Below are positions 1 through 64,000 of a DNA stretch of 64,000 nucleotides, in pieces. Each line of letters starts with the position of its first letter. The first letter of the stretch is position 1. The position numbers and the translations under genes are program-made. The notes under the pieces were generated by a model. That model did no database searches, was not told the origin of the DNA, and saw only the letters and a program-made list of their open reading frames with translations. The DNA is from Labilibaculum antarcticum (GTDB taxonomy: Bacteria > Bacteroidota > Bacteroidia > Bacteroidales > Marinifilaceae): the NCBI RefSeq assembly GCF_002356295.1, contig NZ_AP018042.1, positions 5,364,361-5,428,360 of the forward strand, read 5' to 3'.

Positions 1-1070
1 AGGAACGAAAGCTATTACTAGGCGATAAATTGCCAGCGGAAGAACAGGAAAAGATCGATAAGAAGCTGGAACTGGCCAGTGCTAAGCTGCAAGACAGCTC
101 GAAAAAGGAAGTGAGCATTAAGCAGAACATAACCTACTTGCAGGAACAAACCGACAAGGAAACAAAAAACGCCAGCAAACTAGAGATAGCCTATGCCGAG
201 GAGTTCAAACGACTACTAGCTCTTGTTCAGAAACATTCTTTTGACAGCTTGGAGCTTGCCATGAACGCCATTTTACCCGAGGGGAAAGCGGCCGAAATTA
301 AGAACAGACAAGATGCCCTTCAGAATAGAGAAACCGCCCGTAAGCAAAGTGAAAAAGACCTGCAGGAAGCACTAGCCAAAATTAAATTGAAGCTTACAGC
401 GATTGCTACCGAAGAACTTCTGGAAAAAGAAAAGCAGGAAGATGCTCAATTGGGAGATGCCAACAAAAGTTTAGGTGCCTTTGAACAACAACTAAAGCAA
501 GACAAGGAGAACCGAAAACGTGCTGGTAGTCTTTTAACAGAACTGGAAGTGCAAAGAAAGGAAGTGAAACGATGGGCCAATTTGAATGAATTAATTGGCG
601 ATGCTACCGGAAATAAGTACAGCAAGTTTGCTCAGGAACTAACGCTTCAGCAGATGTTGAGTTTGGCCAATTTGCATCTGATGAAACTGGATCAGCGCTA
701 CCTCTTAAAATACAATCCGCAGCAAAACGAAGACCTTTTTGTGGTGGATACCCTGCAAGGCAACGAGGAACGATCGGTTCGCACCCTATCGGGCGGTGAG
801 AGTTTCCTGATTTCGCTGGCCTTGGCCTTGGGCTTATCGGATTTGGCAGGACAAAATACCCAACTGGAAACCCTCTTTATTGATGAAGGATTCGGAAGTT
901 TGGATCAGGTAACCCTGGAACTGGCCTTGTGCACCTTAGAGCGCTTGCAAGCCGAAAGCAACCGCACCATTGGTATCATTAGTCACGTGGAAGCTTTAAA
1001 GGAACGCATCAGCACCCAAATAGAGCTGGTGAAAGATAGTGCTGGCAACAGCCATATTGAAATCAGATGA
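1..1070 (+). CDS. sbcC: Nuclease SbcCD subunit C, C-terminal part (5' truncated by window)
   Basis: The reading frame is open from base 3 to the window edge, so only the last ~355 residues of a normally ~1000-residue SMC-like ATPase are visible. SbcC partners the nuclease SbcD to open hairpins and process DNA ends. The first ~180 visible residues are Lys/Glu/Gln-rich coiled coil. The C-terminal ATPase lobe carries the ABC signature TLSGGESFLISLALALG and the Walker B/D-loop stretch LFIDEGFGSLD, followed by an H-loop-like IISHVEAL. The TTG near base 30 is internal and not a start. The coding sequence looks more GC-rich than most of the window. An sbcD partner would be expected upstream, outside the window. 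Confidence 0.93.
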   Translation, partial: ERKLLLGDKLPAEEQEKIDKKLELASAKLQDSSKKEVSIKQNITYLQEQTDKETKNASKLEIAYAEEFKRLLALVQKHSFDSLELAMNAILPEGKAAEIKNRQDALQNRETARKQSEKDLQEALAKIKLKLTAIATEELLEKEKQEDAQLGDANKSLGAFEQQLKQDKENRKRAGSLLTELEVQRKEVKRWANLNELIGDATGNKYSKFAQELTLQQMLSLANLHLMKLDQRYLLKYNPQQNEDLFVVDTLQGNEERSVRTLSGGESFLISLALALGLSDLAGQNTQLETLFIDEGFGSLDQVTLELALCTLERLQAESNRTIGIISHVEALKERISTQIELVKDSAGNSHIEIR

Positions 1071-1105
1071 TGTTCCCCTCTTAAAAGATGAATAAAAACA
1101 GAAAC

Positions 1106-1137
1106 GCTGCACCCAATAACTGGTGCAGCTTTTTTTT
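1106..1137 (+). terminator. Rho-independent terminator of sbcC
   Basis: An 8-bp perfect stem GCTGCACC/GGTGCAGC with an 8-nt loop is followed directly by eight T residues, 36 bp after the sbcC stop codon. Confidence 0.85.
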
Positions 1138-1213
1138 CAAGAGAATAACCAAGTTTTGTCTTGATTCCCCTAAGAAACTGATGCACAAAAAAAATCCTCC
1201 CATAAAAGGAGGA

Positions 1214-1855
1214 TTATCTGTTATTAGATGTCGTGATGTAAATTAAATAAAGATCCTCTATCCATTTGCATGGATTATTTTGGATGTATTGTTCGATGCG
1301 ATGGAAGGAATCAAAATCGCGGACAATGTGATCGTGAAATCGGCTTTGCCATGTAAATTCAGAATTGATTTTCCGGGCATTAATGGTTACCGATGATTTG
1401 AATCCGCGAATAATTGATGCCAAATTTTTGGATTGTGATCCAAATTTCGCATTTGTAGAGACGCGATGCATCGCGTCTGTACAAAAATCATTGGAAATGC
1501 GATGCATCCTGTGAAGAGGTAATGTGCATCCTGTGGAGACGCGATGCATCGCGTCTGTATGGGTATTGTAATTATTTTTGCCAATGGTGATTAGGGCATG
1601 AAAATGATTGGGCATGATCACAAATTCGCCCAATTCCAAATTCATATCGGGTCTGATTCCAGGTGTTTTCAGCCATTCGCTTGCCGCCAATTCCCCAATT
1701 TCATTCAATCTCATTTTCCCATTGGAAATTTCCCCAAAATAATGTTGGCGGTGCTGCGTGCAGATGGTCACAAAATAAATGGCATTCGATCCGTAATCCC
1801 AATCTTTTAATCGGGCAGATGGGATCCGGTATTTATTTTGAAATTTTCCGTCCAT
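1214..1855 (-). CDS. REP-associated tyrosine transposase (RAYT, Y1/IS200-like)
   Basis: This 213-residue protein belongs to the single-tyrosine HUH transposase family (COG1943-like). The N-terminus (KYRIPSARLKDWDYGSNAIYF) is typical, the HUH metal-binding motif is MPNHFHAL, and the catalytic Tyr is expected in the helix RIEQYIQNNP near the C-terminus. The middle of the protein (about residues 95-135) contains repeated DAMHRVST-like peptides. These are encoded by the same GACGCGATGCATCGCGTC palindromes that lie outside the gene, so copies of the cognate repeat have been fixed in frame. The frame stays open, so the gene may still be functional, but the insert lies between the HUH and Tyr motifs. 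No partner transposon ends are visible; such proteins are usually domesticated and act on REP sequences. Confidence 0.85.
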   Translation of the reverse strand: MDGKFQNKYRIPSARLKDWDYGSNAIYFVTICTQHRQHYFGEISNGKMRLNEIGELAASEWLKTPGIRPDMNLELGEFVIMPNHFHALITIGKNNYNTHTDAMHRVSTGCTLPLHRMHRISNDFCTDAMHRVSTNAKFGSQSKNLASIIRGFKSSVTINARKINSEFTWQSRFHDHIVRDFDSFHRIEQYIQNNPCKWIEDLYLIYITTSNNR

Positions 1856-1977
1856 TATTATAGATTTTATTCATCGTACAGACGCGATACATCACGTATC
1901 TATCCAATCTAATTATCCTATTCAGACGCGATGCATCGCGTCTCTGCGCAAAAATGATTGATTTGCATCGCATCTCT
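1460..1977. repeat. REP-like palindromes of the RAYT (at least three exact copies)
   Basis: The 18-bp perfect palindrome GACGCGATGCATCGCGTC occurs at 1460-1477 and 1538-1555 (inside the RAYT gene) and at 1925-1942 (just upstream of it). Degenerate copies are at about 1498-1513, 1881-1898 and 1960-1977. Flanks extend the pairing to AGACGCG...CGCGTCT. The pattern is that of a REPtron: a RAYT with its substrate repeats. Confidence 0.85.
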
Positions 1978-2206
1978 GCTAATTACAAAAAAAATGATTT
2001 CCAAAACACAAAAGAAATTTACTTTACGGATGTATCTGCTTCTGACAAAAAAACCGGTATTCTGATAACGAATAGGCTATTGGTGCAGGCTTCGTCATAT
2101 CAATCTTTGGATTCCTTCATCCAAATCAGGCAGTCGTTTAGGGTCATGGAATTAGGTGTTTAGTTTGGGATATTAGTGATATCCGAACCCGAAGTGAAAA
2201 CACATA

Positions 2207-2261
2207 GGGGATTGAAAATCCTGAACTTATTGCCTGCCGATTACAAATCTGCGGGAGCTGT
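2207..2261. repeat. Double-palindrome dispersed repeat, copy 1
   Basis: About 55 bp made of two adjacent short inverted repeats: GGGGATTGAAAATCCT, then CCTGCCGATTACAAATCTGCGGG, ending in AGCTG. The same architecture recurs at 5194-5245, 5464-5519 and 5597-5649. This copy abuts the 3' end of the gene ending at 2264. Confidence 0.7.
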
Positions 2262-2263
2262 AT

Positions 2264-3529
2264 TCAAAGCCAGGCATCTTCCTCCTGCAGGTCCGCTTCT
2301 TCAGCGTCCCCCTCTAAATCATCGTTCAACAGCTCTTTTCCTTTTCTCATGTATTCATTAAAAGCATCCCAATTGTAACTGTAATTTTCATTTTCCCCGA
2401 TGTGTTTCGCCGCATCAAAAAGATAATCCAAACCACATTCTTTAAAAAGTGTAAATATCCCTTGTTCAGGATTCATTTCGCTGGAAGCAAACACGTCTAG
2501 TTTGGCAATATTCCAATACGTTATTTCCTCTTTGCTTAAACCTGATAATTTTTCCAGTTTATCTCCTTCGGGAGTTCCACGCTGTGTAACAAAGAGGAAA
2601 GTGCTGATTACGAGCTTGTCACCCACTATCCTCGCAATAAAATACCCCACCTTAAAATCTTTGTAACAGATCGGAAACAATACATTTCTACGATAAATAA
2701 TTGGTTCTTTATTCCTAATACTAATACCGATGTAAGATTGTCCAGCATCCTTTTTAATGGGTTTAATCCGGCTTAGATATCTTATCAGAGCATGATTTTG
2801 AATGAAGACAGGAAGTTCTGCCTCATCTCCTTTGTATAAACTGGATAGCTTAGCAGCCGAAATACTGATCCAATGAGGTTCATCATTTACACTTTGGCAG
2901 CCTATCTGATAGGCAATTCTTTTAATCCCATTTATTTTAACCTTACTAACCCGTGGTTCAACACTAAATATCCTTAGCGTATGATACAAACCATGCACAT
3001 CATCTTTTCTGTATTCATATGAAGTTTTGAAAGTGTGCATCGTTGTAGTAAATGGATTCGATAAAGCAAGTATCCTATTGTAATTCCAATACAAATCCGT
3101 TATTGGTTTTTCAATTTTAGCAAAATGCCCGAATAATACATGCAACGCCGTTCTAATTTCAATACTTCTTGTTTCAGGAACATAGGAGTGCCATGCTATG
3201 AATCGCTCAACGGCCACCATAGTAATCACCGAAACCGGCTTTTGCCCTTCTACCAAAACGGATTTTTCCTGCTTGCAAAACAGCTGACTGAAGTGGCTAT
3301 AGATTTTCATTTTCTCCCTACTGATCTTATGCCCCGCCATCATTTTTGGCTGCATAAAATGCATGCGAAGCTGGTAAACTTCTTCAATCTCCTGTTGTGT
3401 TAAAATACGCAAGGCATCAGCACAGCCAAGAATCTCACACACTTGTTTTATTCGATTAAAATTGACATTTATGGCAGCCCTTTCATTGTACTTTAGAGCG
3501 GGTGTTTTCTTTTTTCGTTTCTTACTCAT
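2264..3529 (-). CDS. Uncharacterised protein, paralogue of the upstream gene
   Basis: I do not recognise this 421-residue family. It starts with a basic MSKKRKKK tail and has no signal peptide or membrane segment, so it is probably cytoplasmic. It aligns over its length with the gene immediately upstream. Shared blocks are GDEAELPVFIQNHALIRYLSRIKP in the centre, a beta-rich stretch (KVGYFIARI...LVISTFLFVTQ), TPEGDKLEKLSGLSKEEITYW, and a YNWDAFNEYMRKGKELL tail followed by an acidic C-terminus. The central H-A-x-x-R-x-x-x-R pattern recalls small RelE/DUF4258-like folds, but that is only a resemblance. Its start overlaps the stop of the upstream paralogue by 8 bp, so the pair is translationally coupled. 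Confidence 0.75.
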   Translation of the reverse strand: MSKKRKKKTPALKYNERAAINVNFNRIKQVCEILGCADALRILTQQEIEEVYQLRMHFMQPKMMAGHKISREKMKIYSHFSQLFCKQEKSVLVEGQKPVSVITMVAVERFIAWHSYVPETRSIEIRTALHVLFGHFAKIEKPITDLYWNYNRILALSNPFTTTMHTFKTSYEYRKDDVHGLYHTLRIFSVEPRVSKVKINGIKRIAYQIGCQSVNDEPHWISISAAKLSSLYKGDEAELPVFIQNHALIRYLSRIKPIKKDAGQSYIGISIRNKEPIIYRRNVLFPICYKDFKVGYFIARIVGDKLVISTFLFVTQRGTPEGDKLEKLSGLSKEEITYWNIAKLDVFASSEMNPEQGIFTLFKECGLDYLFDAAKHIGENENYSYNWDAFNEYMRKGKELLNDDLEGDAEEADLQEEDAWL

Positions 3530-4814
3530 CTAGCCCCTCCTCAACCAATTCTTCTAACATTTCATCTTCTGCTCCCTCATCAAATAGTTCTGTTTTACCC
3601 AGATTGATATATTCGTTTAAAGCTTCCCAATTGTAATTTCTCTGCTCCTTCTCATAGCCTAATGATTGTACAGTAAATAAATGACTTATTCCTGCATCCT
3701 CAAATGCTTCCATCATTTCATGATTAGTCTCCAAATTTGAACCAAAGAAATTTTCAAGGCTGCCAATTTTCCAGTACGATATTTCTTCTTTACTTAAACC
3801 CAATGCTTTTTCAAGCTTATCACCTTCAGGTGTATAATGATGAGTCAAAAATAAAAATGTCTTAATGATCAATCTATTTTTATTAATTACGCCTAAGAAA
3901 TAACCACATTTTAGATTTATATGAAAATATGGAATCAAAATATTTCCCTTGTAGATTTCAATCTTAAGAGAAGTTTGTAAAGTATAACTAAGTTGATGGA
4001 TAATATCTATACCAGATAGAGGTTTTAATCGCTCCAACAACCGATTATAGGCGTGATTTTGAATACACAGTGGCAATTCCTTTTTATCACCACGGTAGAC
4101 TCCCTGAAGGCTTTTTACAGGTACAAACACCCAATTCATAGTAAAGCCATAATCCAAATACCCTAATTGAAATACTTTCCTGAGATTACCATTTTCAATA
4201 TAATTACTAGAACGGCATGGGATAGCCTCTAAATTTGAAGAATAATGCATCCCGACTGTTGGATAGTTCTTCACATCAAAATCAAACTTCAGATTATATA
4301 CGGTATCATTAAAAATATTGGTGCTATTGGCAGTAATCGCATAATGATAAACAATTGTCTGAAGCATTTCTTCCAAAGCACCCAATTTTACCCGCATAGG
4401 AGTAAAGGCAATTTGCAATTGCTTCTTTCTTTCACCTACCACATAGTCAAGCGAAGTTAAAAACTGCAATCCAACAAGAATTTCAAAATTGGTGAGTTCG
4501 GCTTCCAAATCCCGCTGCAGTTTTAAAATATTGTCAGAATAAAAATTTTGTACATAACTTGTAAAGAATTTTAATGCGTCTTTTGCAACAGCCCCTTTAT
4601 TCTCAAATTTAAGAGATTCTACATAAACCCGATGTCCGAAGGCATTCGTTTTTTCATCTTTTGAAAGCAATTTAAAAGCGGTTTCACAATCGGTTTGAGA
4701 ACATACGTGTTCTAAAATTTTTAAATATGTTTTCTTAAGTACCGGATTTTTACTTGGATGGTTTTCTTTCTTCCTTCCTTCTTGTTGTTTTATTTTCTTT
4801 CTCTTTTTGGACAT
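3522..4814 (-). CDS. Uncharacterised protein, first of a tandem paralogous pair
   Basis: This 430-residue protein begins with MSKKRKKIKQQ and ends in an acidic tail, like its downstream paralogue. Conserved positions include GDKKELPLCIQNHAYNRLLERLKPL, KCGYFLGVI...LIIKTFLFLTHHYTPEGDKLEKALGLSKEEISYW and YNWEALNEYINLGKTEL. No transmembrane helices or signal peptide are evident. The N-terminal halves diverge more than the C-terminal halves, which suggests a conserved C-terminal functional core and a variable N-terminal part. The pair is flanked by palindromic repeats on both sides, a setting consistent with accessory DNA. Function is unknown. Confidence 0.75.
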   Translation of the reverse strand: MSKKRKKIKQQEGRKKENHPSKNPVLKKTYLKILEHVCSQTDCETAFKLLSKDEKTNAFGHRVYVESLKFENKGAVAKDALKFFTSYVQNFYSDNILKLQRDLEAELTNFEILVGLQFLTSLDYVVGERKKQLQIAFTPMRVKLGALEEMLQTIVYHYAITANSTNIFNDTVYNLKFDFDVKNYPTVGMHYSSNLEAIPCRSSNYIENGNLRKVFQLGYLDYGFTMNWVFVPVKSLQGVYRGDKKELPLCIQNHAYNRLLERLKPLSGIDIIHQLSYTLQTSLKIEIYKGNILIPYFHINLKCGYFLGVINKNRLIIKTFLFLTHHYTPEGDKLEKALGLSKEEISYWKIGSLENFFGSNLETNHEMMEAFEDAGISHLFTVQSLGYEKEQRNYNWEALNEYINLGKTELFDEGAEDEMLEELVEEGLDE

Positions 4815-5193
4815 CGGGCAGCTTATTTAAAATGCAACTGTTAAATTAACAATATACTCGCAAATAAAAATAAAACACCTGTATTTATTTTACAAAACAA
4901 AGCAGTTTTATGTAACTATTCCATTCTTATTTGTACTTGCGAACCTATACTCCCTTTAGCTGGTGCGAAGACTGAGCCATATTTGAATACATGCGAAACA
5001 AAGATTTGAGGTAATGAAAATAAAGGAATGATTGGGAATCGATTACTACAAATAGACCTGACCGGTTTTTGATCCCGACAGCTATTGAGGCTGATAGTAA
5101 TGAGAAGGTAAGCTCGACACCTCCTCCATTTTGGTCCCTAAGCTTGCGCTGTATTGAGCTTGTCGAAATATTGAAGGGTCTGTATCTTTTCGA

Positions 5194-5245
5194 GAAGGAT
5201 TAAAAATCCTAAACTCTGCCCGCAGATTACAAAGCTGCGGGGGCT
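5194..5245. repeat. Double-palindrome dispersed repeat, copy 2
   Basis: AAGGATTAAAAATCCT followed by CCCGCAGATTACAAAGCTGCGGGGGC; same order, spacing and orientation as copy 1. Confidence 0.75.
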
Positions 5246-5249
5246 TGTT

Positions 5250-5429
5250 TTAGTTGTATTTCGCTTGGGCTTCGGCAGCCATTAGCAGTTCTTCCCTTTC
5301 AACGCTGACAGGTGCAAGTATGCTGTCAGGTTTCCCCTGAAAAACCTCGCGCAATACCGGCCACATCAATTGCTAAGCTGCTTGCTTGTTGCTGGCGATC
5401 TCCTGCTCTAAACTATCGCATAAGGACAT
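5250..5429 (-). pseudogene. Relic of a type I restriction specificity subunit (HsdS) C-terminus
   Basis: Read leftwards from an ATG at 5429, the frame gives MSLCDSLEQEIASNKQAA, a TAG stop, then QLMWPVLREVF and a further ~28 residues to a TAA at 5250. The LCDxLEQxI...QLxxxVLREVF pattern is the conserved C-terminal helical repeat of HsdS proteins. No target-recognition domains, HsdM or HsdR are nearby. With the in-frame stop, this is a residual fragment sandwiched between two repeat copies. Confidence 0.65.
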
Positions 5430-5463
5430 AATTACTGGTACCCTCACTTGGAGTGAGAGCACC

Positions 5464-5519
5464 AGGAGATTAAAAATCCTGTACTCTTTACCTGCAGATT
5501 ACAAATCTGCAGGAGCTGG
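5464..5519. repeat. Double-palindrome dispersed repeat, copy 3
   Basis: AGGAGATTAAAAATCCT plus CCTGCAGATTACAAATCTGC and AGGAGCTGG. This is the best-conserved copy; the second hairpin is a perfect 10-bp stem with loop ACA. Confidence 0.75.
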
Positions 5520-5596
5520 TGTTATTTATAAAACCTGTAAGCGTGCTTGCACCTGACAGCGTTTATCATTTTAAATTTCGCGATCGATTCGGCAAC

Positions 5597-5649
5597 AGGA
5601 TTAGAAATCCGAAACTCTCTGCCCCGGATTGCAAAGCTGCGCAAGCTGG
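5597..5649. repeat. Double-palindrome dispersed repeat, copy 4
   Basis: AGGATTAGAAATCC, then GCCCCGGATTGCAAAGCTGC and AAGCTGG; a degenerate copy with the same layout. Confidence 0.6.
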
Positions 5650-5861
5650 GTTTCTAAAACAAGAAAACTCTTACGACTCCTTTTTAACGGGCATAATCGA
5701 TTGCATTATTATATCTGTCCTGAGACGGTATTGTGTAGGAATCCACGAAAGTGAAAGAACAAACCTAGCAGCCGGAGCTTCCACCTTTCCATTCTTTTAT
5801 TTTGTAAACTGTTCCTACCCAATTTGAATTAGAAATTGAGGAGTGCATGCAAATGCTGGGC

Positions 5862-6842
5862 TTAGCTTGCTATGGCAAGTTCTTGTTTTCGGGCCATTCT
5901 CGATGCAACAATACTGATTATAAATATCTGGATAAAGTGAAAGAGCATAAGCGGAAGGAGGGTCATGCCTATCGAAAGGGTATTCTGAAATAGAATTTTA
6001 GAGAATACGGTACCGTGTACCAGCGATTTTTTGGTACCACAAAATTGGGCCGTAATCCGATCTTCGAGACTAAAGCCCATCTGCATTGAAATAAAGCGGG
6101 TAAGAAAAAAGATGCACGAAAACAAGGACAGAACAGCCAATAGTAGAATGAGAAAGTCGCTTCCACTTACCGAGGAAAAAATGTGTTCGTCGAAGGATTC
6201 AGCAAAACTTTTGAAGATGATTAAAAGAATCACCGATTTATCGAATAAGCTAAGGTAACGAGAGTGTTTTCTTACAAAATCGCCCCAATAACGCTGCAAG
6301 GCCACGCCTAAAAATACAGGCAGTAAAATTTCAGTAATCAGCTTTAGGTAGGTGCTCCCCAAGTCAAAATCGGCAGCCGCATTTTGTAAAAACAAACTCA
6401 TCCAAAGAGGAGTAATCACAATTCCAATAAGACCGGAAATGCTTGCATTAAAAATAGCCGCAGGAATATTTCCTTTGGCAATGGATACCATCACAACCGA
6501 AGACGATACGGTAGATGGCAGTGCCGCTAAAAACATAAAAGCCAACCAGCTTGTTTGGTCTGCCTTACCAGCGAAAAAGGGATAAAAGGCAAGTACAAGC
6601 AAGGGAAATAGAATAAAGGTAGAAGTTTGCACCATAAGATGCAGTTTCCAGTTTTTTAGTCCGAATTTCATCTTTTCCGGACTTAGTTTTAAGCCATAAA
6701 AAAAGAAGATCAAAGAAATGCCGATGCTTCCAATTAGGTTGAAAGGGATTGCACTCTGCTTGCTTCCCCATTGCGGAAAAAAGTAAGCCGTTACAATTAC
6801 GCCCACAATGGCAACAACAAATCCATCTATTTTTAGCTTCAT
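5862..6842 (-). CDS. Bile acid:sodium symporter-like (SBF-like, YfeH-type) transporter
   Basis: A 326-residue, strongly hydrophobic protein with about nine to ten predicted membrane helices, matching the usual size of the SBF-like/YfeH group. Recognisable stretches are LIGSIGISLIFFFYGLKLS (helices 2-3), FLAALPSTVSSSVVMVSIAKGN (the characteristic discontinuous-helix region) and FCGTKKSLVHGTVFSKILF near the C-terminus. Family members are secondary transporters in the inner membrane. The substrate of this subgroup is not established, so bile-acid transport should not be assumed. It stands alone, with no adjacent gene on the same strand. Confidence 0.88.
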   Translation of the reverse strand: MKLKIDGFVVAIVGVIVTAYFFPQWGSKQSAIPFNLIGSIGISLIFFFYGLKLSPEKMKFGLKNWKLHLMVQTSTFILFPLLVLAFYPFFAGKADQTSWLAFMFLAALPSTVSSSVVMVSIAKGNIPAAIFNASISGLIGIVITPLWMSLFLQNAAADFDLGSTYLKLITEILLPVFLGVALQRYWGDFVRKHSRYLSLFDKSVILLIIFKSFAESFDEHIFSSVSGSDFLILLLAVLSLFSCIFFLTRFISMQMGFSLEDRITAQFCGTKKSLVHGTVFSKILFQNTLSIGMTLLPLMLFHFIQIFIISIVASRMARKQELAIAS

Positions 6843-7090
6843 CTATTCAGTTATTTAATGCGATTACGAAACTAAGTATTTAGCGCCTTTGTTGTACAAA
6901 AAAAAGCAAAAATTAAAGGCCGCAATCATTTTTTTTTGAACGGAGCCACTAAGCTCTTTTCTCCATTTGCCTGCCGCTGGAGTTCTGTTTTTATCTTGCC
7001 GTAAGTTACAGGTAATCAACTACAGCAAAGATTCAAACAAACTCGTTTTTAAGGACAGATACAGATGGGATCTTATCCTGTAAGAAATAC

Positions 7091-7121
7091 AAAAAAAATC
7101 CCCTTACTCGTAAGGGGATTT
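7091..7121 (-). terminator. Intrinsic terminator (leftward) of the 7130-7621 gene
   Basis: AATCCCCTTAC/GTAAGGGGATT forms an 11-bp stem with a 2-nt loop, and an A-tract at 7091-7098 reads as a T-tract on the minus strand. Confidence 0.8.
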
Positions 7122-7129
7122 ACTAGTTG

Positions 7130-7621
7130 TCAATTTTTAATCGCTTCATTAATTATTGAAACCCATTTTTGTCCTATTAGAATTTCATTGACCAATTGCG
7201 GATTAATTTCTGAATCATACAGAAGACATGTGAAAGCAGTTTTGTCTTTCTTTTCAGGTTGAAAAACAAGCTCCAATTTGTCGGTAACCATCACGCTTGA
7301 CTTCTGCAACTTTACGGTTCGTTTAGCCGATTGCAGCAGGCATTCCTTTATTTCAATCAAAGGAATACATGCATCCAAAAGTTTTTCTGATTGCGCTATT
7401 TTGCGAACAAAAAAGACAAAATCTTTCGAATTTGCAATGCCTATTGCAAATTCTGACTCAACATCATAGTTTGATATTTCACAATTGTTTTGGGAGGCTA
7501 AGCTTTTTAGTTTCAGCAGTAAAACCTGATCTTTCTTTTTCTTTTTAGAACTCATAATAGCAATTGGAACAATGAAAAGTCCAAGCATACTAAGTCCTAC
7601 AACGGTTGTTGTTAAATCCAT
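7130..7621 (-). CDS. Small membrane-anchored protein of unknown function
   Basis: A 163-residue protein with one N-terminal membrane helix (about residues 5-24, TTVVGLSMLGLFIVPIAIM) followed by a Lys-rich stretch (SSKKKKKDQ) that should face the cytoplasm. The remainder is a soluble alpha/beta domain with no motif I can assign. The leftward terminator directly behind the stop and the clean start support a real single-gene unit. Confidence 0.65.
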   Translation of the reverse strand: MDLTTTVVGLSMLGLFIVPIAIMSSKKKKKDQVLLLKLKSLASQNNCEISNYDVESEFAIGIANSKDFVFFVRKIAQSEKLLDACIPLIEIKECLLQSAKRTVKLQKSSVMVTDKLELVFQPEKKDKTAFTCLLYDSEINPQLVNEILIGQKWVSIINEAIKN

Positions 7622-7732
7622 CTTCTTCTTTTTAAATAATAGGTAAGATTATTTAGGGGCGGTATAAAATACGCCTCTACCGAAACTAAAATATTTGAGC
7701 ATGCAGATATGCTCTTTTAGAAGAAAAATGGA

Positions 7733-8110
7733 TTACCAAAAATAATGGGATGGGTACAGTAAATCCGCTTTACGGTAATTTAAACGGATATTTTGGAACT
7801 GATAAGCATATTGGGTAAATCGGCTTCGAATCAAACAATTATAAGAATGGAGAGCTGCACTTAAACGGCTGCTGTTTTCTTTTACTGAAGGAATGGAACC
7901 TAAAGCTGATGCAGAAAAATCATATTCAGAATCAGCCACTAAACCGTCCTGATGAATTTTATACTGTGTAGTTACACCCTGCTTATCCTTTTGATTGAAT
8001 TGAAGAGATGTTTGAATTTGGTAGGCACCGGCAATACACAGCAAGCTACTAAGGCTTAGTAGCAATACCAGTTTTGTGATACAGTATTTCCCGAAATTCG
8101 TTTTCACCAA
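7733..8110 (-). CDS. Small putatively secreted protein of unknown function
   Basis: A 125-residue protein with an N-terminal hydrophobic signal-like segment (KLVLLLSLSSLLCIAGA, cleavage likely near residue 29). A Gln/Asn/Tyr-rich mature part follows with no known motif. A perfect Bacteroidota -7 box (TACATTTG on the minus strand, 8133-8140) lies about 23 bp upstream of the ATG, which supports transcription with a very short leader. Confidence 0.5.
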   Translation of the reverse strand: MVKTNFGKYCITKLVLLLSLSSLLCIAGAYQIQTSLQFNQKDKQGVTTQYKIHQDGLVADSEYDFSASALGSIPSVKENSSRLSAALHSYNCLIRSRFTQYAYQFQNIRLNYRKADLLYPSHYFW

Positions 8111-8542
8111 TTAAAATTTATTTTGACGGGTACAAATGTATTTTTTTTATCGATAAAATTTTAGTTTTGTTTTATTTTTTTTATGACAAAGTAAGAAATA
8201 AGCACTTCTCAATCCTTCGTTTTTATTGTGACCTATTTTCATGTTCATGATTGTGGACACAGGCTGTATCGGCAAACTTGGAGTGGACAACGAATAATAA
8301 AAGGGTTAGGAATGTGGTGCATATTTTGCGATCAAGCCAAACAATTCCTGATAATTTCCTTTGTGTTTGGAGTGTTCTTCATGAGTTTGAAGAGTTCTTT
8401 CCGCTCCATTTTAAACTAAAACCAATGCTTTCCGGCTGTTTTAGCCGCTTAACGGGATTAAAAATCCAAAAAACAGCTGCATGCAATCAGGAGGATTCAC
8501 TCCTTAAATAACTGAAGCAAAACATCTTCAACAAAAATCATA
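8111..8542. other. Gap with promoter of the 7733-8110 gene and a partial repeat
   Basis: It contains the leftward -7 box at 8133-8140 and, near 8453-8466, the half-repeat GGGATTAAAAATCC related to the double-palindrome family. Two short rightward open frames (8228-8419 and 8251-8511) overlap each other in different frames and look spurious. Confidence 0.45.
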
Positions 8543-9160
8543 TTAAAATATGAAATATCCAATGGCTGGTAACTCCTTAGGAATAATTTCGATTTCATTT
8601 TCCATTAGATTCAGCTCTATAAGTTTATTGCTTTTAAGAAGATGAAATGGAAACAACTTGATACAATTATTTCTCAAATAAATGTGAGTAATAGATGCTG
8701 AATTCAAAAGGTATTCTATCCCTTCGGTTAGCTGATTATTAGTAAAATCAATGACTTCTAATTTGGGACAATCCAAAAGAATACTGGGCACTACAGTGAA
8801 TTTATTATCACCTAGATATAATTTTTGGAGTACGGGCAAATGAGTTATTAATTGAGGCAATAAACTAATTTGATTCCGACGAATATCCATACATTTCAAA
8901 CACTTTAAATTTGCTATTTTTTCCGGAATAGATTTAAGTTCATTTTCCTGAATATCTAAAAATTCTAAATGCTTTAATTTAAAAAGTGCAGGAGGCCAAA
9001 TGCCTTTCAGATTCTTTTTTGAAATATTTAAATGTGTTACCTGAGCAAATTCATTAAGCTGATAGCCTTTTATCAGCCAAGTAACTTTCTTTACTTGTTT
9101 TACCCCCCATTTTAGCTGAGTATTTAACTCTTCAATTGTATGTGAGTCTTCCATTTTCAA
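8543..9160 (-). CDS. Leucine-rich repeat protein
   Basis: A 205-residue protein with about six consecutive LRR units of ~23 residues, each showing the LxxLxLxxNxL pattern (for example LEFLDIQENELKSIP and LQKLYLGDNKFTVVP). It has no signal peptide, membrane helix or additional domain, so it is probably a cytoplasmic interaction protein. ATG codons at 9160 and 9154 are both possible starts. No functional partner is indicated by the neighbours. Confidence 0.75.
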   Translation of the reverse strand: MKMEDSHTIEELNTQLKWGVKQVKKVTWLIKGYQLNEFAQVTHLNISKKNLKGIWPPALFKLKHLEFLDIQENELKSIPEKIANLKCLKCMDIRRNQISLLPQLITHLPVLQKLYLGDNKFTVVPSILLDCPKLEVIDFTNNQLTEGIEYLLNSASITHIYLRNNCIKLFPFHLLKSNKLIELNLMENEIEIIPKELPAIGYFIF

Positions 9161-9378
9161 TAATTCTTACTGTTTATTTCGCACGAATACAAAAATTGCC
9201 TAAACGTACTATTTTATACCAAACAAAAAAACACCCAAATGCCATGGCATTTCACCAAGTTAAATCTATAAAATTATGGACTATGGATAATTATCTTTTG
9301 CCCTTCCCTCTCTAAGTTAGAATATAATTGAAGAACTCACCCATCTTCAAATTCTTATTGTATCGAAAAACGTTCCTC

Positions 9379-11382
9379 TTATCCTACACTTTTAATTTTC
9401 ACAATCCCTTTCCGATAGGCATCCAGTAGTCGGTTCAAGTCTTGAATTTGTTGACGCAAATTGGCTCCTATATGAGTATCTCCCACATGAATTCGCTTGG
9501 TAGCGTGCTCAATCATACTTCTGGTTGAAACAATATCAACTTCATCGAGAATAGCTCTTCGTTTTGATTCAAAAGAGGTATGTTCCGCAAGAATTAAGCT
9601 ATAAGAATCGTAAATTAGAGTGTAGCCCGCAATGCCGGTCACTTTTTGGTAGGGTTTTGACATTCCTCCATCAATTACAAAAAGTTTACCATCCGCTTTT
9701 ACCGGACTTTCGCCCTTCCCAACCTTTACCGGCACATGCCCATTAATGATATGCGAAACTTCCGGATCGAGTCCAAATTCCTCTAAAATACGGCAACAGC
9801 TCGCCGAATCATCTCTTAGTTTATAATACATATTGCTTTCCTCCCGCTGCACTTCCTTATCGTCGAGAAAATAGCGTTCGAAAGTGGCCATTTTCTTCTT
9901 CCCAAAAAGAGGTGAATAAGCTCCACTCCATAGGTACCACATGTAGGCCCGATCCTTACTCGTTCTTTCAGGATGCTCACGGTTAAAGTAAGCTCGCCGA
10001 CAAATTAAATCAAATTGATCACAAAGAGCCTTTCCCTTGTAATTTTCACCTTGTAAAGTAAGATCTTTCAAATTCCCCTTTTCATCGAGAGGGATACAAC
10101 CATGAAATAGTAAATTGGAATTATAGGATAGATAGGTACTTCCTTTGGAAAATAATGTTTTTATATGGCGTTGCAACTTTTCACAATACAAGAATGAGTA
10201 ACGAAGCTTTTCAGCCAACTCGGTCTCCTCTTTAGTTAGTTGATAAGGATTTTTAGGATCAATGGTAGGAAATGATTTATCGTTCAACTCCAATTCCCGA
10301 CCATCAATAGTCACCGTACCTTTTTCATAATTGATTTTATCGAGCAGTAATCGATCTTCCATCTCCATTTCAGGACTGCGGCGAATGATTTCACCAGCCA
10401 GTTTCATCTCAATCACCATGATGGCTTTGTGCATTTTACTGGTCAGTTTAATCTGCGTAGAACCAATATTTTCAGGAGGTGTATTTTTGGGGATAAAAGC
10501 TTCGCAGGGATCGCCCTCATAGGCTTTCATGGCGAAGGTAGCCAAAGGCATCAGATTAATTCCATAGGCATCTTCGAGAGTATCCAGGTTGTTGTATCGG
10601 GCACTCAAACGAATTACAGCGGCTATACTGGCACGAATTCCTGTTGCGGCAGCCATCCATACAATATCGTGGTTTCCCCACTGAATATCTACCGAATAAT
10701 GATCCTGTATTACATCCATTACCTTATCGGCAAAAGGTCCTCTATCATATATATCCCCAATTATATGCAGACGATCAATTAGTAAACGTTGTATAAATTT
10801 ACTGATCGCCACAATAAATTGATTGGCCCGATCAACATCGATAATCGATTGTATGATGCAATCGAAATACTTTTCTTTCTTCGCATTAGGTTCATTCAGT
10901 AACTCATCAATCACATAGGCGAAATCGGATGGCATCGCCTTTCTTACCTTCGATTGGGTGTACTTATCGGCCGATACGCGGGCCACTTCGATTAAGCGGC
11001 GAAGCGTAATTGAAAACCATTGATTCAAATCCTCCTGTTCGTTGGTAATGAGTTTGAGCTTCTCCTCAGGGTAATAAATCAGTATTGCCAACTGATTTTT
11101 TTCTTTTTCGAGCATCGTATTCGCATACACAACATCAATTTTTTTGCGCACCATACCCGAAGCATTTCTCAACACATGATTAAAAGTCTCATATTCTCCA
11201 TGAATATCCGTAAGGAAATGCTCTGTCCCTTTGGGCAGATTCATTATTGATTCAAGATTTATAATTTCGGTACAAGCCGCTTGAACTGATGGGAATTTTT
11301 CAGCAAGCAGGTTTAGAAATTTTAATTCGTCTTCACTAGAATTGCTTTGTAACAATTCATCCTTTTGGTAGTTAAGATTCAT
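9379..11382 (-). CDS. fbp: Fructose-1,6-bisphosphatase class III
   Basis: Hydrolyses fructose 1,6-bisphosphate to fructose 6-phosphate, the committed step of gluconeogenesis. The 667-residue length and the calcineurin-like metallophosphatase motifs fit the class III family of Firmicutes and Bacteroidota. The motifs are GDIYDRGPFADKVMD, then QWGNHDIVWMAAATG, and the distal INGHVPVKVGKGESP and FVIDGGMSKPYQ. The enzyme is cytoplasmic. It stands alone: the ~400-bp upstream gap contains no other gene and the LRR gene lies downstream. Confidence 0.96.
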   Translation of the reverse strand: MNLNYQKDELLQSNSSEDELKFLNLLAEKFPSVQAACTEIINLESIMNLPKGTEHFLTDIHGEYETFNHVLRNASGMVRKKIDVVYANTMLEKEKNQLAILIYYPEEKLKLITNEQEDLNQWFSITLRRLIEVARVSADKYTQSKVRKAMPSDFAYVIDELLNEPNAKKEKYFDCIIQSIIDVDRANQFIVAISKFIQRLLIDRLHIIGDIYDRGPFADKVMDVIQDHYSVDIQWGNHDIVWMAAATGIRASIAAVIRLSARYNNLDTLEDAYGINLMPLATFAMKAYEGDPCEAFIPKNTPPENIGSTQIKLTSKMHKAIMVIEMKLAGEIIRRSPEMEMEDRLLLDKINYEKGTVTIDGRELELNDKSFPTIDPKNPYQLTKEETELAEKLRYSFLYCEKLQRHIKTLFSKGSTYLSYNSNLLFHGCIPLDEKGNLKDLTLQGENYKGKALCDQFDLICRRAYFNREHPERTSKDRAYMWYLWSGAYSPLFGKKKMATFERYFLDDKEVQREESNMYYKLRDDSASCCRILEEFGLDPEVSHIINGHVPVKVGKGESPVKADGKLFVIDGGMSKPYQKVTGIAGYTLIYDSYSLILAEHTSFESKRRAILDEVDIVSTRSMIEHATKRIHVGDTHIGANLRQQIQDLNRLLDAYRKGIVKIKSVG

Positions 11383-11784
11383 TTATCTTTTTTTATGTAA
11401 TTGATTCATTAAATTCTTCACTTTATCCATTCCTGATCAGAGTTTCCTGCATTCATTTCCACCTTTATTTAGCCATTATAAGATTACATATTCCCGATCA
11501 TCAGCTATGAAGAAAGCTAAATTTACGTATTTTTTTTATTGTTGAGCATGCAAAAAGAATTCCCCTGTTTTCTAATCCACTCCTAAACCAGATTGTAGAG
11601 CACTAGTTGGAGAATTTAAAAGCACAAATTGGACTCAGCATAAACTTTCGATCAATCCTGAATTGATCTTATTTTTTTAAGGAGGAGTATCGAATTTACA
11701 AAACCTAAGAACACAAAAAAAAGCTTGGCAGTTCTGATCATTCAGTCCTGTCAAGCTCTATATCTATTAGCATTTTATCCTTTA
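11383..11784. other. Intergenic gap upstream of fbp
   Basis: No coding region or RNA gene is apparent. The left part must hold the fbp promoter, and the right end carries the terminator of the gene at 11785-12552. Confidence 0.5.
11715..11757 (-). terminator. Intrinsic terminator (leftward) of the 11785-12552 gene
   Basis: AGCTTGGCAG (11722-11731) pairs with CTGTCAAGCT (11748-11757) with one wobble pair. The A-tract 11715-11722 gives the T-tract on the minus strand. Confidence 0.8.
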
Positions 11785-12552
11785 CTAACGAAAGTCTCTC
11801 AATGCTTTTTTCACTGTAGTAAGATCGCTTTCTTTATCGCGAATAATTTTGTTTTCATTATCGAACTCAAAATCCGAATAAGAAATTACGACCAATGAAA
11901 TATCATTCTCTGGAAGAACTTTGGCTCTTCTCTCATCGTATGTTCTTCGCAGCTCTTCACGTGATAAAATCTTAGTGCCTTCCTCCTCTTCCTCTTCATC
12001 AATTTTATGAGAGGCAACAACAGGTCTGAAATTCTGTATTTCTTTATATTCTATCACCAATTGCAATTCTTCATAGTAAGCATCTACCGGAAGCTTGGTT
12101 TGAGTTTTTCCATTTTTATGCAGATCACCCAAAAGGAAAGGAAATCTTTTCTGACGATCGGCTTTTAGTGATAATACCTCATCGCATAATGAGATAACAT
12201 ATGTTTCGTCGCTGTTTGCACGAATGGCTAAAACATCATTTTCCAGTTTCTTTGTTTCCTGTTTGTAGGCTGTCTCTGGAGCAGTTGAATTAGTCGGTAT
12301 AAAGTACCAATAAGTATGTTCACCATGTCTTTCAGCATGAACAAAGGGTATTAAAGCCAACTCGTTGCTTTCATCAAGCTCTCTAAGAACTAAGCGAATT
12401 GGCAATCCTTTTTTAATGTCTTTTGCAAATATCCCCGCTTTAATAAAAGCAGGCATCAGCTCTTTTACGGGTACTATTGTAAGTGTTGCATTGGTAGTAA
12501 AGTATTCTGCAATTACTGTGTTTATCTTCTCTATTTGGGAAAGATCCTTCAT
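11785..12552 (-). CDS. Uncharacterised protein with possible restriction-endonuclease-like segment
   Basis: A 255-residue cytoplasmic protein that I cannot name. The first ~75 residues look like a helical/winged-helix-type domain (IEKINTVIAEYFTTN...ELMPAFIKAGIF). Residues ~150-200 contain LPVDAYYEELQLVIEYKEIQN. This arrangement of D, E and E-x-K on beta strands resembles the PD-(D/E)xK nuclease core seen in DUF559/VSR-like proteins. A run of acidic residues (DEEEEEEG) follows, then SREELRRTYDERRAKVLPENDISLVVISYSDF. It is monocistronic, with its own terminator. The nuclease idea is inference from motif shape only. Confidence 0.65.
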   Translation of the reverse strand: MKDLSQIEKINTVIAEYFTTNATLTIVPVKELMPAFIKAGIFAKDIKKGLPIRLVLRELDESNELALIPFVHAERHGEHTYWYFIPTNSTAPETAYKQETKKLENDVLAIRANSDETYVISLCDEVLSLKADRQKRFPFLLGDLHKNGKTQTKLPVDAYYEELQLVIEYKEIQNFRPVVASHKIDEEEEEEGTKILSREELRRTYDERRAKVLPENDISLVVISYSDFEFDNENKIIRDKESDLTTVKKALRDFR

Positions 12553-12806
12553 ATTATTGTCAATTATTTATATATCTACTGTTTGGTATTATCCTTCTAA
12601 GTGGATAAGTATTCTCCATTACTCAACAGATTCGGTCAAGAAATAGCAGTCTTGTTTTCATCTTTTAACAGTTTGCAAATATAGACTTAAAATCAGAGAT
12701 AAAGGCTATACAGTCTGTTCTCAGTAAAACAAATGCAAATCATACAACTAAAACCAGCTCTATACCACGAAAAGTAGACTTTCCCACAGAATTTATTGTG
12801 AAAAGC

Positions 12807-12843
12807 AAAAGAGGGTGTCCAAAAATTGGACACCCTCTTTCTT
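12807..12843. terminator. Terminator hairpin downstream of the GH117 gene
   Basis: GAGGGTGTCC (12811-12820) pairs perfectly with GGACACCCTC (12828-12837). It is flanked by A residues on the left and T residues on the right, so it can act on leftward transcription from the GH117/GH2 pair. Confidence 0.8.
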
Positions 12844-12854
12844 GTGAAAATTTT

Positions 12855-14120
12855 CTATTGGTCCAATAAACGTTTATTTTCTTGCTGTACTCGCTCTCGT
12901 TGTTTCCCATTTAAACCATGATTGTAGTAGAACTCTGGCTTATAGTATGTATTTGAATGTTTCATAGAAGGATCGTTAACATCCTGACTCAAGTCACAAT
13001 CGAAACGTGTTAAAACAGCGTGATTGGTTGCCCACGAAGTAACTGTTGTAAAGTGTGAAATTCCCCAGGTTATACCACGACCATCTTTGGTATCTGTAAA
13101 CGCGTCAGGAATATATGGACCTCCCGCATTTGGCATTAAATACGTAATTGACGCAATGTTAAAGTTAATTCCATCTTCGGCATACTGAACTGTATTATGC
13201 TCGTTACCATCACGTATTACCAATGCTGCAATACCAGTTTTAAATGGAAAAAGAGTTGTCTCATGTCCCGAATTGATAACCGGATTCAGAGGATTTTTTT
13301 CAAATGGACCCAATGGATTATCTGCAACAGCTAAACCTTGCATACGAACCAAGTTTGGTTGTCCGTTTGCATCTGATTTATAGTACAAATATATTTTCCC
13401 TTTATATACCAATGGATAAGGATCATGAATTGAGAATTGATCCCAGTCGCCCTCAGCTCCGTTTGGTATTACCACTTTATTGTAAGCAGTCCACGGACCA
13501 TCAGGTGAATCAGCATAAGAAACAGCTACGGGACAATCATCTCCACGTTTACCGCTTGCTTCCATAAATCCCTGATAGTACAAGTAATATTTACCTTTCC
13601 ATACCAAAATATCAGACGTAGCTACCGAACGCCAACCTACATTTGGTTTAGGCGGTCTTGGTACTGCAACGCCTTGCTCCTCCCAGGTAAATCCATCTTT
13701 ACTGGTTGCATACCAAATATCACATAAATCCCAATCACTGGAAGGAATAGTATCATTGCATTTTTCGGCTCCCTGCGGAGGTGTTGGTGTGTCACGATGT
13801 GTGTACCAAACGTAATATTTTCCATTGGCTAAAATCACCTTTGAAGGATCTCTTCGGGAAATGGTTCCGTCATCATTATTGTAATCAAAGCCTTTTAACT
13901 TTGTGTATTTAAATTGGGAATAAAGCTCGTTCTCCTGCGGTGTAGGTGCCAAATATGCATCATAATTGCGTTCCATGGCCGCACTTAAAGCTCTGTTAGG
14001 TTTCTCTTTTGGCAGTACAAATGGAAATCCATCCGTATTTTTTGTTTGAGCCTTACATGCAAAAACAGATACAGCACAAATGCCAACCAATATTATCCTC
14101 GATAATGTTTTTTGTATCAT
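12855..14120 (-). CDS. GH117 family glycoside hydrolase (neoagarooligosaccharide hydrolase-like), lipoprotein-like
   Basis: GH117 enzymes release 3,6-anhydro-L-galactose from the non-reducing end of agar-derived neoagaro-oligosaccharides. The 421-residue length and five-bladed beta-propeller pattern fit. Visible signature residues are SRRDPSKV (Asp91, candidate base), SIHDPYPL (Asp233) and NSGHETTLFPF (His286), corresponding to the family's catalytic/metal-site residues. The N-terminus has a hydrophobic signal ending in VFAC (Cys22), so periplasmic or lipid-anchored location is likely. It lies 25 bp downstream of the GH2 gene and is presumably co-transcribed. Agar-type specificity rests on family knowledge; porphyran-derived substrates are also possible. 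Confidence 0.85.
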   Translation of the reverse strand: MIQKTLSRIILVGICAVSVFACKAQTKNTDGFPFVLPKEKPNRALSAAMERNYDAYLAPTPQENELYSQFKYTKLKGFDYNNDDGTISRRDPSKVILANGKYYVWYTHRDTPTPPQGAEKCNDTIPSSDWDLCDIWYATSKDGFTWEEQGVAVPRPPKPNVGWRSVATSDILVWKGKYYLYYQGFMEASGKRGDDCPVAVSYADSPDGPWTAYNKVVIPNGAEGDWDQFSIHDPYPLVYKGKIYLYYKSDANGQPNLVRMQGLAVADNPLGPFEKNPLNPVINSGHETTLFPFKTGIAALVIRDGNEHNTVQYAEDGINFNIASITYLMPNAGGPYIPDAFTDTKDGRGITWGISHFTTVTSWATNHAVLTRFDCDLSQDVNDPSMKHSNTYYKPEFYYNHGLNGKQRERVQQENKRLLDQ

Positions 14121-14145
14121 AATTGAAAAAATATTTTATTTAAAA

Positions 14146-16671
14146 TCATTTAACTGTCAGCTTGATGACATTACTTTTAATTGCATTTGAACTGGCAGAA
14201 ATATCTACAGAACCAGCTTTTGTGGTCGACTGTACAATTAATAAGCAACGCCCTTTATTTGTATAAACAGTGTTCGATTGGTAAGTCTGAGTGCTTTTTG
14301 CAGATCCATTATCTACTCCCAGCAATTTGATTGCTCCATCCAATTCAAAACTGATGCTTGCCTCGGAAACAATCACCGGGTTGTTATCCTTATCATGGAG
14401 CTGAGCGATAATGTGTGCCACCTCGTAACCATCTGCATTTAAACTTGTTTTATCAACTGATAGTTGAATACTCACAGGTTCGGTAGATGTTACAATTTGA
14501 GAGGAGATTTCCTTACCATCCTTTACTCCTTTTGCCTCTAACTTACCCTTACTATAAGGAACCGCCCATTTATAAATGCGATCGTCAAAACTACTCAAAC
14601 TTTTGATTCCCATAGATTCTCCATTCAAAAACAATTCTACTTCAGGACAATTAGAGATTACTTCTACAATTACATTCTTTTCGTCGGTGTAGTTCCAATG
14701 CTCAATTACATCGTACCATTCCCACAAAGCATGTTCCCAGGCACCTGCTTTCTTCTCTACTACATTCCCCGATTCACCCACTTTATAATTAGAATCCTTC
14801 GTAGAATTTGAACAAATATAAATATGTGGTTCATTGGACCAAAGTGTTTTATACATGTGGTAAGACGGTTTTGGGAATGCAGCCAAATCGACCAATCCAC
14901 TTGCAGTCGCTTTTTGTGGCCAGCGTCCATTTGTTTCTCCAAGGTAATCAGTACCTGTCCACAAAAATGTTCCTGACACAAACGGACGTTCTTCGATGGC
15001 CTTCCACTCATGCCATTGCCCCAAGTTCTCGGTGCCCATTACAATTTTATTCGGATAATATTTCTTCGCGTAATCATACATTACCCGACGGTAACTAAAA
15101 CCTACAATATCCAACGCATCAGTATAACCTGATTCGAAACTGGCTGAGGGCAAAATACAATTTGCAATTACCGGACGACTTGTATCCAACTCTTTTGTCC
15201 AAGTAGCTAATTTATTTGCTGTTTCGCCAATAGTATGCTCTAACGCAGGCATTTTATTGTATTCTGCACGAATTTTCTCAGGAGAGAATGGCGGTTGCGA
15301 CCAAAAATAGCCTCCTTGCCAATCCATATTATTAAAGAAACCTGTCGCTTTTTTATTACGAGGATAAGTCCATTCGATCTCGTTTCCAATGCTCCATTGA
15401 AATACAGAAGGATGATTACGATGAGCCAACATGGTATTCTTCAAATCAAATTGAGCCCACTTTTGAAAATGCTCGCCATATCCACGAGAAATATAATCAT
15501 CATGAGTCTCGTTCATATTATCGCGCTTATCTTTTGGATAATCCCACTCATCGAAAAATTCATCTTGCACCAAAAATCCCATTTCATCGCATAATTCAAG
15601 CAATTCTTCTGATGCGGGATTGTGTGCAATTCGAAGAGCATTACATCCTCCATCTTTCAAAATTTGCAAACGTCGTTTCCAAACTCCTTTAGGAACAGCG
15701 GCTCCTACTAATCCTCCATCGTGGTGTTGACATACACCTTTGATCTTCATGTTTACATCATTCAAAAAGAAACCTTCCTCTTTATCAAAACGAATAGAGC
15801 GAATTCCAAATGTAGATTCGTATACATCAACACTATTTTCTCCTTGTACAATTTTAGAAACAGCCTTGTATAAGTTTGGTGTATCAACACTCCACAGCTC
15901 AGGTTGATCAATCTCAACAGTCTGATTAAAAGTTTTTGTTCCAGATACTAATTCAATATCATCAGAAGCAATTTCTTTTACTTTATTTCCTTTGGGAGAA
16001 TAGAATTCTGTAATAATTTTAAATGATTTTTCGGTATCAAAATCATTATCAACCGTGATATCAATAGAAACGCTAGCTTGTTCTACAGAGACTTTAGGTG
16101 TTGTTATAAAACTTCCCCAAATTGGAATGTGCAATTTATTTACACTTACCAACTTCACATTACGGTAGATACCTGAACCCGTATACCATCTGCTATCAGC
16201 ATATCTTGTATGATCAACCTTTACAGCCAAAACATTGTCTTTTCCTGTCGGATTTAAATAAGGTGTTAAATCGAAATAAAACGGAGAATATCCATAAGGA
16301 TGCTCACCTACTCTTTTGCCATTCAGCCAAACTTCAGAGTTATTGTAAACCCCATCGAATAAGACGTAAGTTAATTCATCTGCGGAAGCATTTACAGTAA
16401 AATGCTTGCGATACCATCCTAAACCTCCAGGCAAATATCCTGTACATCCTTCTCCTTTTATTGAGTCAAAAGGAAATTCAATACTCCAATCGTGAGGAAG
16501 ATTTACTTCTCTCCATGCGGAATCATCTAAATTTACAGCATACGCTTCGTTGGCGTGCTCCAAGGAAAATTTCCATCCAAAATTAAAATCCGATTCTCGT
16601 TTGGAATCTTGAACCGATTGACATCCTATCATGAGAAAGAACAACAATCCAATAGTTATTTTATTTATCAT
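14146..16671 (-). CDS. Glycoside hydrolase family 2 lipoprotein (beta-galactosidase-like)
   Basis: An 841-residue GH2 enzyme with a lipobox signal (FLMIGCQS, Cys17). In order: jelly-roll sugar-binding domain (~30-180), Ig-like domain (~190-290), TIM barrel (~295-600), a DUF4982-like domain (~680-740) and a C-terminal Ig-like domain (~745-841). The acid/base is expected at Glu431 in WSIGNEIEW and the nucleophile at Glu548 in MGTENLGQW. Next to a GH117 enzyme, it most plausibly removes beta-linked galactose from agar or porphyran oligosaccharides, alternating with GH117. The exact substrate cannot be read from sequence. Confidence 0.88.
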
Positions 16672-16878
16672 ACCTGCAGTAAGGGATTAAGTAATTATTC
16701 AAATGTATTACTCAAATATGCAATGGGAAATCATTAAAAAAGAACTTTTAACCTGAACAAAAACTGAACACCCCCTCTATTTGAGCCTTTTTTTTCTGGA
16801 CAACGAACTCGAAACAAATACCTTTACACCAATGTCTACAGGTTTTTAGATAAAAACACAACTATACAAGACAAGCAA
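16672..16878. promoter_or_regulatory. Divergent promoter region between GH2 and its likely regulator
   Basis: A 207-bp A/T-rich region separates the leftward GH2/GH117 pair from the rightward regulator gene. A near-consensus -7 box (TACCTTTA, about 16820) lies ~60 bp before the regulator start. Confidence 0.4.
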
Positions 16879-18516
16879 ATGGCACATAGACTTTACATAC
16901 TTCTATTTTTATTTCAGCCACTATTCCTTTTGAGCCAAAATCAGACGGAATTACAAGTAAATGACTCAACAATAAATCATCTTTACAACCTAAATACAAA
17001 CAATGGTCTTACTTCTCAATTTTCCGAAGAGATGATTTATAAACTCCAAAATCAATATTCAAAACATATTGAAAATGGAGATACTCTAAAGGCAATTCAA
17101 ACCCTTTCAAGGCTTGGTACAATCTACTCCCACCATGCGTCCTATTCGAAGGCTTACCAACAATATTGGGATGCCCTTTTATTGGCCGACGAAATAAAAG
17201 ATTTGAAAACTATAGCTCAATCTCATGAGCAGATTGCATGGCTCTATTCTTTTTTCGAAAGAGAGAATGAAGCGATTAGTTATTTCCAATCTTCTTTAAA
17301 AATCAAAAAAGAACTTCTAAAACAAGGTGAAATTTCCCGACAAAGCCTTAAAGGCAACTATTATGGATTAACCACCTTATTTCGTGAAGCAAACAACGCT
17401 TCCAAATCTAAAGCATACCTAGATAGCTGTTTCATGATTCATTACTCTGGTGGTGAGAATGTATCTGCTAGTGAGTATCTTCTGGTGGAGCAAAGCTACT
17501 ACCAATTGAGCCAAAACCATACTCAACAAGCTCTTCAGAAAATGCAAGCTGTTGAGCCTTGGTTTCTCAAAAATGATCCTGCTTATTTGGTAATTCTCTA
17601 TTCGTTTATAGGAGATGCCTACCAAAAGCTAGGTATTAATAAAAAAAGTGAAGATTACTATAAGTTATCCATTAAAATCAGCGAAAGCTCTAAAGGGCAT
17701 ATGAACTATATTCCCAGAGTTCACCAAAAACTATCTGATCTTTATTTGAGCATGGGAGATTATAAAAATGCCTTTAAAAAACTTCGTGAGGCCAAACTTC
17801 TAAATGAACAATTATTTGATAGCCGAAGTGAAAACAACAGACCTTTGTTTGAAATAAGTGATGAATTCAGAAAGGAAAAAGAGGCTCAATCACAATTAAT
17901 TCAGGAACAACGATTGTCACAATTAGAACAAGATGATAAAATTTGGTTCTTACAGAAAATGCTGTTTTCCGGAACCATGCTATTCATTTCCATCATCGTT
18001 ATTTTCTATATCCGACACCTAAATACAAAGCACCAAACAGAACAAAAATTGGCCAAAACAAACCAGAAACTTGAAAACAACAAAAATAAGGAACTTTTTG
18101 AGCTTAAGAATAAGGAATTGGCAATATCAGCATTACAATTAATAGAAAAAGATGAATTATTAAAATCTTTAGAAAACAGCTTAACAAACACACCAAATCC
18201 ACCGAGTGAATTGGAGGTGAAAAAAATATTTAAATCAATTTCTCATAACAATGCTCAAAACTGGAAACAATTCGAAGCGCGTTTTGTATCAGTTAACGAA
18301 TCGTTTTTTAAGAATTTAAACGCAGCATATCCAAAACTAACCGCTGGAGAACGAAAACTTTGTGCTCTGTTAAAACTCAATTTCTCGAGTAAGGATATTG
18401 CCAAACTATTAGGGATCTCTACCGAAAGTGTACACACCTTGAGGTACAGATTACGGAAAAAGATGGAGCTTGATCGTGAAGATAATTTGTTTAAACATCT
18501 GGAAAGACTTGGCTAA
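16879..18516 (+). CDS. TPR-membrane-HTH transcriptional regulator of the glycoside hydrolase locus
   Basis: A 545-residue protein with a signal peptide (first ~19 residues), several periplasmic TPR units (about 75-310), a single membrane helix (~358-378), a coiled coil (~385-440) and a C-terminal LuxR-type HTH (~487-531). The HTH includes LTAGERKLCALLKLNFSSKDIAKLLGIS (helices) and VHTLRYRLRKKM. This inside-out layout is common for Bacteroidota regulators that sense a periplasmic signal and bind DNA with the cytoplasmic tail. Divergent placement next to GH2/GH117 suggests it controls them in response to sugar. No receiver or kinase domain is present. Confidence 0.85.
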   Translation: MAHRLYILLFLFQPLFLLSQNQTELQVNDSTINHLYNLNTNNGLTSQFSEEMIYKLQNQYSKHIENGDTLKAIQTLSRLGTIYSHHASYSKAYQQYWDALLLADEIKDLKTIAQSHEQIAWLYSFFERENEAISYFQSSLKIKKELLKQGEISRQSLKGNYYGLTTLFREANNASKSKAYLDSCFMIHYSGGENVSASEYLLVEQSYYQLSQNHTQQALQKMQAVEPWFLKNDPAYLVILYSFIGDAYQKLGINKKSEDYYKLSIKISESSKGHMNYIPRVHQKLSDLYLSMGDYKNAFKKLREAKLLNEQLFDSRSENNRPLFEISDEFRKEKEAQSQLIQEQRLSQLEQDDKIWFLQKMLFSGTMLFISIIVIFYIRHLNTKHQTEQKLAKTNQKLENNKNKELFELKNKELAISALQLIEKDELLKSLENSLTNTPNPPSELEVKKIFKSISHNNAQNWKQFEARFVSVNESFFKNLNAAYPKLTAGERKLCALLKLNFSSKDIAKLLGISTESVHTLRYRLRKKMELDREDNLFKHLERLG

Positions 18517-18571
18517 AGCCTCGAGCAAGGCTAAAAGAAACATTCCTAAATCAAATTTTATTGCTGATGAT

Positions 18572-19555
18572 TTAGATTACTGCCGTTTTTATCAAATTTT
18601 GAATGGTCCAAATTGTTTCTTCCTCAAATTTGGAAGCGCGAAATTTACAATCGAAAATGGAACAATTCTTACACATTTTGCTGTTACAGGCATCCGTGTG
18701 TATTGTGAAATCGATAGGATATGGAAAATATTCTGAGATCTTATTAGCTACCTCATCCCCCTCTTTATGAGCTTCGGCAATATTCATGTACCAAGGTAAT
18801 GTCAGGTCGCAATCAATATGATAGGCATCTCCATATTTCAATAATTTCAAATTGCTTATATCAATCCAGTTTTTATTTCTATTCTCCCACAGAATTTTAG
18901 TCATGTCACTCAACAACTTAAAATCAGCCTCATCCATTAAATTTGATGTTGTTTCTTTTAGAATTTTATAACCAGTGTAAATAATAATTGAACCGAACAG
19001 CATGGCAATTGCACTATCGAGCCATGCTTTTTCTGTTAGCAACAGCACCCCCAAACCAACAACCAGACCTATGGTAGAGTATGTATCCGATTGCAAATGT
19101 TTTCCCCCAGCAACCAAAGCAATTGAATTGTGTTTTTCTCCAGTTTTAATGCTAAAGTAACCCAATACGTAATTTAGTAAACCTGCCACAGCTACTATCA
19201 GAATTCCAATATCTAGTTGTTCAATTTCACGGGGATTATACAAACGTTTAACTGCTTCGAAAATAATAACCAGACCTGCCAACACAATCAAAATCCCTTC
19301 AATGGAAGCCGATATCGATTCTATTTTACCGTGACCAAACGGATGATCGATATCTCGTGGTTTCAAAGCTACGCTAATGCTATAAAGACTAATAAAACCT
19401 GTAGCAACATTTACGGTACTTTCTAAGGCATCCGTTAAAATTCCTACCGAATTGGTTAGATGGTAAGCTCCAATTTTGGCAATAAAAATAATAACAGAAA
19501 AAAATACAATTCTTCGCTGAACAATCAATTTTATTCTTTTATCATTTACGTGCAT
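18572..19555 (-). CDS. Cation diffusion facilitator (CDF) family metal transporter
   Basis: An inner-membrane divalent-metal/proton antiporter with six predicted helices. Visible metal-site signatures are LTDALESTVNVATG in TM2 and the HxxxD pattern GGKHLQSDTYST in TM5. The cytoplasmic C-terminal domain is present and, unusually, ends in a cysteine-rich segment (CNSKMCKNCSIFDC), which suggests thiol-based metal sensing or delivery. The preferred start is the ATG at 19555 (MHVNDKRIK); an upstream in-frame ATG at 19609 would add 18 residues that are not family-like. It is convergent with the regulator gene, 55 bp away. Confidence 0.9.
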   Translation of the reverse strand: MHVNDKRIKLIVQRRIVFFSVIIFIAKIGAYHLTNSVGILTDALESTVNVATGFISLYSISVALKPRDIDHPFGHGKIESISASIEGILIVLAGLVIIFEAVKRLYNPREIEQLDIGILIVAVAGLLNYVLGYFSIKTGEKHNSIALVAGGKHLQSDTYSTIGLVVGLGVLLLTEKAWLDSAIAMLFGSIIIYTGYKILKETTSNLMDEADFKLLSDMTKILWENRNKNWIDISNLKLLKYGDAYHIDCDLTLPWYMNIAEAHKEGDEVANKISEYFPYPIDFTIHTDACNSKMCKNCSIFDCKFRASKFEEETIWTIQNLIKTAVI

Positions 19556-19640
19556 ACCCAAATTTATGGAATATAAAGCAATAAATCTAAACGAATAATG
19601 TACAATCATTTAGTAAAGTGGAAATCATCTTCTTTTTAGA

Positions 19641-19880
19641 TTAAAACTTGTTGAAAATCTCTTCATATTCTTTGAACCGATGTTCCCGGATAGGTCTGAT
19701 TTTAGGTTCTGTAGAAAAATAAAGCAACATGCATGGACAAATATTTTTGTATTTTTCTACGTATTCATAACGCTCCAATTCGTTGTTCTTAATACGTTGT
19801 TTTATTTTATTGTGATAAGGATACATCGGCTCAATTTTACGACTTAGTAAGACTCCTTTTATTGTAATTCGTTTTTGCAT
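19641..19880 (-). CDS. Small hypothetical protein
   Basis: About 79 residues from MQKRITIKGVLL; an in-frame ATG at 19925 would extend it by 15 hydrophobic residues. It is basic and Tyr-rich, with ICPCMLLYF in the middle and PKIRPIREHRFKEYEEIF near the end. I do not recognise the family. It lies between the CDF and PLD genes on the same strand. Confidence 0.55.
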   Translation of the reverse strand: MQKRITIKGVLLSRKIEPMYPYHNKIKQRIKNNELERYEYVEKYKNICPCMLLYFSTEPKIRPIREHRFKEYEEIFNKF

Positions 19881-19948
19881 TCTAGAATACTGATTGATCA
19901 AAAACACAAGAATGAATTTTACCATTAATTACAATGGTTTTATAAATT

Positions 19949-21499
19949 CTATAAAATTTCCTTTGGAAGGATTTTTCTCGTCCAGGTTTTTAAACGCTTG
20001 TACTTATTTACTTCCTTGTCAGGATTGTAGTCTAATGTTGTTTCCCAGGAATTGCCGGGCTTAAATTCCTCTTCCACCCCCTTTAATACACCTTTGGTGA
20101 TTTCCTCAGAATGAACAATAACCATGCATTCAGTATTTAAATTTGCACTTCTAGGATCCAAATTAAATGTTCCTATAACCGTTATTTCTCCATCGATAAG
20201 CATAGATTTTGCATGAAGCCCAAATATTGGTTTGTGATCCAATTTTGCCCGCAATTCCCCTGTCATTATTTTGATGCATTCTGCTGCATCAGGCCGAAAC
20301 TCAAATATTCTAACACCCGTTTCCAAGAGTTTTTCCCGATCTGTTTGGTAACTACTAAATGCTTCTACATTATCTGTTGATGCCAAACTATTGGTAAGTA
20401 TTCGAACTCTCACACCCCGTTCTACAGCTTCCCGAAATAGATTTTGACTCAATTCAGTGGTAATTAAATAGGGTGTTTGAATATCAATGGAATGTTTGGC
20501 CCTTTTCACCAAATCGATTAAAGCACTAGTTGTTGCACCGCCTCCACCTAATCCATTTGTCCCATCATTTTTACCTGGTATGTCAGAAATAAAATGAACC
20601 TCATCTACCCAAATCAAATCACCAGAATTTTTAATTGTCTTAAATGTAAATGGTAAATTCTCTATTCTTGTTCTTATTTGTGGCCAAAAATTATCTGGAT
20701 TGCATGCATACTCATGAAGCTTATCAAATCTATTATCCGAATTAATATCCAGAGTTTCATCTTCAATTACACTTTCAACATTTTCACATAAAGAGCTATT
20801 CCAAAATTCATCAAAAGAATTGGTCACTTTTTCGGTCTCTTTACCCAACAACAGAATATCTCTATCCCTAAAATTATACTCATGATCATAGTCAAAATAT
20901 TCGTCGGCAATATTTCTTCCGCCCGTGATAACTATTTTACCGTCTACTATTAACGTTTTGTTATGCATCCGTTGATTAGCTGATCTAAAGTCGGTACTCA
21001 ACTTCTTTATTTTATTAAATATATTCTTCCCCAAATTGACTCCTGGATTATATATTTTAAGCGTAATATTCTCATGTGATGCAAAGATTAATATATCCTG
21101 AATATCTGCATCAAGCATTATATCATCAACAATAATTCTAATTTTAACGCCACGATCAGCTGCTCTTATTAAATAATCACAAGCGATAAGACCCACATTA
21201 TCTGTTGAAAAAATAAAGTACTGAATATCAATCGTCTTTTCGGAATATTCACTTAACCATGCTCTGACTACCAGCGAACCGCTTCCATCCTCGAGCACAT
21301 AAACTCCTGTTTTGGTTTGCATTAGTGAGTCAATATCTTTCAATTCTTTCGAAAGGGTTACATTATCATTTCTATGAATACTCGAACAAAAATCTGTTTC
21401 TACGATACTCTTTTTCTTTTCTGTGCAAGATGTCATTACAATTAACATAAGCAGACAATAGGTTTTAAATTTAAGTCTGAATTTGATTTGATTTATCAT
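19949..21499 (-). CDS. Phospholipase D / cardiolipin synthase-like lipoprotein
   Basis: A PLD-superfamily protein with two HKD catalytic motifs: MHNKTLIVDGKIVITGGRN in the first half and LHAKSMLIDGEITVIGTFN in the second. It most resembles the YmdC/ClsC-type branch, which forms cardiolipin by transesterification of phosphatidylglycerol or phosphatidylethanolamine. An N-terminal signal with lipobox-like VMTSC argues for membrane anchoring outside the cytoplasm. I chose the ATG at 21499 (MINQIKFRLKF), because the upstream ATG at 21535 would place 12 non-signal residues before the basic n-region. No partner gene is visible. Confidence 0.85.
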   Translation of the reverse strand: MINQIKFRLKFKTYCLLMLIVMTSCTEKKKSIVETDFCSSIHRNDNVTLSKELKDIDSLMQTKTGVYVLEDGSGSLVVRAWLSEYSEKTIDIQYFIFSTDNVGLIACDYLIRAADRGVKIRIIVDDIMLDADIQDILIFASHENITLKIYNPGVNLGKNIFNKIKKLSTDFRSANQRMHNKTLIVDGKIVITGGRNIADEYFDYDHEYNFRDRDILLLGKETEKVTNSFDEFWNSSLCENVESVIEDETLDINSDNRFDKLHEYACNPDNFWPQIRTRIENLPFTFKTIKNSGDLIWVDEVHFISDIPGKNDGTNGLGGGGATTSALIDLVKRAKHSIDIQTPYLITTELSQNLFREAVERGVRVRILTNSLASTDNVEAFSSYQTDREKLLETGVRIFEFRPDAAECIKIMTGELRAKLDHKPIFGLHAKSMLIDGEITVIGTFNLDPRSANLNTECMVIVHSEEITKGVLKGVEEEFKPGNSWETTLDYNPDKEVNKYKRLKTWTRKILPKEIL

Positions 21500-21559
21500 G
21501 CGTGTTATTGCGGTTGAAATGCTACTAAATTCCATATTGGTTTAAAAGTAATGTATTTA

Positions 21560-21745
21560 TTTTATGTGGCTAAAGCCTTATTAAAAAAAAACCTTTTATC
21601 GGTCACTTAAGAGCAAGAGCAATAAATGCTTCACTTTCTCCTTTTATCAATAAATGCTTTGTATTTTTTATCCATTCCAGTTTGGCTAAAGCCAACTGAT
21701 ATTAAAATATCCTATTGTCTTGCTTTAGCATCATTTTATTGCTTA
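21560..21745. repeat. Dispersed element with TGGCTAAAGCC/GGCTTTAGCCA ends, copy 1
   Basis: A ~180-bp non-coding segment starting at GTGGCTAAAGCC and containing TTTGGCTAAAGCCAACTGATATTAAA, followed by TTGCTTTAGCATCATTTTA. Related copies lie at 26701-26765 (right half only), 29500-29665 (full) and 33133-33150 (left end only). Confidence 0.65.
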
Positions 21746-21779
21746 TTACAAATTCAGACAAGGTGTTTTTATTCTGGAT

Positions 21780-21812
21780 AAAAAAAAGGGCCAAGCTAAG
21801 AGCTTGGCCAAA
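21780..21812 (-). terminator. Intrinsic terminator (leftward) of the nitroreductase operon
   Basis: GGCCAAGCT (21789-21797) pairs with AGCTTGGCC (21801-21809), loop AAG, with an A-tract at 21780-21787. A near-identical terminator sits at 26801-26828 behind the decayed duplicate. Confidence 0.85.
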
Positions 21813-21903
21813 ATTTATGAATTGAGAATTCCCTATCCTTTTCGGAGTAGTAATATTGAGAAAAGGTGCGGATTACAAATCGGCACCAGCACCTTTCTTA
21901 TAT

Positions 21904-22449
21904 TTAAACGAAACGCAATACATCATCAACATTTTTTCGTGGAGTTGCAGGTGCATGCTCTCCATCCTCGTAACCATAAACAATTAATGCGGCTACAGTT
22001 TCTTCTTCAGGCAGACCTACTATGCCAGAAATGGATTTATCATTAATAACTCCCAAAACGCAAGTGCCAACACCTTTGGCATGAGCTGTCAAACAAAAGG
22101 TTTGACAAGACAGACCAGCATCAAATACTTCCCAAACACTTGCTTTTGAAGTTGCATAATCATCACCTTCCAATTTGCCGCTTTTGCCTTTTACAAAGCT
22201 CAGTACTGCAACACCTTTCGCTTCTTTTAAGGTATTCACATTATAAATAAATCCATCAACACCATCAGTTGCCAGTTTCGCAATTACATCTTTGTCATCA
22301 ACCAATGTATATCTGGCTACCTGAAAATTCCCCCACGAAGGTGCCCATCGGCTAATCGATACGATTTCCTTCATCGTTTCACGATCTACTATTTCATTTT
22401 TAAACTTACGAACGCTTCTGCGTTCTTCAATCATTTTAATTGCATCCAT
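21904..22449 (-). CDS. Nitroreductase family FMN oxidoreductase
   Basis: A 181-residue member of the nitroreductase family, which are FMN-dependent NAD(P)H oxidoreductases acting on quinones, nitroaromatics or enones. The N-terminal FMN-phosphate motif is present (MIEERRSVRKFK), followed by RWAPSWGNFQVARY. The C-terminal half carries LTAHAKGVGTCVLGVI and GLPEEETVAALIVYGY. It is the last gene of a six-gene leftward operon that begins at 26404, and it is followed by a strong terminator. A broken partial copy lies at 26921-27008. Confidence 0.9.
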   Translation of the reverse strand: MDAIKMIEERRSVRKFKNEIVDRETMKEIVSISRWAPSWGNFQVARYTLVDDKDVIAKLATDGVDGFIYNVNTLKEAKGVAVLSFVKGKSGKLEGDDYATSKASVWEVFDAGLSCQTFCLTAHAKGVGTCVLGVINDKSISGIVGLPEEETVAALIVYGYEDGEHAPATPRKNVDDVLRFV

Positions 22450-22490
22450 TTCCTTGTATTTTATGGTTCTTAGTATCTGTATCTAAATAT

Positions 22491-23366
22491 TTAAATTGTA
22501 TGACGCTCAGGGACACTGTTCAAAACTGCCTCATCCGTATTCGAAATGGCATCGTTTAGCCTATCAATGGCGGCCTGTTTTTCATTTGGGAGTTCCGCAT
22601 CAAAACTCACAGAATTTATGATATGAATCCCCATGTAGTAAGTATCCACTTCTACCAACTCAATTGTTTTCTTCTGCTCTTCGAACACTTCCTGTTCGTT
22701 AGCCATCTCAAAAACACCCTCAGCAACATCTTTAGCAAGCTTAGTTCCTTCATTTACATTTAGTGTGGTTGGAACAATACCCAAAGGCCTAACTTTATTG
22801 ATCAATTTTGCATTCGCCTCAGCATTTTCAATTCCCCTGCCTTTTCCGGCAGCTCCAAACATAAATCCATAAAAGAAAGTAATGCCAGCTTTATTCAAAC
22901 GCTCCAATTGTTTGTTAGCATCCGCAAGTGAAGCACCTTTGTTAAGATAGTCAAGTACGTCTCCCAGGCCTGTTTCAACACCAACCCACAAATCACCAAT
23001 ACCAAGCTTACTCAGCTCAACCAGCTCTTCATCCGTTTTACCGATAATATTGTTGATTGACGCATACATGGTAATCACCTCAACTTGAGGTAAGTATCTA
23101 TGAATCATTTCAGCAATAGCCTTTAAACGCTTAGCAGAAAGAACAAAAGCATCCCCATTTACCAAAAATATGCGCTTTACATTGCCATACAATTGCTTTG
23201 CTTCCTGCAAGTCCTTCTCAATTTGATCCATTTTATCAATCGAGAATTTCACATCCCGATACATGGTACAAAATGTACACTTGTTGTGTGCACATCCTAC
23301 TGTTACCTGTAGCAACAGCGTATTCGCTTCATAAGGAGGCCTGTAAACCGGCCCTGTATAATTCAT
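22491..23366 (-). CDS. Radical SAM protein
   Basis: A 291-residue radical SAM enzyme with N-terminal cluster cysteines Cys25, Cys30 and Cys33 in VTVGCAHNKCTFCTMYRD. The spacing is C-x4-C-x2-C, a variant seen in a COG1032-like group, in place of the canonical C-x3-C-x2-C. Downstream are a NGDAF strand and GVETGLGDVLDYLNKG, which fit the radical SAM TIM barrel. There are no auxiliary cluster cysteines and no B12-binding domain. The substrate is unknown. It lies in the redox operon between the SDR and nitroreductase genes (10-bp and 42-bp spacing). Confidence 0.85.
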   Translation of the reverse strand: MNYTGPVYRPPYEANTLLLQVTVGCAHNKCTFCTMYRDVKFSIDKMDQIEKDLQEAKQLYGNVKRIFLVNGDAFVLSAKRLKAIAEMIHRYLPQVEVITMYASINNIIGKTDEELVELSKLGIGDLWVGVETGLGDVLDYLNKGASLADANKQLERLNKAGITFFYGFMFGAAGKGRGIENAEANAKLINKVRPLGIVPTTLNVNEGTKLAKDVAEGVFEMANEQEVFEEQKKTIELVEVDTYYMGIHIINSVSFDAELPNEKQAAIDRLNDAISNTDEAVLNSVPERHTI

Positions 23367-23375
23367 ATTCGTTTC

Positions 23376-24173
23376 TTAATCAATCAATTTATTTGTAAAG
23401 TCAATCAGCTTATTAATTTCAAGCTCATCATAAGCGTGTGGATGTGCATTGGCATACTCACCTTTATCATTATCGAAGTACTTTCCGCTAATGCCTTTGT
23501 GATCTTCCGAAACTGCCAAGTCGTATAAAACATCAGCACCTTTATTCGCTGGTGACCAATATTGACCATAGGCTGCATTGGCCATTTTCGTGTTTAGCAA
23601 GGAACCTGGGTTTACAGCGATTATTGCAATACCTTCGAGTTCTTTGGCCAAATGAAAACTCCACATGGTTAATGCCAATTTACTTTGAGCGTACGATTCG
23701 TTGAAAGATATTTTTTCTTTGCCGATCATAGCCTCATAAGAAATGTTTGCTTGTGCTGCAGAACTTAAATTAATAATACGAGCTTCATTCTCCTTTTTTA
23801 CAAGGGGAAGTAATTCCTTTGTTAATAAAAAAGGAGCTAAGTAATTAACAACAAATCGAAGGTCTAAACCATCTTTAGTATAAAAATTCAGAGTCTTAAA
23901 AACACCCGCATTATTAATTAAAACATCAATTTGTGACACCTGATCTCTAACTTGCTGAGCCATTTTTTTTACGGCATCTAAATCTGATAAATCGGCTACA
24001 AACCCATGTACCTTATCATTTCCTGATTTAGATCTTATTTCAGATATCGCAGTATCAACTTTTTCTTCGTTTCTTCCGTGTACATAAATCGAATGTCCGT
24101 CTTTTGCTAATTTTATGGCAACAAGCTTTCCAATTCCGTCTGTACTACCTGTTATTAATATGTTCTTCATCAT
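23376..24173 (-). CDS. Short-chain dehydrogenase/reductase (SDR)
   Basis: A classical SDR of 265 residues with the Rossmann motif TGSTDGIGKLVA, the NNAG motif (DVLINNAGVFKT), the catalytic Ser stretch (IINLSSAAQ) and YxxxK (SYAQSKLALT). The Arg after the second strand (VHGRNEEKV) suggests NADP(H) preference. The substrate is not evident. Located 10 bp upstream of the radical SAM gene in the same operon. Confidence 0.88.
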   Translation of the reverse strand: MMKNILITGSTDGIGKLVAIKLAKDGHSIYVHGRNEEKVDTAISEIRSKSGNDKVHGFVADLSDLDAVKKMAQQVRDQVSQIDVLINNAGVFKTLNFYTKDGLDLRFVVNYLAPFLLTKELLPLVKKENEARIINLSSAAQANISYEAMIGKEKISFNESYAQSKLALTMWSFHLAKELEGIAIIAVNPGSLLNTKMANAAYGQYWSPANKGADVLYDLAVSEDHKGISGKYFDNDKGEYANAHPHAYDELEINKLIDFTNKLID

Positions 24174-24198
24174 CTTGCTTTTTTAACTTCACATTTAA

Positions 24199-24987
24199 TT
24201 ACTCAATCCATTGATGTGCTAACAACCACTCTTTTGTCACTTCATCCAGCTTTGCACAATCTCTGCAAACTTTATAGTCCAATTCAGCAATAATATCATT
24301 TGAGAATCGTAAAGAATCCAAGCTTTGTATTTGTTCCTTGGTAAATAAATCCTTTTTGTCTTCTCTCAAAAGAAGCACTGCTCTATCAACAATACCAAGA
24401 AGGCCTTTAGGTTCTTTTATTTCGCGAATGTTGTACTTGTAATGTAAAAACTGAGGTTTCCACAATGGCACAACCACCCACTCTTTGTTTTCTACAGCTT
24501 GTTCAAAAGCACTTAAACAATCTTCTTCAGTACCCGGGAAAAATTGGTAGCCTGCATCATTAAGCCCATATTCATCCATCATTTTAATAGAAAAACGTGT
24601 GATTCCTGCTCCTGGATTAATCCCCTGGATTGTAGGTTTCATTTTATCAATAACATCAGGTTTTAAAAGATCCGAAACCTCTGCCACATCTTTTACAGGA
24701 ACATAATCGGGAACTCCCCACAATGCATATGGCTCGTAATGCAAACCTAATTCAATTAATGAAATGACTTCTTCGGTATCTGCCTTATAAGCACCATGAC
24801 TAGATGGTAACCAAGCTGAAGCCAATAGATCCACTTCGCCTGCCTTAAGTTTTTTGAAATTTTCTTCGTGTGGAGAATATACTCGTTCAACGTCAAAACC
24901 CATTCCCTTTAAAATAGTAGCCACCAATGAAGCCGCAAGGTGATGAAACGATAAATCGGTTACTCCTATCCTTATTTTTTTAGACAT
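24199..24987 (-). CDS. OpuAC-like glycine betaine/choline-binding domain protein lacking a signal peptide
   Basis: A 262-residue protein of the OpuAC substrate-binding fold (KKIRIGVTDLSFHHLAASLV start, LKAGEVDLLASAWLPSSHG and VVVPLWKPQFLHYKY in the ligand-site regions). OpuAC proteins normally deliver quaternary amines to an ABC importer and carry a signal or lipid anchor. Here the protein starts directly with the first beta strand, so it should be cytoplasmic, and no permease or ATPase gene is nearby. It sits in an oxidoreductase operon. It may act as an intracellular ligand-binding or moonlighting protein; this is inference. Confidence 0.8.
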   Translation of the reverse strand: MSKKIRIGVTDLSFHHLAASLVATILKGMGFDVERVYSPHEENFKKLKAGEVDLLASAWLPSSHGAYKADTEEVISLIELGLHYEPYALWGVPDYVPVKDVAEVSDLLKPDVIDKMKPTIQGINPGAGITRFSIKMMDEYGLNDAGYQFFPGTEEDCLSAFEQAVENKEWVVVPLWKPQFLHYKYNIREIKEPKGLLGIVDRAVLLLREDKKDLFTKEQIQSLDSLRFSNDIIAELDYKVCRDCAKLDEVTKEWLLAHQWIE

Positions 24988-25047
24988 GATTTTATTTGAT
25001 TACAAATTAGGAATGCGATTTTGAGTCGCAGTCCTAATAAAAAGTAT

Positions 25048-26064
25048 TTACTTAACTAATTTTGTGCGAACAATTATAAATGGTCCTACGCTGTCGTCTA
25101 TTCCATTATTAAAAGCAGGTACCCTGTTCAACTGATCAACTGTACTGTAAAGATATCCGTCATTTCCAAGGTGTAATCCATCAGGCCATGTTTGTCCTTT
25201 TGGAAGTGTTGCAATGGTTCTGAATCCATCTTTATCGTTAGACACACCAATTTCTTGTTTCTCTATATTAGTTACATAAATGTTTCCTTTTTTATCAGCA
25301 GCAATACCGTCGCTATATGATTTTGGAGCATATTCTACAATACCTGCTGTTAACTCTTCGTTAGTATCGAAGCTTTTAGCTGCCACTCTATATATTTTTT
25401 TGCCGTGTAAAGCACCAAAGTATACCCATTTCGATTTAGGGTCGATAGCTATTGGATTCAATGCAAAACCGCCTTCAAAATCAGGCATCATCGAAGAGTG
25501 ACTTTCGGCCATTCTTCTTGCTTCACCCGTTTTGGTATTTATAACGATAAAGGCAGGAGTTGGAGCACTTTTCAAGTCTCCCTGAGTCATATCAGCAATA
25601 ATAACACGATTGTGTTTTTCATCGATCACAAAATCTTGCAAAAAGCTAAATGGCGTTACTACATCTTCAGGAATAGCGATTATTTTCACCAATTTTTCAT
25701 TTTTAGTATCCCAAACTATAAATTGATTCTTTGCCATATCCAACAACCAAAGATTATCTTTACTATCAGCTCTGACACCAATAATTGCTTTGATAATAGA
25801 ATTCTCTCCTTTAGAATACTCATCGTTTGGGTAAGGTTTGTGAGAGCCATCTTTCATAAGTTCGTATACCCTTACGTCTCCGCCCATTAGTGGATTTATT
25901 GAAACAAACATTCTTTCGGACTTGGTGATAGTCATGTTCCCTGCTCTAACTGTTTCGGATGAAACAACTGTCTCTGTTCGTTTAGTCGTTTGAGCACTGA
26001 TGCTAGCACTTGTAAATAAAACAAGCATAGCTGCTACTAATAATTTGATATTTAAATTTCTCAT
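25048..26064 (-). CDS. Secreted major-royal-jelly/yellow-family beta-propeller protein
   Basis: A 338-residue protein with a cleavable signal peptide (LVAAMLVLFTSASISAQ, cleavage about residue 24) and a six-bladed propeller of the MRJP/Yellow type. Recognisable strands are DNLWLLDMAKNQFIVWD, HNRVIIADMTQ, SKWVYFGALHGKKIYRV and GNIYVTNIEKQEI. Bacterial members are often annotated as L-dopachrome tautomerase-related or gluconolactonase-like, but the activity is not established. It is the second gene of the redox operon and probably acts in the periplasm. Confidence 0.8.
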   Translation of the reverse strand: MRNLNIKLLVAAMLVLFTSASISAQTTKRTETVVSSETVRAGNMTITKSERMFVSINPLMGGDVRVYELMKDGSHKPYPNDEYSKGENSIIKAIIGVRADSKDNLWLLDMAKNQFIVWDTKNEKLVKIIAIPEDVVTPFSFLQDFVIDEKHNRVIIADMTQGDLKSAPTPAFIVINTKTGEARRMAESHSSMMPDFEGGFALNPIAIDPKSKWVYFGALHGKKIYRVAAKSFDTNEELTAGIVEYAPKSYSDGIAADKKGNIYVTNIEKQEIGVSNDKDGFRTIATLPKGQTWPDGLHLGNDGYLYSTVDQLNRVPAFNNGIDDSVGPFIIVRTKLVK

Positions 26065-26107
26065 GTCTTTTGTATTCTTAATTTTAAAACTGATTTTCTA
26101 TAAATAA

Positions 26108-26404
26108 TTAGGCGATATGTGTCATTTCAGTCACAATAAACTCCTCAACGGCACCATCTGTAGCTTTCAGATATTCAGCTAAATGAGCGTCATCCATGTG
26201 TTTTTGCCATAACTCACGATTTTCCCAGTTCTCATGAAAAAGAAAGAAGTTTGGATTTTCGTTATCCTGATGTAAATCGTAATTAATACATCCTTCTTCT
26301 GCTCTTGTTACGTCAATCAATTTTAGCAATTCTGCTTTTACTAAATCTACTTTTCCCTCTTTTACTAAAATTCTAGCTACGATTGTTAATTTCTGACTTG
26401 CCAT
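26108..26404 (-). CDS. Antibiotic biosynthesis monooxygenase (ABM) domain protein, paralogue 1
   Basis: A 98-residue dimeric alpha/beta ferredoxin-like protein of the ABM/YgiN family (EGKVDLVKAELLKL, EEGCINYDLHQD, FLFHENWENRELWQKH). YgiN-type relatives act on quinols, which fits the surrounding nitroreductases and dehydrogenases. It is the first gene of the six-gene operon, immediately downstream of a -7 box and AraC-type operator. By direct count it differs from the paralogue at 27028-27324 at 27 of 98 positions, with changes concentrated in the C-terminal half. Confidence 0.88.
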   Translation of the reverse strand: MASQKLTIVARILVKEGKVDLVKAELLKLIDVTRAEEGCINYDLHQDNENPNFFLFHENWENRELWQKHMDDAHLAEYLKATDGAVEEFIVTEMTHIA

Positions 26405-26458
26405 GATTGTATACTTTAACTATTAATTTGTTTGAACTCTCTTATGAAATTGATATTA

Positions 26459-26524
26459 CAAACCTACGCGATCACCAAGTCCATAACATTGTAACAAAAA
26501 TGGTTTGAATTGTAGATTTATTGG
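26459..26524 (-). promoter_or_regulatory. Promoter of the six-gene redox operon with AraC-type operator (site A)
   Basis: On the minus strand the -7 box TAGGTTTG lies at 26459-26466. Exactly 21 bp upstream starts the element ATTGTA-N14-AATTGTA-N2-TTTATTGG (plus-strand reading, 26488-26524). The ATTGTA half-sites are 21 bp apart, two helical turns, as for direct-repeat operators of AraC proteins. No good -33 box is present, consistent with activator dependence. Confidence 0.65.
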
Positions 26525-26600
26525 ATAATTGGCAATAAATACCAATTTCAAGCAAAATTAGTAACCCATTACGATATATACCTCCTCGTTTTACACCAAG

Positions 26601-26702
26601 AAACCAATATTACTACCATACCGATAGAGTCAACTAATAAATTATTCGAAATTCACATTGAAGAACTGTCATCATGGGAGAAAAGGCCACATAAGCACAA
26701 TT
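26601..26702 (+). pseudogene. Relic of an araC-type regulator 5' end
   Basis: Base-by-base similarity to 28548-28650 covers the region before the start codon and the first ~28 codons of the intact regulator ([19 protein letters not shown]). The start codon has changed from ATG to ATA, and the copy breaks off into the dispersed element at about 26702. It is a dead 5' fragment of a duplicated regulator gene. Confidence 0.8.
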
Positions 26703-26765
26703 GCTTTAGCCAACTGATATTAAAATGTTCCTATTGCCTTGCTTTAGCATCATTTTATTGCTTAC
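26701..26765. repeat. Dispersed TGGCTAAAGCC element, right half (copy 2)
   Basis: Starts abruptly inside GCTTTAGCCAACTGATATTAAA and continues as in copy 1. The breakpoint coincides with the end of the araC relic. Confidence 0.6.
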
Positions 26766-26800
26766 TACAAATTCAGACAAGGTGTTTTATTCTGGACAAT

Positions 26801-26828
26801 AAAAAAGGCCAAGCTGAGAACTTGGCCA
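26801..26828 (-). terminator. Duplicated intrinsic terminator (leftward)
   Basis: GGCCAAG/CTTGGCC stem behind an A-tract; a copy of the terminator at 21780-21812. It would end transcription from the second ABM/nitroreductase operon. Confidence 0.75.
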
Positions 26829-26920
26829 AAATTTATGAATTGAGAATACCCTATCCTTTTCGGATTGGTAATATTGAAAAAAGTGCGGATTACAAATCCG
26901 CACCAGTACTTTTCTAAAAT

Positions 26921-27008
26921 CTAAACGAAACGCAAAATATCATCAACCTTTTTTCGTGGAGTTGCAGGTGCATGCTCTACGTTCTTCAATCATTTTAATT
27001 GCGTCCAT
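26921..27008 (-). pseudogene. Internally deleted nitroreductase relic
   Basis: The first ~10 codons (MDAIKMIEER) are fused to the last ~18 codons (EHAPATPRKKVDDILRF) of a copy of the nitroreductase at 21904-22449. About 460 bp in between are missing and the join is out of frame. Flanking sequence on both sides (terminator, downstream A/T stretch) also matches the intact copy. Confidence 0.85.
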
Positions 27009-27027
27009 TCTTTCTTTTTTTTATAAT

Positions 27028-27324
27028 CTAAGCAATTTGTGTCATTTCATTTACAACAAATTCTTCAATTGCACCCTCTGTTGCTTTCTGGAAAGCTACA
27101 AAGTGTATATTGTTCAAGTGTTTTTGCAAAAAATCATAAGTTTCCCATTTTTCATAGAATAAGAATAAGTTTTTATTATTGTTATCCTGATGTAAATCGT
27201 AGTTAATGCATCCTTCTTCAGCTCTAGTAATGTCAATTAGCTTAAGTAATTCAGCTTTTACTAAATCTACTTTTCCCTCTTTTACTAAAATTCTTGCTGC
27301 AATAGTTAATTTTTGATCTGCCAT
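27028..27324 (-). CDS. Antibiotic biosynthesis monooxygenase (ABM) domain protein, paralogue 2
   Basis: 98 residues, same start and length as the protein at 26108-26404. The first half is almost unchanged (KEGKVDLVKAELLKLIDI), while the second half has diverged (FLFYEKWETYDFLQKHLNN). The pattern suggests a change in active-site or partner surface after duplication. It follows the nitroreductase gene 27333-27935 by 8 bp and is followed by the nitroreductase relic. Confidence 0.87.
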   Translation of the reverse strand: MADQKLTIAARILVKEGKVDLVKAELLKLIDITRAEEGCINYDLHQDNNNKNLFLFYEKWETYDFLQKHLNNIHFVAFQKATEGAIEEFVVNEMTQIA

Positions 27325-27332
27325 GATATTTC

Positions 27333-27935
27333 TTATTGAACTGAATTTATTACTTGATTTAATATCTTTCTTGATTTTGCTTTTTTCTCTGGTTGATTAA
27401 AATCTTCCATATCTCTGTGCCCAATGGCAACAGCAACTATGGAGCTGTAATCCTCTAAACCCAATATTTTGTCGTATTTTTCCGCTTCAATCCCTTCCAT
27501 TGGGGTCGAATCAATTTCCATATTGGCACAAGCACTTAAAAATACGCCTAATGCCAAATAAACTTGTTTTTCAAACCAGTCTTTTTTCTGTTCGTTCGTT
27601 TTTGGTTTTAAAAATTGATTATAGTAACCAACTGCACCTTTTGGTAATCTTTCTGCAAGTTCATCTTCAAAGCTCTGAACATTGTTTGTTCTGCTGAACA
27701 CTATTAGAGTATCACAATTTTGTACTTTCTCACTATTGTGTTGTGATACTTTTGCCAATTCATTTTTTGTTTCGATATCGGAAATAAATGTGAAATTCCA
27801 AGGCTGACTGTTTATAGAAGACGGACTCATTCTTAAAATTTCTTTAAGTTCTTCTATTTGTGTCTGGCTAATTTTTCTTGAAGCGTCATACATTTTAGTA
27901 GAATAACGTTCCTGCATGCTTTTAATAAAACTCAT
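27333..27935 (-). CDS. NfsB-like nitroreductase / NAD(P)H oxidoreductase
   Basis: About 200 residues of the NfsB-like nitroreductase branch: MQERYSTKMYDASRKIS at the N-terminus, LRMSPSSINSQPWNFTFI (FMN region), KQVYLALGVFLSACANMEID and a MEGIEAEKYDKILGL tail. It is FMN-dependent and uses NAD(P)H to reduce quinones or nitro compounds. I chose the ATG at 27935 (MSFIKSMQ); the ATG at 27971 adds 12 residues (MINFLSDKKRKH) absent from the family. It forms a short operon with the second ABM gene. Confidence 0.88.
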   Translation of the reverse strand: MSFIKSMQERYSTKMYDASRKISQTQIEELKEILRMSPSSINSQPWNFTFISDIETKNELAKVSQHNSEKVQNCDTLIVFSRTNNVQSFEDELAERLPKGAVGYYNQFLKPKTNEQKKDWFEKQVYLALGVFLSACANMEIDSTPMEGIEAEKYDKILGLEDYSSIVAVAIGHRDMEDFNQPEKKAKSRKILNQVINSVQ

Positions 27936-27963
27936 ATGCTTTCTTTTTTTATCTGATAAAAAA

Positions 27964-28092
27964 TTAATCATTCAATTTAAACTTCACAATCGAATATAGT
28001 TCCATAGCCAAATCACAAGCTTCATTTACCCCAATTGATTTGTGCAACTCATCTGCCACAAGACTTGATTTAACTAAGCTCTCTTTTAAATT
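27964..28092 (-). CDS. Possible short coding relic upstream of the nitroreductase
   Basis: An open frame ending at 27964 (…LHKSIGVNEACDLAMELYSIVKFKLND) overlaps the extended start of the next gene. The only ATG of the longer frame (28158) lies upstream of the inferred transcription start (~28093), so any translation would need a non-ATG start. I cannot assign it to a family; it may be a fragment. Confidence 0.25.
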   Translation of the reverse strand, partial: NLKESLVKSSLVADELHKSIGVNEACDLAMELYSIVKFKLND

Positions 28093-28099
28093 GACATCA

Positions 28100-28164
28100 C
28101 AAATATACACTATCACTAGCTTTATAACATTGTAATAAAAACGGTTTAAACTACACAACTAATG
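28100..28164 (-). promoter_or_regulatory. Promoter of the nitroreductase/ABM operon with operator (site B, partly degenerate)
   Basis: -7 box TATATTTG (minus strand) at 28100-28107. The operator element starts at 28129, again exactly 21 bp away: ATTGTA-N14-AACTACA. The second half-site is mutated. Similarity to site A extends beyond the motif (CTCTCTT, AAATTGA and ATAACATTGTAA blocks), so A and B are probably duplicated copies. Confidence 0.6.
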
Positions 28165-28568
28165 ATTACTCATCAAAACACCCGATATTTCAGTAAAATC
28201 AGGCTATACTATCAATAACGAACCTTTTAAACACAACAACAATTAGATTACATCACGAATACTTAATTTCTTCATATTCACACTGTTTTTATTTCTGTTT
28301 AAGTTCAAATTCAGCAGAGCTCTGTTTTCCATTGCCATGCAACAAAGATATATCTGACTATGCTCTTACAGATTGTATCGTGATTGGATATAATGGTATC
28401 CAAAAGCATTGTTATTTTGATTAAAACAAGTTGTGCTTGTTGTATATAAAAAGGATTTAATTGTACTTTTATTGGATTTAACTGTCTGAAAGCAACATTA
28501 ACCTTTTATTAACATCCTTAATCAGTAGTTATTGCGTATATTCGAACCATAAAACCAATATAGCTACC
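28165..28568. other. Regulatory gap upstream of the AraC regulator
   Basis: No gene. It contains operator-like site C (28439-28475) and a near-consensus -7 box TATATTCG (28537-28544) about 25 bp before the regulator start. Confidence 0.5.
28439..28475. promoter_or_regulatory. Operator-like site C upstream of the AraC regulator
   Basis: GTTGTA-N14-AATTGTA-N2-TTTATTGG, same spacing as sites A and D. It lies ~95-130 bp upstream of the regulator start, compatible with autoregulation. Confidence 0.6.
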
Positions 28569-29423
28569 ATGTTTGTAGAATCAACTAATAAATTATTTGA
28601 AATTCACATTGAAGAACTGTCATCATGGGAAAAAAGACCGCATAAACACAACTTCTTTGAGATTGTATATGTTGAAAAAGGTTCAGGTTTTCAATGTATT
28701 AATCAACATGAGTTTGCCTATAAGGAAGGAAATATCTTCTTCCTTCCTCCTTTAGATTGTCACTCGTTTAAAATTGATGAGCCTTCCAGATTTCACCTCA
28801 TCCGGTTTACCGATAATTACTTTTTACAAGATGGTGGCCTTACCAGCTATAAAGATTGGTTTGATAAGATTGCCTATATAATTGCCAACTACAATAAAGT
28901 GCCAGGTGATATTATATCGACAGAAAGAGAGAGAAACTTTATCATCGATAACATCAAATCCATTTATCAGGAATATTTGGCCGCAGACAGCTATTCTGAA
29001 GGTATCATTGCTGGATCTATTGCTTCAATTCTGAATATTTTGGCCAGAAGTATTGAGAAAAGGTATGTAGATCAGGCTAATGAAATAGACAATCGCTTTG
29101 GCGATATCCTGAGATACATCAATACTCATATTTTTAATAGTGACAATTTACGAATACCCTTGCTTGCCGATAAATTTAGCATATCTAAAACCTATTTTTC
29201 TGAATATTTTAAGAAACAAGCGGGTATCAGTTTAGCAGACTACATTATAAAATCGAAACTTCGAATTGTTGAGACGAAGGTTTTACATACCGATCTTTCC
29301 TTAAAAGAAATTGCCTATCAGCTAAACTTTACGGATAGCAGTCATTTGTCCAAATCATTCAAAAAGGTTTATGGAATGACAGTTAAGGAGTTTAGGAATA
29401 GTAGTCAGATTTGTTGCGCTTAA
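28569..29423 (+). CDS. AraC family transcriptional regulator (cupin + HTH)
   Basis: A 284-residue AraC regulator. The N-terminal cupin-like ligand domain (about 5-160) has [16 protein letters not shown] and [15 protein letters not shown]. The C-terminal double HTH (about 185-280) shows [24 protein letters not shown] and [25 protein letters not shown]. The repeated operator-like element in front of two flanking leftward operons, the dehydrogenase gene and its own promoter make it the natural candidate regulator of the island. A dead copy of its 5' end lies at 26601-26702. Confidence 0.92.
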
Positions 29424-29499
29424 TAAATTCTTGCCAATAATAAAAACGAGGATTTCACAGCTAATTCATTATAGCACACGACTCATATTATTTATTTTA

Positions 29500-29665
29500 T
29501 GTGGCTAAAGCCTATTTTTAAATTTCTCTCTATCTGTTGCTTGAAAGCAACTGCAATAGATATTTTGTGTTCATCAATAACTCCTTTGTAATTTTATCTA
29601 TTACAGTTTGGCTTTAGCCAACTGATATTAAACATTCTACTATTTGCTTTAGCATCATTTTACTC
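29500..29665. repeat. Dispersed TGGCTAAAGCC...GGCTTTAGCCA element, full copy
   Basis: Begins GTGGCTAAAGCC and ends near TTTGGCTTTAGCCAACTGATATT, then TTGCTTTAGCATCATTTTA. The TGGCTAAAGCC and GGCTTTAGCCA blocks are perfect inverted repeats ~100 bp apart. It is non-coding. This is the best-preserved of four copies. Confidence 0.65.
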
Positions 29666-29735
29666 CTTCAATAATTTTCATTTCTTGTTATTTATTACCT
29701 GAAAGCAAGAGATATAGAATAGCACAAACTATTTC

Positions 29736-29776
29736 ACAAAAAAAGACCTGCCTGATTTCGAAAATCTGCCAGGTCT
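29736..29776 (-). terminator. Intrinsic terminator (leftward) of the MDR dehydrogenase gene
   Basis: AGACCTG (29744-29750) pairs with CAGGTCT (29770-29776), with a further GATTT/AAATC inner stem and an A-tract on the left. Confidence 0.8.
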
Positions 29777-29874
29777 AATTCACATTAGTATTTGTTTAGC
29801 TAACTAAAAGACGACTATGAAAATGTATTCACAGGATCATCTATCCTCAGCTATAGTTCTCCTAAATTTCATTA

Positions 29875-30894
29875 TTATTTTGAGATACCGATTAGTACAT
29901 TCTTACCAATTACACGACCACTCTCCTGTTGTGCGTGTGCTTCTTTAAGGGTTTCTGCACTCATTATTCCTAAATTGGTGGTCACAGTTGAAATCAATTT
30001 TCCTTCATCAACAAGTTCAGATACACGATTCAACAATTCATGCTGTTTTACCATATCATCTGTTTTAAATAAAGAACGGGCAAACATGAATTCCCAGCTA
30101 AAACTTAAGGCCTTTAACTTGATTGAAGCGATATCCAAAGTTTGAGGATCATCGATCAAAGCAATATGTCCACGAGGCTGAATCAATTCAACAATACCCG
30201 TAAAGTGTTCCTCTGTTCCGTTCAATGAAGCCACATAGCGTGGTGAAAGACCTAGTTCTTTCATTTGGTCGACTAATGATTCACGGTGATTGATGACATG
30301 ATCGGCACCCATTTTCTTCACCCACTCGATAGTATCCGGACGAGATGCCGTTGCGATGACAGTTAATCCCGTCAATTTTTTTGCCAATTGAATCATGATA
30401 GAACCTACTCCACCAGCAGCACCAATTATCAAAATGCTTTCACCTTTTCCTTCTCCTTCTTTCAATCCGAAAGAATCGAATAAAATTTCCCAAGCAGTAA
30501 TCGAAGTCAATGGAAAACCTGCTGCTTCGGCAAAATCTAATGACTTCGGCTTTTTACCAACAATACGCTCATCAACCGCTTGAAATTCTGCGTTAGAACC
30601 AGCACGAGTAAACTCTCCTGCGTAAAAAACTTCATCGCCAACTTTGAATTTACTAACCTCGCTACCTACTTCACGAACTATACCTGCAGCATCCCATCCA
30701 ATAATCTTGTTTTGCCCTTCTTCGGGTCCAAACTGTGCCATGGCCCGAATTTTCACATCTACAGGATTAACTGAAATGCCCTTCACCTCAACTAAAAGAT
30801 CACGTACTCCTACTTCTGGTATTCCTGTTTCAAAATCGATCAATGAATTTTTAGCGGTAATAGCACCTGCCTGCTTGTATCCTATTGCTTTCAT
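29875..30894 (-). CDS. Zinc-type alcohol dehydrogenase-like / quinone oxidoreductase (MDR)
   Basis: A 339-residue medium-chain dehydrogenase/reductase. The GroES-like N-terminal domain has [12 protein letters not shown] and [14 protein letters not shown]; the Rossmann domain has [18 protein letters not shown]. It lacks the Cys/His structural-zinc loop and matches the NADPH-dependent quinone-oxidoreductase-like branch often annotated 'zinc-binding alcohol dehydrogenase family protein'. It is monocistronic, with its own terminator and the AraC-type promoter ~200 bp upstream (site D). The stretch CATATGTTTATAATTTTA at its start is repeated at 30988-31005, so the leader contains a short duplication. 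Confidence 0.9.
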
Positions 30895-31103
30895 ATGTTT
30901 ATAATTTTAAGTTTTTGCCATATGGAACTTACCATGCTGGAATAATCATCCCCCTGTGTGTCAAAATATCCTTGTCATGGACGTTTCATATGTTTATAAT
31001 TTTATATGTGTTTACTCTTTATGTAATTACCGAAATATCAAACTGCTGCACAAATAGTTTTGATGACTATTCTTATTTCAGTTGATTAGTAATAATTACA
31101 ATA

Positions 31104-31169
31104 CAAATCTAGACATACAAAACATCAGAGCTATTGTAATTAAAATGCATATAATTGTACTTTAATTGG
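31104..31169 (-). promoter_or_regulatory. Promoter of the MDR gene with AraC-type operator (site D)
   Basis: -7 box TAGATTTG (minus strand) at 31104-31111. The operator ATTGTA-N14-AATTGTA-N2-TTAATTGG is at 31133-31169, once more exactly 21 bp upstream. The predicted leader is about 200 nt. Confidence 0.65.
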
Positions 31170-31250
31170 TTGTATGTACAAGGATTCTAAAGACATTTTT
31201 TATTGGTCGGCTTATCCTGATCCAGAATATGACATTTTATTGTTTGACTA

Positions 31251-31280
31251 TAAAAAAGACCAAACTGGGAGCTTGGTCTA
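31251..31280 (-). terminator. Intrinsic terminator (leftward) of the DUF1801 gene
   Basis: AGACCAA (31257-31263) pairs with TTGGTCT (31273-31279) behind an A-tract at 31252-31257. Confidence 0.75.
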
Positions 31281-31303
31281 TGTGTTAAATGCAGTGTTTT
31301 ACC

Positions 31304-31732
31304 TCAAATCCCTAATGTTGGCAAGTGTTTAACCTTGTGGTAGGTCAATGTCGCTTTAATACACTTTTTCAATTCGTCTTTTGGAATTCTATCTTCAATT
31401 CTAAAAATAATTGCCCTATTCCCATCGTAGGTAAAATTGTCTTTATAAATAAGCTTGAAAGTCTCAATAAGTCGGCTTGTACATTTAAAGTACATCGCAT
31501 ATTGATCAGGCTTTTTTGATTTCCAGTCCATTCTGAGCGTACTACCTCCTTTAGTCAAATAACTGGGCTCACCCCATTTTAGTGTTTCTTCCAGTTTTAT
31601 TATTCCTTCAATTTCTTTAGCAGTTTCAATAACCAATTTCCGAAGGGCTAACATCTTATTCCGAACCGAATCAGGGTATTGGTTGAAAACAAAATCAACT
31701 TCTGGCTTTGTTTGTATTTGTAAATCATTCAT
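31304..31732 (-). CDS. DUF1801 (YdhG-like) domain protein
   Basis: A 142-residue cytoplasmic protein of the DUF1801 family: PDSVRNKMLALRKLVIETAK, then LKWGEPSYLTKGGSTLRMDW and a C-terminal basic helix. The family has an unresolved function; some relatives resemble frataxin-like folds. It is monocistronic. Confidence 0.82.
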   Translation of the reverse strand: MNDLQIQTKPEVDFVFNQYPDSVRNKMLALRKLVIETAKEIEGIIKLEETLKWGEPSYLTKGGSTLRMDWKSKKPDQYAMYFKCTSRLIETFKLIYKDNFTYDGNRAIIFRIEDRIPKDELKKCIKATLTYHKVKHLPTLGI

Positions 31733-31852
31733 CAGTTTTCAAATTGAATACCAAATTTAAATAAACACCGTAGGGTTTAATTATTTGCTATGTGAATTTA
31801 CAAAAGTTTTAATCAGTAATAAAACTTGCTGATTTCAGTTATGTGCATTGAA

Positions 31853-32467
31853 TTAGAATTTTTGGTTTATCCAGAAATTTAATCCCGACATGATTAGTTC
31901 AACAGATACTGTACCAAGAAGCAAAGCCATCACTCTACCTGCAATATCAATATATTGTTCTATCAACTCCTCTTTTTTAACGTGGATTTTATCGTGCAGT
32001 TTTTTCAACAGCATAATGATTGAAACACAAATTAGAATAGTGCTGGCAATTGCAAGTATTGCATTCGTCTTACTTAAGCTTTCACCTATAAGAATACTAT
32101 AGCTGATTGTTCCCGGACCAATAAAAATAGGCATTGCAATGGCTCCGGCGATATGTTTTGATTCTCCTCGCAGAGATTCAATTGAAGCACTTCCTTTAAA
32201 TATAAACTGTATACCAGTTAGAAGAAAAACAATGCCGCCAAATATTTGAAAGGAAGCAAGACTAGCATTAAAAACATTTCTAAAAATAGTGTCTCCCAAA
32301 ATTGCAAATGATGAAAAAACAATGAAGCTAATGATCCCTGCTCTTATCAATATTCTGGAAAACTCTTTAGATGTTTTCTTTTTTACTATATCTATTAAAT
32401 AAACAATTATCAAAAACGGATTAAGTAATACTAACAGCAGAGTTATGGAACGAATAAAATCTATCAT
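31853..32467 (-). CDS. MarC family integral membrane protein
   Basis: A 204-residue, six-helix inner-membrane protein of the MarC family (LLVLLNPFLIIVYLIDI, FQIFGGIVFLLTGIQFI, AIAMPIFIGPGTISYSILIG). The GPGTIS motif is characteristic. The transported substrate is not established; the historical link of MarC with multidrug resistance was not upheld. No operon partner is evident. Confidence 0.87.
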   Translation of the reverse strand: MIDFIRSITLLLVLLNPFLIIVYLIDIVKKKTSKEFSRILIRAGIISFIVFSSFAILGDTIFRNVFNASLASFQIFGGIVFLLTGIQFIFKGSASIESLRGESKHIAGAIAMPIFIGPGTISYSILIGESLSKTNAILAIASTILICVSIIMLLKKLHDKIHVKKEELIEQYIDIAGRVMALLLGTVSVELIMSGLNFWINQKF

Positions 32468-32507
32468 AAATGAATGGTATCGCTATTTCAGAATAGAATC
32501 GTGCTTG

Positions 32508-32687
32508 TTAATCAGAAGAAGAATTGTTATTAATTAAATTTAAATAATGCTTGCAATTATTCCAACCGTCCAAACCACGATGGCAGAATACGTTTTTATA
32601 AATGACTAAATCCGTTCCTTTTTTATCTTCCTTCTCCTGGTATAAAGGGCAGGTTGATGCGAATGTGCAAAAGCTATTTTTTCCCAT
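32508..32687 (-). CDS. Small cysteine-rich protein of unknown function
   Basis: About 59 residues from MGKNSFCTFASTCPLYQ; an in-frame ATG at 32711 would add eight. Four cysteines in a C-x5-C...C-x9-C arrangement (CTFASTC and CHRGLDGWNNC) suggest a small metal site or disulfide-stabilised protein. No signal peptide is present. I do not recognise the family. Confidence 0.55.
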   Translation of the reverse strand: MGKNSFCTFASTCPLYQEKEDKKGTDLVIYKNVFCHRGLDGWNNCKHYLNLINNNSSSD

Positions 32688-32711
32688 ATTAAATTTGTTT
32701 GTAATAAACAT

Positions 32712-33174
32712 TTATATTCTTAATTTTTCTGGCAATATTGATGTTGTTAATTAAGGTGTGCGAATAGCTATAGTTATTCCTTACATTTTTACTAAATCTT
32801 GCTTTTCTTTGTCCTTAAATTTTATTCCTGTTAAAAACTCGAATTGATCAATCGATCGTATGGAATGTTTTAATTGCCATTTCCAATCTTTACAGTTTGT
32901 TAAATTAGGTGTTTCTTCAATATTGTTTCTGTCCGAACAATGTTACTCAAAGCATACGACAATGTATTTTATATTTGAACAAATTAAAAAAAAAGGCAAA
33001 TAAATTGGGCCAAGCTTGGTCTGTTGGAATTTAGTATCGGGAATATAAATCGTACTTAAAAAGAGCCTCTCTGTTATTTTGTAGAGAATACCGTGTGCAT
33101 TTTCATCCTCTTACCAACTCATATTATTTCTTTTATGTGGCTAAAGCCTTTTTAAAAAAGGAAAGAAGAATTTT
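32712..33174. other. Intergenic gap with partial dispersed element
   Basis: No gene is supported. The left end of the TGGCTAAAGCC element occurs at about 33133-33150 and breaks off just before the 3' end of the exporter gene. Confidence 0.5.
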
Positions 33175-34410
33175 TTACTGCACTGGCAACATGCTTTTCG
33201 AGGATGCTTTTTTAATGTTTCTGTCCATAAAACTACCTGAGAAGATTAAACCACCAATAATACCCATAAAAATATAAAGCACCTGCGATCCCATGTTGTT
33301 CTGCACTCCCGGTGCATCGAGGAATACACTACTTAAACCAATAAATGCTTTACTTCCGGGAACGAGCATTATGATTCCAGGCACTAAAAACACCAATTGG
33401 GGCGATCGTGTTATTTTACTAAACAACTTGCTAATGCTCACGGCCACAATAGTTCCGATAAATATGCTGACTAAAATCCCTGTGAAATCGAAAAATGCGG
33501 TGGTAAAAAAACTTACAAATCCGGCAATTACACAATACAAAACATCCCTTGTTCTCACCTTAAATACAACCGTTAAACTAAGTGCCAAAACCACAATTGC
33601 TAAATAGTCAAGCCAGTCGGGTATATCATTCACCACATGATTAGGTTGAAGATCAACAAATAAAGGAAGAATTGCCAGGCCCAAAACAACACCAAAAAAT
33701 TGCTTAAAGAGCGATACCAAGGCATCGAAAAGTTTTGCAGTTCCCGACACCAGACTTCGCGAAGTGATCTCTTCCAATGCGGTAGTGATCGATAAACCGG
33801 GAATAAACACAATAATAGATGCCAAAATGGTCATGGAAATGTTGATTTGATCAAATTGCAAAGACAACAAACCCGCAATTAGTGTGGCCACAAAGGCAAT
33901 TAACGATTCCAAAGCACTCCGAATGTATCCAGATTTTTGAGCCAGCAAAGTGATGCCATAAATTACGGCGCCAATAACAGAGGCAGTTATGGCTGACGCC
34001 CAGCTGGTATCCAATATCATGCTAAATGCACCTGCCGAAAGAATAAAAGCGGCCAACTCGGTCAATTTGCCATAAGAAAAAGGTGCTGTCTTTAATTTTT
34101 CGATGGCAATTTTTGCTTCGTCAAAACTAATTTTATTTGATAGCACATCATTGGTAATTTCAACAATTCGCGACAAGGCACCTAAATTCAAATCCCCAGG
34201 TGGCACACACTCCACATAATTGTAGGTTTGCTCCTCCTCCTCGTAAAACACATAGTTGATCCATGTGGGTGTATCCATATAATTTCCCTTAATGCCCTTC
34301 TTTCCGGCAATATCAGTTAAATAAATTTGAGATTTATAGGAAGGAACGCCATAGGTATGAAGTGCTTTACCCAATTGTACTATGAATTTATATTTTCCGG
34401 GAACCTGCAT
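33175..34410 (-). CDS. Threonine/serine exporter (ThrE) family protein
   Basis: A 411-residue fusion of the cytoplasmic/membrane N-terminal ThrE domain (HTYGVPSYKSQIYL, TWINYVF, GALSRIVEITNDVLS) and the C-terminal ThrE_2-type membrane domain (VFLVPGIIMLVPGSKAF), with about ten helices. The family exports L-threonine and L-serine using the proton gradient. The single-polypeptide form is the Corynebacterium-like arrangement. A possible -7 box (TATATTTG, minus strand) lies near 34623-34630, giving a ~200-nt leader. Confidence 0.87.
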   Translation of the reverse strand: MQVPGKYKFIVQLGKALHTYGVPSYKSQIYLTDIAGKKGIKGNYMDTPTWINYVFYEEEEQTYNYVECVPPGDLNLGALSRIVEITNDVLSNKISFDEAKIAIEKLKTAPFSYGKLTELAAFILSAGAFSMILDTSWASAITASVIGAVIYGITLLAQKSGYIRSALESLIAFVATLIAGLLSLQFDQINISMTILASIIVFIPGLSITTALEEITSRSLVSGTAKLFDALVSLFKQFFGVVLGLAILPLFVDLQPNHVVNDIPDWLDYLAIVVLALSLTVVFKVRTRDVLYCVIAGFVSFFTTAFFDFTGILVSIFIGTIVAVSISKLFSKITRSPQLVFLVPGIIMLVPGSKAFIGLSSVFLDAPGVQNNMGSQVLYIFMGIIGGLIFSGSFMDRNIKKASSKSMLPVQ

Positions 34411-34827
34411 GCTTTATTTTCTGTTCTACATGATTATTACTGGTTAGCTAAGGTGCTATGCACCTAAACGTTTAATTTTGTTATTGCCAACCGTTCACTG
34501 ATTACTGTTGACTGACAACTACTAATCAATACTTTTAAAACCACACAAAACTACAATTTATTTGGGCACCAATACTTAAGCCGTGTGCATTATTAGTCGC
34601 ATATTTTTCTTCGAAACAAGAGCAAATATAAATTTGTTTCAATTTCTCTAAAAATATTGCCGTGTTCGAGGATAACGAGAGCCAATATGCATTACTCCTG
34701 CAGCTTCAATTAATCAAAACTAATTAATGCCTCACAGCCATAACTGTTGCGTTTTATTACTCAACAGATATTTACATGAACGTTTCGTTTTACCATTTAA
34801 CGGGGGAATAATCAAAAATACAAACAA
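34411..34827. other. Intergenic gap
   Basis: No gene. It probably contains the leftward exporter promoter (CAAATATA on the plus strand at about 34623). The right end is the old upstream region of the SulP relic. Confidence 0.4.
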
Positions 34828-35137
34828 ATGAAATCTACCTTTAAGCCTAAATTATTTACTGTACTATAAGGCTACAATGCACAAGCTTTCCAGAAAGATT
34901 TATTTGCAGGTATCATTGTGGGAATTGTTGCTCTGCCCCTAGCCATTGCATTTGTTATTGCATCAGGTATTTCGCCTGAAAAGGGTTTAATATCAGAAAT
35001 TATGGGTGATTTTATCATTTCCCTGTGGTAGTCGTGTTCAAATTGGAGGGCCTACGGGAGCTTTTATCGTAATTATTTATGGTATCGTTCACCAATTCGA
35101 AATTTCTGAAGCAAGTTGTACCATTATTCAATCGTAA
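34828..35137 (+). pseudogene. Relic of a SulP family anion transporter N-terminus
   Basis: From an ATG at 34828 the frame reads MKSTFKPKLFTVL, a TAA stop, then [21 protein letters not shown] and [10 protein letters not shown], a typical SulP first-helix region. A frameshift near 35010-35035 leads into [19 protein letters not shown], the conserved SulP second motif. The similarity ends at a stop near 35137. Only ~100 of ~550 residues remain, with at least one stop and one frameshift, so it is non-functional. Confidence 0.85.
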
Positions 35138-35189
35138 AAGATTCTACAGTTATTCTAGTATTGTTACACCATTAAATTAAATGCTTCAA

Positions 35190-35906
35190 TCAAAAGGTAT
35201 CTGTTAAATCTGCTATTGTAAATAAATCCATCGGCTTCTTAACAATAATCCTTCGCTTTATTTTTACAATCAAACCTTCGTCGGCAAAACTACTAAGAAT
35301 TCTCACCAAAGTTTCAACTGCAATCCCAACAATATTGGCAAAATCTTCGCGTGTAAGCTCTATTTCAATTTCGTTGTCGATGTTTTTATTTTGTCGAAAG
35401 TTTTCGTTTAATATTAGCAAAGTGAGTGCTACCCGTTCTCTCACACTTTTTTTAGTGAACGTAGCAATAAAATTTACCATCACCCCAAATTCGTGGCTTA
35501 ATTTCATAACTAGCAATTTGGCTAATTCCTGATGCTTATCCAGTAAACATACTAGGCGGTCTTTCGATATATACCCTATCAATGATTCCGTAATTGCCGC
35601 CGCTGAATCGTGATATCTCTCTTCACCCATAAAGGCCGCATAACCTATCATTTCACCCTCGCAACACAAATATATAATTTGCTCTTTACCGCTATTCAAT
35701 GTTTTAAATTTTTTAATCTTCCCTTTTTTTACGAAATAAATTCCCGAAGGGAAAGCTCCCTCCGTAAAAATATTTTGACCTCTCTTGAAACGCTTAACAA
35801 TCATTTGATTTGTAAAATCTATCTGCACGTGTTCTGGCAAACTTTCAAAATCAAATTCTCTTTTCAAATGAAAACGCTCTCGTATCTTACTTAATGAATC
35901 TTCCAT
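35190..35906 (-). CDS. Crp/Fnr family transcriptional regulator
   Basis: A 238-residue regulator with an N-terminal cyclic-nucleotide-binding-type beta roll (KRGQNIFTEGAFPSGIYFVKKG) and a C-terminal HTH_Crp domain (LTREDFANIVGIAVETLVRILSSF). The recognition helix has the E-T-x-x-R arrangement that in FNR reads TTGAT half-sites, and a perfect TTGAT-N4-ATCAA box lies in the divergent promoter region. The N-terminus lacks the FNR iron-sulfur cysteines; the only paired cysteines (LCCEG) are in the beta roll. The sensed signal is therefore unclear. It diverges from the Ehr-like operon and probably controls it. Confidence 0.9.
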   Translation of the reverse strand: MEDSLSKIRERFHLKREFDFESLPEHVQIDFTNQMIVKRFKRGQNIFTEGAFPSGIYFVKKGKIKKFKTLNSGKEQIIYLCCEGEMIGYAAFMGEERYHDSAAAITESLIGYISKDRLVCLLDKHQELAKLLVMKLSHEFGVMVNFIATFTKKSVRERVALTLLILNENFRQNKNIDNEIEIELTREDFANIVGIAVETLVRILSSFADEGLIVKIKRRIIVKKPMDLFTIADLTDTF

Positions 35907-35959
35907 AATCTATATCTCATTACAAAAGTATCAATAATTAGTTACAATCAATTATATCA

Positions 35960-36002
35960 TTGATTCAAATCAATTATTCCAAAAAAATTAGGACTACTTT
36001 TG
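35960..36002 (+). promoter_or_regulatory. FNR-type box and promoter of the Ehr-like operon
   Basis: TTGATTCAAATCAA at 35960-35973 matches the FNR consensus TTGAT-N4-ATCAA exactly. A perfect -7 box TACTTTTG lies at 35995-36002. With a start site near 36005-36009 the box is centred close to -40, the class II activation position. Confidence 0.75.
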
Positions 36003-36043
36003 TCTCTGTTAATAAAAATAACGAATACGATTAACTAGTTCAT

Positions 36044-38053
36044 ATGGAAGTTTCACAAATAGCATTACTTACCCTTTTTGTTCTACTCGCTGGAATATTT
36101 GGAATAGCAGTAGTACCAAGTAAAAATAGAGCCTGGGTGGCTATTGTTGTTGTATTAATCAATTCTATACTTACCTCAATACCGTCGGTTTTGGCTTTAA
36201 TGGGTAATGCTCAAACAGGGACGCTCCTTTTGGCTCATTTACCTGGTGGCCTTATTAATGTTCAAGTAGACAATCTTTCGGCATGGTTTATATTAATTAT
36301 AAATTTTACTACAATAAACGGAGCTTTATTTGGTAGTGGATATTTAAAATCATATCAACATTTAAAAACAAACATAGGATTTCATTGGATATTTTATATT
36401 CTTTTTCACATTTCAATGGTATGGGTGTGCATGTTCGACCATGGAATCATCTTTCTTGTTGCATGGGAACTCATGTCTATTTCGTCGTTAATGCTTGTCA
36501 TATTTGAATATCAAAATAAAAACACGCTGAAAGCTGGACTTAATTATCTAATTCAGATGCACTTAAGCGTTGTTTTTTTAACCGTGGGTGTAATTTGGCT
36601 ATTTGCTGAAACCGGCTCTTTTAACCTTTCCTCTTTAAGTTCTGTGGTTTCAAACCAACATTCCATTTGGATTTTTATTCTCTTTTTTATTGGATTTGCT
36701 ATAAAAGCAGGTTTTCTGCCTTTCCACACATGGCTACCTCATGCACATCCGGCTGCTCCTTCGCATGTTTCAGGGGTAATGTCTGGGGTAATTGTTAAAT
36801 TAGGCATTTTCGGAATATTTCGTATTATCTCTTACATCACTCACGACTGGTTTATAATTGGAGAAGTTATCTTGAGTCTATCAGTAATTACAGCACTCTA
36901 TGGTATTATAAATGCATCTGTTAAATATGATTTTAAACGTGCATTGGCTTTTTGTACCATCGAAAATATTGGGATTATTGGAATTGGAATTGGTTTAGGA
37001 CTTATTGGAATTGGAGCACATAAAGATATGCTTGCTATCCTTGGTTTTGGGGGGGCATTATTACATTCTTTAAATCATTCTTTATTTAAATCCCTCTTAT
37101 TTTTTAGCGCTGGAAGTGTATATCAACAAACACATACCCGAAATATTGATAAACTGGGTGGACTAATAAAATCGATGCCAAAAACAGCCCTGTTTTTTCT
37201 AGTTGGCGCATTAGCAATTGGCGGTTTACCTCCGTTTAACGGATTTATTTCAGAATATCTAATCTATTCCGGTTTGTTCCATGGTTTATTCTCTGTATCA
37301 GGCATTTCACATGTTATACTAATTGTATTATCCATTGTTGGACTAGTACTGGTAGGAGGAATATCCATTATAAGCTTTACAAAATCGTTTGGAATCATGT
37401 TTTTAGGACAGCCAAGATCAGAACTACATAACACACCAACCGAGGCTTCATTCATTATGCTATTTCCACAATACCTCATTGTAGCAGTCATGTTATCAGT
37501 TGCCTTTTTTCCTCAGTTTTATTTTGGAATTACTCTAAATATTATTCATTCAATCTTTACAACGAAATTAATATTTAATGTTTCACAAATAGAAACTATC
37601 AGTACCAACCTAGCTACTATTGGGCATTTAAGTATATACTTTATAATTTTATTGGCACTGATTTTAATCGTCCGGTTTCAATTGATTAAAAAAAGAAAGG
37701 TTACTTTATACGAAACATGGAAATGTGGTTATGTAGCACCAATTCCGAAAGCACAATATTCAGGTCGTTCCTATGCCCGCACATTTGGTAGCCTATTTGG
37801 TTTCGTGCTAAACGAACGCAAGGCTAGAGATAAAATTTCAAAAACACAGTTATACCCAACACATTATAAGTTTTCTACCTATTATTTCGATTTATTAGAA
37901 AGATTTTTGGTATTGCCAATTACTAAACGAATGACATTAGTCTTGAATTATTTTCAGTTTATACAAAACGGTAAAATTCAATCCTATGTTATTTATGGCT
38001 TATTTTTTATTCTAATGGTTTTTATCGGAACAGTACTTAGTTTAATCAGTTAA
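36044..38053 (+). CDS. Ehr/hydrogenase-4-like proton-pumping subunit (HyfB/NuoL-type), paralogue 1
   Basis: A 669-residue antiporter-like membrane subunit with about 15-16 helices. Key stretches are the NuoL/HyfB ion-channel helices with WELMSISSLMLVIFEY (conserved Glu), FAIKAGFLPFHTWLPHAHPAAPSHVSG (conserved Lys) and GGALLHSLNHSLFKSLLFFSAG. The C-terminal part carries the HyfB-like cytoplasmic loop (ETWKCGYVAPIPKAQYSGRS). It is the first gene of the operon, 11 bp before its paralogue. It would translocate protons or sodium in an energy-converting complex. Confidence 0.9.
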   Translation: MEVSQIALLTLFVLLAGIFGIAVVPSKNRAWVAIVVVLINSILTSIPSVLALMGNAQTGTLLLAHLPGGLINVQVDNLSAWFILIINFTTINGALFGSGYLKSYQHLKTNIGFHWIFYILFHISMVWVCMFDHGIIFLVAWELMSISSLMLVIFEYQNKNTLKAGLNYLIQMHLSVVFLTVGVIWLFAETGSFNLSSLSSVVSNQHSIWIFILFFIGFAIKAGFLPFHTWLPHAHPAAPSHVSGVMSGVIVKLGIFGIFRIISYITHDWFIIGEVILSLSVITALYGIINASVKYDFKRALAFCTIENIGIIGIGIGLGLIGIGAHKDMLAILGFGGALLHSLNHSLFKSLLFFSAGSVYQQTHTRNIDKLGGLIKSMPKTALFFLVGALAIGGLPPFNGFISEYLIYSGLFHGLFSVSGISHVILIVLSIVGLVLVGGISIISFTKSFGIMFLGQPRSELHNTPTEASFIMLFPQYLIVAVMLSVAFFPQFYFGITLNIIHSIFTTKLIFNVSQIETISTNLATIGHLSIYFIILLALILIVRFQLIKKRKVTLYETWKCGYVAPIPKAQYSGRSYARTFGSLFGFVLNERKARDKISKTQLYPTHYKFSTYYFDLLERFLVLPITKRMTLVLNYFQFIQNGKIQSYVIYGLFFILMVFIGTVLSLIS

Positions 38054-38064
38054 AATCAGAAAGC

Positions 38065-40095
38065 ATGGATGAATACCTGATCCTGACACTTAATTTAATC
38101 GCTATTTTTTCGCTTGCGAGTTTTCCTTTTTTGAACTCGAAGAAACTTGGAATTGCTTCACTAATTGCAATTACGCTGCAAGTGATCCTATCATTTGTTT
38201 TGGCTTTTCAGGTTTTTTCAAAGGGTCAATTATTCTATAGCTACAGTGGATCATTTATAACAGGAACCATTCCGATAAAAATTGATTATCTGTCGGCATG
38301 GTTTATTCTAATTATCGGTTTTACTTTTCTAACAGGAGCTTGGTATGGCATTCAGTATATGAAAAAATATCAGGAGCAAACCAGTAATCTTCAACTACAT
38401 GCCATAACATACATAGTAACATTTACAGCAATGATTGATATTTGCATTGTACAAAATGCAATTATATTCCTCATTGTTTGGGAAATAATGGCTATCGGCT
38501 CATTCATCCTAATCATATTTGAACATTATAAAAAAGAGACCTTGAAGGCAGGGATTAATTTTTTCGTTCAATCACATATTTCCATCCTATTTTTAACTTT
38601 TGCATTTATTTGGGTAAAAGTAAAAACGGGTTCTTTTGATTTCTCAGCAATTACAGAATATTCAGCCTTACACCCATCAATGGGAATCGGTTTGTTTATT
38701 TTATTCTTCATTGGTTTTGCAATAAAAGCCGGCTTTGTCCCTTTTCACACTTGGTTACCTTTGGCTCACCCGGCTGCTCCGGCTCATATTTCGGGCATCA
38801 TGTCGGGAGTAATAATTAAAATTGGCATTTTCGGCATTTTACGAATGTTGTCGTTATTAAAAACAGATTTTACAGTTATTGGATATTTCATTCTAACTAT
38901 TTCAATTATAACTGGGCTGTATGGTGTAATGTTGGCAATTATTCAGCATAACCTCAAAAGACTTTTAGCCTATCATAGCATTGAAAATATTGGCATTATC
39001 GGAATGGGCATTGGACTCGGTTGCCTTGGTTTAGGAACAAGTAATCAATGGCTAATTATTGCAGGTTTCGGAGGCGCATTGCTTCACACCCTTAACCACT
39101 CATTATTTAAATCATTGCTCTTTTTTAGTGCTGGTAATGTTTATCAATTTACCCATACAATGAATATTGAATCATTGGGTGGGTTAATAAAGAAAATACC
39201 CAATACAGCTTGGTTTTTTTTAATTGGTTCGTTGGCAATTTGTGGTTTACCACCTTTTAATGGTTTTGTTTCAGAATTTTTCATCTACAATGGATTATTC
39301 AAAGGCTTGGGTTCAAACGATTTTAGGCTCACATTAACCATGCTGTTTTCAATATTAGCATTGGTACTTATTGGTGGTTTGGCTTTGATTTGTTTTACCA
39401 AAGCATTCGGGATTGTTTTTTTGGGAACAAAACGTTCCGAATTAAAAACTGATACAGATATTGAAACAACAAATCGTAATTTTCCACTCTACATCATTAT
39501 TTTGGCCATACTAATTATTGGTTTACTGCCATTTCTATTTTCTTCAGCACTTGTTAAGGTTATAGGAGTATTCAACATGCAACAAGAACCATTATTGCTA
39601 AGCCCATTACATGGAATATTAAACCAATTAACCAGTATTGGTTTCTATTCATTTGGATTTGTGTTGCTCACAGCTTTTGTCTTTCTTCTTAAACGACAAA
39701 TAATTAAACAGCGTGTACGCAAAGCTAATATAACTTGGGGGTGTGGATATGTCGGAAAAACAAACAAAATACAATATACAGCCTCGTCGTTCATACGCAC
39801 TTATCGAAAATTAATCGAACCTATACTATACATAAAAAAAGAGAAAGAAAATGTTGATGGTATCTATCCTAATCAAATTCACTCAACAACTCATCCTTAT
39901 GATAGAATAGAACATGTACTTATCGACAAACCTATTTATTTATTTAAAAAGATATTAAATCGCTTTATTTTTCTTCAGAATGGTAACATTCAGTCATACA
40001 TTTTATATGGCTCAATTTTTTTGATTACAGCTATTTTGTCTCCAATACTTATTTCAAAAATTATCGTATTAATCAATTTTTTAAATCAATTATAA
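38065..40095 (+). CDS. Ehr/hydrogenase-4-like proton-pumping subunit (HyfB/NuoL-type), paralogue 2
   Basis: 676 residues and clearly homologous throughout to the preceding gene: WEIMAIGSFILIIFEHYKKETLKAG, FAIKAGFVPFHTWLPLAHPAAPAHISG and GGALLHTLNHSLFKSLLFFSAG are nearly the same. The tail has TWGCGYVGKTNKIQYTASSF. Having two full-length HyfB-type subunits plus a HyfF-type subunit gives three antiporter-like modules, as in Hyf (HyfB, D, F) or complex I (L, M, N). Here two of them are recent paralogues. 1 bp separates it from the next gene. Confidence 0.9.
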   Translation: MDEYLILTLNLIAIFSLASFPFLNSKKLGIASLIAITLQVILSFVLAFQVFSKGQLFYSYSGSFITGTIPIKIDYLSAWFILIIGFTFLTGAWYGIQYMKKYQEQTSNLQLHAITYIVTFTAMIDICIVQNAIIFLIVWEIMAIGSFILIIFEHYKKETLKAGINFFVQSHISILFLTFAFIWVKVKTGSFDFSAITEYSALHPSMGIGLFILFFIGFAIKAGFVPFHTWLPLAHPAAPAHISGIMSGVIIKIGIFGILRMLSLLKTDFTVIGYFILTISIITGLYGVMLAIIQHNLKRLLAYHSIENIGIIGMGIGLGCLGLGTSNQWLIIAGFGGALLHTLNHSLFKSLLFFSAGNVYQFTHTMNIESLGGLIKKIPNTAWFFLIGSLAICGLPPFNGFVSEFFIYNGLFKGLGSNDFRLTLTMLFSILALVLIGGLALICFTKAFGIVFLGTKRSELKTDTDIETTNRNFPLYIIILAILIIGLLPFLFSSALVKVIGVFNMQQEPLLLSPLHGILNQLTSIGFYSFGFVLLTAFVFLLKRQIIKQRVRKANITWGCGYVGKTNKIQYTASSFIRTYRKLIEPILYIKKEKENVDGIYPNQIHSTTHPYDRIEHVLIDKPIYLFKKILNRFIFLQNGNIQSYILYGSIFLITAILSPILISKIIVLINFLNQL

Positions 40096-40096
40096 T

Positions 40097-41002
40097 ATGC
40101 TTAGCTTTTTACTTATAATAGTAGCAAGTATTTTTTTCATGGGCTTGGTGGTACGCACCAAGAGTCTAGCCTCGGGTAGAAAAGGTCCAGATATTTTGCA
40201 ACCAATGAGAGATATAGTCAGACTCTGGAGAAAGGGTTCTGTTTATAGTACAACAACCAGTATAATATTCCAGATTGCACCAACAATCTATTTCTCTTCC
40301 ATTATCATGGCAATTTTAATGATCCCCCACGGGAATATACCTGGGATTATTTCGTTTGGTGGCGATTTTGTGATGTTTGCTTATATTTTGGGCTTGGGTA
40401 AATTTATGCTGATTATATCTGCCTTAGATACAGGAAGTAGTTTTGAAGGTATGGGAGCAAGTCGAGAAGCCCTTTTTTCAATGTTGGTTGAACCCGCATT
40501 CTTTATTATTATGGGATCATTGGCTTTATTTACTGGACACACTTCCTTTCACGAAATATTTACCGCACTCAATTATGGATCGTACATTTCCTATATGATA
40601 GGAACCTTGGCCACCTTTGTATTGGTTTTAATCGCAATGATTGAGAATAGCCGCATGCCTATTGATGATCCAAAAACACACCTAGAACTAACTATGGTTC
40701 ATGAAGTTATGATATTGGATAACAGTGGTTTTGATTTGGGAGTTATTTTATATGCCACACCATTAAAATTTGCTATGTATGGCGCATTAATCGCTAATTT
40801 CTTTATTGGATCTGTTTCTCTACAAATTTCAATTCCTTTATTTATAGTCATTCAAACAGTTTTTGCAATAATCGTAGGCATTCTTGAATCGTTTATGGCA
40901 AGGTTTAGAATGAGCCACAACCCTCAATTTATTTTCATGCTTACTTCAATTTCACTACTTATCTTTTTTGGTGTACTACTGGTATTAGGAAAATTTATTT
41001 AA
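40097..41002 (+). CDS. Ehr/hydrogenase-4-like membrane anchor subunit (HyfC/NuoH-type)
   Basis: A 301-residue NuoH/HyfC homologue with about eight helices. In this family it forms the interface between the peripheral arm and the membrane arm (the quinone-like chamber). Visible are RTKSLASGRKGPDILQPMRDI near the N-terminus (conserved loop), LDTGSSFEGMGASREALFSMLVEP and IENSRMPIDDPKTHLELTMVHEVMILD (conserved acidic loop). Confidence 0.92.
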   Translation: MLSFLLIIVASIFFMGLVVRTKSLASGRKGPDILQPMRDIVRLWRKGSVYSTTTSIIFQIAPTIYFSSIIMAILMIPHGNIPGIISFGGDFVMFAYILGLGKFMLIISALDTGSSFEGMGASREALFSMLVEPAFFIIMGSLALFTGHTSFHEIFTALNYGSYISYMIGTLATFVLVLIAMIENSRMPIDDPKTHLELTMVHEVMILDNSGFDLGVILYATPLKFAMYGALIANFFIGSVSLQISIPLFIVIQTVFAIIVGILESFMARFRMSHNPQFIFMLTSISLLIFFGVLLVLGKFI

Positions 41003-41012
41003 CTCGACGAAT

Positions 41013-41642
41013 ATGACTGATATTTTATTAATAGTTTTTGCGATAACAGTACTCTTTATGAGTATTGCCAATAGGATATACACCTATATAAATATTCTTA
41101 TTTTCCAGGGGTTCATTCTTTTTGGGGTAACCTATTTATCACTTACGGAGATTAACACCTGGAACCTAATACTCATCATGTTAGAAACCATTATTTTTAA
41201 AGCTTTAGCAGTACCTCTCTTTATAAAATACCTTATAAAAAGGAATAAAATTACCAGAGAAGCAGAGCCTTACCTCCCAAACTTCATCTCTTTAATTATT
41301 GTGACAACTATTATCATTATTACTATTATTTTGTCAAGTTCCATTGAAGACACATACCTTGATAAAACTTATTTTGTTGTTGCCTTAGCTAATTTATTTA
41401 CAGGTTTATACTTAATTGTTTCAAGAAAAAAAATTATTATACACGTAATAGGTTATCTGATAATTGAAAATGGTGTATTTGTGCTGGCTCTCGCAGTGGG
41501 AAACGAAATGCCTATGCTAGTTAACCTTGGAATTATGCTAGACATATTTGCCAGTGTTCTTATCCTCGGGATTTTCTTCAACAAATTAGGAGATGTTATA
41601 AAAGACCCCGATGTCAATTTTTTACGAAAACTTAAAGACTAA
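41013..41642 (+). CDS. Ehr/hydrogenase-4-like subunit HyfE-type
   Basis: A 209-residue hydrophobic protein with about seven helices. The N-terminal half resembles HyfE/NuoK-like subunits (ILIFQGFILFGVTYL, LIMLETIIFKALAVPLFIKYLI). The second half has the conserved HyfE region IGYLIIENGVFVLALAVG, followed by MLDIFASVLILGIFFNKL. Position and size match HyfE of group 4 systems. Confidence 0.88.
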   Translation: MTDILLIVFAITVLFMSIANRIYTYINILIFQGFILFGVTYLSLTEINTWNLILIMLETIIFKALAVPLFIKYLIKRNKITREAEPYLPNFISLIIVTTIIIITIILSSSIEDTYLDKTYFVVALANLFTGLYLIVSRKKIIIHVIGYLIIENGVFVLALAVGNEMPMLVNLGIMLDIFASVLILGIFFNKLGDVIKDPDVNFLRKLKD

Positions 41643-41648
41643 TTCATA

Positions 41649-43073
41649 ATGATAGCAATATTTTTATTAGGTACGCTTCTTATTTGCAGTTTGCTTTTTT
41701 TCAATAAGAATACCATCGTTAATTACACCTTGGTTATAATCTATGCAATTTTACTTTGGGCATTAGGATTCTATGAGTACAATCATATTAATATAGTAGA
41801 GTTTGTATATTTTAAACCCGATGCGATAGGAGTTTTACTTCTCTTTGCCTTGTGTATTGTAAGTATTCCAACCCTATATCATTGTTATCTTTATATAGCA
41901 ACACACGATGAAACCCCACATAGTCGTGGTCTTTTCTTTGCTTCTATGATCATGTTGCTGTCTGCATGTAGTATGGCATATTTATCGAATCACATTGCTG
42001 TTACGTGGATATTTGTTGAACTGACCACACTAAGTGCATCTGCATTAATCTATCATCACCGTAACATCAGAGCACTTGAAGGGGTATGGAAATATGTCTT
42101 TATATGTGCCCTCAGCATTAGTTTTATCTATATAGGCATTCTTTTTTTGAGCCTTGCCATGAAGCAGGCCGGTATTGAAGATATGTCCTTTGATTCCATA
42201 ATGGAACATTACGACATGTTAAACCTTTTTTGGCTAAAACTTTCGTTCCTTTTTATCTTTACAGGTTTTACTGCAAAAATTGGTTTGGTACCCATGTACA
42301 CAGCAGGTATCGATGCCAAGGATAAAGCACCGGCACCAGCTGGAGCAATGTTTTCAAGTGTTTTAATGAACATGGGATTTATTGGAATTTATCGTATTTA
42401 TGGAATTGTCTCTCATACGCAAATTCAACATTGGGCATCTGTTATCATTATTATTTCGGCCGTATTGTCAATATTTGTTGCTACGGTTTATATGACTCAT
42501 ATAAAGAACATTAAACGAATGTTCGCTTATTCAAGTATTGAACATATGGGTATTGTAATGCTGGGCTTGGCAGTTGGTGGAATTGGTGTTTATGCTGCAA
42601 TTCTTCACATTATTCTGCATACTTTTGTAAAACCCAGTTTGTTTTTTCAGTTTAATCAGATATACAGAGTTTTTCAAAGTAAGAGCATCAATGATGTGGG
42701 CCACTACTTTAAATACAATAAAACAGGAGCCATTGTCATTTTATTGGGTTTTATTTCGGCAACGGCTATGCCACCTTCAGGATTGTTTATCAGTGAATTT
42801 TTAGTATTTCAATCACTTTTTGAAGCACACCAAATATTAATTCTAATTCTTGTATTGATTTTACTGACCATGATAATATGGGGTTTTGGGTCCAATATTT
42901 TTAAACTCTTATTTACTCCTCCTCTATCTATTGATGAAAGTAAGATCCCAAGAATAAATCCATTAGATTCTGTTTCTCAATATATCTTACTAGCACTAAG
43001 TGTTTACTTAGCTTATAACCCTCCAGCTGAATTTGTTAATTTGATTCAGGAGGCTGTTACACTTATTCAATAA
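41649..43073 (+). CDS. Ehr/hydrogenase-4-like proton-pumping subunit (HyfF-type)
   Basis: A 474-residue antiporter-like subunit with about 13-14 helices. Recognisable are TWIFVELTTLSASALIYHHRN (conserved Glu), FTAKIGLVPMYTAGIDAKDKAPAPAGAMFSS (conserved Lys region) and HIILHTFVKPSLFFQF. It aligns with HyfF/NuoN-type proteins and lies 6 bp behind the HyfE-type gene. A 92-bp gap follows before the large-subunit gene, the only sizeable gap in the operon. Confidence 0.9.
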   Translation: MIAIFLLGTLLICSLLFFNKNTIVNYTLVIIYAILLWALGFYEYNHINIVEFVYFKPDAIGVLLLFALCIVSIPTLYHCYLYIATHDETPHSRGLFFASMIMLLSACSMAYLSNHIAVTWIFVELTTLSASALIYHHRNIRALEGVWKYVFICALSISFIYIGILFLSLAMKQAGIEDMSFDSIMEHYDMLNLFWLKLSFLFIFTGFTAKIGLVPMYTAGIDAKDKAPAPAGAMFSSVLMNMGFIGIYRIYGIVSHTQIQHWASVIIIISAVLSIFVATVYMTHIKNIKRMFAYSSIEHMGIVMLGLAVGGIGVYAAILHIILHTFVKPSLFFQFNQIYRVFQSKSINDVGHYFKYNKTGAIVILLGFISATAMPPSGLFISEFLVFQSLFEAHQILILILVLILLTMIIWGFGSNIFKLLFTPPLSIDESKIPRINPLDSVSQYILLALSVYLAYNPPAEFVNLIQEAVTLIQ

Positions 43074-43165
43074 AAAATAAAACAAGTCTTTAAAATTACT
43101 TTTCTCACATTAGAAAAACTGTAAAGTAAGTTCTATGAAGCAATTGAATAACAAAATTTAGAAAC

Positions 43166-44668
43166 ATGAAATACATTTCCATCCATAATAATCAAACCAT
43201 TAATACAAAGGATATTCCTGTTTTAGGATATCAAGATTTTCTTGAAGAAAATATATCCTTATTAAAAGATCATACAGAAAAGCATTGTGTAAATTTTTTC
43301 GCTATTAACGAACAACCGCAAATAAAACTATTCTGTTGCATTGCCGACGATGATACCCATAAAATCTTTATTAATTCCTCCACTATAAATGTTGGAGATA
43401 AAGTTTCTTCTTTAACAAATCATAATCATAACTTCGAGAAGTTTGAACGTGAGATTCATGAAAATTTCGGAATAGATTATATCGATCATCCGTGGTTAAA
43501 ACCAATGCGTTTTGCACACAACAGGGCGAATAAAAAACAAGGCATTGCCGATTATCCATTCTTTCAGGCCGATAGTGAAGAACTGCATGAAGTAGGCGTA
43601 GGTCCTATTCATGCAGGGATTATTGAACCTGGGCATTACAGGTTTATTTGCAATGGTGAACAAATTCTACATTTAGAAATTCAATTGGGCTATCAGCATA
43701 GAGGTATTGAGCAATTAATGCTGAAAAAAACCAAACTTCTGGAACGTGCTACCATAGTTGAAAATATTGCAGGAGATACCGCAATTGGCCACTCTACAGC
43801 TTTCTCAAATTTATGGGAAAGTTTATGTGAATACGAAACCGATGATTTCTTGCATTATTCGCGGACGATTGCTCTGGAACTAGAGAGAATCGCTATTCAT
43901 ACCGGTGATCTCGGAGGTGTTTGTGCCGATATAGCCTATCAATTAGGAAATTCAGTTTATGGAAGATTGCGCACACCTATTGTTAATTTTTTTCAGGAAT
44001 GGGGAGGGAATAGACTTGCAAAAGGTTTAATACGACCAGGAAAAATAAATTACCCGTTTACTAAAGATTTAGCAAAGAGACTGATCGAATTATTTGAGGC
44101 ATATGAACGAGATTTTAACGAAATGTCTAAAAAGTTCTTTTCATTACCCAGTACACTGGCAAGAATGGAAAGAACCGGAATTGTTACAATCGAACAAGCA
44201 TTTGAAATTGGCGCTGTTGGAATGGTAGCAAGAACTTGTGGCATAAATCGGGATATTCGCCTATCCCACCCAAATAACCTATATGGTCAAACAATCCTTC
44301 ATGAGCCTATTGTTAAACATCACGGTGATGTGTATTCAAGAGTTAGATTAAGGAGAGAAGAAATATTACAATCCATCAGTTATTGTAAAAAATTGCTGGA
44401 AAACATACCTAATTTCAAAAAACCAACAATAACCGATTTTAAGTCAGGAAAAGAAAAATTCACCTTGTCTTTGGTAGAAGGCTGGCGTGGAGAAATCTGT
44501 CATTGTGCCATTACCGATGGTGATGGAAATTTAAAAACTTATAAAATAAAAGATCCATCACACCACAATTGGATGGCTCTGGCTCAAGCTGTTCGAAACA
44601 ATGAGATTTCAGATTTCCCGATATGTAACAAAAGCTTTAATCTTTCCTATTGTGGTCACGACTTATAA
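43166..44668 (+). CDS. Ehr-type large subunit (NuoC-NuoD/HyfG-like) lacking NiFe ligands
   Basis: 500 residues: a NuoC-like N-terminal domain (about 20-120, EKFEREIHENFGIDYIDHPWLKP) fused to a NuoD/hydrogenase large-subunit domain (about 145-500). The N-terminal NiFe-binding motif of hydrogenases (ERICGIC-type) reads ENIAGDTA at residues 199-206, without cysteine. The C-terminal DPCxxC motif reads NLSYCG at 492-497. All but one cysteine of the two pairs are gone, so no NiFe site can form. This places it with energy-converting-hydrogenase-related (Ehr) complexes and outside the hydrogenases. Confidence 0.9.
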   Translation: MKYISIHNNQTINTKDIPVLGYQDFLEENISLLKDHTEKHCVNFFAINEQPQIKLFCCIADDDTHKIFINSSTINVGDKVSSLTNHNHNFEKFEREIHENFGIDYIDHPWLKPMRFAHNRANKKQGIADYPFFQADSEELHEVGVGPIHAGIIEPGHYRFICNGEQILHLEIQLGYQHRGIEQLMLKKTKLLERATIVENIAGDTAIGHSTAFSNLWESLCEYETDDFLHYSRTIALELERIAIHTGDLGGVCADIAYQLGNSVYGRLRTPIVNFFQEWGGNRLAKGLIRPGKINYPFTKDLAKRLIELFEAYERDFNEMSKKFFSLPSTLARMERTGIVTIEQAFEIGAVGMVARTCGINRDIRLSHPNNLYGQTILHEPIVKHHGDVYSRVRLRREEILQSISYCKKLLENIPNFKKPTITDFKSGKEKFTLSLVEGWRGEICHCAITDGDGNLKTYKIKDPSHHNWMALAQAVRNNEISDFPICNKSFNLSYCGHDL

Positions 44669-44678
44669 CAAGACGAAA

Positions 44679-45941
44679 ATGGATACTAAATTAAATAAAG
44701 AAGCACTACTTTACCACACTAGCAAACGACCAGGTAAGCTTGAAGTAATATCCAGTAAACCTTGTGATTCTGCATACGATTTATCTCTGGCATACACCCC
44801 AGGGGTTGCTGAACCTTGCCTGAGAATTAAAGAAAATCCTGATGATGTATATAAATACACGATTAAGGGGAATCTTGTTGCTATTATTACGAATGGTACT
44901 GCGGTACTTGGACTTGGCAATTTGGGTGCTTTGGCTTCAAAGCCTGTAATGGAAGGCAAAGCCATGTTACTTAAAAAATATGCAGATATAAATGCCTTTG
45001 ATATTGAGTTGGATACAACTGATGTCGATATTTTTGTTAGGACGGTAATTACCATGTCGCCTACATTTGGGGCAATAAATCTTGAAAATATAAAAGCTCC
45101 GGAATGTTTTGAAATTGAAAAACGGTTAATTGCTGCCCTTAATATTCCGGTAATGCACGATGACCAACATGGAACAGCCATTGTATCAGCCGCTGGTTTG
45201 CTAAATGCCTGTGAAATTGCCGGTAAAAAACTGCAAAACATTAAGATTGTGGTTAATGGTGCTGGTTCAGCAGCTATGGCCTGCTCAAATATGTATTTGT
45301 CGCTCGGAGTAAAAAAAGAAAATCTATTGATGCTCGATAACAAAGGAGTTATTTCAAAAAACCGAATTGACCTTAGTAAATATAAACAAGCTTTTGCTAT
45401 TAACACCAATTTAAGCACATTAGCACAAGCTGTGGAAAGTGCCGATGTCTTTATCGGACTGTCTAAAGCAAATCTAATGACTCCTAAAATGGTTCAGTCC
45501 ATGGCCGAGAATCCCATTGTTTTTGCTTTGGCCAATCCAAATCCCGAAATTACATACAATGAGGCCATTAAGGCGAAATCTGGAATTATTTATGCTTCTG
45601 GTCGCAGCGATATTCCTAATCAAATAAATAATGTATTAGGGTTTCCCTATATTTTTAGAGCCGCTCTTGATGTTAGGGCAATAAAAATTAATATGGAAAT
45701 GAAAAAAGCTGCCGTTTATGCACTAGCATCTATCGCTAAAGAACCCTTTTTAAGTATTGATAGCAGTGAATCGCTTTCATTTGGTCGCGATTATTTTATT
45801 CCGCGTCCTTCCGATTTAAGATTATTGAGAACTATTGTTCCTGCCGTGGCAAAAGCTGCCATTGATAGCGGGGTAGCCAGAATAGATATTCCTGATATGA
45901 TAAGCTATATAAAAGAATTAGATAAACGTATAATAAAATAA
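44679..45941 (+). CDS. Minimal malic enzyme encoded within the Ehr-like operon
   Basis: A 420-residue malic enzyme without the C-terminal phosphotransacetylase-like domain of MaeB. It catalyses oxidative decarboxylation of malate to pyruvate with NAD(P)+. Catalytic and metal residues are present: LAYTPGVAEPC (Tyr), GKAMLLKKYADINAFDIEL (Lys and acidic residues), HDDQHGTAIV (metal Asp), and the dinucleotide motif VVNGAGSAAMAC. The gene lies 10 bp after the large-subunit gene and 5 bp before the small-subunit gene, so it is co-transcribed and interrupts the usual subunit order. I start at 44679; the longer frame from 44601 would overlap the large subunit. Confidence 0.9.
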   Translation: MDTKLNKEALLYHTSKRPGKLEVISSKPCDSAYDLSLAYTPGVAEPCLRIKENPDDVYKYTIKGNLVAIITNGTAVLGLGNLGALASKPVMEGKAMLLKKYADINAFDIELDTTDVDIFVRTVITMSPTFGAINLENIKAPECFEIEKRLIAALNIPVMHDDQHGTAIVSAAGLLNACEIAGKKLQNIKIVVNGAGSAAMACSNMYLSLGVKKENLLMLDNKGVISKNRIDLSKYKQAFAINTNLSTLAQAVESADVFIGLSKANLMTPKMVQSMAENPIVFALANPNPEITYNEAIKAKSGIIYASGRSDIPNQINNVLGFPYIFRAALDVRAIKINMEMKKAAVYALASIAKEPFLSIDSSESLSFGRDYFIPRPSDLRLLRTIVPAVAKAAIDSGVARIDIPDMISYIKELDKRIIK

Positions 45942-45946
45942 AAAAC

Positions 45947-46696
45947 ATGTTCGATAACCTTAAAATAGTTTGGCATCAGGGTAAACAGTTTATACCTGAT
46001 GTTACCAAGGTAGAAGTTCCTGGTATTTTCAGGGGAAGACCTGTAATTTCAAAAAACAAAGTAGATGAACAAATTTTGGTTGATTTATGTCCGACAAAAG
46101 CCATTAGCTGTGCTCCCTTTAGCATCGACCTTGGCAAATGTACCTATTGCGGAGAATGTGCTGTGCAATTTCCAGATAAAATAAAGTTTACTAAAGACTA
46201 TAAACTTTCGACAAACATCCGAGAAAATTTAATTATTTACGAAGGCATTGATGAACCTATTCAGATGGATACTGAAAGTGTCAGAAAAGAAATTTATAGT
46301 TTATTTGGTCGATCATTAAAGCTTAGACAGGTGTCGGCTGGTGGTGATAATAGTTGCGAGTGGGAGTTAACTTCATCAAACAACGTGCAGTTTGATATGA
46401 GTCGCTTTGGTATCGACTTTGTAGCCTCGCCACGTCATGCTGATGGAATAGTTATAACTGGTCCCATAACTGAAAATATGGCTGAACCTTTGCAACGTTG
46501 TTATGATGCTATACCAGAACCAAAAATAATTATTCTTGTTGGAGTCGACGCTATTAGTGGAGGAATATTTGCTGATAGTCCAGCTATTGACAGAAGTTTT
46601 TTATCGAAACATCATGTTGATTTATATGTGTCAGGTAATCCGGTGCATCCTCTAAGTTTTATTAATGGTGTACTTTCCTTAACAAGGAAAAAATAG
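45947..46696 (+). CDS. Ehr-type small subunit: HyfH-like ferredoxin domain fused to NuoB/HyfI-like domain
   Basis: A 249-residue fusion. Residues 1-90 match HyfH-type proteins (KVEVPGIFRGRPV, DLCPTKAI, LGKCTYCGECAVQFP). The first CxxCxxC motif is missing; Cys48, 65, 68 and 71 remain, enough for one [4Fe-4S] cluster. Residues ~115-249 match HyfI/NuoB. Of the four proximal-cluster cysteines only Cys137 survives: the CxxC pair reads GGDNSCEWE (Asp134), the third position reads VGVDAISGG (Asp201), and the fourth reads SGNPVHP (Asn231). Normally HyfH and HyfI are separate, so this is both a fusion and a stripped electron path. Confidence 0.85.
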   Translation: MFDNLKIVWHQGKQFIPDVTKVEVPGIFRGRPVISKNKVDEQILVDLCPTKAISCAPFSIDLGKCTYCGECAVQFPDKIKFTKDYKLSTNIRENLIIYEGIDEPIQMDTESVRKEIYSLFGRSLKLRQVSAGGDNSCEWELTSSNNVQFDMSRFGIDFVASPRHADGIVITGPITENMAEPLQRCYDAIPEPKIIILVGVDAISGGIFADSPAIDRSFLSKHHVDLYVSGNPVHPLSFINGVLSLTRKK

Positions 46697-46881
46697 GAAT
46701 CAGCAAAGATAAAGTGATGATTAACATTGAAAAATATGGAAACATCACAACCACAAGTATTCCTTTATGCCTTAGGAAACTTTTAAAAATACTTAAAAAG
46801 GGAGATCATTTTATTTTATCCACATTTGGTGGTAATTATACATGGAGATCAATCTTTTTAAAAGGGGCATATTCAAAATAA
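46690..46881 (+). pseudogene. C-terminal relic of a 3-oxoacyl-ACP synthase III (FabH)
   Basis: An open stretch, with ATG available at 46717, reads KIGISKDKVMINIEKYGN, TTTSIPLCL, LKKGDHFILSTFGGNYTW and ends at 46881. The KYGNT-like motif and FGGGxTW tail are the conserved C-terminus of FabH-type ketosynthases. Only ~60 of ~330 residues remain, and the N-terminal part overlaps the end of the upstream gene. It could be translated as a 54-residue peptide but lacks the catalytic Cys and His. Confidence 0.75.
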
Positions 46882-46905
46882 TAAATCTGCAAAAAACTAA
46901 ATAAG

Positions 46906-48153
46906 ATGAAAAGAGTTGTAGTTACAGGTATAGGGGCAATAACCCCAATTGGTAAGAATGTAAACGAATTTTGGAATAATTTAATAGCTGGTAAAAGTGG
47001 TGTTTCTAAAATAACAAGATTTGACGCTTCTGCCTTTAAAACTCAATTTGCTGGGGAAGTAAAAGACTTCGATCCATTACAATATATGAGTAAATCCGAA
47101 GCTCGTAAAATGGATTTATTTTCACAATATGCAATTGCAGTAATGGATGAATGTGTTAAAGATTCTGGAATTAAGCTCGAAGATTTTGACCTAGGAAAAT
47201 TTGGGGTAATATGGGGTACAGGTATTGGCGGCATTCAATCATTTGAAGAAGAAGTACTTAATTTCGGTAAGAATGAAGAAGTTCCACGTTTTAGTCCATT
47301 TTTTATAACTAAAATGATTTCAAATATGGCTGCCGGATTAATCTCAATCCGATATGCTTTACGTGGAGTGAGTTACACAACAACATCAGCCTGTGCTTCA
47401 AGTAATAATGCTATTGTTGATGCATTTAATATCATCCGACTAGGTAAGGCAAAAGCTATATTTGCCGGAGGTTCAGAAGCTTGTATAAGTAAATCTGGAT
47501 TAGGTGGATTTAGCTCCATGAAAGCCATATCACAACGCAACGATGCTCCTGATCAAGCTTCACGTCCATTTGATGTTTCTCGTGACGGATTTGTAATGGC
47601 CGAAGGTGGTGGCGTACTTATGTTGGAAGAATTAGAACATGCATTGAAACGAGGAGCAAAAATATATGCTGAAGTTGCCGGAGGTGGTTTTGCTTCGGAT
47701 GCCTACCATATTGCTGCAACACATCCTGATGGAATTGGTGCAATCGCCGCCATGAAAGATGCAATCGAGGAGGCCGGCATATCTCCTTCAGATGTTGATT
47801 ATGTGAGTACTCATGGAACTTCTACTCCTGTTGGCGATTTAAGTGAATGTAAAGCGATTTGTTCTGTTTTCGAGGAATCACTTGATAAACTTCATGTTAG
47901 TGCTACAAAATCAATGACTGGTCACTTGTTAGGTGCTGCTGGAGCTGTTGAAGCTATTGCTTGTATTAAAGCAATGGAAACAGGTATTATTCCACCTACA
48001 ATTAATTTGGATGAGTTAGACCCAGCAATTGATTCAAAACTGAATCTTACTCCCAACAAGGCGGTAAAAAAAGAAGTAAATGTATGTTTAAACAATACTT
48101 TTGGATTTGGTGGACATATTATTGTCTCGATATTCAAAAAATATAAAGGATAA
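46906..48153 (+). CDS. fabF: 3-oxoacyl-[acyl-carrier-protein] synthase II (FabF-type)
   Basis: A 415-residue condensing enzyme for fatty acid chain elongation. The catalytic triad is complete: Cys in TTSACASSNNAI, first His in STHGTSTPVGD and second His in MTGHLLGAAG, plus the Lys before it (ATKSMTG). It is preceded only by a FabH tail relic and lacks acpP or other fab genes nearby, so it may be a second, accessory FabF. It is followed by a strong bidirectional terminator. Confidence 0.93.
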   Translation: MKRVVVTGIGAITPIGKNVNEFWNNLIAGKSGVSKITRFDASAFKTQFAGEVKDFDPLQYMSKSEARKMDLFSQYAIAVMDECVKDSGIKLEDFDLGKFGVIWGTGIGGIQSFEEEVLNFGKNEEVPRFSPFFITKMISNMAAGLISIRYALRGVSYTTTSACASSNNAIVDAFNIIRLGKAKAIFAGGSEACISKSGLGGFSSMKAISQRNDAPDQASRPFDVSRDGFVMAEGGGVLMLEELEHALKRGAKIYAEVAGGGFASDAYHIAATHPDGIGAIAAMKDAIEEAGISPSDVDYVSTHGTSTPVGDLSECKAICSVFEESLDKLHVSATKSMTGHLLGAAGAVEAIACIKAMETGIIPPTINLDELDPAIDSKLNLTPNKAVKKEVNVCLNNTFGFGGHIIVSIFKKYKG

Positions 48154-48272
48154 ACCAACCGCTTTAGCACGATTAGACAAATCGTATTAGCCGAACCCAT
48201 AAAAAAGAGAAGTTGAACTAGCTAGATACTTAGGTACTTCAATAAAAATACAGTACAATTCACAAAAAAATA

Positions 48273-48313
48273 AAACCGGACTTTAGGTTGAACACCTAAA
48301 AGTCCGGTTTTTT
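48273..48313. terminator. Bidirectional terminator between fabF and the ORP-like operon
   Basis: AAACCGGACTTTAGGT pairs with ACCTAAAAGTCCGGTTT around a 5-nt loop, with A residues on the left and six T residues on the right. It serves both convergent transcripts. Confidence 0.85.
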
Positions 48314-48353
48314 CATGTAAAAACCCTAATTATAAAAACATGAAAAATATATT

Positions 48354-48770
48354 TTAGACTACCAGCTCAAATTCAGCTGTAAGCGCATCTATAATTATAT
48401 CGGGTGCCTGATGTGGTTTGCGAGTTTTACTATCCACAAAAACCACCGTAGATGTGGCAGTACAGGCCTTCTCTCCTTTTTCATTTTCAAATACAAACTC
48501 AAATCTAAAACGAACCCTGGGCAACTCCTTTATTTTAGTTCGAATGGTCAACTCCTCATCATATCCTGTTGGCTTCAGGTATTTTAGGTTCATCTCAATT
48601 ACAGGAAGCATGATATTGTGATCTTCCAGCACCTTATCATTAATTCCGAATTGTCGTAGCAATTCCGTTCTGGCATGATGACAATAATTGACATAGTTTG
48701 CATGATATACATAGCCCATCTTATCAACCTCGTCGTACCTTGGCCGTATTTTGCACTCCCCTTCAATCAT
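48354..48770 (-). CDS. Acyl-CoA thioesterase, 4-hydroxybenzoyl-CoA thioesterase (hotdog) family
   Basis: A 138-residue single-hotdog protein of the YbgC/FadM type: RPRYDEVDKMGYVYHANYVNYCHHART carries the conserved D-x-x-G-x-V-x-H-x-x-Y active-site pattern. It hydrolyses acyl-CoA or acyl-ACP thioesters. It is the last gene of a leftward operon, 1 bp after the MinD-type gene, so it is co-transcribed with iron-sulfur ATPases, an unexpected partner. Confidence 0.85.
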   Translation of the reverse strand: MIEGECKIRPRYDEVDKMGYVYHANYVNYCHHARTELLRQFGINDKVLEDHNIMLPVIEMNLKYLKPTGYDEELTIRTKIKELPRVRFRFEFVFENEKGEKACTATSTVVFVDSKTRKPHQAPDIIIDALTAEFELVV

Positions 48771-48771
48771 A

Positions 48772-49659
48772 TCAGTGCTCCATTTTTAATTCAGAACTGG
48801 CTATTTTCTTCCAAAGCTCCGATAGTGTATTGACAATCTCAGAATCTTTATTGTACTCCACCATTGTTTTCTTCTCAACCATGGAATAAACCATTTCTTC
48901 GGAGAAGGGAAGTTTTCCCATCAACTGAATGCCCTCCCTGGCAAAGAAGCTCTCCATTTGCTTGGTAATATCTAAGTTGATATCAAATTTATTGATTAAT
49001 GCGTACATCGGTATATTAAACGACTGCACCAATTCAATCAAGCGGACGATATCATGAAATCCTGATTTACTGGGCTCTGTAACCAAAATTACAGCATCAG
49101 CTCCGGTAATAGATGCAATAGCTGCACATCCAATTCCGGGAGGGCCATCATTCAATATAAAATCAGCCTTAATTTCCAGTGCAATATCTTTTGCGCTTTT
49201 GCGGATTTGAGTCACCAGTTTTCCGGAGTTTTCTTCTCCTGGTCCCATTTTAGCATGAACCAACGGACCAAAACGTGTATCAGACACATACCAATGGTTA
49301 TTTATACTTCGCATTGAACTGATAGCTTGCGTAGGACAAACACGTTCGCAAAGACGGCAACCTTCGCAGGCAAATGGATCAATTTGTAATCCTCCATCCG
49401 ATTTAAAATGAATTGCCTCAAATTTACAATGTTGTTGACAAAGACCACAATTAGTACACAAATCTGTATCGATGGAAGCAACCCATGCTCCCTCAAATAC
49501 ATGAGTCTCCTTATTTTTTGGTTGAAAAATAATATGAAGATCAGCTGCATCAACATCCGCATCAACAAAAACAGTGTTTTCAATTACAGAAGCCAAAGCT
49601 GCCGTAATACTGGTCTTTCCTGTTCCCCCCTTACCACTAAGAATAGTTATATCCTTCAT
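48772..49659 (-). CDS. MinD-superfamily ATPase with inserted ferredoxin domain, paralogue 1
   Basis: A 295-residue P-loop ATPase with deviant Walker A SGKGGTGKTS and a 2x[4Fe-4S] ferredoxin insert (residues ~60-115: DLCTNCGLCQQHCKFEAI and ACEGCRLCERVCPTQAI). Downstream are FILNDGPPGIGCAAIAS (switch II) and VILVTEPSKSGFHD. This type (COG1149) pairs with a sister ATPase in the ORP complex of Desulfovibrio, where the proteins assemble or serve the Mo-Cu cluster protein. Both paralogues are encoded side by side here (1-bp spacing). Confidence 0.88.
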   Translation of the reverse strand: MKDITILSGKGGTGKTSITAALASVIENTVFVDADVDAADLHIIFQPKNKETHVFEGAWVASIDTDLCTNCGLCQQHCKFEAIHFKSDGGLQIDPFACEGCRLCERVCPTQAISSMRSINNHWYVSDTRFGPLVHAKMGPGEENSGKLVTQIRKSAKDIALEIKADFILNDGPPGIGCAAIASITGADAVILVTEPSKSGFHDIVRLIELVQSFNIPMYALINKFDINLDITKQMESFFAREGIQLMGKLPFSEEMVYSMVEKKTMVEYNKDSEIVNTLSELWKKIASSELKMEH

Positions 49660-49660
49660 A

Positions 49661-50527
49661 TTAATTCAATTTTTTCAAATATTCAACCACCTCTTTATAC
49701 ACCTTTGCAAATTCAAGTGGAACACAACGCACAATTTCACCTTTGGAATATAAACCTGCATATTCTTTACTAAAAGGAATTTCACCCAACAAATCAATAT
49801 TTTCTGCTTTCAGAAACTCATAAACTTCAGAATTTCCTAATCCAGCTTTATTTACAAAAACACCAAAAGGTTTATTTACCTCTCTCAATAAGTCAACCGT
49901 CAGCTTCAAATCATATACTCCGAAAGGAGTTGGTTCAGTCACCAAAATCACAAAATCAGCATCCGAAATAGTTTCTACAACCGGGCAACTGGTACCCGGA
50001 GGAGCATCGTAAATCAAAATATCATGTTCTCCAACTAAATTGTTTTTTAAATCCTTAATTAGTATGGTTTGTAATGGAGATCCAATACGTAAGTTTCCTT
50101 CCATCAGACTCATCTCATTACCAATATTGTAATTAGTCACCGTTCCAATAGTATCTGTGGTTTCATGAATAGCATCAAACTCACAGGCCACAAAACAAGC
50201 ACCACAAGAATGACACAAATCCTTATTTACAGTAGCATACTGCATCGATGGCATCATTACTATTGCATTAAACTCACAATAATCTTCACACTTTTTACAA
50301 AACGTACATTTAGCAGTATCAATTTCAGGAATTACATGTTCTACCGGCTTTTCACTTTTAACCGAAAAATTGGGAAAAAACAGCAAGTCATTTGGCTCTT
50401 CAACATCACAATCAACCAACTGTACACTTCTTGTCCAATTTTCATTGATCGAAGAAAACAAATTAACCGCAAATGTTGTCTTTCCAGTTCCTCCCTTACC
50501 ACTCGCAATAGCTACTTTAAATGCCAT
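49661..50527 (-). CDS. MinD-superfamily ATPase with inserted ferredoxin domain, paralogue 2
   Basis: A 288-residue sister of the downstream gene: Walker A SGKGGTGKTT, ferredoxin insert with AKCTFCKKCEDYCEFNAI and DLCHSCGACFVACEFDAI, and switch region LIYDAPPGTSCPVVE followed by VILVTEPTPFGVYD. It probably forms a heterodimer with the other MinD-type protein. Its start overlaps the DUF89 gene stop by 11 bp. Confidence 0.88.
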   Translation of the reverse strand: MAFKVAIASGKGGTGKTTFAVNLFSSINENWTRSVQLVDCDVEEPNDLLFFPNFSVKSEKPVEHVIPEIDTAKCTFCKKCEDYCEFNAIVMMPSMQYATVNKDLCHSCGACFVACEFDAIHETTDTIGTVTNYNIGNEMSLMEGNLRIGSPLQTILIKDLKNNLVGEHDILIYDAPPGTSCPVVETISDADFVILVTEPTPFGVYDLKLTVDLLREVNKPFGVFVNKAGLGNSEVYEFLKAENIDLLGEIPFSKEYAGLYSKGEIVRCVPLEFAKVYKEVVEYLKKLN

Positions 50528-51377
50528 AATCTCCTTTTCTGTTTTTTGTGATAATCAAATCGCCCTTACAAACGTCCAACATTTCTGCAATTACATCGCA
50601 TTTTGCCATCAGCATAAAATAAAGCGATTCCTTTTTTTCATTTAGTAAACCTTCAAAATTACCTTGTCCTTTAGAAATCACAACATCTGCTTTTCTAAAC
50701 AGTTCTTGAAATTCTATAGAACAATTATCCACTAAAGTTGAAGGTGCATCATGACCATTGGAAATCAATTTACAAACTTCCTGCATTCCAACCTGCTCGG
50801 CATCTTCAAGAGTCACATCATTAATAATTGGGGTTCCCCGCACAGCATAAGTTAAATTAGGATGATTCAAATGTTGAATGAAAAGCTTATCGAAAACTAT
50901 TTCTCCTGCATTATCCCCCAAATACAAAACTGAATTTGCCTTTTTTATTTCAGCAAACATCTGAGCTCTATCATCCAAAGTAAAATCAAGTGCGAGGAGT
51001 TCTTCTATTTTGGCCGGAATATCAGTAGGCACACTGTGTGCACCATAATCAATAATATTCCCAACAACAGCTAATTTTGATGCAATGTGTAAAGGCTCAT
51101 TCTGTTGAGTCACAAAAGAATTCCATTTTTCATACTGCGAAAACAAAATTGCATTTGCATACTTCTTCTCTTCTAAATACAAATCGTTATTTTGTATTTT
51201 CTTTTTCGCCAAACGATGAATCAACAATGCCAGATAAGGATTGGAGAGATGCGTAAAATCTGTAAGTAAATGATTTACTTCTGAGGAAAAATCGCTGGCG
51301 ACTTTCCCCTGAAGATTAAATTTGTCAATTAATAAATCCACCGTTTTGGAATGGCAAGCCAAACACCTGTTGTCCAT
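50517..51377 (-). CDS. DUF89 / ARMT1-like damage-control phosphatase family protein
   Basis: About 286 residues. The N-terminal helix has C-x2-C (MDNRCLACHSKTVDLLIDKF), and the metal-dependent active-site motif is LYLGDNAGEIVFDKLF. The C-terminal part has ADVVISKGQGNFEGL. DUF89 proteins are Mg/Mn/Ni-dependent phosphatases that destroy damaged phosphometabolites in characterised cases. The prokaryotic C-x2-C type (COG1578) is often found next to NifX-like and MinD-type genes, as here. I start at 51377; a frame from 51392 would overlap the upstream gene. Confidence 0.85.
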   Translation of the reverse strand: MDNRCLACHSKTVDLLIDKFNLQGKVASDFSSEVNHLLTDFTHLSNPYLALLIHRLAKKKIQNNDLYLEEKKYANAILFSQYEKWNSFVTQQNEPLHIASKLAVVGNIIDYGAHSVPTDIPAKIEELLALDFTLDDRAQMFAEIKKANSVLYLGDNAGEIVFDKLFIQHLNHPNLTYAVRGTPIINDVTLEDAEQVGMQEVCKLISNGHDAPSTLVDNCSIEFQELFRKADVVISKGQGNFEGLLNEKKESLYFMLMAKCDVIAEMLDVCKGDLIITKNRKGDYGI

Positions 51378-51379
51378 AT

Positions 51380-51718
51380 TTAGTGGTCGCAATAGTTAGC
51401 AGTAAAGCTTAAACTTTCATTCAAAAAACCAGTAACCAATTCTTTTGCACCCATTTGAGGAGCTCCAACAAATACATTTACATTGTGTTTATTAAAGATT
51501 TGGATCGCTTGATTTCCCATTCCTCCGGCAATTACATCAGTAACTCCTAAATCAGCCAAGAATGGAGGCAATAATCCAGGCTCATGTGGTGGAGCTGCAA
51601 CTAAATCTTCAGCAACAATAGTATTATCCATTACATCAAGCAATGCAAAATGTGAACAATGGCCAAAATGTCCATCTAAAATTCCTTCCTTAACCGGAAC
51701 TGCAATTTTCTTTTTCAT
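51380..51718 (-). CDS. NifX/NifB C-domain (ORP-fold) protein, paralogue 1
   Basis: A 112-residue protein of the dinitrogenase iron-molybdenum cofactor biosynthesis fold (IAVPVKEGILDGHFGHCSHFALLDV, DVIAGGMGNQAIQIFNKH). The fold includes the orange protein ORP, which binds a Mo-Cu sulfide cluster, as well as NifX and NafY. It contains GHFGHCSHF, with His and Cys typical of metal sites. No nitrogenase genes are in the window, so nitrogen fixation is not implied. Confidence 0.87.
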   Translation of the reverse strand: MKKKIAVPVKEGILDGHFGHCSHFALLDVMDNTIVAEDLVAAPPHEPGLLPPFLADLGVTDVIAGGMGNQAIQIFNKHNVNVFVGAPQMGAKELVTGFLNESLSFTANYCDH

Positions 51719-51939
51719 ATAAGTGTATTTTCAAAAAAAGTTAAACTAATCCCATACAACAGGGAATACTATCAATATGTATTTATTTTTTATTTCAAAT
51801 ATCGCTCCTATCCCAAAAAAAACGATAAGAATAGCACTTCAACACAAGATCTACCCCTATAATTCGTGAAGAAGTACAGGAGCAAAAACCTTGTGTTTCT
51901 TACTAATCAGGACATTTTAAGAAACAAAAAAACAGATTT

Positions 51940-52137
51940 CTAATCATTCATTCTACCTCGGCGAAGCCTTTGTCCTCTCCCTTGTCCAAAGCCAAATCCT
52001 TGTCTCCTGCCTTTTTCAGTAGTTTCACCTTGAACTTCATTTTCAGAATCAATCTTACTATTACTGTTACATCGTCCCATTCCTCGGCCAGTGCGGGCAC
52101 CTTTGCCCTCCGGACCCCTTCGATCTAATCCAGGCAT
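51940..52137 (-). CDS. Small Gly/Arg-rich DUF5320-like protein 1
   Basis: 65 residues, starting MPGLDRRGPEGKGARTGRGMGRC and ending in Gly/Arg repeats (QGFGFGQGRGQRLRRGRMND). The MPxxDxxGPxGxGxxTGRGxGxC head is typical of DUF5320 proteins associated with NifX/ORP-like clusters in anaerobes. Function unknown; a role in cluster delivery is only a guess. Confidence 0.75.
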   Translation of the reverse strand: MPGLDRRGPEGKGARTGRGMGRCNSNSKIDSENEVQGETTEKGRRQGFGFGQGRGQRLRRGRMND

Positions 52138-52151
52138 TTCAACCTCCTTTT

Positions 52152-52337
52152 TTAAATTGATTTACTACTTTTCAATCTTTTACCTTGACCTTTACCACAA
52201 TCCCCTTTGCGTTTCAATCCCAAACCTTTCCCTAACTTCTCTAGTAAAGTATTTTGGTCTACTTCAGAACATTGTCCTAGTCCTCTTCCCGATTTTGAAC
52301 CTTCTCCTTCAGGTCCTTTTCCATCCAAGTGCGGCAT
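52152..52337 (-). CDS. Small Gly-rich DUF5320-like protein 2
   Basis: 61 residues with the same head (MPHLDGKGPEGEGSKSGRGLGQC), then EVDQNTLLEKLGKGLGLKRKG and a Lys/Gly-rich tail. It lies 14 bp from its sister and 10 bp behind the second NifX-like gene. Confidence 0.75.
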   Translation of the reverse strand: MPHLDGKGPEGEGSKSGRGLGQCSEVDQNTLLEKLGKGLGLKRKGDCGKGQGKRLKSSKSI

Positions 52338-52347
52338 AATAATTTGA

Positions 52348-52665
52348 TTAAGATTTCAATTGATCTATAATGCGTTGCATCGTATTCTTGTCATCTTGCA
52401 ACAACACCATTTGAATATTAAACTTTTCAAGTAATTCTTTGGCTTTAGGCCCAAAATCACCCGAAATCACTTTTTTAACTCCTAGTTCAACTACTTTTTC
52501 TACAGTTTTGGTTCCTGCTCCACTTTGCGCGTTGATATTTTCATTCTCGATAAAACTGATTTCACCTGATTGATCATCATATAAACAAAACCAACTAGCT
52601 CTTCCAAAACGTAAATCAAAAACGGAATTCAATTGATTTCCTGTTGATGTAATAATTGTCTTCAT
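52348..52665 (-). CDS. NifX/NifB C-domain (ORP-fold) protein, paralogue 2
   Basis: 105 residues with the same fold as the product of 51380-51718 (NSVFDLRFGRASWFCLYDD, GVKKVISGDFGPKAKELLEKF). The metal-site-like His/Cys cluster of paralogue 1 is replaced by RFGRASWFC, so the two may have different cargo. It follows the DUF134 gene by 4 bp. Confidence 0.85.
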   Translation of the reverse strand: MKTIITSTGNQLNSVFDLRFGRASWFCLYDDQSGEISFIENENINAQSGAGTKTVEKVVELGVKKVISGDFGPKAKELLEKFNIQMVLLQDDKNTMQRIIDQLKS

Positions 52666-52669
52666 ATTT

Positions 52670-53074
52670 TTATTTATTTAGTAATTCGATTTGTTTCGAA
52701 TTACAAGCCGGACAAGTTCCTTTATCCATTGTGTCTGGAATATTAAACCTTGCATTACATTTTGAGCACAAATACCAGTCTTTATCCATAATTGCGTTCC
52801 CAAAAACAGTTTTTATTTCCTTTGCTTCAACCAAGGCCATAGCAATTTTTCTTCTTGCACTTTCGTAGATTCGTGCAAAAGTTGGCCTTGACACACCCAT
52901 TAACCCAGCTGCTTCATCATGTTTTAGGAAATCGTAATCAGCTAATTTCAAAGCTTCATATTCTTCATAAAGTAAATCGACTGATTTCCGACTCTTAGAA
53001 CTCACACCAAAAGGTCTATATCCTTTAAATCTTGGCGGTTCTACGACCTTACGTAATCTAATTCTTCTTGGCAT
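52670..53074 (-). CDS. DUF134 family HTH protein with C-terminal zinc ribbon
   Basis: A 134-residue protein. The N-terminal DUF134 segment (MPRRIRLRKVVEPPRFKGYRPFG) leads into a sigma-factor-like HTH (YEEYEALKLADYDFLKHDEAAGLMGVSRPTFARIYESARRKIA) and a CxxC...CxxC zinc ribbon (LCSKCNARF, TCPACNSK). It is the first gene of the nine-gene operon and the likely autoregulator, binding the palindrome in its own promoter. DUF134 genes accompany ORP-like clusters in many anaerobes. Confidence 0.87.
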   Translation of the reverse strand: MPRRIRLRKVVEPPRFKGYRPFGVSSKSRKSVDLLYEEYEALKLADYDFLKHDEAAGLMGVSRPTFARIYESARRKIAMALVEAKEIKTVFGNAIMDKDWYLCSKCNARFNIPDTMDKGTCPACNSKQIELLNK

Positions 53075-53090
53075 ATGGATTAATTTTATA

Positions 53091-53122
53091 CAAAGTTAGT
53101 GAGAATATTCTCATTTCGCAAA
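53091..53122 (-). promoter_or_regulatory. Promoter of the ORP-like operon with palindromic operator
   Basis: On the minus strand: -33 TTTG at 53119-53122, a 20-bp spacer, and -7 TAACTTTG at 53091-53098. The spacer contains the perfect palindrome TGAGAATATTCTCA (53100-53113). The predicted start site is ~10 nt before the DUF134 ATG. Confidence 0.75.
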
Positions 53123-53157
53123 TTTACACACTCAATAATTCCTGCGTTTTACAGCAG

Positions 53158-53182
53158 AAAAAAAGAGGCCTCAGCAGCCTCT
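53158..53182 (-). terminator. Intrinsic terminator (leftward) of the SDR gene
   Basis: AGAGGC/GCCTCT stem (53164-53169 with 53177-53182) behind an A-tract at 53158-53164. Confidence 0.75.
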
Positions 53183-53207
53183 GTAAATTATTAAATATTT
53201 TCCAATT

Positions 53208-53972
53208 TTATGCTTCTTCTACTTGAGAAACAAAATGAGCAAATTGTCTTTCTACAGTTATCGGCTCGGTTAAATACAACTCCCCCACTTGCTTCGACAT
53301 AACATCTGGAAATACATATTCATTACCGTCTGCTAAGCCTTGAACTATTTCTCTTGCAACATTTACAGGTGAATCCTTTTCCATTTCCAAATCTTCTGTC
53401 ATCTCAGTATCAATAGGTCCCGGGTATACTCCCATTACGAGAATGTTAGTCATAAATAGTTCTCCGCGCAAGCCTTGCGTAATACTATGAACAGCCGCCT
53501 TCGAAGCACAATATGCTCCAGCAATCGGCATACTGGCTAATCCTAATACCGAAGAAATATTTACAATGGCTGCAATTTCTCTCTGTTTTAATCGATCTAT
53601 TAGTGAAACCGTTAATTTGACCAATCCCCAAACATTTACCTCAAAATTTACCGCCATACTGTCTAATGTTTCATCAGAGCAGAATCCTCCAGATTCATAT
53701 ACACCTGCATTATTAATTAAAATATCTACATCCTTCGTTAATTTTGTGGCTTTAATAATTGATTTATCATCTCTTAAATCCAAAAACACAGGCACTAAAC
53801 GCGCTCCATACTCTGGTTTAAGATCATCCATCGATTTTAGATTTCTTACTCCGGCATATACTTTCTTTGCGCCTTTCTCAAGTAGCTCGATAGTTATTGC
53901 TCTACCAATTCCTCTATTCGCTCCACTTACAAAAGCTACCCTACCATTAGGGGACACTTTGATTTCATTCAT
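53208..53972 (-). CDS. Short-chain dehydrogenase/reductase (SDR)
   Basis: About 254 residues. Rossmann motif SGANRGIGRAITIEL, NNAG (ILINNAGVYESGG), Ser loop IVNISSVLGLASM and YxxxK (GAYCASKAAVHS) are all present. The substrate is unknown; the PGPIDTEM loop is common in classical SDRs. I start at 53972 (MNEIKVSPNG); a frame from 53984 adds four residues. Monocistronic, divergent from trpB. Confidence 0.87.
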   Translation of the reverse strand: MNEIKVSPNGRVAFVSGANRGIGRAITIELLEKGAKKVYAGVRNLKSMDDLKPEYGARLVPVFLDLRDDKSIIKATKLTKDVDILINNAGVYESGGFCSDETLDSMAVNFEVNVWGLVKLTVSLIDRLKQREIAAIVNISSVLGLASMPIAGAYCASKAAVHSITQGLRGELFMTNILVMGVYPGPIDTEMTEDLEMEKDSPVNVAREIVQGLADGNEYVFPDVMSKQVGELYLTEPITVERQFAHFVSQVEEA

Positions 53973-54127
53973 CACAACCTCCATTTTTGGTTTAACTTAT
54001 TTGAATTGATTCTACACAATTTACAAATATCCTAATTCAATAGCAATCGAAATTATCGTGCAGACTCTATTTAGATGGTTGAATGAATTTGAACAGATCA
54101 CATTATCGTCAAATGGACTAATTTTTA

Positions 54128-54290
54128 TATCTTTGTTTTTGTCGTTTAATTTTGGCCATTTCTTATTGGGGTGCGAGTAATCTATAATCTTTTCCAATAG
54201 TATTCCCAGCTGGAGGTGAAAAGGAGTTAGGCGACAAAAATAAAACCGGATTCTGGAGATTCATCTTTATGGATCCGGTTATTTTATTTT
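54128..54290 (+). promoter_or_regulatory. Possible leader/attenuator of trpB
   Basis: A perfect -7 box TATCTTTG (54128-54135) predicts a ~210-nt leader. A terminator-like hairpin lies in it: AACCGGAT (54244-54251) pairs with ATCCGGTT (54273-54280), followed by ATTTTATTTT. A short frame with a TTG start encoding LAISYWGASNL sits before it and contains one Trp codon. No upstream gene needs this terminator, so attenuation is plausible but unproven. Confidence 0.4.
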
Positions 54291-54353
54291 AAACTACAAA
54301 CCACATGTAATTTTAAATAAATAGTTTTATCATTAACCAAAATATTTAGCAGA

Positions 54354-55556
54354 ATGTCAACCAACTATTTCAAATCCAATCCTGACGAAAAAGGATATTT
54401 CGGAGAGTACGGAGGGAGTTTTATTCCTGAAGTTTTAGAAGAAGAAATGAAGAAAATTAATGACGCTTACTATTCTATTAGTAAATCTCATGAATTTATC
54501 TCAGAATTAAGAAGTATCCGTAAACATTTCCAAGGACGCCCTACTCCGGTTTATTATTGCAACCGCTTATCCAATAAATACGGCGGTCGAATTTATCTCA
54601 AACGTGAAGACCTTAATCATACCGGAGCACATAAGCTTAATCATTGTATGGGAGAGGCTCTTTTAGCCAAATACATGGGCAAAAAAAAGCTGATTGCTGA
54701 AACAGGAGCCGGACAACATGGGGTTGCATTGGCTACAGCTGCGGCTTACTTTGGTTTGGAATGTGAAATCCACATGGGTGAAGTTGACATCGCGAAAGAA
54801 CATCCAAATGTAGTAAGAATGAAAATTCTGGGAGCTACGGTTATTCCGGTTACGCACGGACTAAAAACATTAAAAGAGGCTGTTGATTCCGCTTTTATGG
54901 CTTACCTGCAAGATCCGATTAATACAATTTATTGCATAGGATCTGTTGTTGGCCCGCACCCATTTCCAATGATGGTTCGTGATTTTCAACGCGTAGTTGG
55001 AATTGAAGCAAGAGACCAATTTCAGGAAATGACGGGGGAACTTCCAGATAATGTCGTAGCATGTGTTGGTGGAGGCAGTAATGCAATTGGTATTTTCTCT
55101 GCATTTTTAGAAGATGATGAGTGCAAATTGCACGGTGTAGAACCTGCTGGTCTCTCTTTTAAAAAAGGAGAACATGCCGCAAGTTTAACTTTAGGTAAGC
55201 CAGGAATAATACACGGATTCAAATGCTATCTTCTTCAGGATGAAAAAGGAGAACCAGATCCTGTATATTCTGTTGCCAGTGGATTGGATTATCCGGGTGT
55301 TGGCCCTGAACATTCGATGCTTAAAGATCTAAAAAAGGCAGAATACCATTCAATTACTGATAAAGAATGTATTGATGCATTTTACGAATTGAGTCGTGAA
55401 GAAGGAATTATTCCTGCATTAGAAAGTGCACATGCTATGGCTTATGCATTTAAATTAGCTAAGGAAAATCCAAAACAATCTATTTTAGTGAATCTTAGTG
55501 GCAGAGGCGATAAAGATCTCGACTTTATTGTTGATACGTACGGATTACCTGAATAA
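54354..55556 (+). CDS. trpB: Tryptophan synthase beta chain (stand-alone)
   Basis: A 400-residue PLP enzyme that joins indole and serine. The PLP lysine is in [18 protein letters not shown], the catalytic Glu in [16 protein letters not shown], the phosphate-binding loop in [12 protein letters not shown], and the C-terminal SGRGDKD motif is present. The length and N-terminal [10 protein letters not shown] fit TrpB1. No trpA or other trp genes are adjacent, so it is either an indole-salvaging copy or part of a dispersed pathway. HKLNH, where the usual form is HKINN, marks a divergent subgroup. Confidence 0.93.
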
Positions 55557-55584
55557 GAAGTGTTGAAATTCGATATATAACTAA

Positions 55585-55613
55585 AATGCTGCCTTATCAG
55601 GTGGCATTTTTTT
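55585..55613 (+). terminator. Intrinsic terminator of trpB
   Basis: AATGCTGCC (55585-55593) pairs with GGTGGCATT (55600-55608), with two G-T wobbles, followed by a T-run. Confidence 0.8.
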
Positions 55614-55662
55614 ATTCTATATCCAAAGAATAAACATTTGTCATACTACTTGAAACATTTGT

Positions 55663-55695
55663 TTTGTTTCATTCTTCATTTTTACCTTACCTTTG
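55663..55695 (+). promoter_or_regulatory. Promoter of arfB
   Basis: -33 TTTG (55663-55666) and -7 TACCTTTG (55688-55695), spacer 21 bp. The predicted start site lies only a few bases before the ATG at 55703, suggesting a near-leaderless mRNA. Confidence 0.6.
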
Positions 55696-55702
55696 TAGTA
55701 TT

Positions 55703-56119
55703 ATGGAGGATAAATATAAATTTACAAAAGACCTAAGCAATGAATTTGAATTCATTACTTCCCGAAGTAGTGGGCCTGGAGGACAAAATGTAAATAAAGT
55801 AAATTCAAAAGTTGAGCTTCGGTTTGCCGTTTTTGAATCGAAAATATTAACAAAAAAAGAGAAAGAAACGATCTTTATAAAGTTATATCACCACATTAGT
55901 AATCTGGGTATACTTTCGGTAACTGCACAAACAGAGCGTTCTCAGGTTCAGAATAAGGAAGTTGCAATTAAGAAGTTTTACCAATGGATCGAAATTGCTC
56001 TAACTCCTGTAAAACCAAGAAGAAAAACCCGACCAACACGGGCTTCTAAAGAAAGAAGGTTAGAAGGAAAACAGGTGCAGGCACAAAAAAAGGAAAACAG
56101 AAAAAAACCTGAATTATAG
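55703..56119 (+). CDS. arfB: Ribosome rescue factor ArfB (YaeJ; peptidyl-tRNA hydrolase on stalled ribosomes)
   Basis: 138 residues from MEDKYKFTKDL. The catalytic GGQ motif lies in SSGPGGQNVNKVNSKVEL. The C-terminal tail is rich in Lys/Arg (PRRKTRPTRASKERRLEG), as needed to enter the empty mRNA channel. It frees stalled ribosomes lacking a stop codon. The frame is open back to 55664, but an upstream start would lie before the promoter. Confidence 0.92.
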   Translation: MEDKYKFTKDLSNEFEFITSRSSGPGGQNVNKVNSKVELRFAVFESKILTKKEKETIFIKLYHHISNLGILSVTAQTERSQVQNKEVAIKKFYQWIEIALTPVKPRRKTRPTRASKERRLEGKQVQAQKKENRKKPEL

Positions 56120-56129
56120 AACTAAAAAA

Positions 56130-56150
56130 GGGTGACCCAATGGATCACCC
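56130..56150. terminator. Terminator hairpin between convergent arfB and fumarase genes
   Basis: GGGTGACCC/GGATCACCC stem flanked by A-rich sequence on the left and T-rich sequence on the right. Confidence 0.65.
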
Positions 56151-56174
56151 TATATTTTTGTTCGAAAACTTCAA

Positions 56175-57779
56175 TTACATATTTGCGAAGAAATCATTTC
56201 CTTTATCATCAACAATGATAAAAGCAGGGAAATTTTCCACACGTATCTTACGAACCGCTTCCATTCCCAATTCAGGAAAATCAATTACCTCAATAGATTT
56301 AATACTGTTCTTAGCCAATACTGCAGCAGGTCCTCCAATTGATCCCAAATAGAATCCACCATTCTCTTTACAAGCATCGGTAACTGTTTTGTAACGGTTC
56401 CCTTTTGCAACCATTACCATAGAACCACCCAGCTTTTGAAATGGTCCTACATAAGAATCCATACGGCCCGCAGTAGTTGGTCCAAAACTTCCAGAAGGCA
56501 TTCCCTTTGGAGTTTTTGCTGGACCAGCATAATATACAGGATGATTTTTGAAATACTCAGGCATTTCTTTTCCTTCATCCAACATTTGCTTGATTCGTGC
56601 ATGTGCCATATCGCGGGCAACAATCAAAGTTCCTGATAAGCTCAATCTTGTTTTAATTGGGTATTTAGTCAGTTCCTTCAAAATATCCTCCATGGGCTGA
56701 TCCAGGTTGATTTCAACTGCATCTTTCAAGTGTGGAGCCTCTTTTGGTAGGTACTGAAATGGATTTCTTTCCAATTCTTCCAAATAGATTCCTTCTTCAG
56801 TAATTTTCGCTTTCACATTACGGTCGGCACTACAACTTACACCCAAACCTACAGGACAAGAAGCAGCATGACGAGGCAAACGAATTACTTTTACATCGTG
56901 AACGAAATATTTACCACCAAACTGAGCTCCAATTTCGCTCTTTTGGCAAATCTCTTCAATTTTTTTCTCCCACTCTAAATCGCGAAATGCCTGGCCACCT
57001 TCGTTACCTTCTGTTGGTAAATGATCGTAATATCCAGCTGACGCTTTCTTTACAGTAGCTAAAGTAGCCTCAGCAGAAGTTCCACCAATAACTAATGCCA
57101 AGTGGTAAGGAGGACAAGCCGAAGTACCCAAATCACGAAGTTTGTTTGTAATAAAAGTAGTTAAGCTCGCTTCATTTAAAAGAGCTTTAGTTTCCTGATA
57201 CAAGAAGGTCTTGTTTCCTGATCCACCACCTTTGGTTACAAATAAAAATTCGTACGCATTCCCTTTGTTGGCGTAAATATCAATTTGTGCAGGAAGGTTA
57301 TTTCCTGAATTTTTTTCTTCGAACATCGAGAAAGGAACAACCTGAGAATATCTCAGATTTCTCTCCTGATAAGTATCATAAACACCTTTAGACAAATGCT
57401 CTGCATCATCAACTCCGGTGTAAACATCTTCTCCTTTTTTCGCAACAACAATTGCTGTACCCGTATCCTGACAAGTAGGTAATTCACCTTCGGCAGCAAC
57501 TACCTGATTCAGCAACATGGTGTGGGCTACAAAACGATCATTATCTGACGCTTCATTATCCTGAAGAATTGTCTTCAATTTATTTAAATGAGCTGGACGC
57601 AAGTAAAAAGACACATCTGAAAATGCCTCTTTCGAAAGCATTTCAAGTCCCTTTGGATCTACTTTTAAAATTTTTCGTCCATCAACTTCAACAGTTGAAA
57701 CGTAATCGGTTGTAAGCAAACGATACTTAGTTGTATCCTTTGTTATTGGAAATGGTTTCTGGTAATGAAAATCAGACAT
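56175..57779 (-). CDS. fum: Class I (iron-sulfur) fumarate hydratase
   Basis: A 534-residue enzyme interconverting fumarate and malate with an oxygen-sensitive [4Fe-4S] cluster. Cysteines expected to ligate it are in [28 protein letters not shown] and the [13 protein letters not shown] segment. The C-terminal domain has [21 protein letters not shown] and [17 protein letters not shown]-like motifs. Use of the class I enzyme fits an anaerobic lifestyle. Malate produced here is also the substrate of the malic enzyme in the Ehr-like operon. Possible -7 box TATATTTG at 57866-57873 on the minus strand. Confidence 0.94.
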
Positions 57780-57965
57780 GATATAATGTTTTTATAATTT
57801 TGTATTAACAAGTCAAATTGCAACAATCAAAAATTGAAATATTCATCCTTGATTATAGTCATAGACAAATATAAGATAAATTGCAGATTGCTGTTTAATA
57901 AATTAGCTATTCTAAAACATTGCCCTGCAACATAAACTCAATGATTTCGATTCTTTCAGATAATA

Positions 57966-60278
57966 TTAAAATCCCAATGAATCCAAAATCTTCTCGTTCA
58001 ACTGTCTGTTTTTTCCTATATAAGGATAACAATGAATGTGGATTGCCGGATTGAAATTCATTTCAATAATTGCGTAATTATCTTTTGTTGACGGCTGATC
58101 CACATCTTCAATCATCATATCCAAGCCTGTAATTTGAACGCCTAGCGCTTTCGATGATTCTATTGCTATATCTTTGTATGACTGATGAATATCGTCTGTG
58201 TAATCAATGCTGTCGCCACCGGTACTAATATTTGAGTTCTCCCTTAGGTAAACCACTTTATCTTTACTAAGAACACTTTCGAAACTTAAGCCTTGTTCCT
58301 TTAAAAACATTGCCTCAGCCTCTTCCAATCGAATTTTTTCAAGCGGTGTTCGATATCCTATTCCTCGTAACGGGTCCTGATTTTTTATTTCAACCAACTC
58401 ACGAATGCTTTTTATCCCATCGCCTTTCACGTTAGCCGGAACTCGATGTAAAATTCCACAAACCTGATCGTTGATCACAAAAAATCGAAATTCTCTGCCC
58501 GAAATAAATTCCTCTATTAGTATACTTCCATCGTGCTCAAAGGCAATATCAACAGCTCTTTTATACACCTCTTCGTTCTTATTCTCCTTTAAGATCGTAA
58601 TTCCCAAACCATAATTGGTCGATTTTGGTTTTACCACAATGCCTTTCCCCTCAAACAAGTCGAAATCGGAACGTGCTTGCCTAGCATCCTGATAATCAAA
58701 GCCCGAAGGAACTCTAATTCCTGCCTTTTCAAGAATTTTCTTCGTAACCAGCTTATTCTCCATCATTAAAACGCTTGAATAGTTATCTAATGATGTTCTG
58801 GTGGCTTGCATTACATACTCTGTTTTTTCTCCTTGTGTAAGACTGATGAAATTTTCACTACGATCCAAAATAGTACACTCTACACCTCTTCGCAAAGCCG
58901 CTTTCATTAATAATTGCGATGACAATTCCAGATCTTCAAATCCGTGGAAACGGAAACCACTCATTTCACTTTCTTCTTTATACTGCTTGGCTTTATTCAA
59001 ATGAAAATTAATAAAGCCTTCCTCAATAATTCTTTGTTTCACCTTATAAGAAGATCTAAGATCCGGATTTTTAATAAAATCAGCAATTTCATCAAGCGAT
59101 CCCTGGTAATCAGAATCAGTACTTAATCCAGATTCTTTTACAAAATTGGTGATATCCGAAAGCAGATCTTGCAACATTTTGGATGCATAAATTTCCTCTC
59201 CTTCGGAATTCGGTAGTATCAATTCTGAATTCATGCCGTGACAGGCTACCAAATCCTGATTATTAGACGCTATTTTTTGCTCTTTTTCATTGTACTTTTC
59301 ACTCTCATTTGTGAATAAGCAATACAACAGGAATAAATGCGTAAAATACAAACGGTTTTTAGAGATTCCTGATTTTTCAAATGGATCTAAATCGAGAATA
59401 CGAACTTCCAAATGAGATATTTTCTTGCTTTTTTCGTCGAATTTTATTCGGATAGGTAGATAAAGCTCCTCTCCTGCTATTATTTTGCCAGATTCAATCA
59501 ATTCAGCCACCGATTCTTTATAATCTTTCAATCCATTAAAATCAACAAAGAACTCTTCGATATTTCGATATCCCATCGAACTGTTTCTAATGGAAATAGC
59601 ATTCCCACAGCTCATGAAACTCTTCTTTCCTGTAATTAACGATTTCATTTTTAGAGAAGGATCAGAAATTGGACTCTCCCCAAATAACCAGATCAGCATC
59701 CATCGGTAGCGCATAAAATTCCGAACCATTTTCAAGTAAATGGCCTCACGAAAGCTCTCCAAATCACCGTCCCAATTGCTCGCTTTTTTTAATTTTCTCT
59801 CCAATCTTTCTGTTAGTGAATAATTAAAGTGAATCCCGGAAAGCATTTGTCTTTCTTTCCCATATCGATTGGCCAATTCTTCTCTATATTTCTCTTTATG
59901 AGTCCCTTTCTCTCCAAACTTAGCAATCGGTATCTCTTCTTCCTGAGGCAATAATGGTGGTAAACTTTGTGGCCAAAGTAATTCATCCGTTAAATTCTCA
60001 GAAATTACATCTTGCAAGGTCTCTAAAAAGCCATGAACTTCAGCAATACTATGCAAAGGAGGTGTTATCATCTCCACCTGACTTTCCGAAAAATCGGTTG
60101 TAATAAAAGGATTTTGAAATTTATCACCAAGAATTCCAGGATGTGGTGTCGTTGCCATATTACCTGCGTAATCGACTCTCACATTTTCCTTTTCAATGCC
60201 AAATTGACCGTTCTTCAAACTCTCGCGAATCCCTTCTAACTGAAGAGCTTCATTGATATTATTAATTAAATGATTCAT
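57966..60278 (-). CDS. gshF: Bifunctional glutamate-cysteine ligase / glutathione synthetase (GshF type)
   Basis: 770 residues. The N-terminal ~450 residues are a glutamate-cysteine ligase (FGIEKENVRVDYAGNMATTPHP, DFSESQVEMITPP, SGIHFNYSL). The C-terminal ATP-grasp domain (about 490-770) performs glutathione synthesis (GIVVKPKSTNYGLGITI, ILIEEFISGREFRFFVI, AIIEMNFNPAIHIHCYP). GshF fusions are known in Gram-positives and some Bacteroidota. It follows the MATE gene by only 5 bp, so it is co-transcribed with an exporter and a MarR-type regulator. Confidence 0.93.
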   Translation of the reverse strand: MNHLINNINEALQLEGIRESLKNGQFGIEKENVRVDYAGNMATTPHPGILGDKFQNPFITTDFSESQVEMITPPLHSIAEVHGFLETLQDVISENLTDELLWPQSLPPLLPQEEEIPIAKFGEKGTHKEKYREELANRYGKERQMLSGIHFNYSLTERLERKLKKASNWDGDLESFREAIYLKMVRNFMRYRWMLIWLFGESPISDPSLKMKSLITGKKSFMSCGNAISIRNSSMGYRNIEEFFVDFNGLKDYKESVAELIESGKIIAGEELYLPIRIKFDEKSKKISHLEVRILDLDPFEKSGISKNRLYFTHLFLLYCLFTNESEKYNEKEQKIASNNQDLVACHGMNSELILPNSEGEEIYASKMLQDLLSDITNFVKESGLSTDSDYQGSLDEIADFIKNPDLRSSYKVKQRIIEEGFINFHLNKAKQYKEESEMSGFRFHGFEDLELSSQLLMKAALRRGVECTILDRSENFISLTQGEKTEYVMQATRTSLDNYSSVLMMENKLVTKKILEKAGIRVPSGFDYQDARQARSDFDLFEGKGIVVKPKSTNYGLGITILKENKNEEVYKRAVDIAFEHDGSILIEEFISGREFRFFVINDQVCGILHRVPANVKGDGIKSIRELVEIKNQDPLRGIGYRTPLEKIRLEEAEAMFLKEQGLSFESVLSKDKVVYLRENSNISTGGDSIDYTDDIHQSYKDIAIESSKALGVQITGLDMMIEDVDQPSTKDNYAIIEMNFNPAIHIHCYPYIGKNRQLNEKILDSLGF

Positions 60279-60283
60279 ATATG

Positions 60284-61636
60284 TTAGAATTTACCAAATG
60301 TATTATTTTTTAAATAAGTTCGTAATAAAAAGTAAAGAACTATGCCTTTTAATATGCTGCTTCCGGTGATGCTCCACCAGACTCCGTTTAATCCTAAAAA
60401 AGTATAAAAACCAAGAATATATGCACCCGGTAGTCGTAATGAAGTAAAGATCACACTTACAGTTGCAGGTATTTTTGTTTTTCCTAATCCATTAAACACT
60501 CCTGCGCTAATCATTTCTAAACACATAAATAATTGCGATGCAGCCAATATCATTAAATAATCTTTTCCCATTAAAATACTTTCTGCCTCAGGTACAAAAA
60601 TGGAAAATAAAGTTTGTGGAAGAAGCAAAAAGATCAATGTAGTTACTGCGCCTACAGTTAGGGATATTCGCCAACCTGCCCGGTAAATATTAGGAACCTC
60701 AGTTAAGTTCTTGGCTCCATAACTATGCCCCACCATAATAGTTACGGCCTGCATAATTCCGCCAACAATCATAAATGTAATCGACTCTATTTGAACACCA
60801 ATTTTTTGGACTGCAATGGCATTTGGTCCCCATTCAGCAATGATTCTTGCCAGAAAAATATAAATTACTGAAAACGAAATACGCTGAATAGCAGCAGGTA
60901 ATCCGACCCTGAATAAGTCTTTTAGTTTTGTTGCATTCGGCAATAAACCCCTAAAATAAATAGTATCGAATTTTTTATACACAAAACAGAAATACGCCAG
61001 ACTGCTTCCCCTACCTATAATTGTTGCAATAGCAGCACCTTCAACACCCATTTTAAATACAAAAATCAACAATGGGTCAAGCACAATATTCAACAAGGTT
61101 CCAATAATACTCGCTTTGAAAGAAATTTTTGTTTTACCGTGTGCATTAAAAATACTAATGAATAACAGATTAGCAAAACTGATGATGATACCAAAAGCAC
61201 TAATTATCAGATAAGAAACAGCCATTTCGTTAACATGGACATCTTTCATTTGAAAAAAGCCGATGAACTGTTCGGGAATGGCTAAAAATATCGAGGTAAA
61301 CAAAATTGCAATGCTACCGATTCCCCACAAACCTGCAGTTGAATATCTGCCTGCCGCATTCATGTTTTCGGCACCTACCGAGTGAGCAATTTTAATATTT
61401 GCACCTACCGTTACAATCGAAGCCATAGCCCAACCCAGCTGTAAAAAGAACCCTGCAGAACCAACCGCAGCAACTGCACCACTTCCCAAATATCCTACCC
61501 AAATCATATCGGTAAGATTGTAGGTCATGTGCAAAAGGTACGAGCCGATAATTGGGAAAGCTAGCTGAAGCAGTTTTTTCCCAACCGCCGAATATTCCTG
61601 TTCTCTTCTAAGTAAACTGGAAATGAATTTTAACAT
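60284..61636 (-). CDS. MATE family multidrug/toxin efflux transporter
   Basis: A 450-residue, twelve-helix MATE antiporter (FPIIGSYLLHMTYNLTDMIWVGYLG, AAVGSAGFFLQLGW, VGLPAAIQRISFSVIYIFLARIIAEWG, VGHSYGAKNLTE). The two halves are recognisable as inverted repeats of six helices. It exports organic cations or toxins with Na+ or H+ exchange. Sandwiched between a MarR-type regulator and GshF, it probably belongs to a redox or electrophile stress response. Confidence 0.9.
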   Translation of the reverse strand: MLKFISSLLRREQEYSAVGKKLLQLAFPIIGSYLLHMTYNLTDMIWVGYLGSGAVAAVGSAGFFLQLGWAMASIVTVGANIKIAHSVGAENMNAAGRYSTAGLWGIGSIAILFTSIFLAIPEQFIGFFQMKDVHVNEMAVSYLIISAFGIIISFANLLFISIFNAHGKTKISFKASIIGTLLNIVLDPLLIFVFKMGVEGAAIATIIGRGSSLAYFCFVYKKFDTIYFRGLLPNATKLKDLFRVGLPAAIQRISFSVIYIFLARIIAEWGPNAIAVQKIGVQIESITFMIVGGIMQAVTIMVGHSYGAKNLTEVPNIYRAGWRISLTVGAVTTLIFLLLPQTLFSIFVPEAESILMGKDYLMILAASQLFMCLEMISAGVFNGLGKTKIPATVSVIFTSLRLPGAYILGFYTFLGLNGVWWSITGSSILKGIVLYFLLRTYLKNNTFGKF

Positions 61637-61712
61637 CTACTATACATCATAGGTGAGTGCAAAAGGATAGTAATAAAAAATGAATGTGATTTTGCTATAA
61701 ACAAGGACTAAA

Positions 61713-62162
61713 CTACTTAAGCATTTTATTGATCAAAACTTCTAATTGTTTTTTCAAACAAATTGCTTTTTCCATATCGCAATTAAGAGAATCTGTCATT
61801 TTCAAAGGAATGCTTTTCGCTTTATTTTTAAGATTCTTTCCTTGCTCGGTAAGATAAATGAGGACCTTTCTTTCATCGTTGCAACACTTATTTCTTTGAA
61901 GAAATGAAAGCTGTTCCATGCGCTTCAAAAGAGGTGTTAAAGTATTTGTATTCAGATAAAGTTTACATCCAATTTCATTGACCCCAATGCCATCCTTCTC
62001 CCACAAAACCAATAGCACCAAATATTGTGGGTAAGTAATTCCCAGTTGATCCAGATAAGGCTGATATTGTCTGGTCATAAGCCGAGAGGCAGCATAAATA
62101 GTAAAGCACAATTGATTCTCTAATTTAAGAGAATCGAACTCCTTATTTGCTAGATTGTCCAT
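61713..62162 (-). CDS. MarR/OhrR-like transcriptional regulator
   Basis: A 149-residue winged-helix regulator. The N-terminal ENQLCFTIYAASRL has a cysteine at residue 19, at the position of the redox-sensing Cys of OhrR, followed by YLDQLGITYPQYLVLLVLWEKDGI and NTNTLTPLLKRMEQ. A second CC pair (NKCCNDERK) is in the wing. Its oxidation-sensitive cysteine and the downstream MATE-gshF pair suggest a peroxide or electrophile-responsive repressor. Confidence 0.88.
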   Translation of the reverse strand: MDNLANKEFDSLKLENQLCFTIYAASRLMTRQYQPYLDQLGITYPQYLVLLVLWEKDGIGVNEIGCKLYLNTNTLTPLLKRMEQLSFLQRNKCCNDERKVLIYLTEQGKNLKNKAKSIPLKMTDSLNCDMEKAICLKKQLEVLINKMLK

Positions 62163-62175
62163 ATTTCTAATTTAT

Positions 62176-62187
62176 ATCGCTTGCGAT
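62176..62187. promoter_or_regulatory. Palindrome upstream of the MarR gene (candidate operator)
   Basis: Perfect 12-bp palindrome ATCGCTTGCGAT, 14 bp upstream of the MarR start codon. It adjoins a near-consensus -7 box (TTAATTTG on the minus strand, 62188-62195), so it overlaps the expected start site. Confidence 0.45.
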
Positions 62188-62195
62188 GCAAATTA

Positions 62196-62495
62196 ACGAA
62201 ATTGTTCGCTAAGATCAAACAAGAATTCCTTATCATCTTCGAATAAACAGGTATTAGGAACATCTTTTAACGTATGCATTTAAATACATTTATATTTTCC
62301 TGCTCTACACCCTAATGCGAGTCCTCTTAATCAGAATGATAAACCTTACACTGCAACAATAACAAATACTTCTTACTGCAATTTCCCAAAAATGTATTTT
62401 AATTTGATTAATTTTGCTCTTTGGTACAAAACTAAGATCTTTAATTCATAAGCGCGATACACAATTTAAGTGTATTCCTGTACTTTTTATTCAAT
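62196..62495. other. Intergenic gap between marR and recQ
   Basis: About 300 bp of A/T-rich sequence with no supported gene or RNA; it must contain the rightward recQ promoter. Confidence 0.4.
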
Positions 62496-64000
62496 ATGCA
62501 ATTGCAAAATATGTTACACAATCTGTTACAAGATAATTTTGGATTTTCTGATTTTAAACCAGGACAAAAAGAGGTTATCTCTAATATACTGGAAGGAAAA
62601 TCAGCAATAGCCATATTTCCAACGGGATCTGGGAAATCTCTTTGTTACCAGCTCCCAGCTCTTCAACTTCCTGAAATTACCGTAGTGGTTTCTCCATTAC
62701 TGGCCTTGATTAAAGATCAGATTGATTTTCTTCAATCGAAGAATATATCGGCAGTGCGTATTGATTCATCTCTCTCGAAAGAGGAAGAACAAGACATTAT
62801 GAATGGCATTCGCGCCAAACGACATAAAATTTTAATGATATCGGTTGAGCGTTTTAAAAATGAACGCTTTCGCAGATTTTTGAAAGACATTCCAATCTCA
62901 TTACTGGTTATTGATGAAGCACATTGCATCTCGGAATGGGGACACAATTTCAGACCTGATTATTTAAAACTACCTGATTACCGGGATGATTTCAAGGCCA
63001 AACAAGTACTTTTACTTACTGCAACTGCAACTCCGAAAGTTATAGCAGACATGAGTAAAAAGTTTGCCATAGCAAAAGAGCAGGTAATAATTACCGGATT
63101 TTACCGATCTAATTTAAATTTGAATGTTATTCCTGTCATTCAATCGAAGAAAAACGATAAGTTGATCTCATTACTTCTTTCCCGTAAAAATGAATGCGGA
63201 ATTGTATATGTAACTCAACAAAAAACGGCCGAAGTAGTTTCAACCATTTTATCATCAAAAGGAATTATTTCCAAAGCATACCATGCCGGATTGAAAAGTG
63301 AAGATCGTGAAGAAATTCAAAATCAATTTATGGCTAATAAAATAAATTGTGTGGTGGCAACAATTGCTTTTGGAATGGGAATCGATAAATCGAACATTCG
63401 ATATGTGATTCATTACGATCTTCCAAAATCAACAGAAAACTATTCTCAGGAAATTGGAAGGGCGGGTCGCGATGGAATAAAATCAGACTGCATTGTTTTA
63501 GCAAATCATGACAATGTGAATGTGCTTGAGAATTTCATATTTGGAGACACACCTGCCCTATCAGGCATAAAGGAAATTCTAAGACGCGTAAAAAAGGCTG
63601 AAACCAGCTGGGAAATCAAGTTAAATACACTTCCAGCCTATACTAATATCCGAATTCTACCCATCAAGACCTTGCTGGTTTACATGGAGATACGCGGAAT
63701 TATCAAACCTCAGTACAGTTACTTTGCAGACTATCGATTTAGCTTAAATAGGGATGAAAAAAGTATCATCGAAAAGTTCCAAGGAGAACGAAAGAAATTT
63801 ATTCAGGCTATTTTCGATCATTCCGAAAAAGCCAGGAAATGGACCACGGTAAATTTTAACACTATCAGTCAAAATTATTCGACAGATAGAAACCGGGTTG
63901 TCTCAGCTCTTGAATATTTTGATGCTGAGAAATTAATCAATTTGGAAGCGAAACTAATGGTTGATGTTTTTGCCGTTACAAATCCAGATTTTGATATCGA
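62496..64000 (+). CDS. recQ: RecQ family ATP-dependent DNA helicase (3' end outside the window)
   Basis: Starts at the ATG at 62496 (MQLQNMLHNLLQDNFGF) and remains open to the window end, so at least 501 residues. The helicase core is complete: motif 0/I FKPGQKEVI and FPTGSGKSLCYQLPA, DEAH in VIDEAHCISEWGHNFRP, motif III LTATATPKV, motif V ATIAFGMGIDKS, motif VI QEIGRAGRDG. After the core, the usual four-Cys zinc-binding region of the RecQ-Ct is not seen in the visible part; a helical LLVYMEIRGIIKP segment follows. It unwinds 3'-5' and acts in recombination and repair. Confidence 0.93.
   Translation, partial: MQLQNMLHNLLQDNFGFSDFKPGQKEVISNILEGKSAIAIFPTGSGKSLCYQLPALQLPEITVVVSPLLALIKDQIDFLQSKNISAVRIDSSLSKEEEQDIMNGIRAKRHKILMISVERFKNERFRRFLKDIPISLLVIDEAHCISEWGHNFRPDYLKLPDYRDDFKAKQVLLLTATATPKVIADMSKKFAIAKEQVIITGFYRSNLNLNVIPVIQSKKNDKLISLLLSRKNECGIVYVTQQKTAEVVSTILSSKGIISKAYHAGLKSEDREEIQNQFMANKINCVVATIAFGMGIDKSNIRYVIHYDLPKSTENYSQEIGRAGRDGIKSDCIVLANHDNVNVLENFIFGDTPALSGIKEILRRVKKAETSWEIKLNTLPAYTNIRILPIKTLLVYMEIRGIIKPQYSYFADYRFSLNRDEKSIIEKFQGERKKFIQAIFDHSEKARKWTTVNFNTISQNYSTDRNRVVSALEYFDAEKLINLEAKLMVDVFAVTNPDFDI

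Follow-up and report, generated by a model that had tools for sequence, protein, structure and literature searches.

The Ehr operon of Labilibaculum antarcticum

The window analyzed here, a stretch of 64,000 nucleotides from the Labilibaculum antarcticum genome (NZ_AP018042.1, positions 5,364,361 to 5,428,360), contains an operon (36044-46696) encoding an energy-converting-hydrogenase-related (Ehr) complex (Table 1). The operon includes all components of such a complex, namely HyfB/HyfF antiporter-type subunits, HyfC, HyfE, and the large and small subunits, and its eight reading frames are all unbroken.

Table 1. Genes, motifs and upstream elements of the Ehr locus (positions in the window).
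Feature	Position	Strand	Remarks
Crp/Fnr-type regulator	35190..35906	-	Divergent from the operon; named by reading of the ORF
FNR-box-like palindrome TTGATTCAAATCAA	35960..35973	+	Upstream of the operon
HyfB/NuoL-M-like antiporter-type subunit 1	36044..38053	+	Sequence/family matches; charged residues conserved
HyfB/NuoL-M-like antiporter-type subunit 2, tandem second copy	38065..40095	+	Sequence/family matches
HyfC/NuoH-like membrane subunit	40097..41002	+	Sequence match; charged residues conserved
HyfE/NuoK-like membrane subunit	41013..41642	+	E 8.5e-17 to hydrogenase 4 membrane subunit, below curated cut-off; Pfam match weak
HyfF/NuoN-like antiporter-type subunit	41649..43073	+	Sequence/family matches; charged residues conserved
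Ehr large subunit, NuoC + NuoD/HycE-like fusion, 500 aa	43166..44668	+
First former NiFe-ligand motif ENIAGDTA, residues 199-206	43760..43783	+	Aligned to CxxC of HyfG/HycE
Second former NiFe-ligand motif NLSYCG, residues 492-497	44639..44656	+	Aligned to second CxxC
Malic-enzyme-like protein	44679..45941	+	Sequence/family matches; between large and small subunit genes
Ehr small subunit, N-terminal ferredoxin-like domain + NuoB/HycG-like domain, 249 aa	45947..46696	+
4-Cys site of ferredoxin domain (C48, C65, C68, C71)	46088..46159	+	98/98 sequences
Former proximal-cluster ligand positions D134, C137, D201, N231	46346..46639	+	Alignments, conservation counts

Two HyfB-type genes are found in 39 of 45 loci. 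In the HyfB-type subunits E142, K221, K252, H345, K349, and E404 are conserved in at least 99% of 141 sequences, and in the HyfF-type subunits E124, K210, K289, and K328 are conserved in 100% of 101 sequences, both sets being of mixed wire states; the charged residues of HyfC are conserved as well. The listed HyfB/HyfF residues presumably belong to the ion path, but not every residue of this kind is indispensable in the superfamily, since HycC of Escherichia coli has Leu in the K221 column.

The malic-enzyme-like gene, which had escaped the sequence-only reading of this locus, has no phosphotransacetylase domain and was found in 4 of 80 related loci, at least one of them partial. Of the residues that we take to be metal ligands in malic enzyme (the Glu-Asp pair and the Asp of HDDQ) or otherwise functional (the Tyr of AYTPGV), the protein of the window keeps the HDDQ motif and the Tyr and shows E-N in place of E-D; these residues are more degraded in two other loci (L032 and L034) and intact in L039. 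The protein of the window is possibly a pseudo-enzyme. A malic enzyme as a general partner of the Ehr complex is ruled out by this scarcity and by the shortening of some copies. In other loci the junction between the large and small subunit genes is occupied by a transposase gene, ORFs resembling four-helix bundles, or an antiporter-like gene, as named by reading; the last of these, in L094, is cation/H+ antiporter-like.

A large subunit without NiFe ligands

In the alignment, E199-N-I-A-G-D-T-A lies opposite the first CxxC of HyfG/HycE (DRVCGICGF) and N492-L-S-Y-C-G opposite the second one (DPCYSC), and thus the large subunit lacks all four cysteines of the two NiFe-binding CxxC motifs that characterize group 4 [NiFe]-hydrogenases. 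Together with the operon content, this result confirms that the locus encodes an Ehr-like machine of the group 4 hydrogenase/complex I type in which these two motifs stand in place of the NiFe ligands, as had been proposed from the sequence alone. Cys496 was rejected as a surviving ligand, since it lies off the ligand positions and no more than 55/90 sequences have a cysteine there. The pocket signature itself is kept: E199, G203, and D204 as well as S494, Y495, G497, and D499 are invariant in 90/90 large-subunit sequences, and 57 of the 63 columns conserved in intact Ehr remain at 0.91 or above in members that have lost the proximal cluster, six columns not being kept. In E. coli NuoCD the columns of I153 and G203 are occupied by His and Tyr, which we take, as to both position and role, to be the ligands of the quinone head group in complex I; neither residue is present here. 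In the predicted structures, parts of the pocket have pLDDT values below 50 (large subunit 125-176 and 479-500, small subunit 134-148).

By the published definition, Ehr complexes have a large subunit akin to those of group 4 hydrogenases from which the NiFe-binding cysteines are absent (PMC10284858, PMC10432482), which is what is found in the window. An Ehr cluster has been reported in Geobacter sulfurreducens (PMC7894505), and others in Margulisbacteria, CPR, comammox Nitrospira, and AOA (PMC6349859, PMC7304191, PMC10284858, PMC10432482). The reported complexes resemble the present one in having antiporter-type subunits and no NiFe ligands; compared by description rather than by sequence, the complex described here differs in the loss of the proximal and of one ferredoxin cluster, in its tandem HyfB and, in a few members, in a malic-enzyme-like gene inside the operon. 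Ehr complexes are already known, and searches of the open-licence literature gave no description of a variant without a proximal cluster.

Replacement of the proximal-cluster ligands

Residue-by-residue alignments place D134, C137, D201, and N231 of the small subunit opposite the four cysteines of MbhJ and HycG. All the cysteines of the protein are found at residues 48, 55, 65, 68, 71, 137, and 185, which together with the alignments rules out that the ligands were shifted to nearby positions. The complex thus differs from formate hydrogenlyase and hydrogenase 4 of E. coli (HycE/HycG and HyfG/HyfI) in lacking both the NiFe site and the proximal cluster; it carries neither the N2-type cluster of complex I NuoB nor the proximal [4Fe-4S] cluster of intact Ehr, a trait that lies outside the published definition of the latter. 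In the 60-sequence survey described below, the corresponding residues of E. coli NuoB are L-C-C-C, presumably because its proximal motif is laid out differently.

Conservation was counted in 98 distinct small-subunit sequences, those of the window and of 97 further loci. D134 is present in 98/98, C137 in 91 (Ala in four, Asn in two and Gly in one of the rest), D201 in 96 (Glu in two), and N231 in 97 (Tyr in one), and none of these close homologues has the full ligand set. Eighty of the 97 loci were retained, out of 172, from a scan with six peptide patterns, one of which spelled the D134-C137 stretch and so favors Cys137: this residue is present in 79 of the 80 pattern-scan loci vs 11 of the 17 found by whole-protein search, while D134, D201, and N231 each occur in 17/17 of the latter. 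The near-fixation of D134, D201, and N231 indicates selection and not decay. The joint loss of the NiFe site and the proximal cluster, with one of four cysteines left, was correctly recognized in the sequence-only reading, and neither of the two findings that it named as refuting, cysteines merely displaced to neighboring positions or close homologues with retained ligands, was encountered; homologues with the ligands occur further out.

In a column comparison of 46 hand-chosen (not random) sequences, 34 small-subunit columns were conserved at 95% or above in 23 intact Ehr; among 23 proximal-lost members Cys134, Cys201, Cys231, and Pro233 drop to 0.00-0.04, Gly132, Cys137, and Pro229 remain at 0.74-0.78 and all others at 0.87 or above. 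The fold comparison of the subunit spans residues 110-249.

Residues ~1-110 form a ferredoxin-like domain (Pfam Fer4, 20.9 bits, just below the family cut-off of 21.1) in which one 4-Cys site is kept and the other is lost. The earlier claim that no obvious redox center is left overlooked this [4Fe-4S] site, whose four cysteines are present in every sequence. In a survey of 60 hand-chosen sequences (L195, L201, and L202 left out), eight ferredoxin cysteines were found in 0/24 proximal-lost sequences vs 17/27 intact ones having the ferredoxin domain (10/27 without), which suggests that the outer ferredoxin cluster was probably lost before the proximal one.

Relatives and independent losses

The four proximal cysteines are all present in 15 of the 16 remoter Bacteroidota relatives and also in several plasmid-borne relatives, the latter having the large-subunit signature in common with the window complex and likewise lacking NiFe ligands. 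Among cultured bacteria, Breznakibacter xylanolyticus DSM 6779 has the operon (L087). The complexes of a Variovorax sp. PBL-E5 plasmid and of distant Bacteroidota (L131, L163, L165, L168-L173) have the same ferredoxin-NuoB fusion and C-E-F-L-S gene order, with 47-57% identity in the small subunit, but unlike the present one they show an eight-Cys ferredoxin domain, four proximal cysteines and mostly a single HyfB.

According to the trees, the proximal cluster was lost at least three times, in Bacteroidota, Meiothermus, and Mycobacterium branderi. On a concatenated tree (49 hand-chosen, not random, sequences; L124 without large subunit) the lost Bacteroidota are one group (97) with the intact L163 next to it (100), and M. 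branderi is paired with an intact Caballeronia (100). On the small-subunit tree M. branderi clusters with three intact Burkholderiaceae (99) and L163 is nested inside the lost Bacteroidota, which therefore are not a group there; a single loss within Bacteroidota would follow from the concatenated tree only. Positions 134/137/201/231 read T/D/E/S in Meiothermus and N/D/D/A in M. branderi. In all three lineages a carboxylate is thus found at either 134 or 137 and a second one at 201, and each lineage has an incomplete ferredoxin domain. The M. branderi large subunit departs from the pocket signature (ASFGLCYAGVAM, with G-I for G-D).

The small subunit of the operon was found in none of 8 other genomes searched of the genus, and no second NuoB-family protein was found elsewhere in the L. 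antarcticum genome. This genome has matches above cut-off for nqrA and rnfC, which rules out the Ehr complex as the sole respiratory entry point of the organism.

What may drive the complex

The sequence-only reading had left two options, a different substrate in the pocket or ion translocation with a driving force that is not electron transfer. The evidence argues better for the second, on which our reading builds, than for the first. Since the proximal cluster that would feed the pocket is lost, the complex may not run on electron transfer but on something else. We tentatively favor, as the leading candidate, an Ehr complex whose electron wire was dismantled and that now works as an ion exchanger gated by a ligand in the old active site; the alignments show the loss of the wire, and gating and transport are what we infer. 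In a cell that has genes for nqrA and rnfC, the complex would exchange ions, probably Na+ for H+, by secondary transport. The conformation of the HyfC channel, and through it the antiporter modules, would be controlled by a non-redox ligand in the old pocket, while the remaining ferredoxin cluster would either stabilize the structure or sense redox state or oxygen. With carboxylates at 134/137 and 201, the old cluster site may stay negatively charged or hold a metal ion, and in this way the fold and electrostatics of the coupling region are proposed to persist. In broader terms, it is possible, though more doubtful, that a member of the complex I superfamily with its hydrophilic arm complete has ion modules that respond to the binding of a non-redox ligand. 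Against this reading count the missing signature in M. branderi, the six unkept large-subunit columns, the low pLDDT of the pocket, the Leu of HycC in the K221 column, the disagreement of the two trees on a single loss within Bacteroidota, and the invariance of the ferredoxin cluster, as electron transfer could still matter; the conserved D/C/D/N set could also bind an unforeseen redox metal.

In an unlikely alternative, the machine is still redox-driven, and either the ferredoxin cluster or a soluble donor that docks at the pocket passes electrons to a large-subunit substrate, possibly via a mononuclear metal or modified cluster at D134/C137/D201/N231. Besides the invariant 4-Cys site, the near-invariance of D134, D201, and N231, as expected of metal ligands, and the strong conservation of the pocket speak in its favor. 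However, Cys137 is absent in 7/98 sequences, including 6 of the 17 pattern-free loci, and the differing residues of Meiothermus and M. branderi leave no common metal-ligand set. Moreover, judging from complex I geometry, the gap from ferredoxin cluster to pocket without a proximal center is well past efficient tunnelling distance, and the operon has no dehydrogenase gene other than the sporadic malic-enzyme-like one.

Mrp Na+/H+ antiporters transport by means of antiporter-type subunits without redox chemistry and are not known to have a hydrophilic NuoB/NuoCD-like arm such as that of the window complex. An ungated Mrp-like antiporter, with the arm as a structural cap for assembly and neither ligand nor sensing, would account for the lost wire, for antiporter-type subunits that are intact and doubled, and for the L094 gene mentioned above; nevertheless, a cap would need neither G203-D204 and S494-Y495-x-G497-x-D499, invariant in all large subunits, nor an invariant ferredoxin cluster, and we consider this reading less likely still. 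A partial Fe-S cluster with Asp and Cys ligands at the proximal site is improbable: Asp-ligated [4Fe-4S] clusters exist and D134 and D201 are exactly at ligand positions, but the last Cys became Ala, Asn, or Gly in seven of 98 sequences, six of which belong to the 17 pattern-free loci, where D134, D201, and N231 are all unchanged, and we know of no clear precedent for an all-O/N-ligated cluster. Decay into non-functional genes, to which the absence from 8/8 other genus genomes and the replaced, presumed metal-ligand residue of the malic-enzyme-like protein might point, is ruled out for practical purposes by the intact frames, the conserved membrane charges and the conservation of the exact replacements (98 sequences) and of the pocket (90 sequences).

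It is an old question of complex I how chemistry in the hydrophilic arm can drive ion transport at a distance of tens of angstroms. In a widespread natural relative with arm, pocket, and ion path but without the final electron carrier, the delivery of electrons is set apart from coupling. The function of Ehr, described as unknown despite the many phyla in which they occur, gains a testable handle in reductant-free transport and in the nature of the ligand that the pocket binds. If non-redox control holds, the Ehr class may at no time have depended on electrons reaching the pocket, and the lineages without a proximal cluster would amount to an experiment in cutting the wire that nature has run three times or more.

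Upstream elements

A divergent Crp/Fnr-type gene comparable to that of the window is present in 8 of the 45 loci having at least 800 bp upstream. Scored against the FNR-box consensus, one palindrome was found in the window vs 0.39 expected by chance, and hence the single site is not significant alone; scores of at least 9/10 were obtained in 11 of 49 upstream regions (window included), a level that random pieces reached in 2.5% of cases and shuffled ones in 3.4%.

Loss of the NiFe and proximal-cluster ligands

The sequence-only reading held that this complex lacks the NiFe site and most of the proximal cluster, and the claim was borne out by alignment. In the large subunit, ENIAGDTA (199-206) and NLSYCG (492-497) stand opposite DRVCGICGF and DPCYSC, the first and second NiFe motifs of HyfG/HycE, while in the small subunit D134, C137, D201 and N231 occupy the positions at which MbhJ and HycG have their four proximal-cluster cysteines. 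Of 98 distinct small subunits (the window and 97 loci), all have D134, 96 have D201 (Glu in the other two), 97 have N231 and 91 have Cys137. A scan with six peptide patterns, one of which spelled the D134-C137 stretch, supplied 80 of the 97 loci. In the 17 loci found outside that scan, D134, D201 and N231 occur in 17/17 and Cys137 in 11/17. Cys137, the single proximal cysteine left, is dispensable.

By the definition given in two papers, the complex is an Ehr; such complexes without NiFe ligands were already known, their function being described there as unknown (PMC10284858, PMC10432482), and in another paper redox-coupled charge translocation is suspected for them (PMC6349859). Two further papers report that CPR members likewise lack the cysteines (PMC7304191) and that Geobacter had higher levels of its Ehr subunits on formate than under hydrogen-containing conditions (PMC7894505). 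Proximal-cluster loss in an Ehr, of which no description was found in the open-licence literature, is new.

Ferredoxin domain and probable order of loss

The N-terminal ~110 residues of the small subunit, overlooked in the sequence-only reading, form a ferredoxin-like domain scoring slightly under its Pfam cut-off (20.9 vs 21.1 bits). A four-cysteine site, C48 with C65-x2-C68-x2-C71, is kept in 98/98 small subunits; the full cysteine set of the other ferredoxin cluster is absent, stray cysteines ahead of C48 occurring in 14/98. The domain probably carries one [4Fe-4S] cluster, with no known electron carrier between this cluster and the pocket.

Sixty small subunits, three of them E. coli reference proteins, were selected for comparison. 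The proximal ligands are gone in 24, none of which has eight ferredoxin cysteines (4 to 6 each). Proximal ligands and ferredoxin domain occur together in 27, 17 with at least eight ferredoxin cysteines and 10 without the first cluster (only partly lost in one of these, L174); six Ehr without the domain keep the proximal ligands. No sequence of this set combines loss of the proximal cluster with both ferredoxin clusters, from which it seems that the predicted electron path (ferredoxin clusters, proximal [4Fe-4S] cluster, old active-site pocket) was taken apart starting at its outer end.

Conserved pocket and membrane charges

The 34 small-subunit columns at least 95% conserved in 23 intact Ehr (all four proximal cysteines kept) were compared with 23 proximal-lost complexes. 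Near-complete loss in the latter (0.00-0.04) is confined to Cys134, Cys201, Cys231 and Pro233; Gly132, Cys137 and Pro229 stand at 0.74-0.78 and the remainder at 0.87 or more. In the large subunit, 57/63 such columns are at 0.91 or above, those not kept being G137, L197, G293, T337, G359 and G439. The pocket columns G203, S490, Y495 and G497 reach 1.00, K489 and D499 0.96 and D204 0.91, with Mycobacterium branderi and its intact Caballeronia neighbour as the main exceptions in the pocket motif, and in Bacteroidota E199, G203, D204, S494, Y495, G497 and D499 are present in 90/90 large subunits. At the columns where E. coli NuoCD carries a His and a Tyr, the presumed quinone ligands, I153 and G203 stand in Ehr, so the pocket is not a quinone site of the complex I type either.

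In sequence sets that mix both states of the electron path, E142, K221, K252, H345, K349 and E404 are conserved to 99% or more across 141 HyfB-type proteins and match E. coli HyfB; E124, K210, K289 and K328 occur in 101/101 HyfF-type proteins and match HyfF. These charged residues, presumably the ion path, are not all shared by NuoL, NuoM, NuoN and HycC.

As judged from the aligned residues, the electron path is lost and the pocket and membrane charges are kept. We tentatively prefer a reading in which the hydrophilic arm, with no electron flow to the pocket, still senses there and has an ion exchanger attached: ligand binding in the pocket would gate the ion modules, the exchanger would run Na+/H+ exchange, and the last ferredoxin cluster would have a sensor or structural role. 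An unusual redox route is unlikely, and an ungated antiporter slightly less probable again.

Distribution and repeated loss

A genome-contig scan found a relative encoded on 172 stretches, of which 80 were kept, nearly all under the record names Bacteroidales, Bacteroidetes or groups inside them. The gene order B-B-C-E-F-L-S (two HyfB-type genes first) is the rule among complete loci, exceptions including L084, a locus with an operon break whose large-subunit gene is on the strand opposite to the small-subunit gene. Among 144 related genomes, a full-length close homologue (at least 56% identity) was detected in that of the window and 19 others, with pieces in three more; in the other genomes of the genus it was found in 0/8. 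Such a patchy spread would fit transfer or repeated loss. A screen of 395 Bacteroidota genomes gave 17 with a match at E <=1e-25, the window's among them; 15 of the other 16 have all four proximal cysteines and one (L162) is proximal-lost like the window. At class level, querying with an intact member gave 25/197 at 1e-30.

In a 49-taxon tree of concatenated small- and large-subunit columns, ligand columns excluded, the 21 proximal-lost Bacteroidota form one group (97) adjoined by the intact locus L163 (100), M. branderi (lost) is paired with an intact Caballeronia complex (100), and Meiothermus stands separate. In a 60-taxon small-subunit tree, the lost Bacteroidota by themselves form no group, L163 falling inside (lost plus L163: 70), and M. 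branderi joins three intact Burkholderiaceae (99). Parsimony gives three changes on the former and four on the latter. Loss of the proximal ligands is repeated across several lineages, and in each of them position 201 and either 134 or 137 carry a carboxylate (D134/D201, D137/E201, D137/D201). These carboxylates would have a charge or metal role; an Asp-ligated cluster is quite improbable.

The Allomeiothermus silvanus plasmid pMESIL01 (L133, L178) carries two copies of a proximal-cluster-less operon, several of whose proteins share identical accessions. Besides its first operon, Variovorax sp. PBL-E5 has another, distinct Ehr-like one 3.4 kb downstream (L131, 17625-24809), made up of HyfB, C, E, F, large and small subunit genes with the ferredoxin part absent.

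The malic-enzyme-like gene and genomic context

Features of the window related to the operon and its surroundings
Feature	Position	Remark
Ehr-type operon	36044-46696	
Large subunit gene	43166-44668	500 aa
Malic-enzyme-like gene	44679-45941	between large and small subunit genes
Small subunit gene	45947-46696	249 aa
Crp/Fnr-type gene		divergent, ahead of operon; similar divergent regulator in 8/45 loci
Perfect FNR-box-like palindrome	35960-35973	upstream of operon
Two ferredoxin-motif ATPases of the MinD/Mrp type, small NifX/NifB-type proteins, DUF134-like gene	48772-53074	- strand
REP-associated type transposase	1214-1855	named by reading

The malic-enzyme-like gene, also overlooked earlier, occurs in only 4/80 loci (one copy partial) and is therefore accessory and not the motor. 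Its product shares 84%, 81% and 61% identity with the copies of loci L039, L032 and L034, and 60-61% with two longer malic enzymes from its own genome. An Asn replaces an Asp of solved relatives, presumably a metal ligand; the L032 and L034 copies have lost at least two presumed metal-ligand residues, L034 also the Tyr motif, and the L039 copy is intact, so that such residues are replaced in 3/4 complete copies. The protein may be on its way to a pseudo-enzyme, possibly a pseudo-enzyme subunit. The junction between the large and small subunit genes is prone to insertions. A cation/H+ antiporter-like gene (by reading) lies there in locus L094, and transposase or small four-helix-bundle-like ORFs elsewhere.

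The operon's small subunit is the sole NuoB-family match in the genome, hence there is no sign of complex I, nor of the small subunit of a NiFe-hydrogenase; the genome has nqrA and rnfC, each scoring over its cut-off, and six matches to the [FeFe]-hydrogenase family. With 0.39 occurrences expected in the window, the palindrome has no significance by itself, but FNR-box-like sites matching at least 9/10 are enriched upstream of the relatives' operons (11/49, vs 2.5% for random pieces and 3.4% for shuffled ones); oxygen control of the operon is a fair guess. The minus-strand genes, named by reading, presumably resemble an orange-protein-type cluster.
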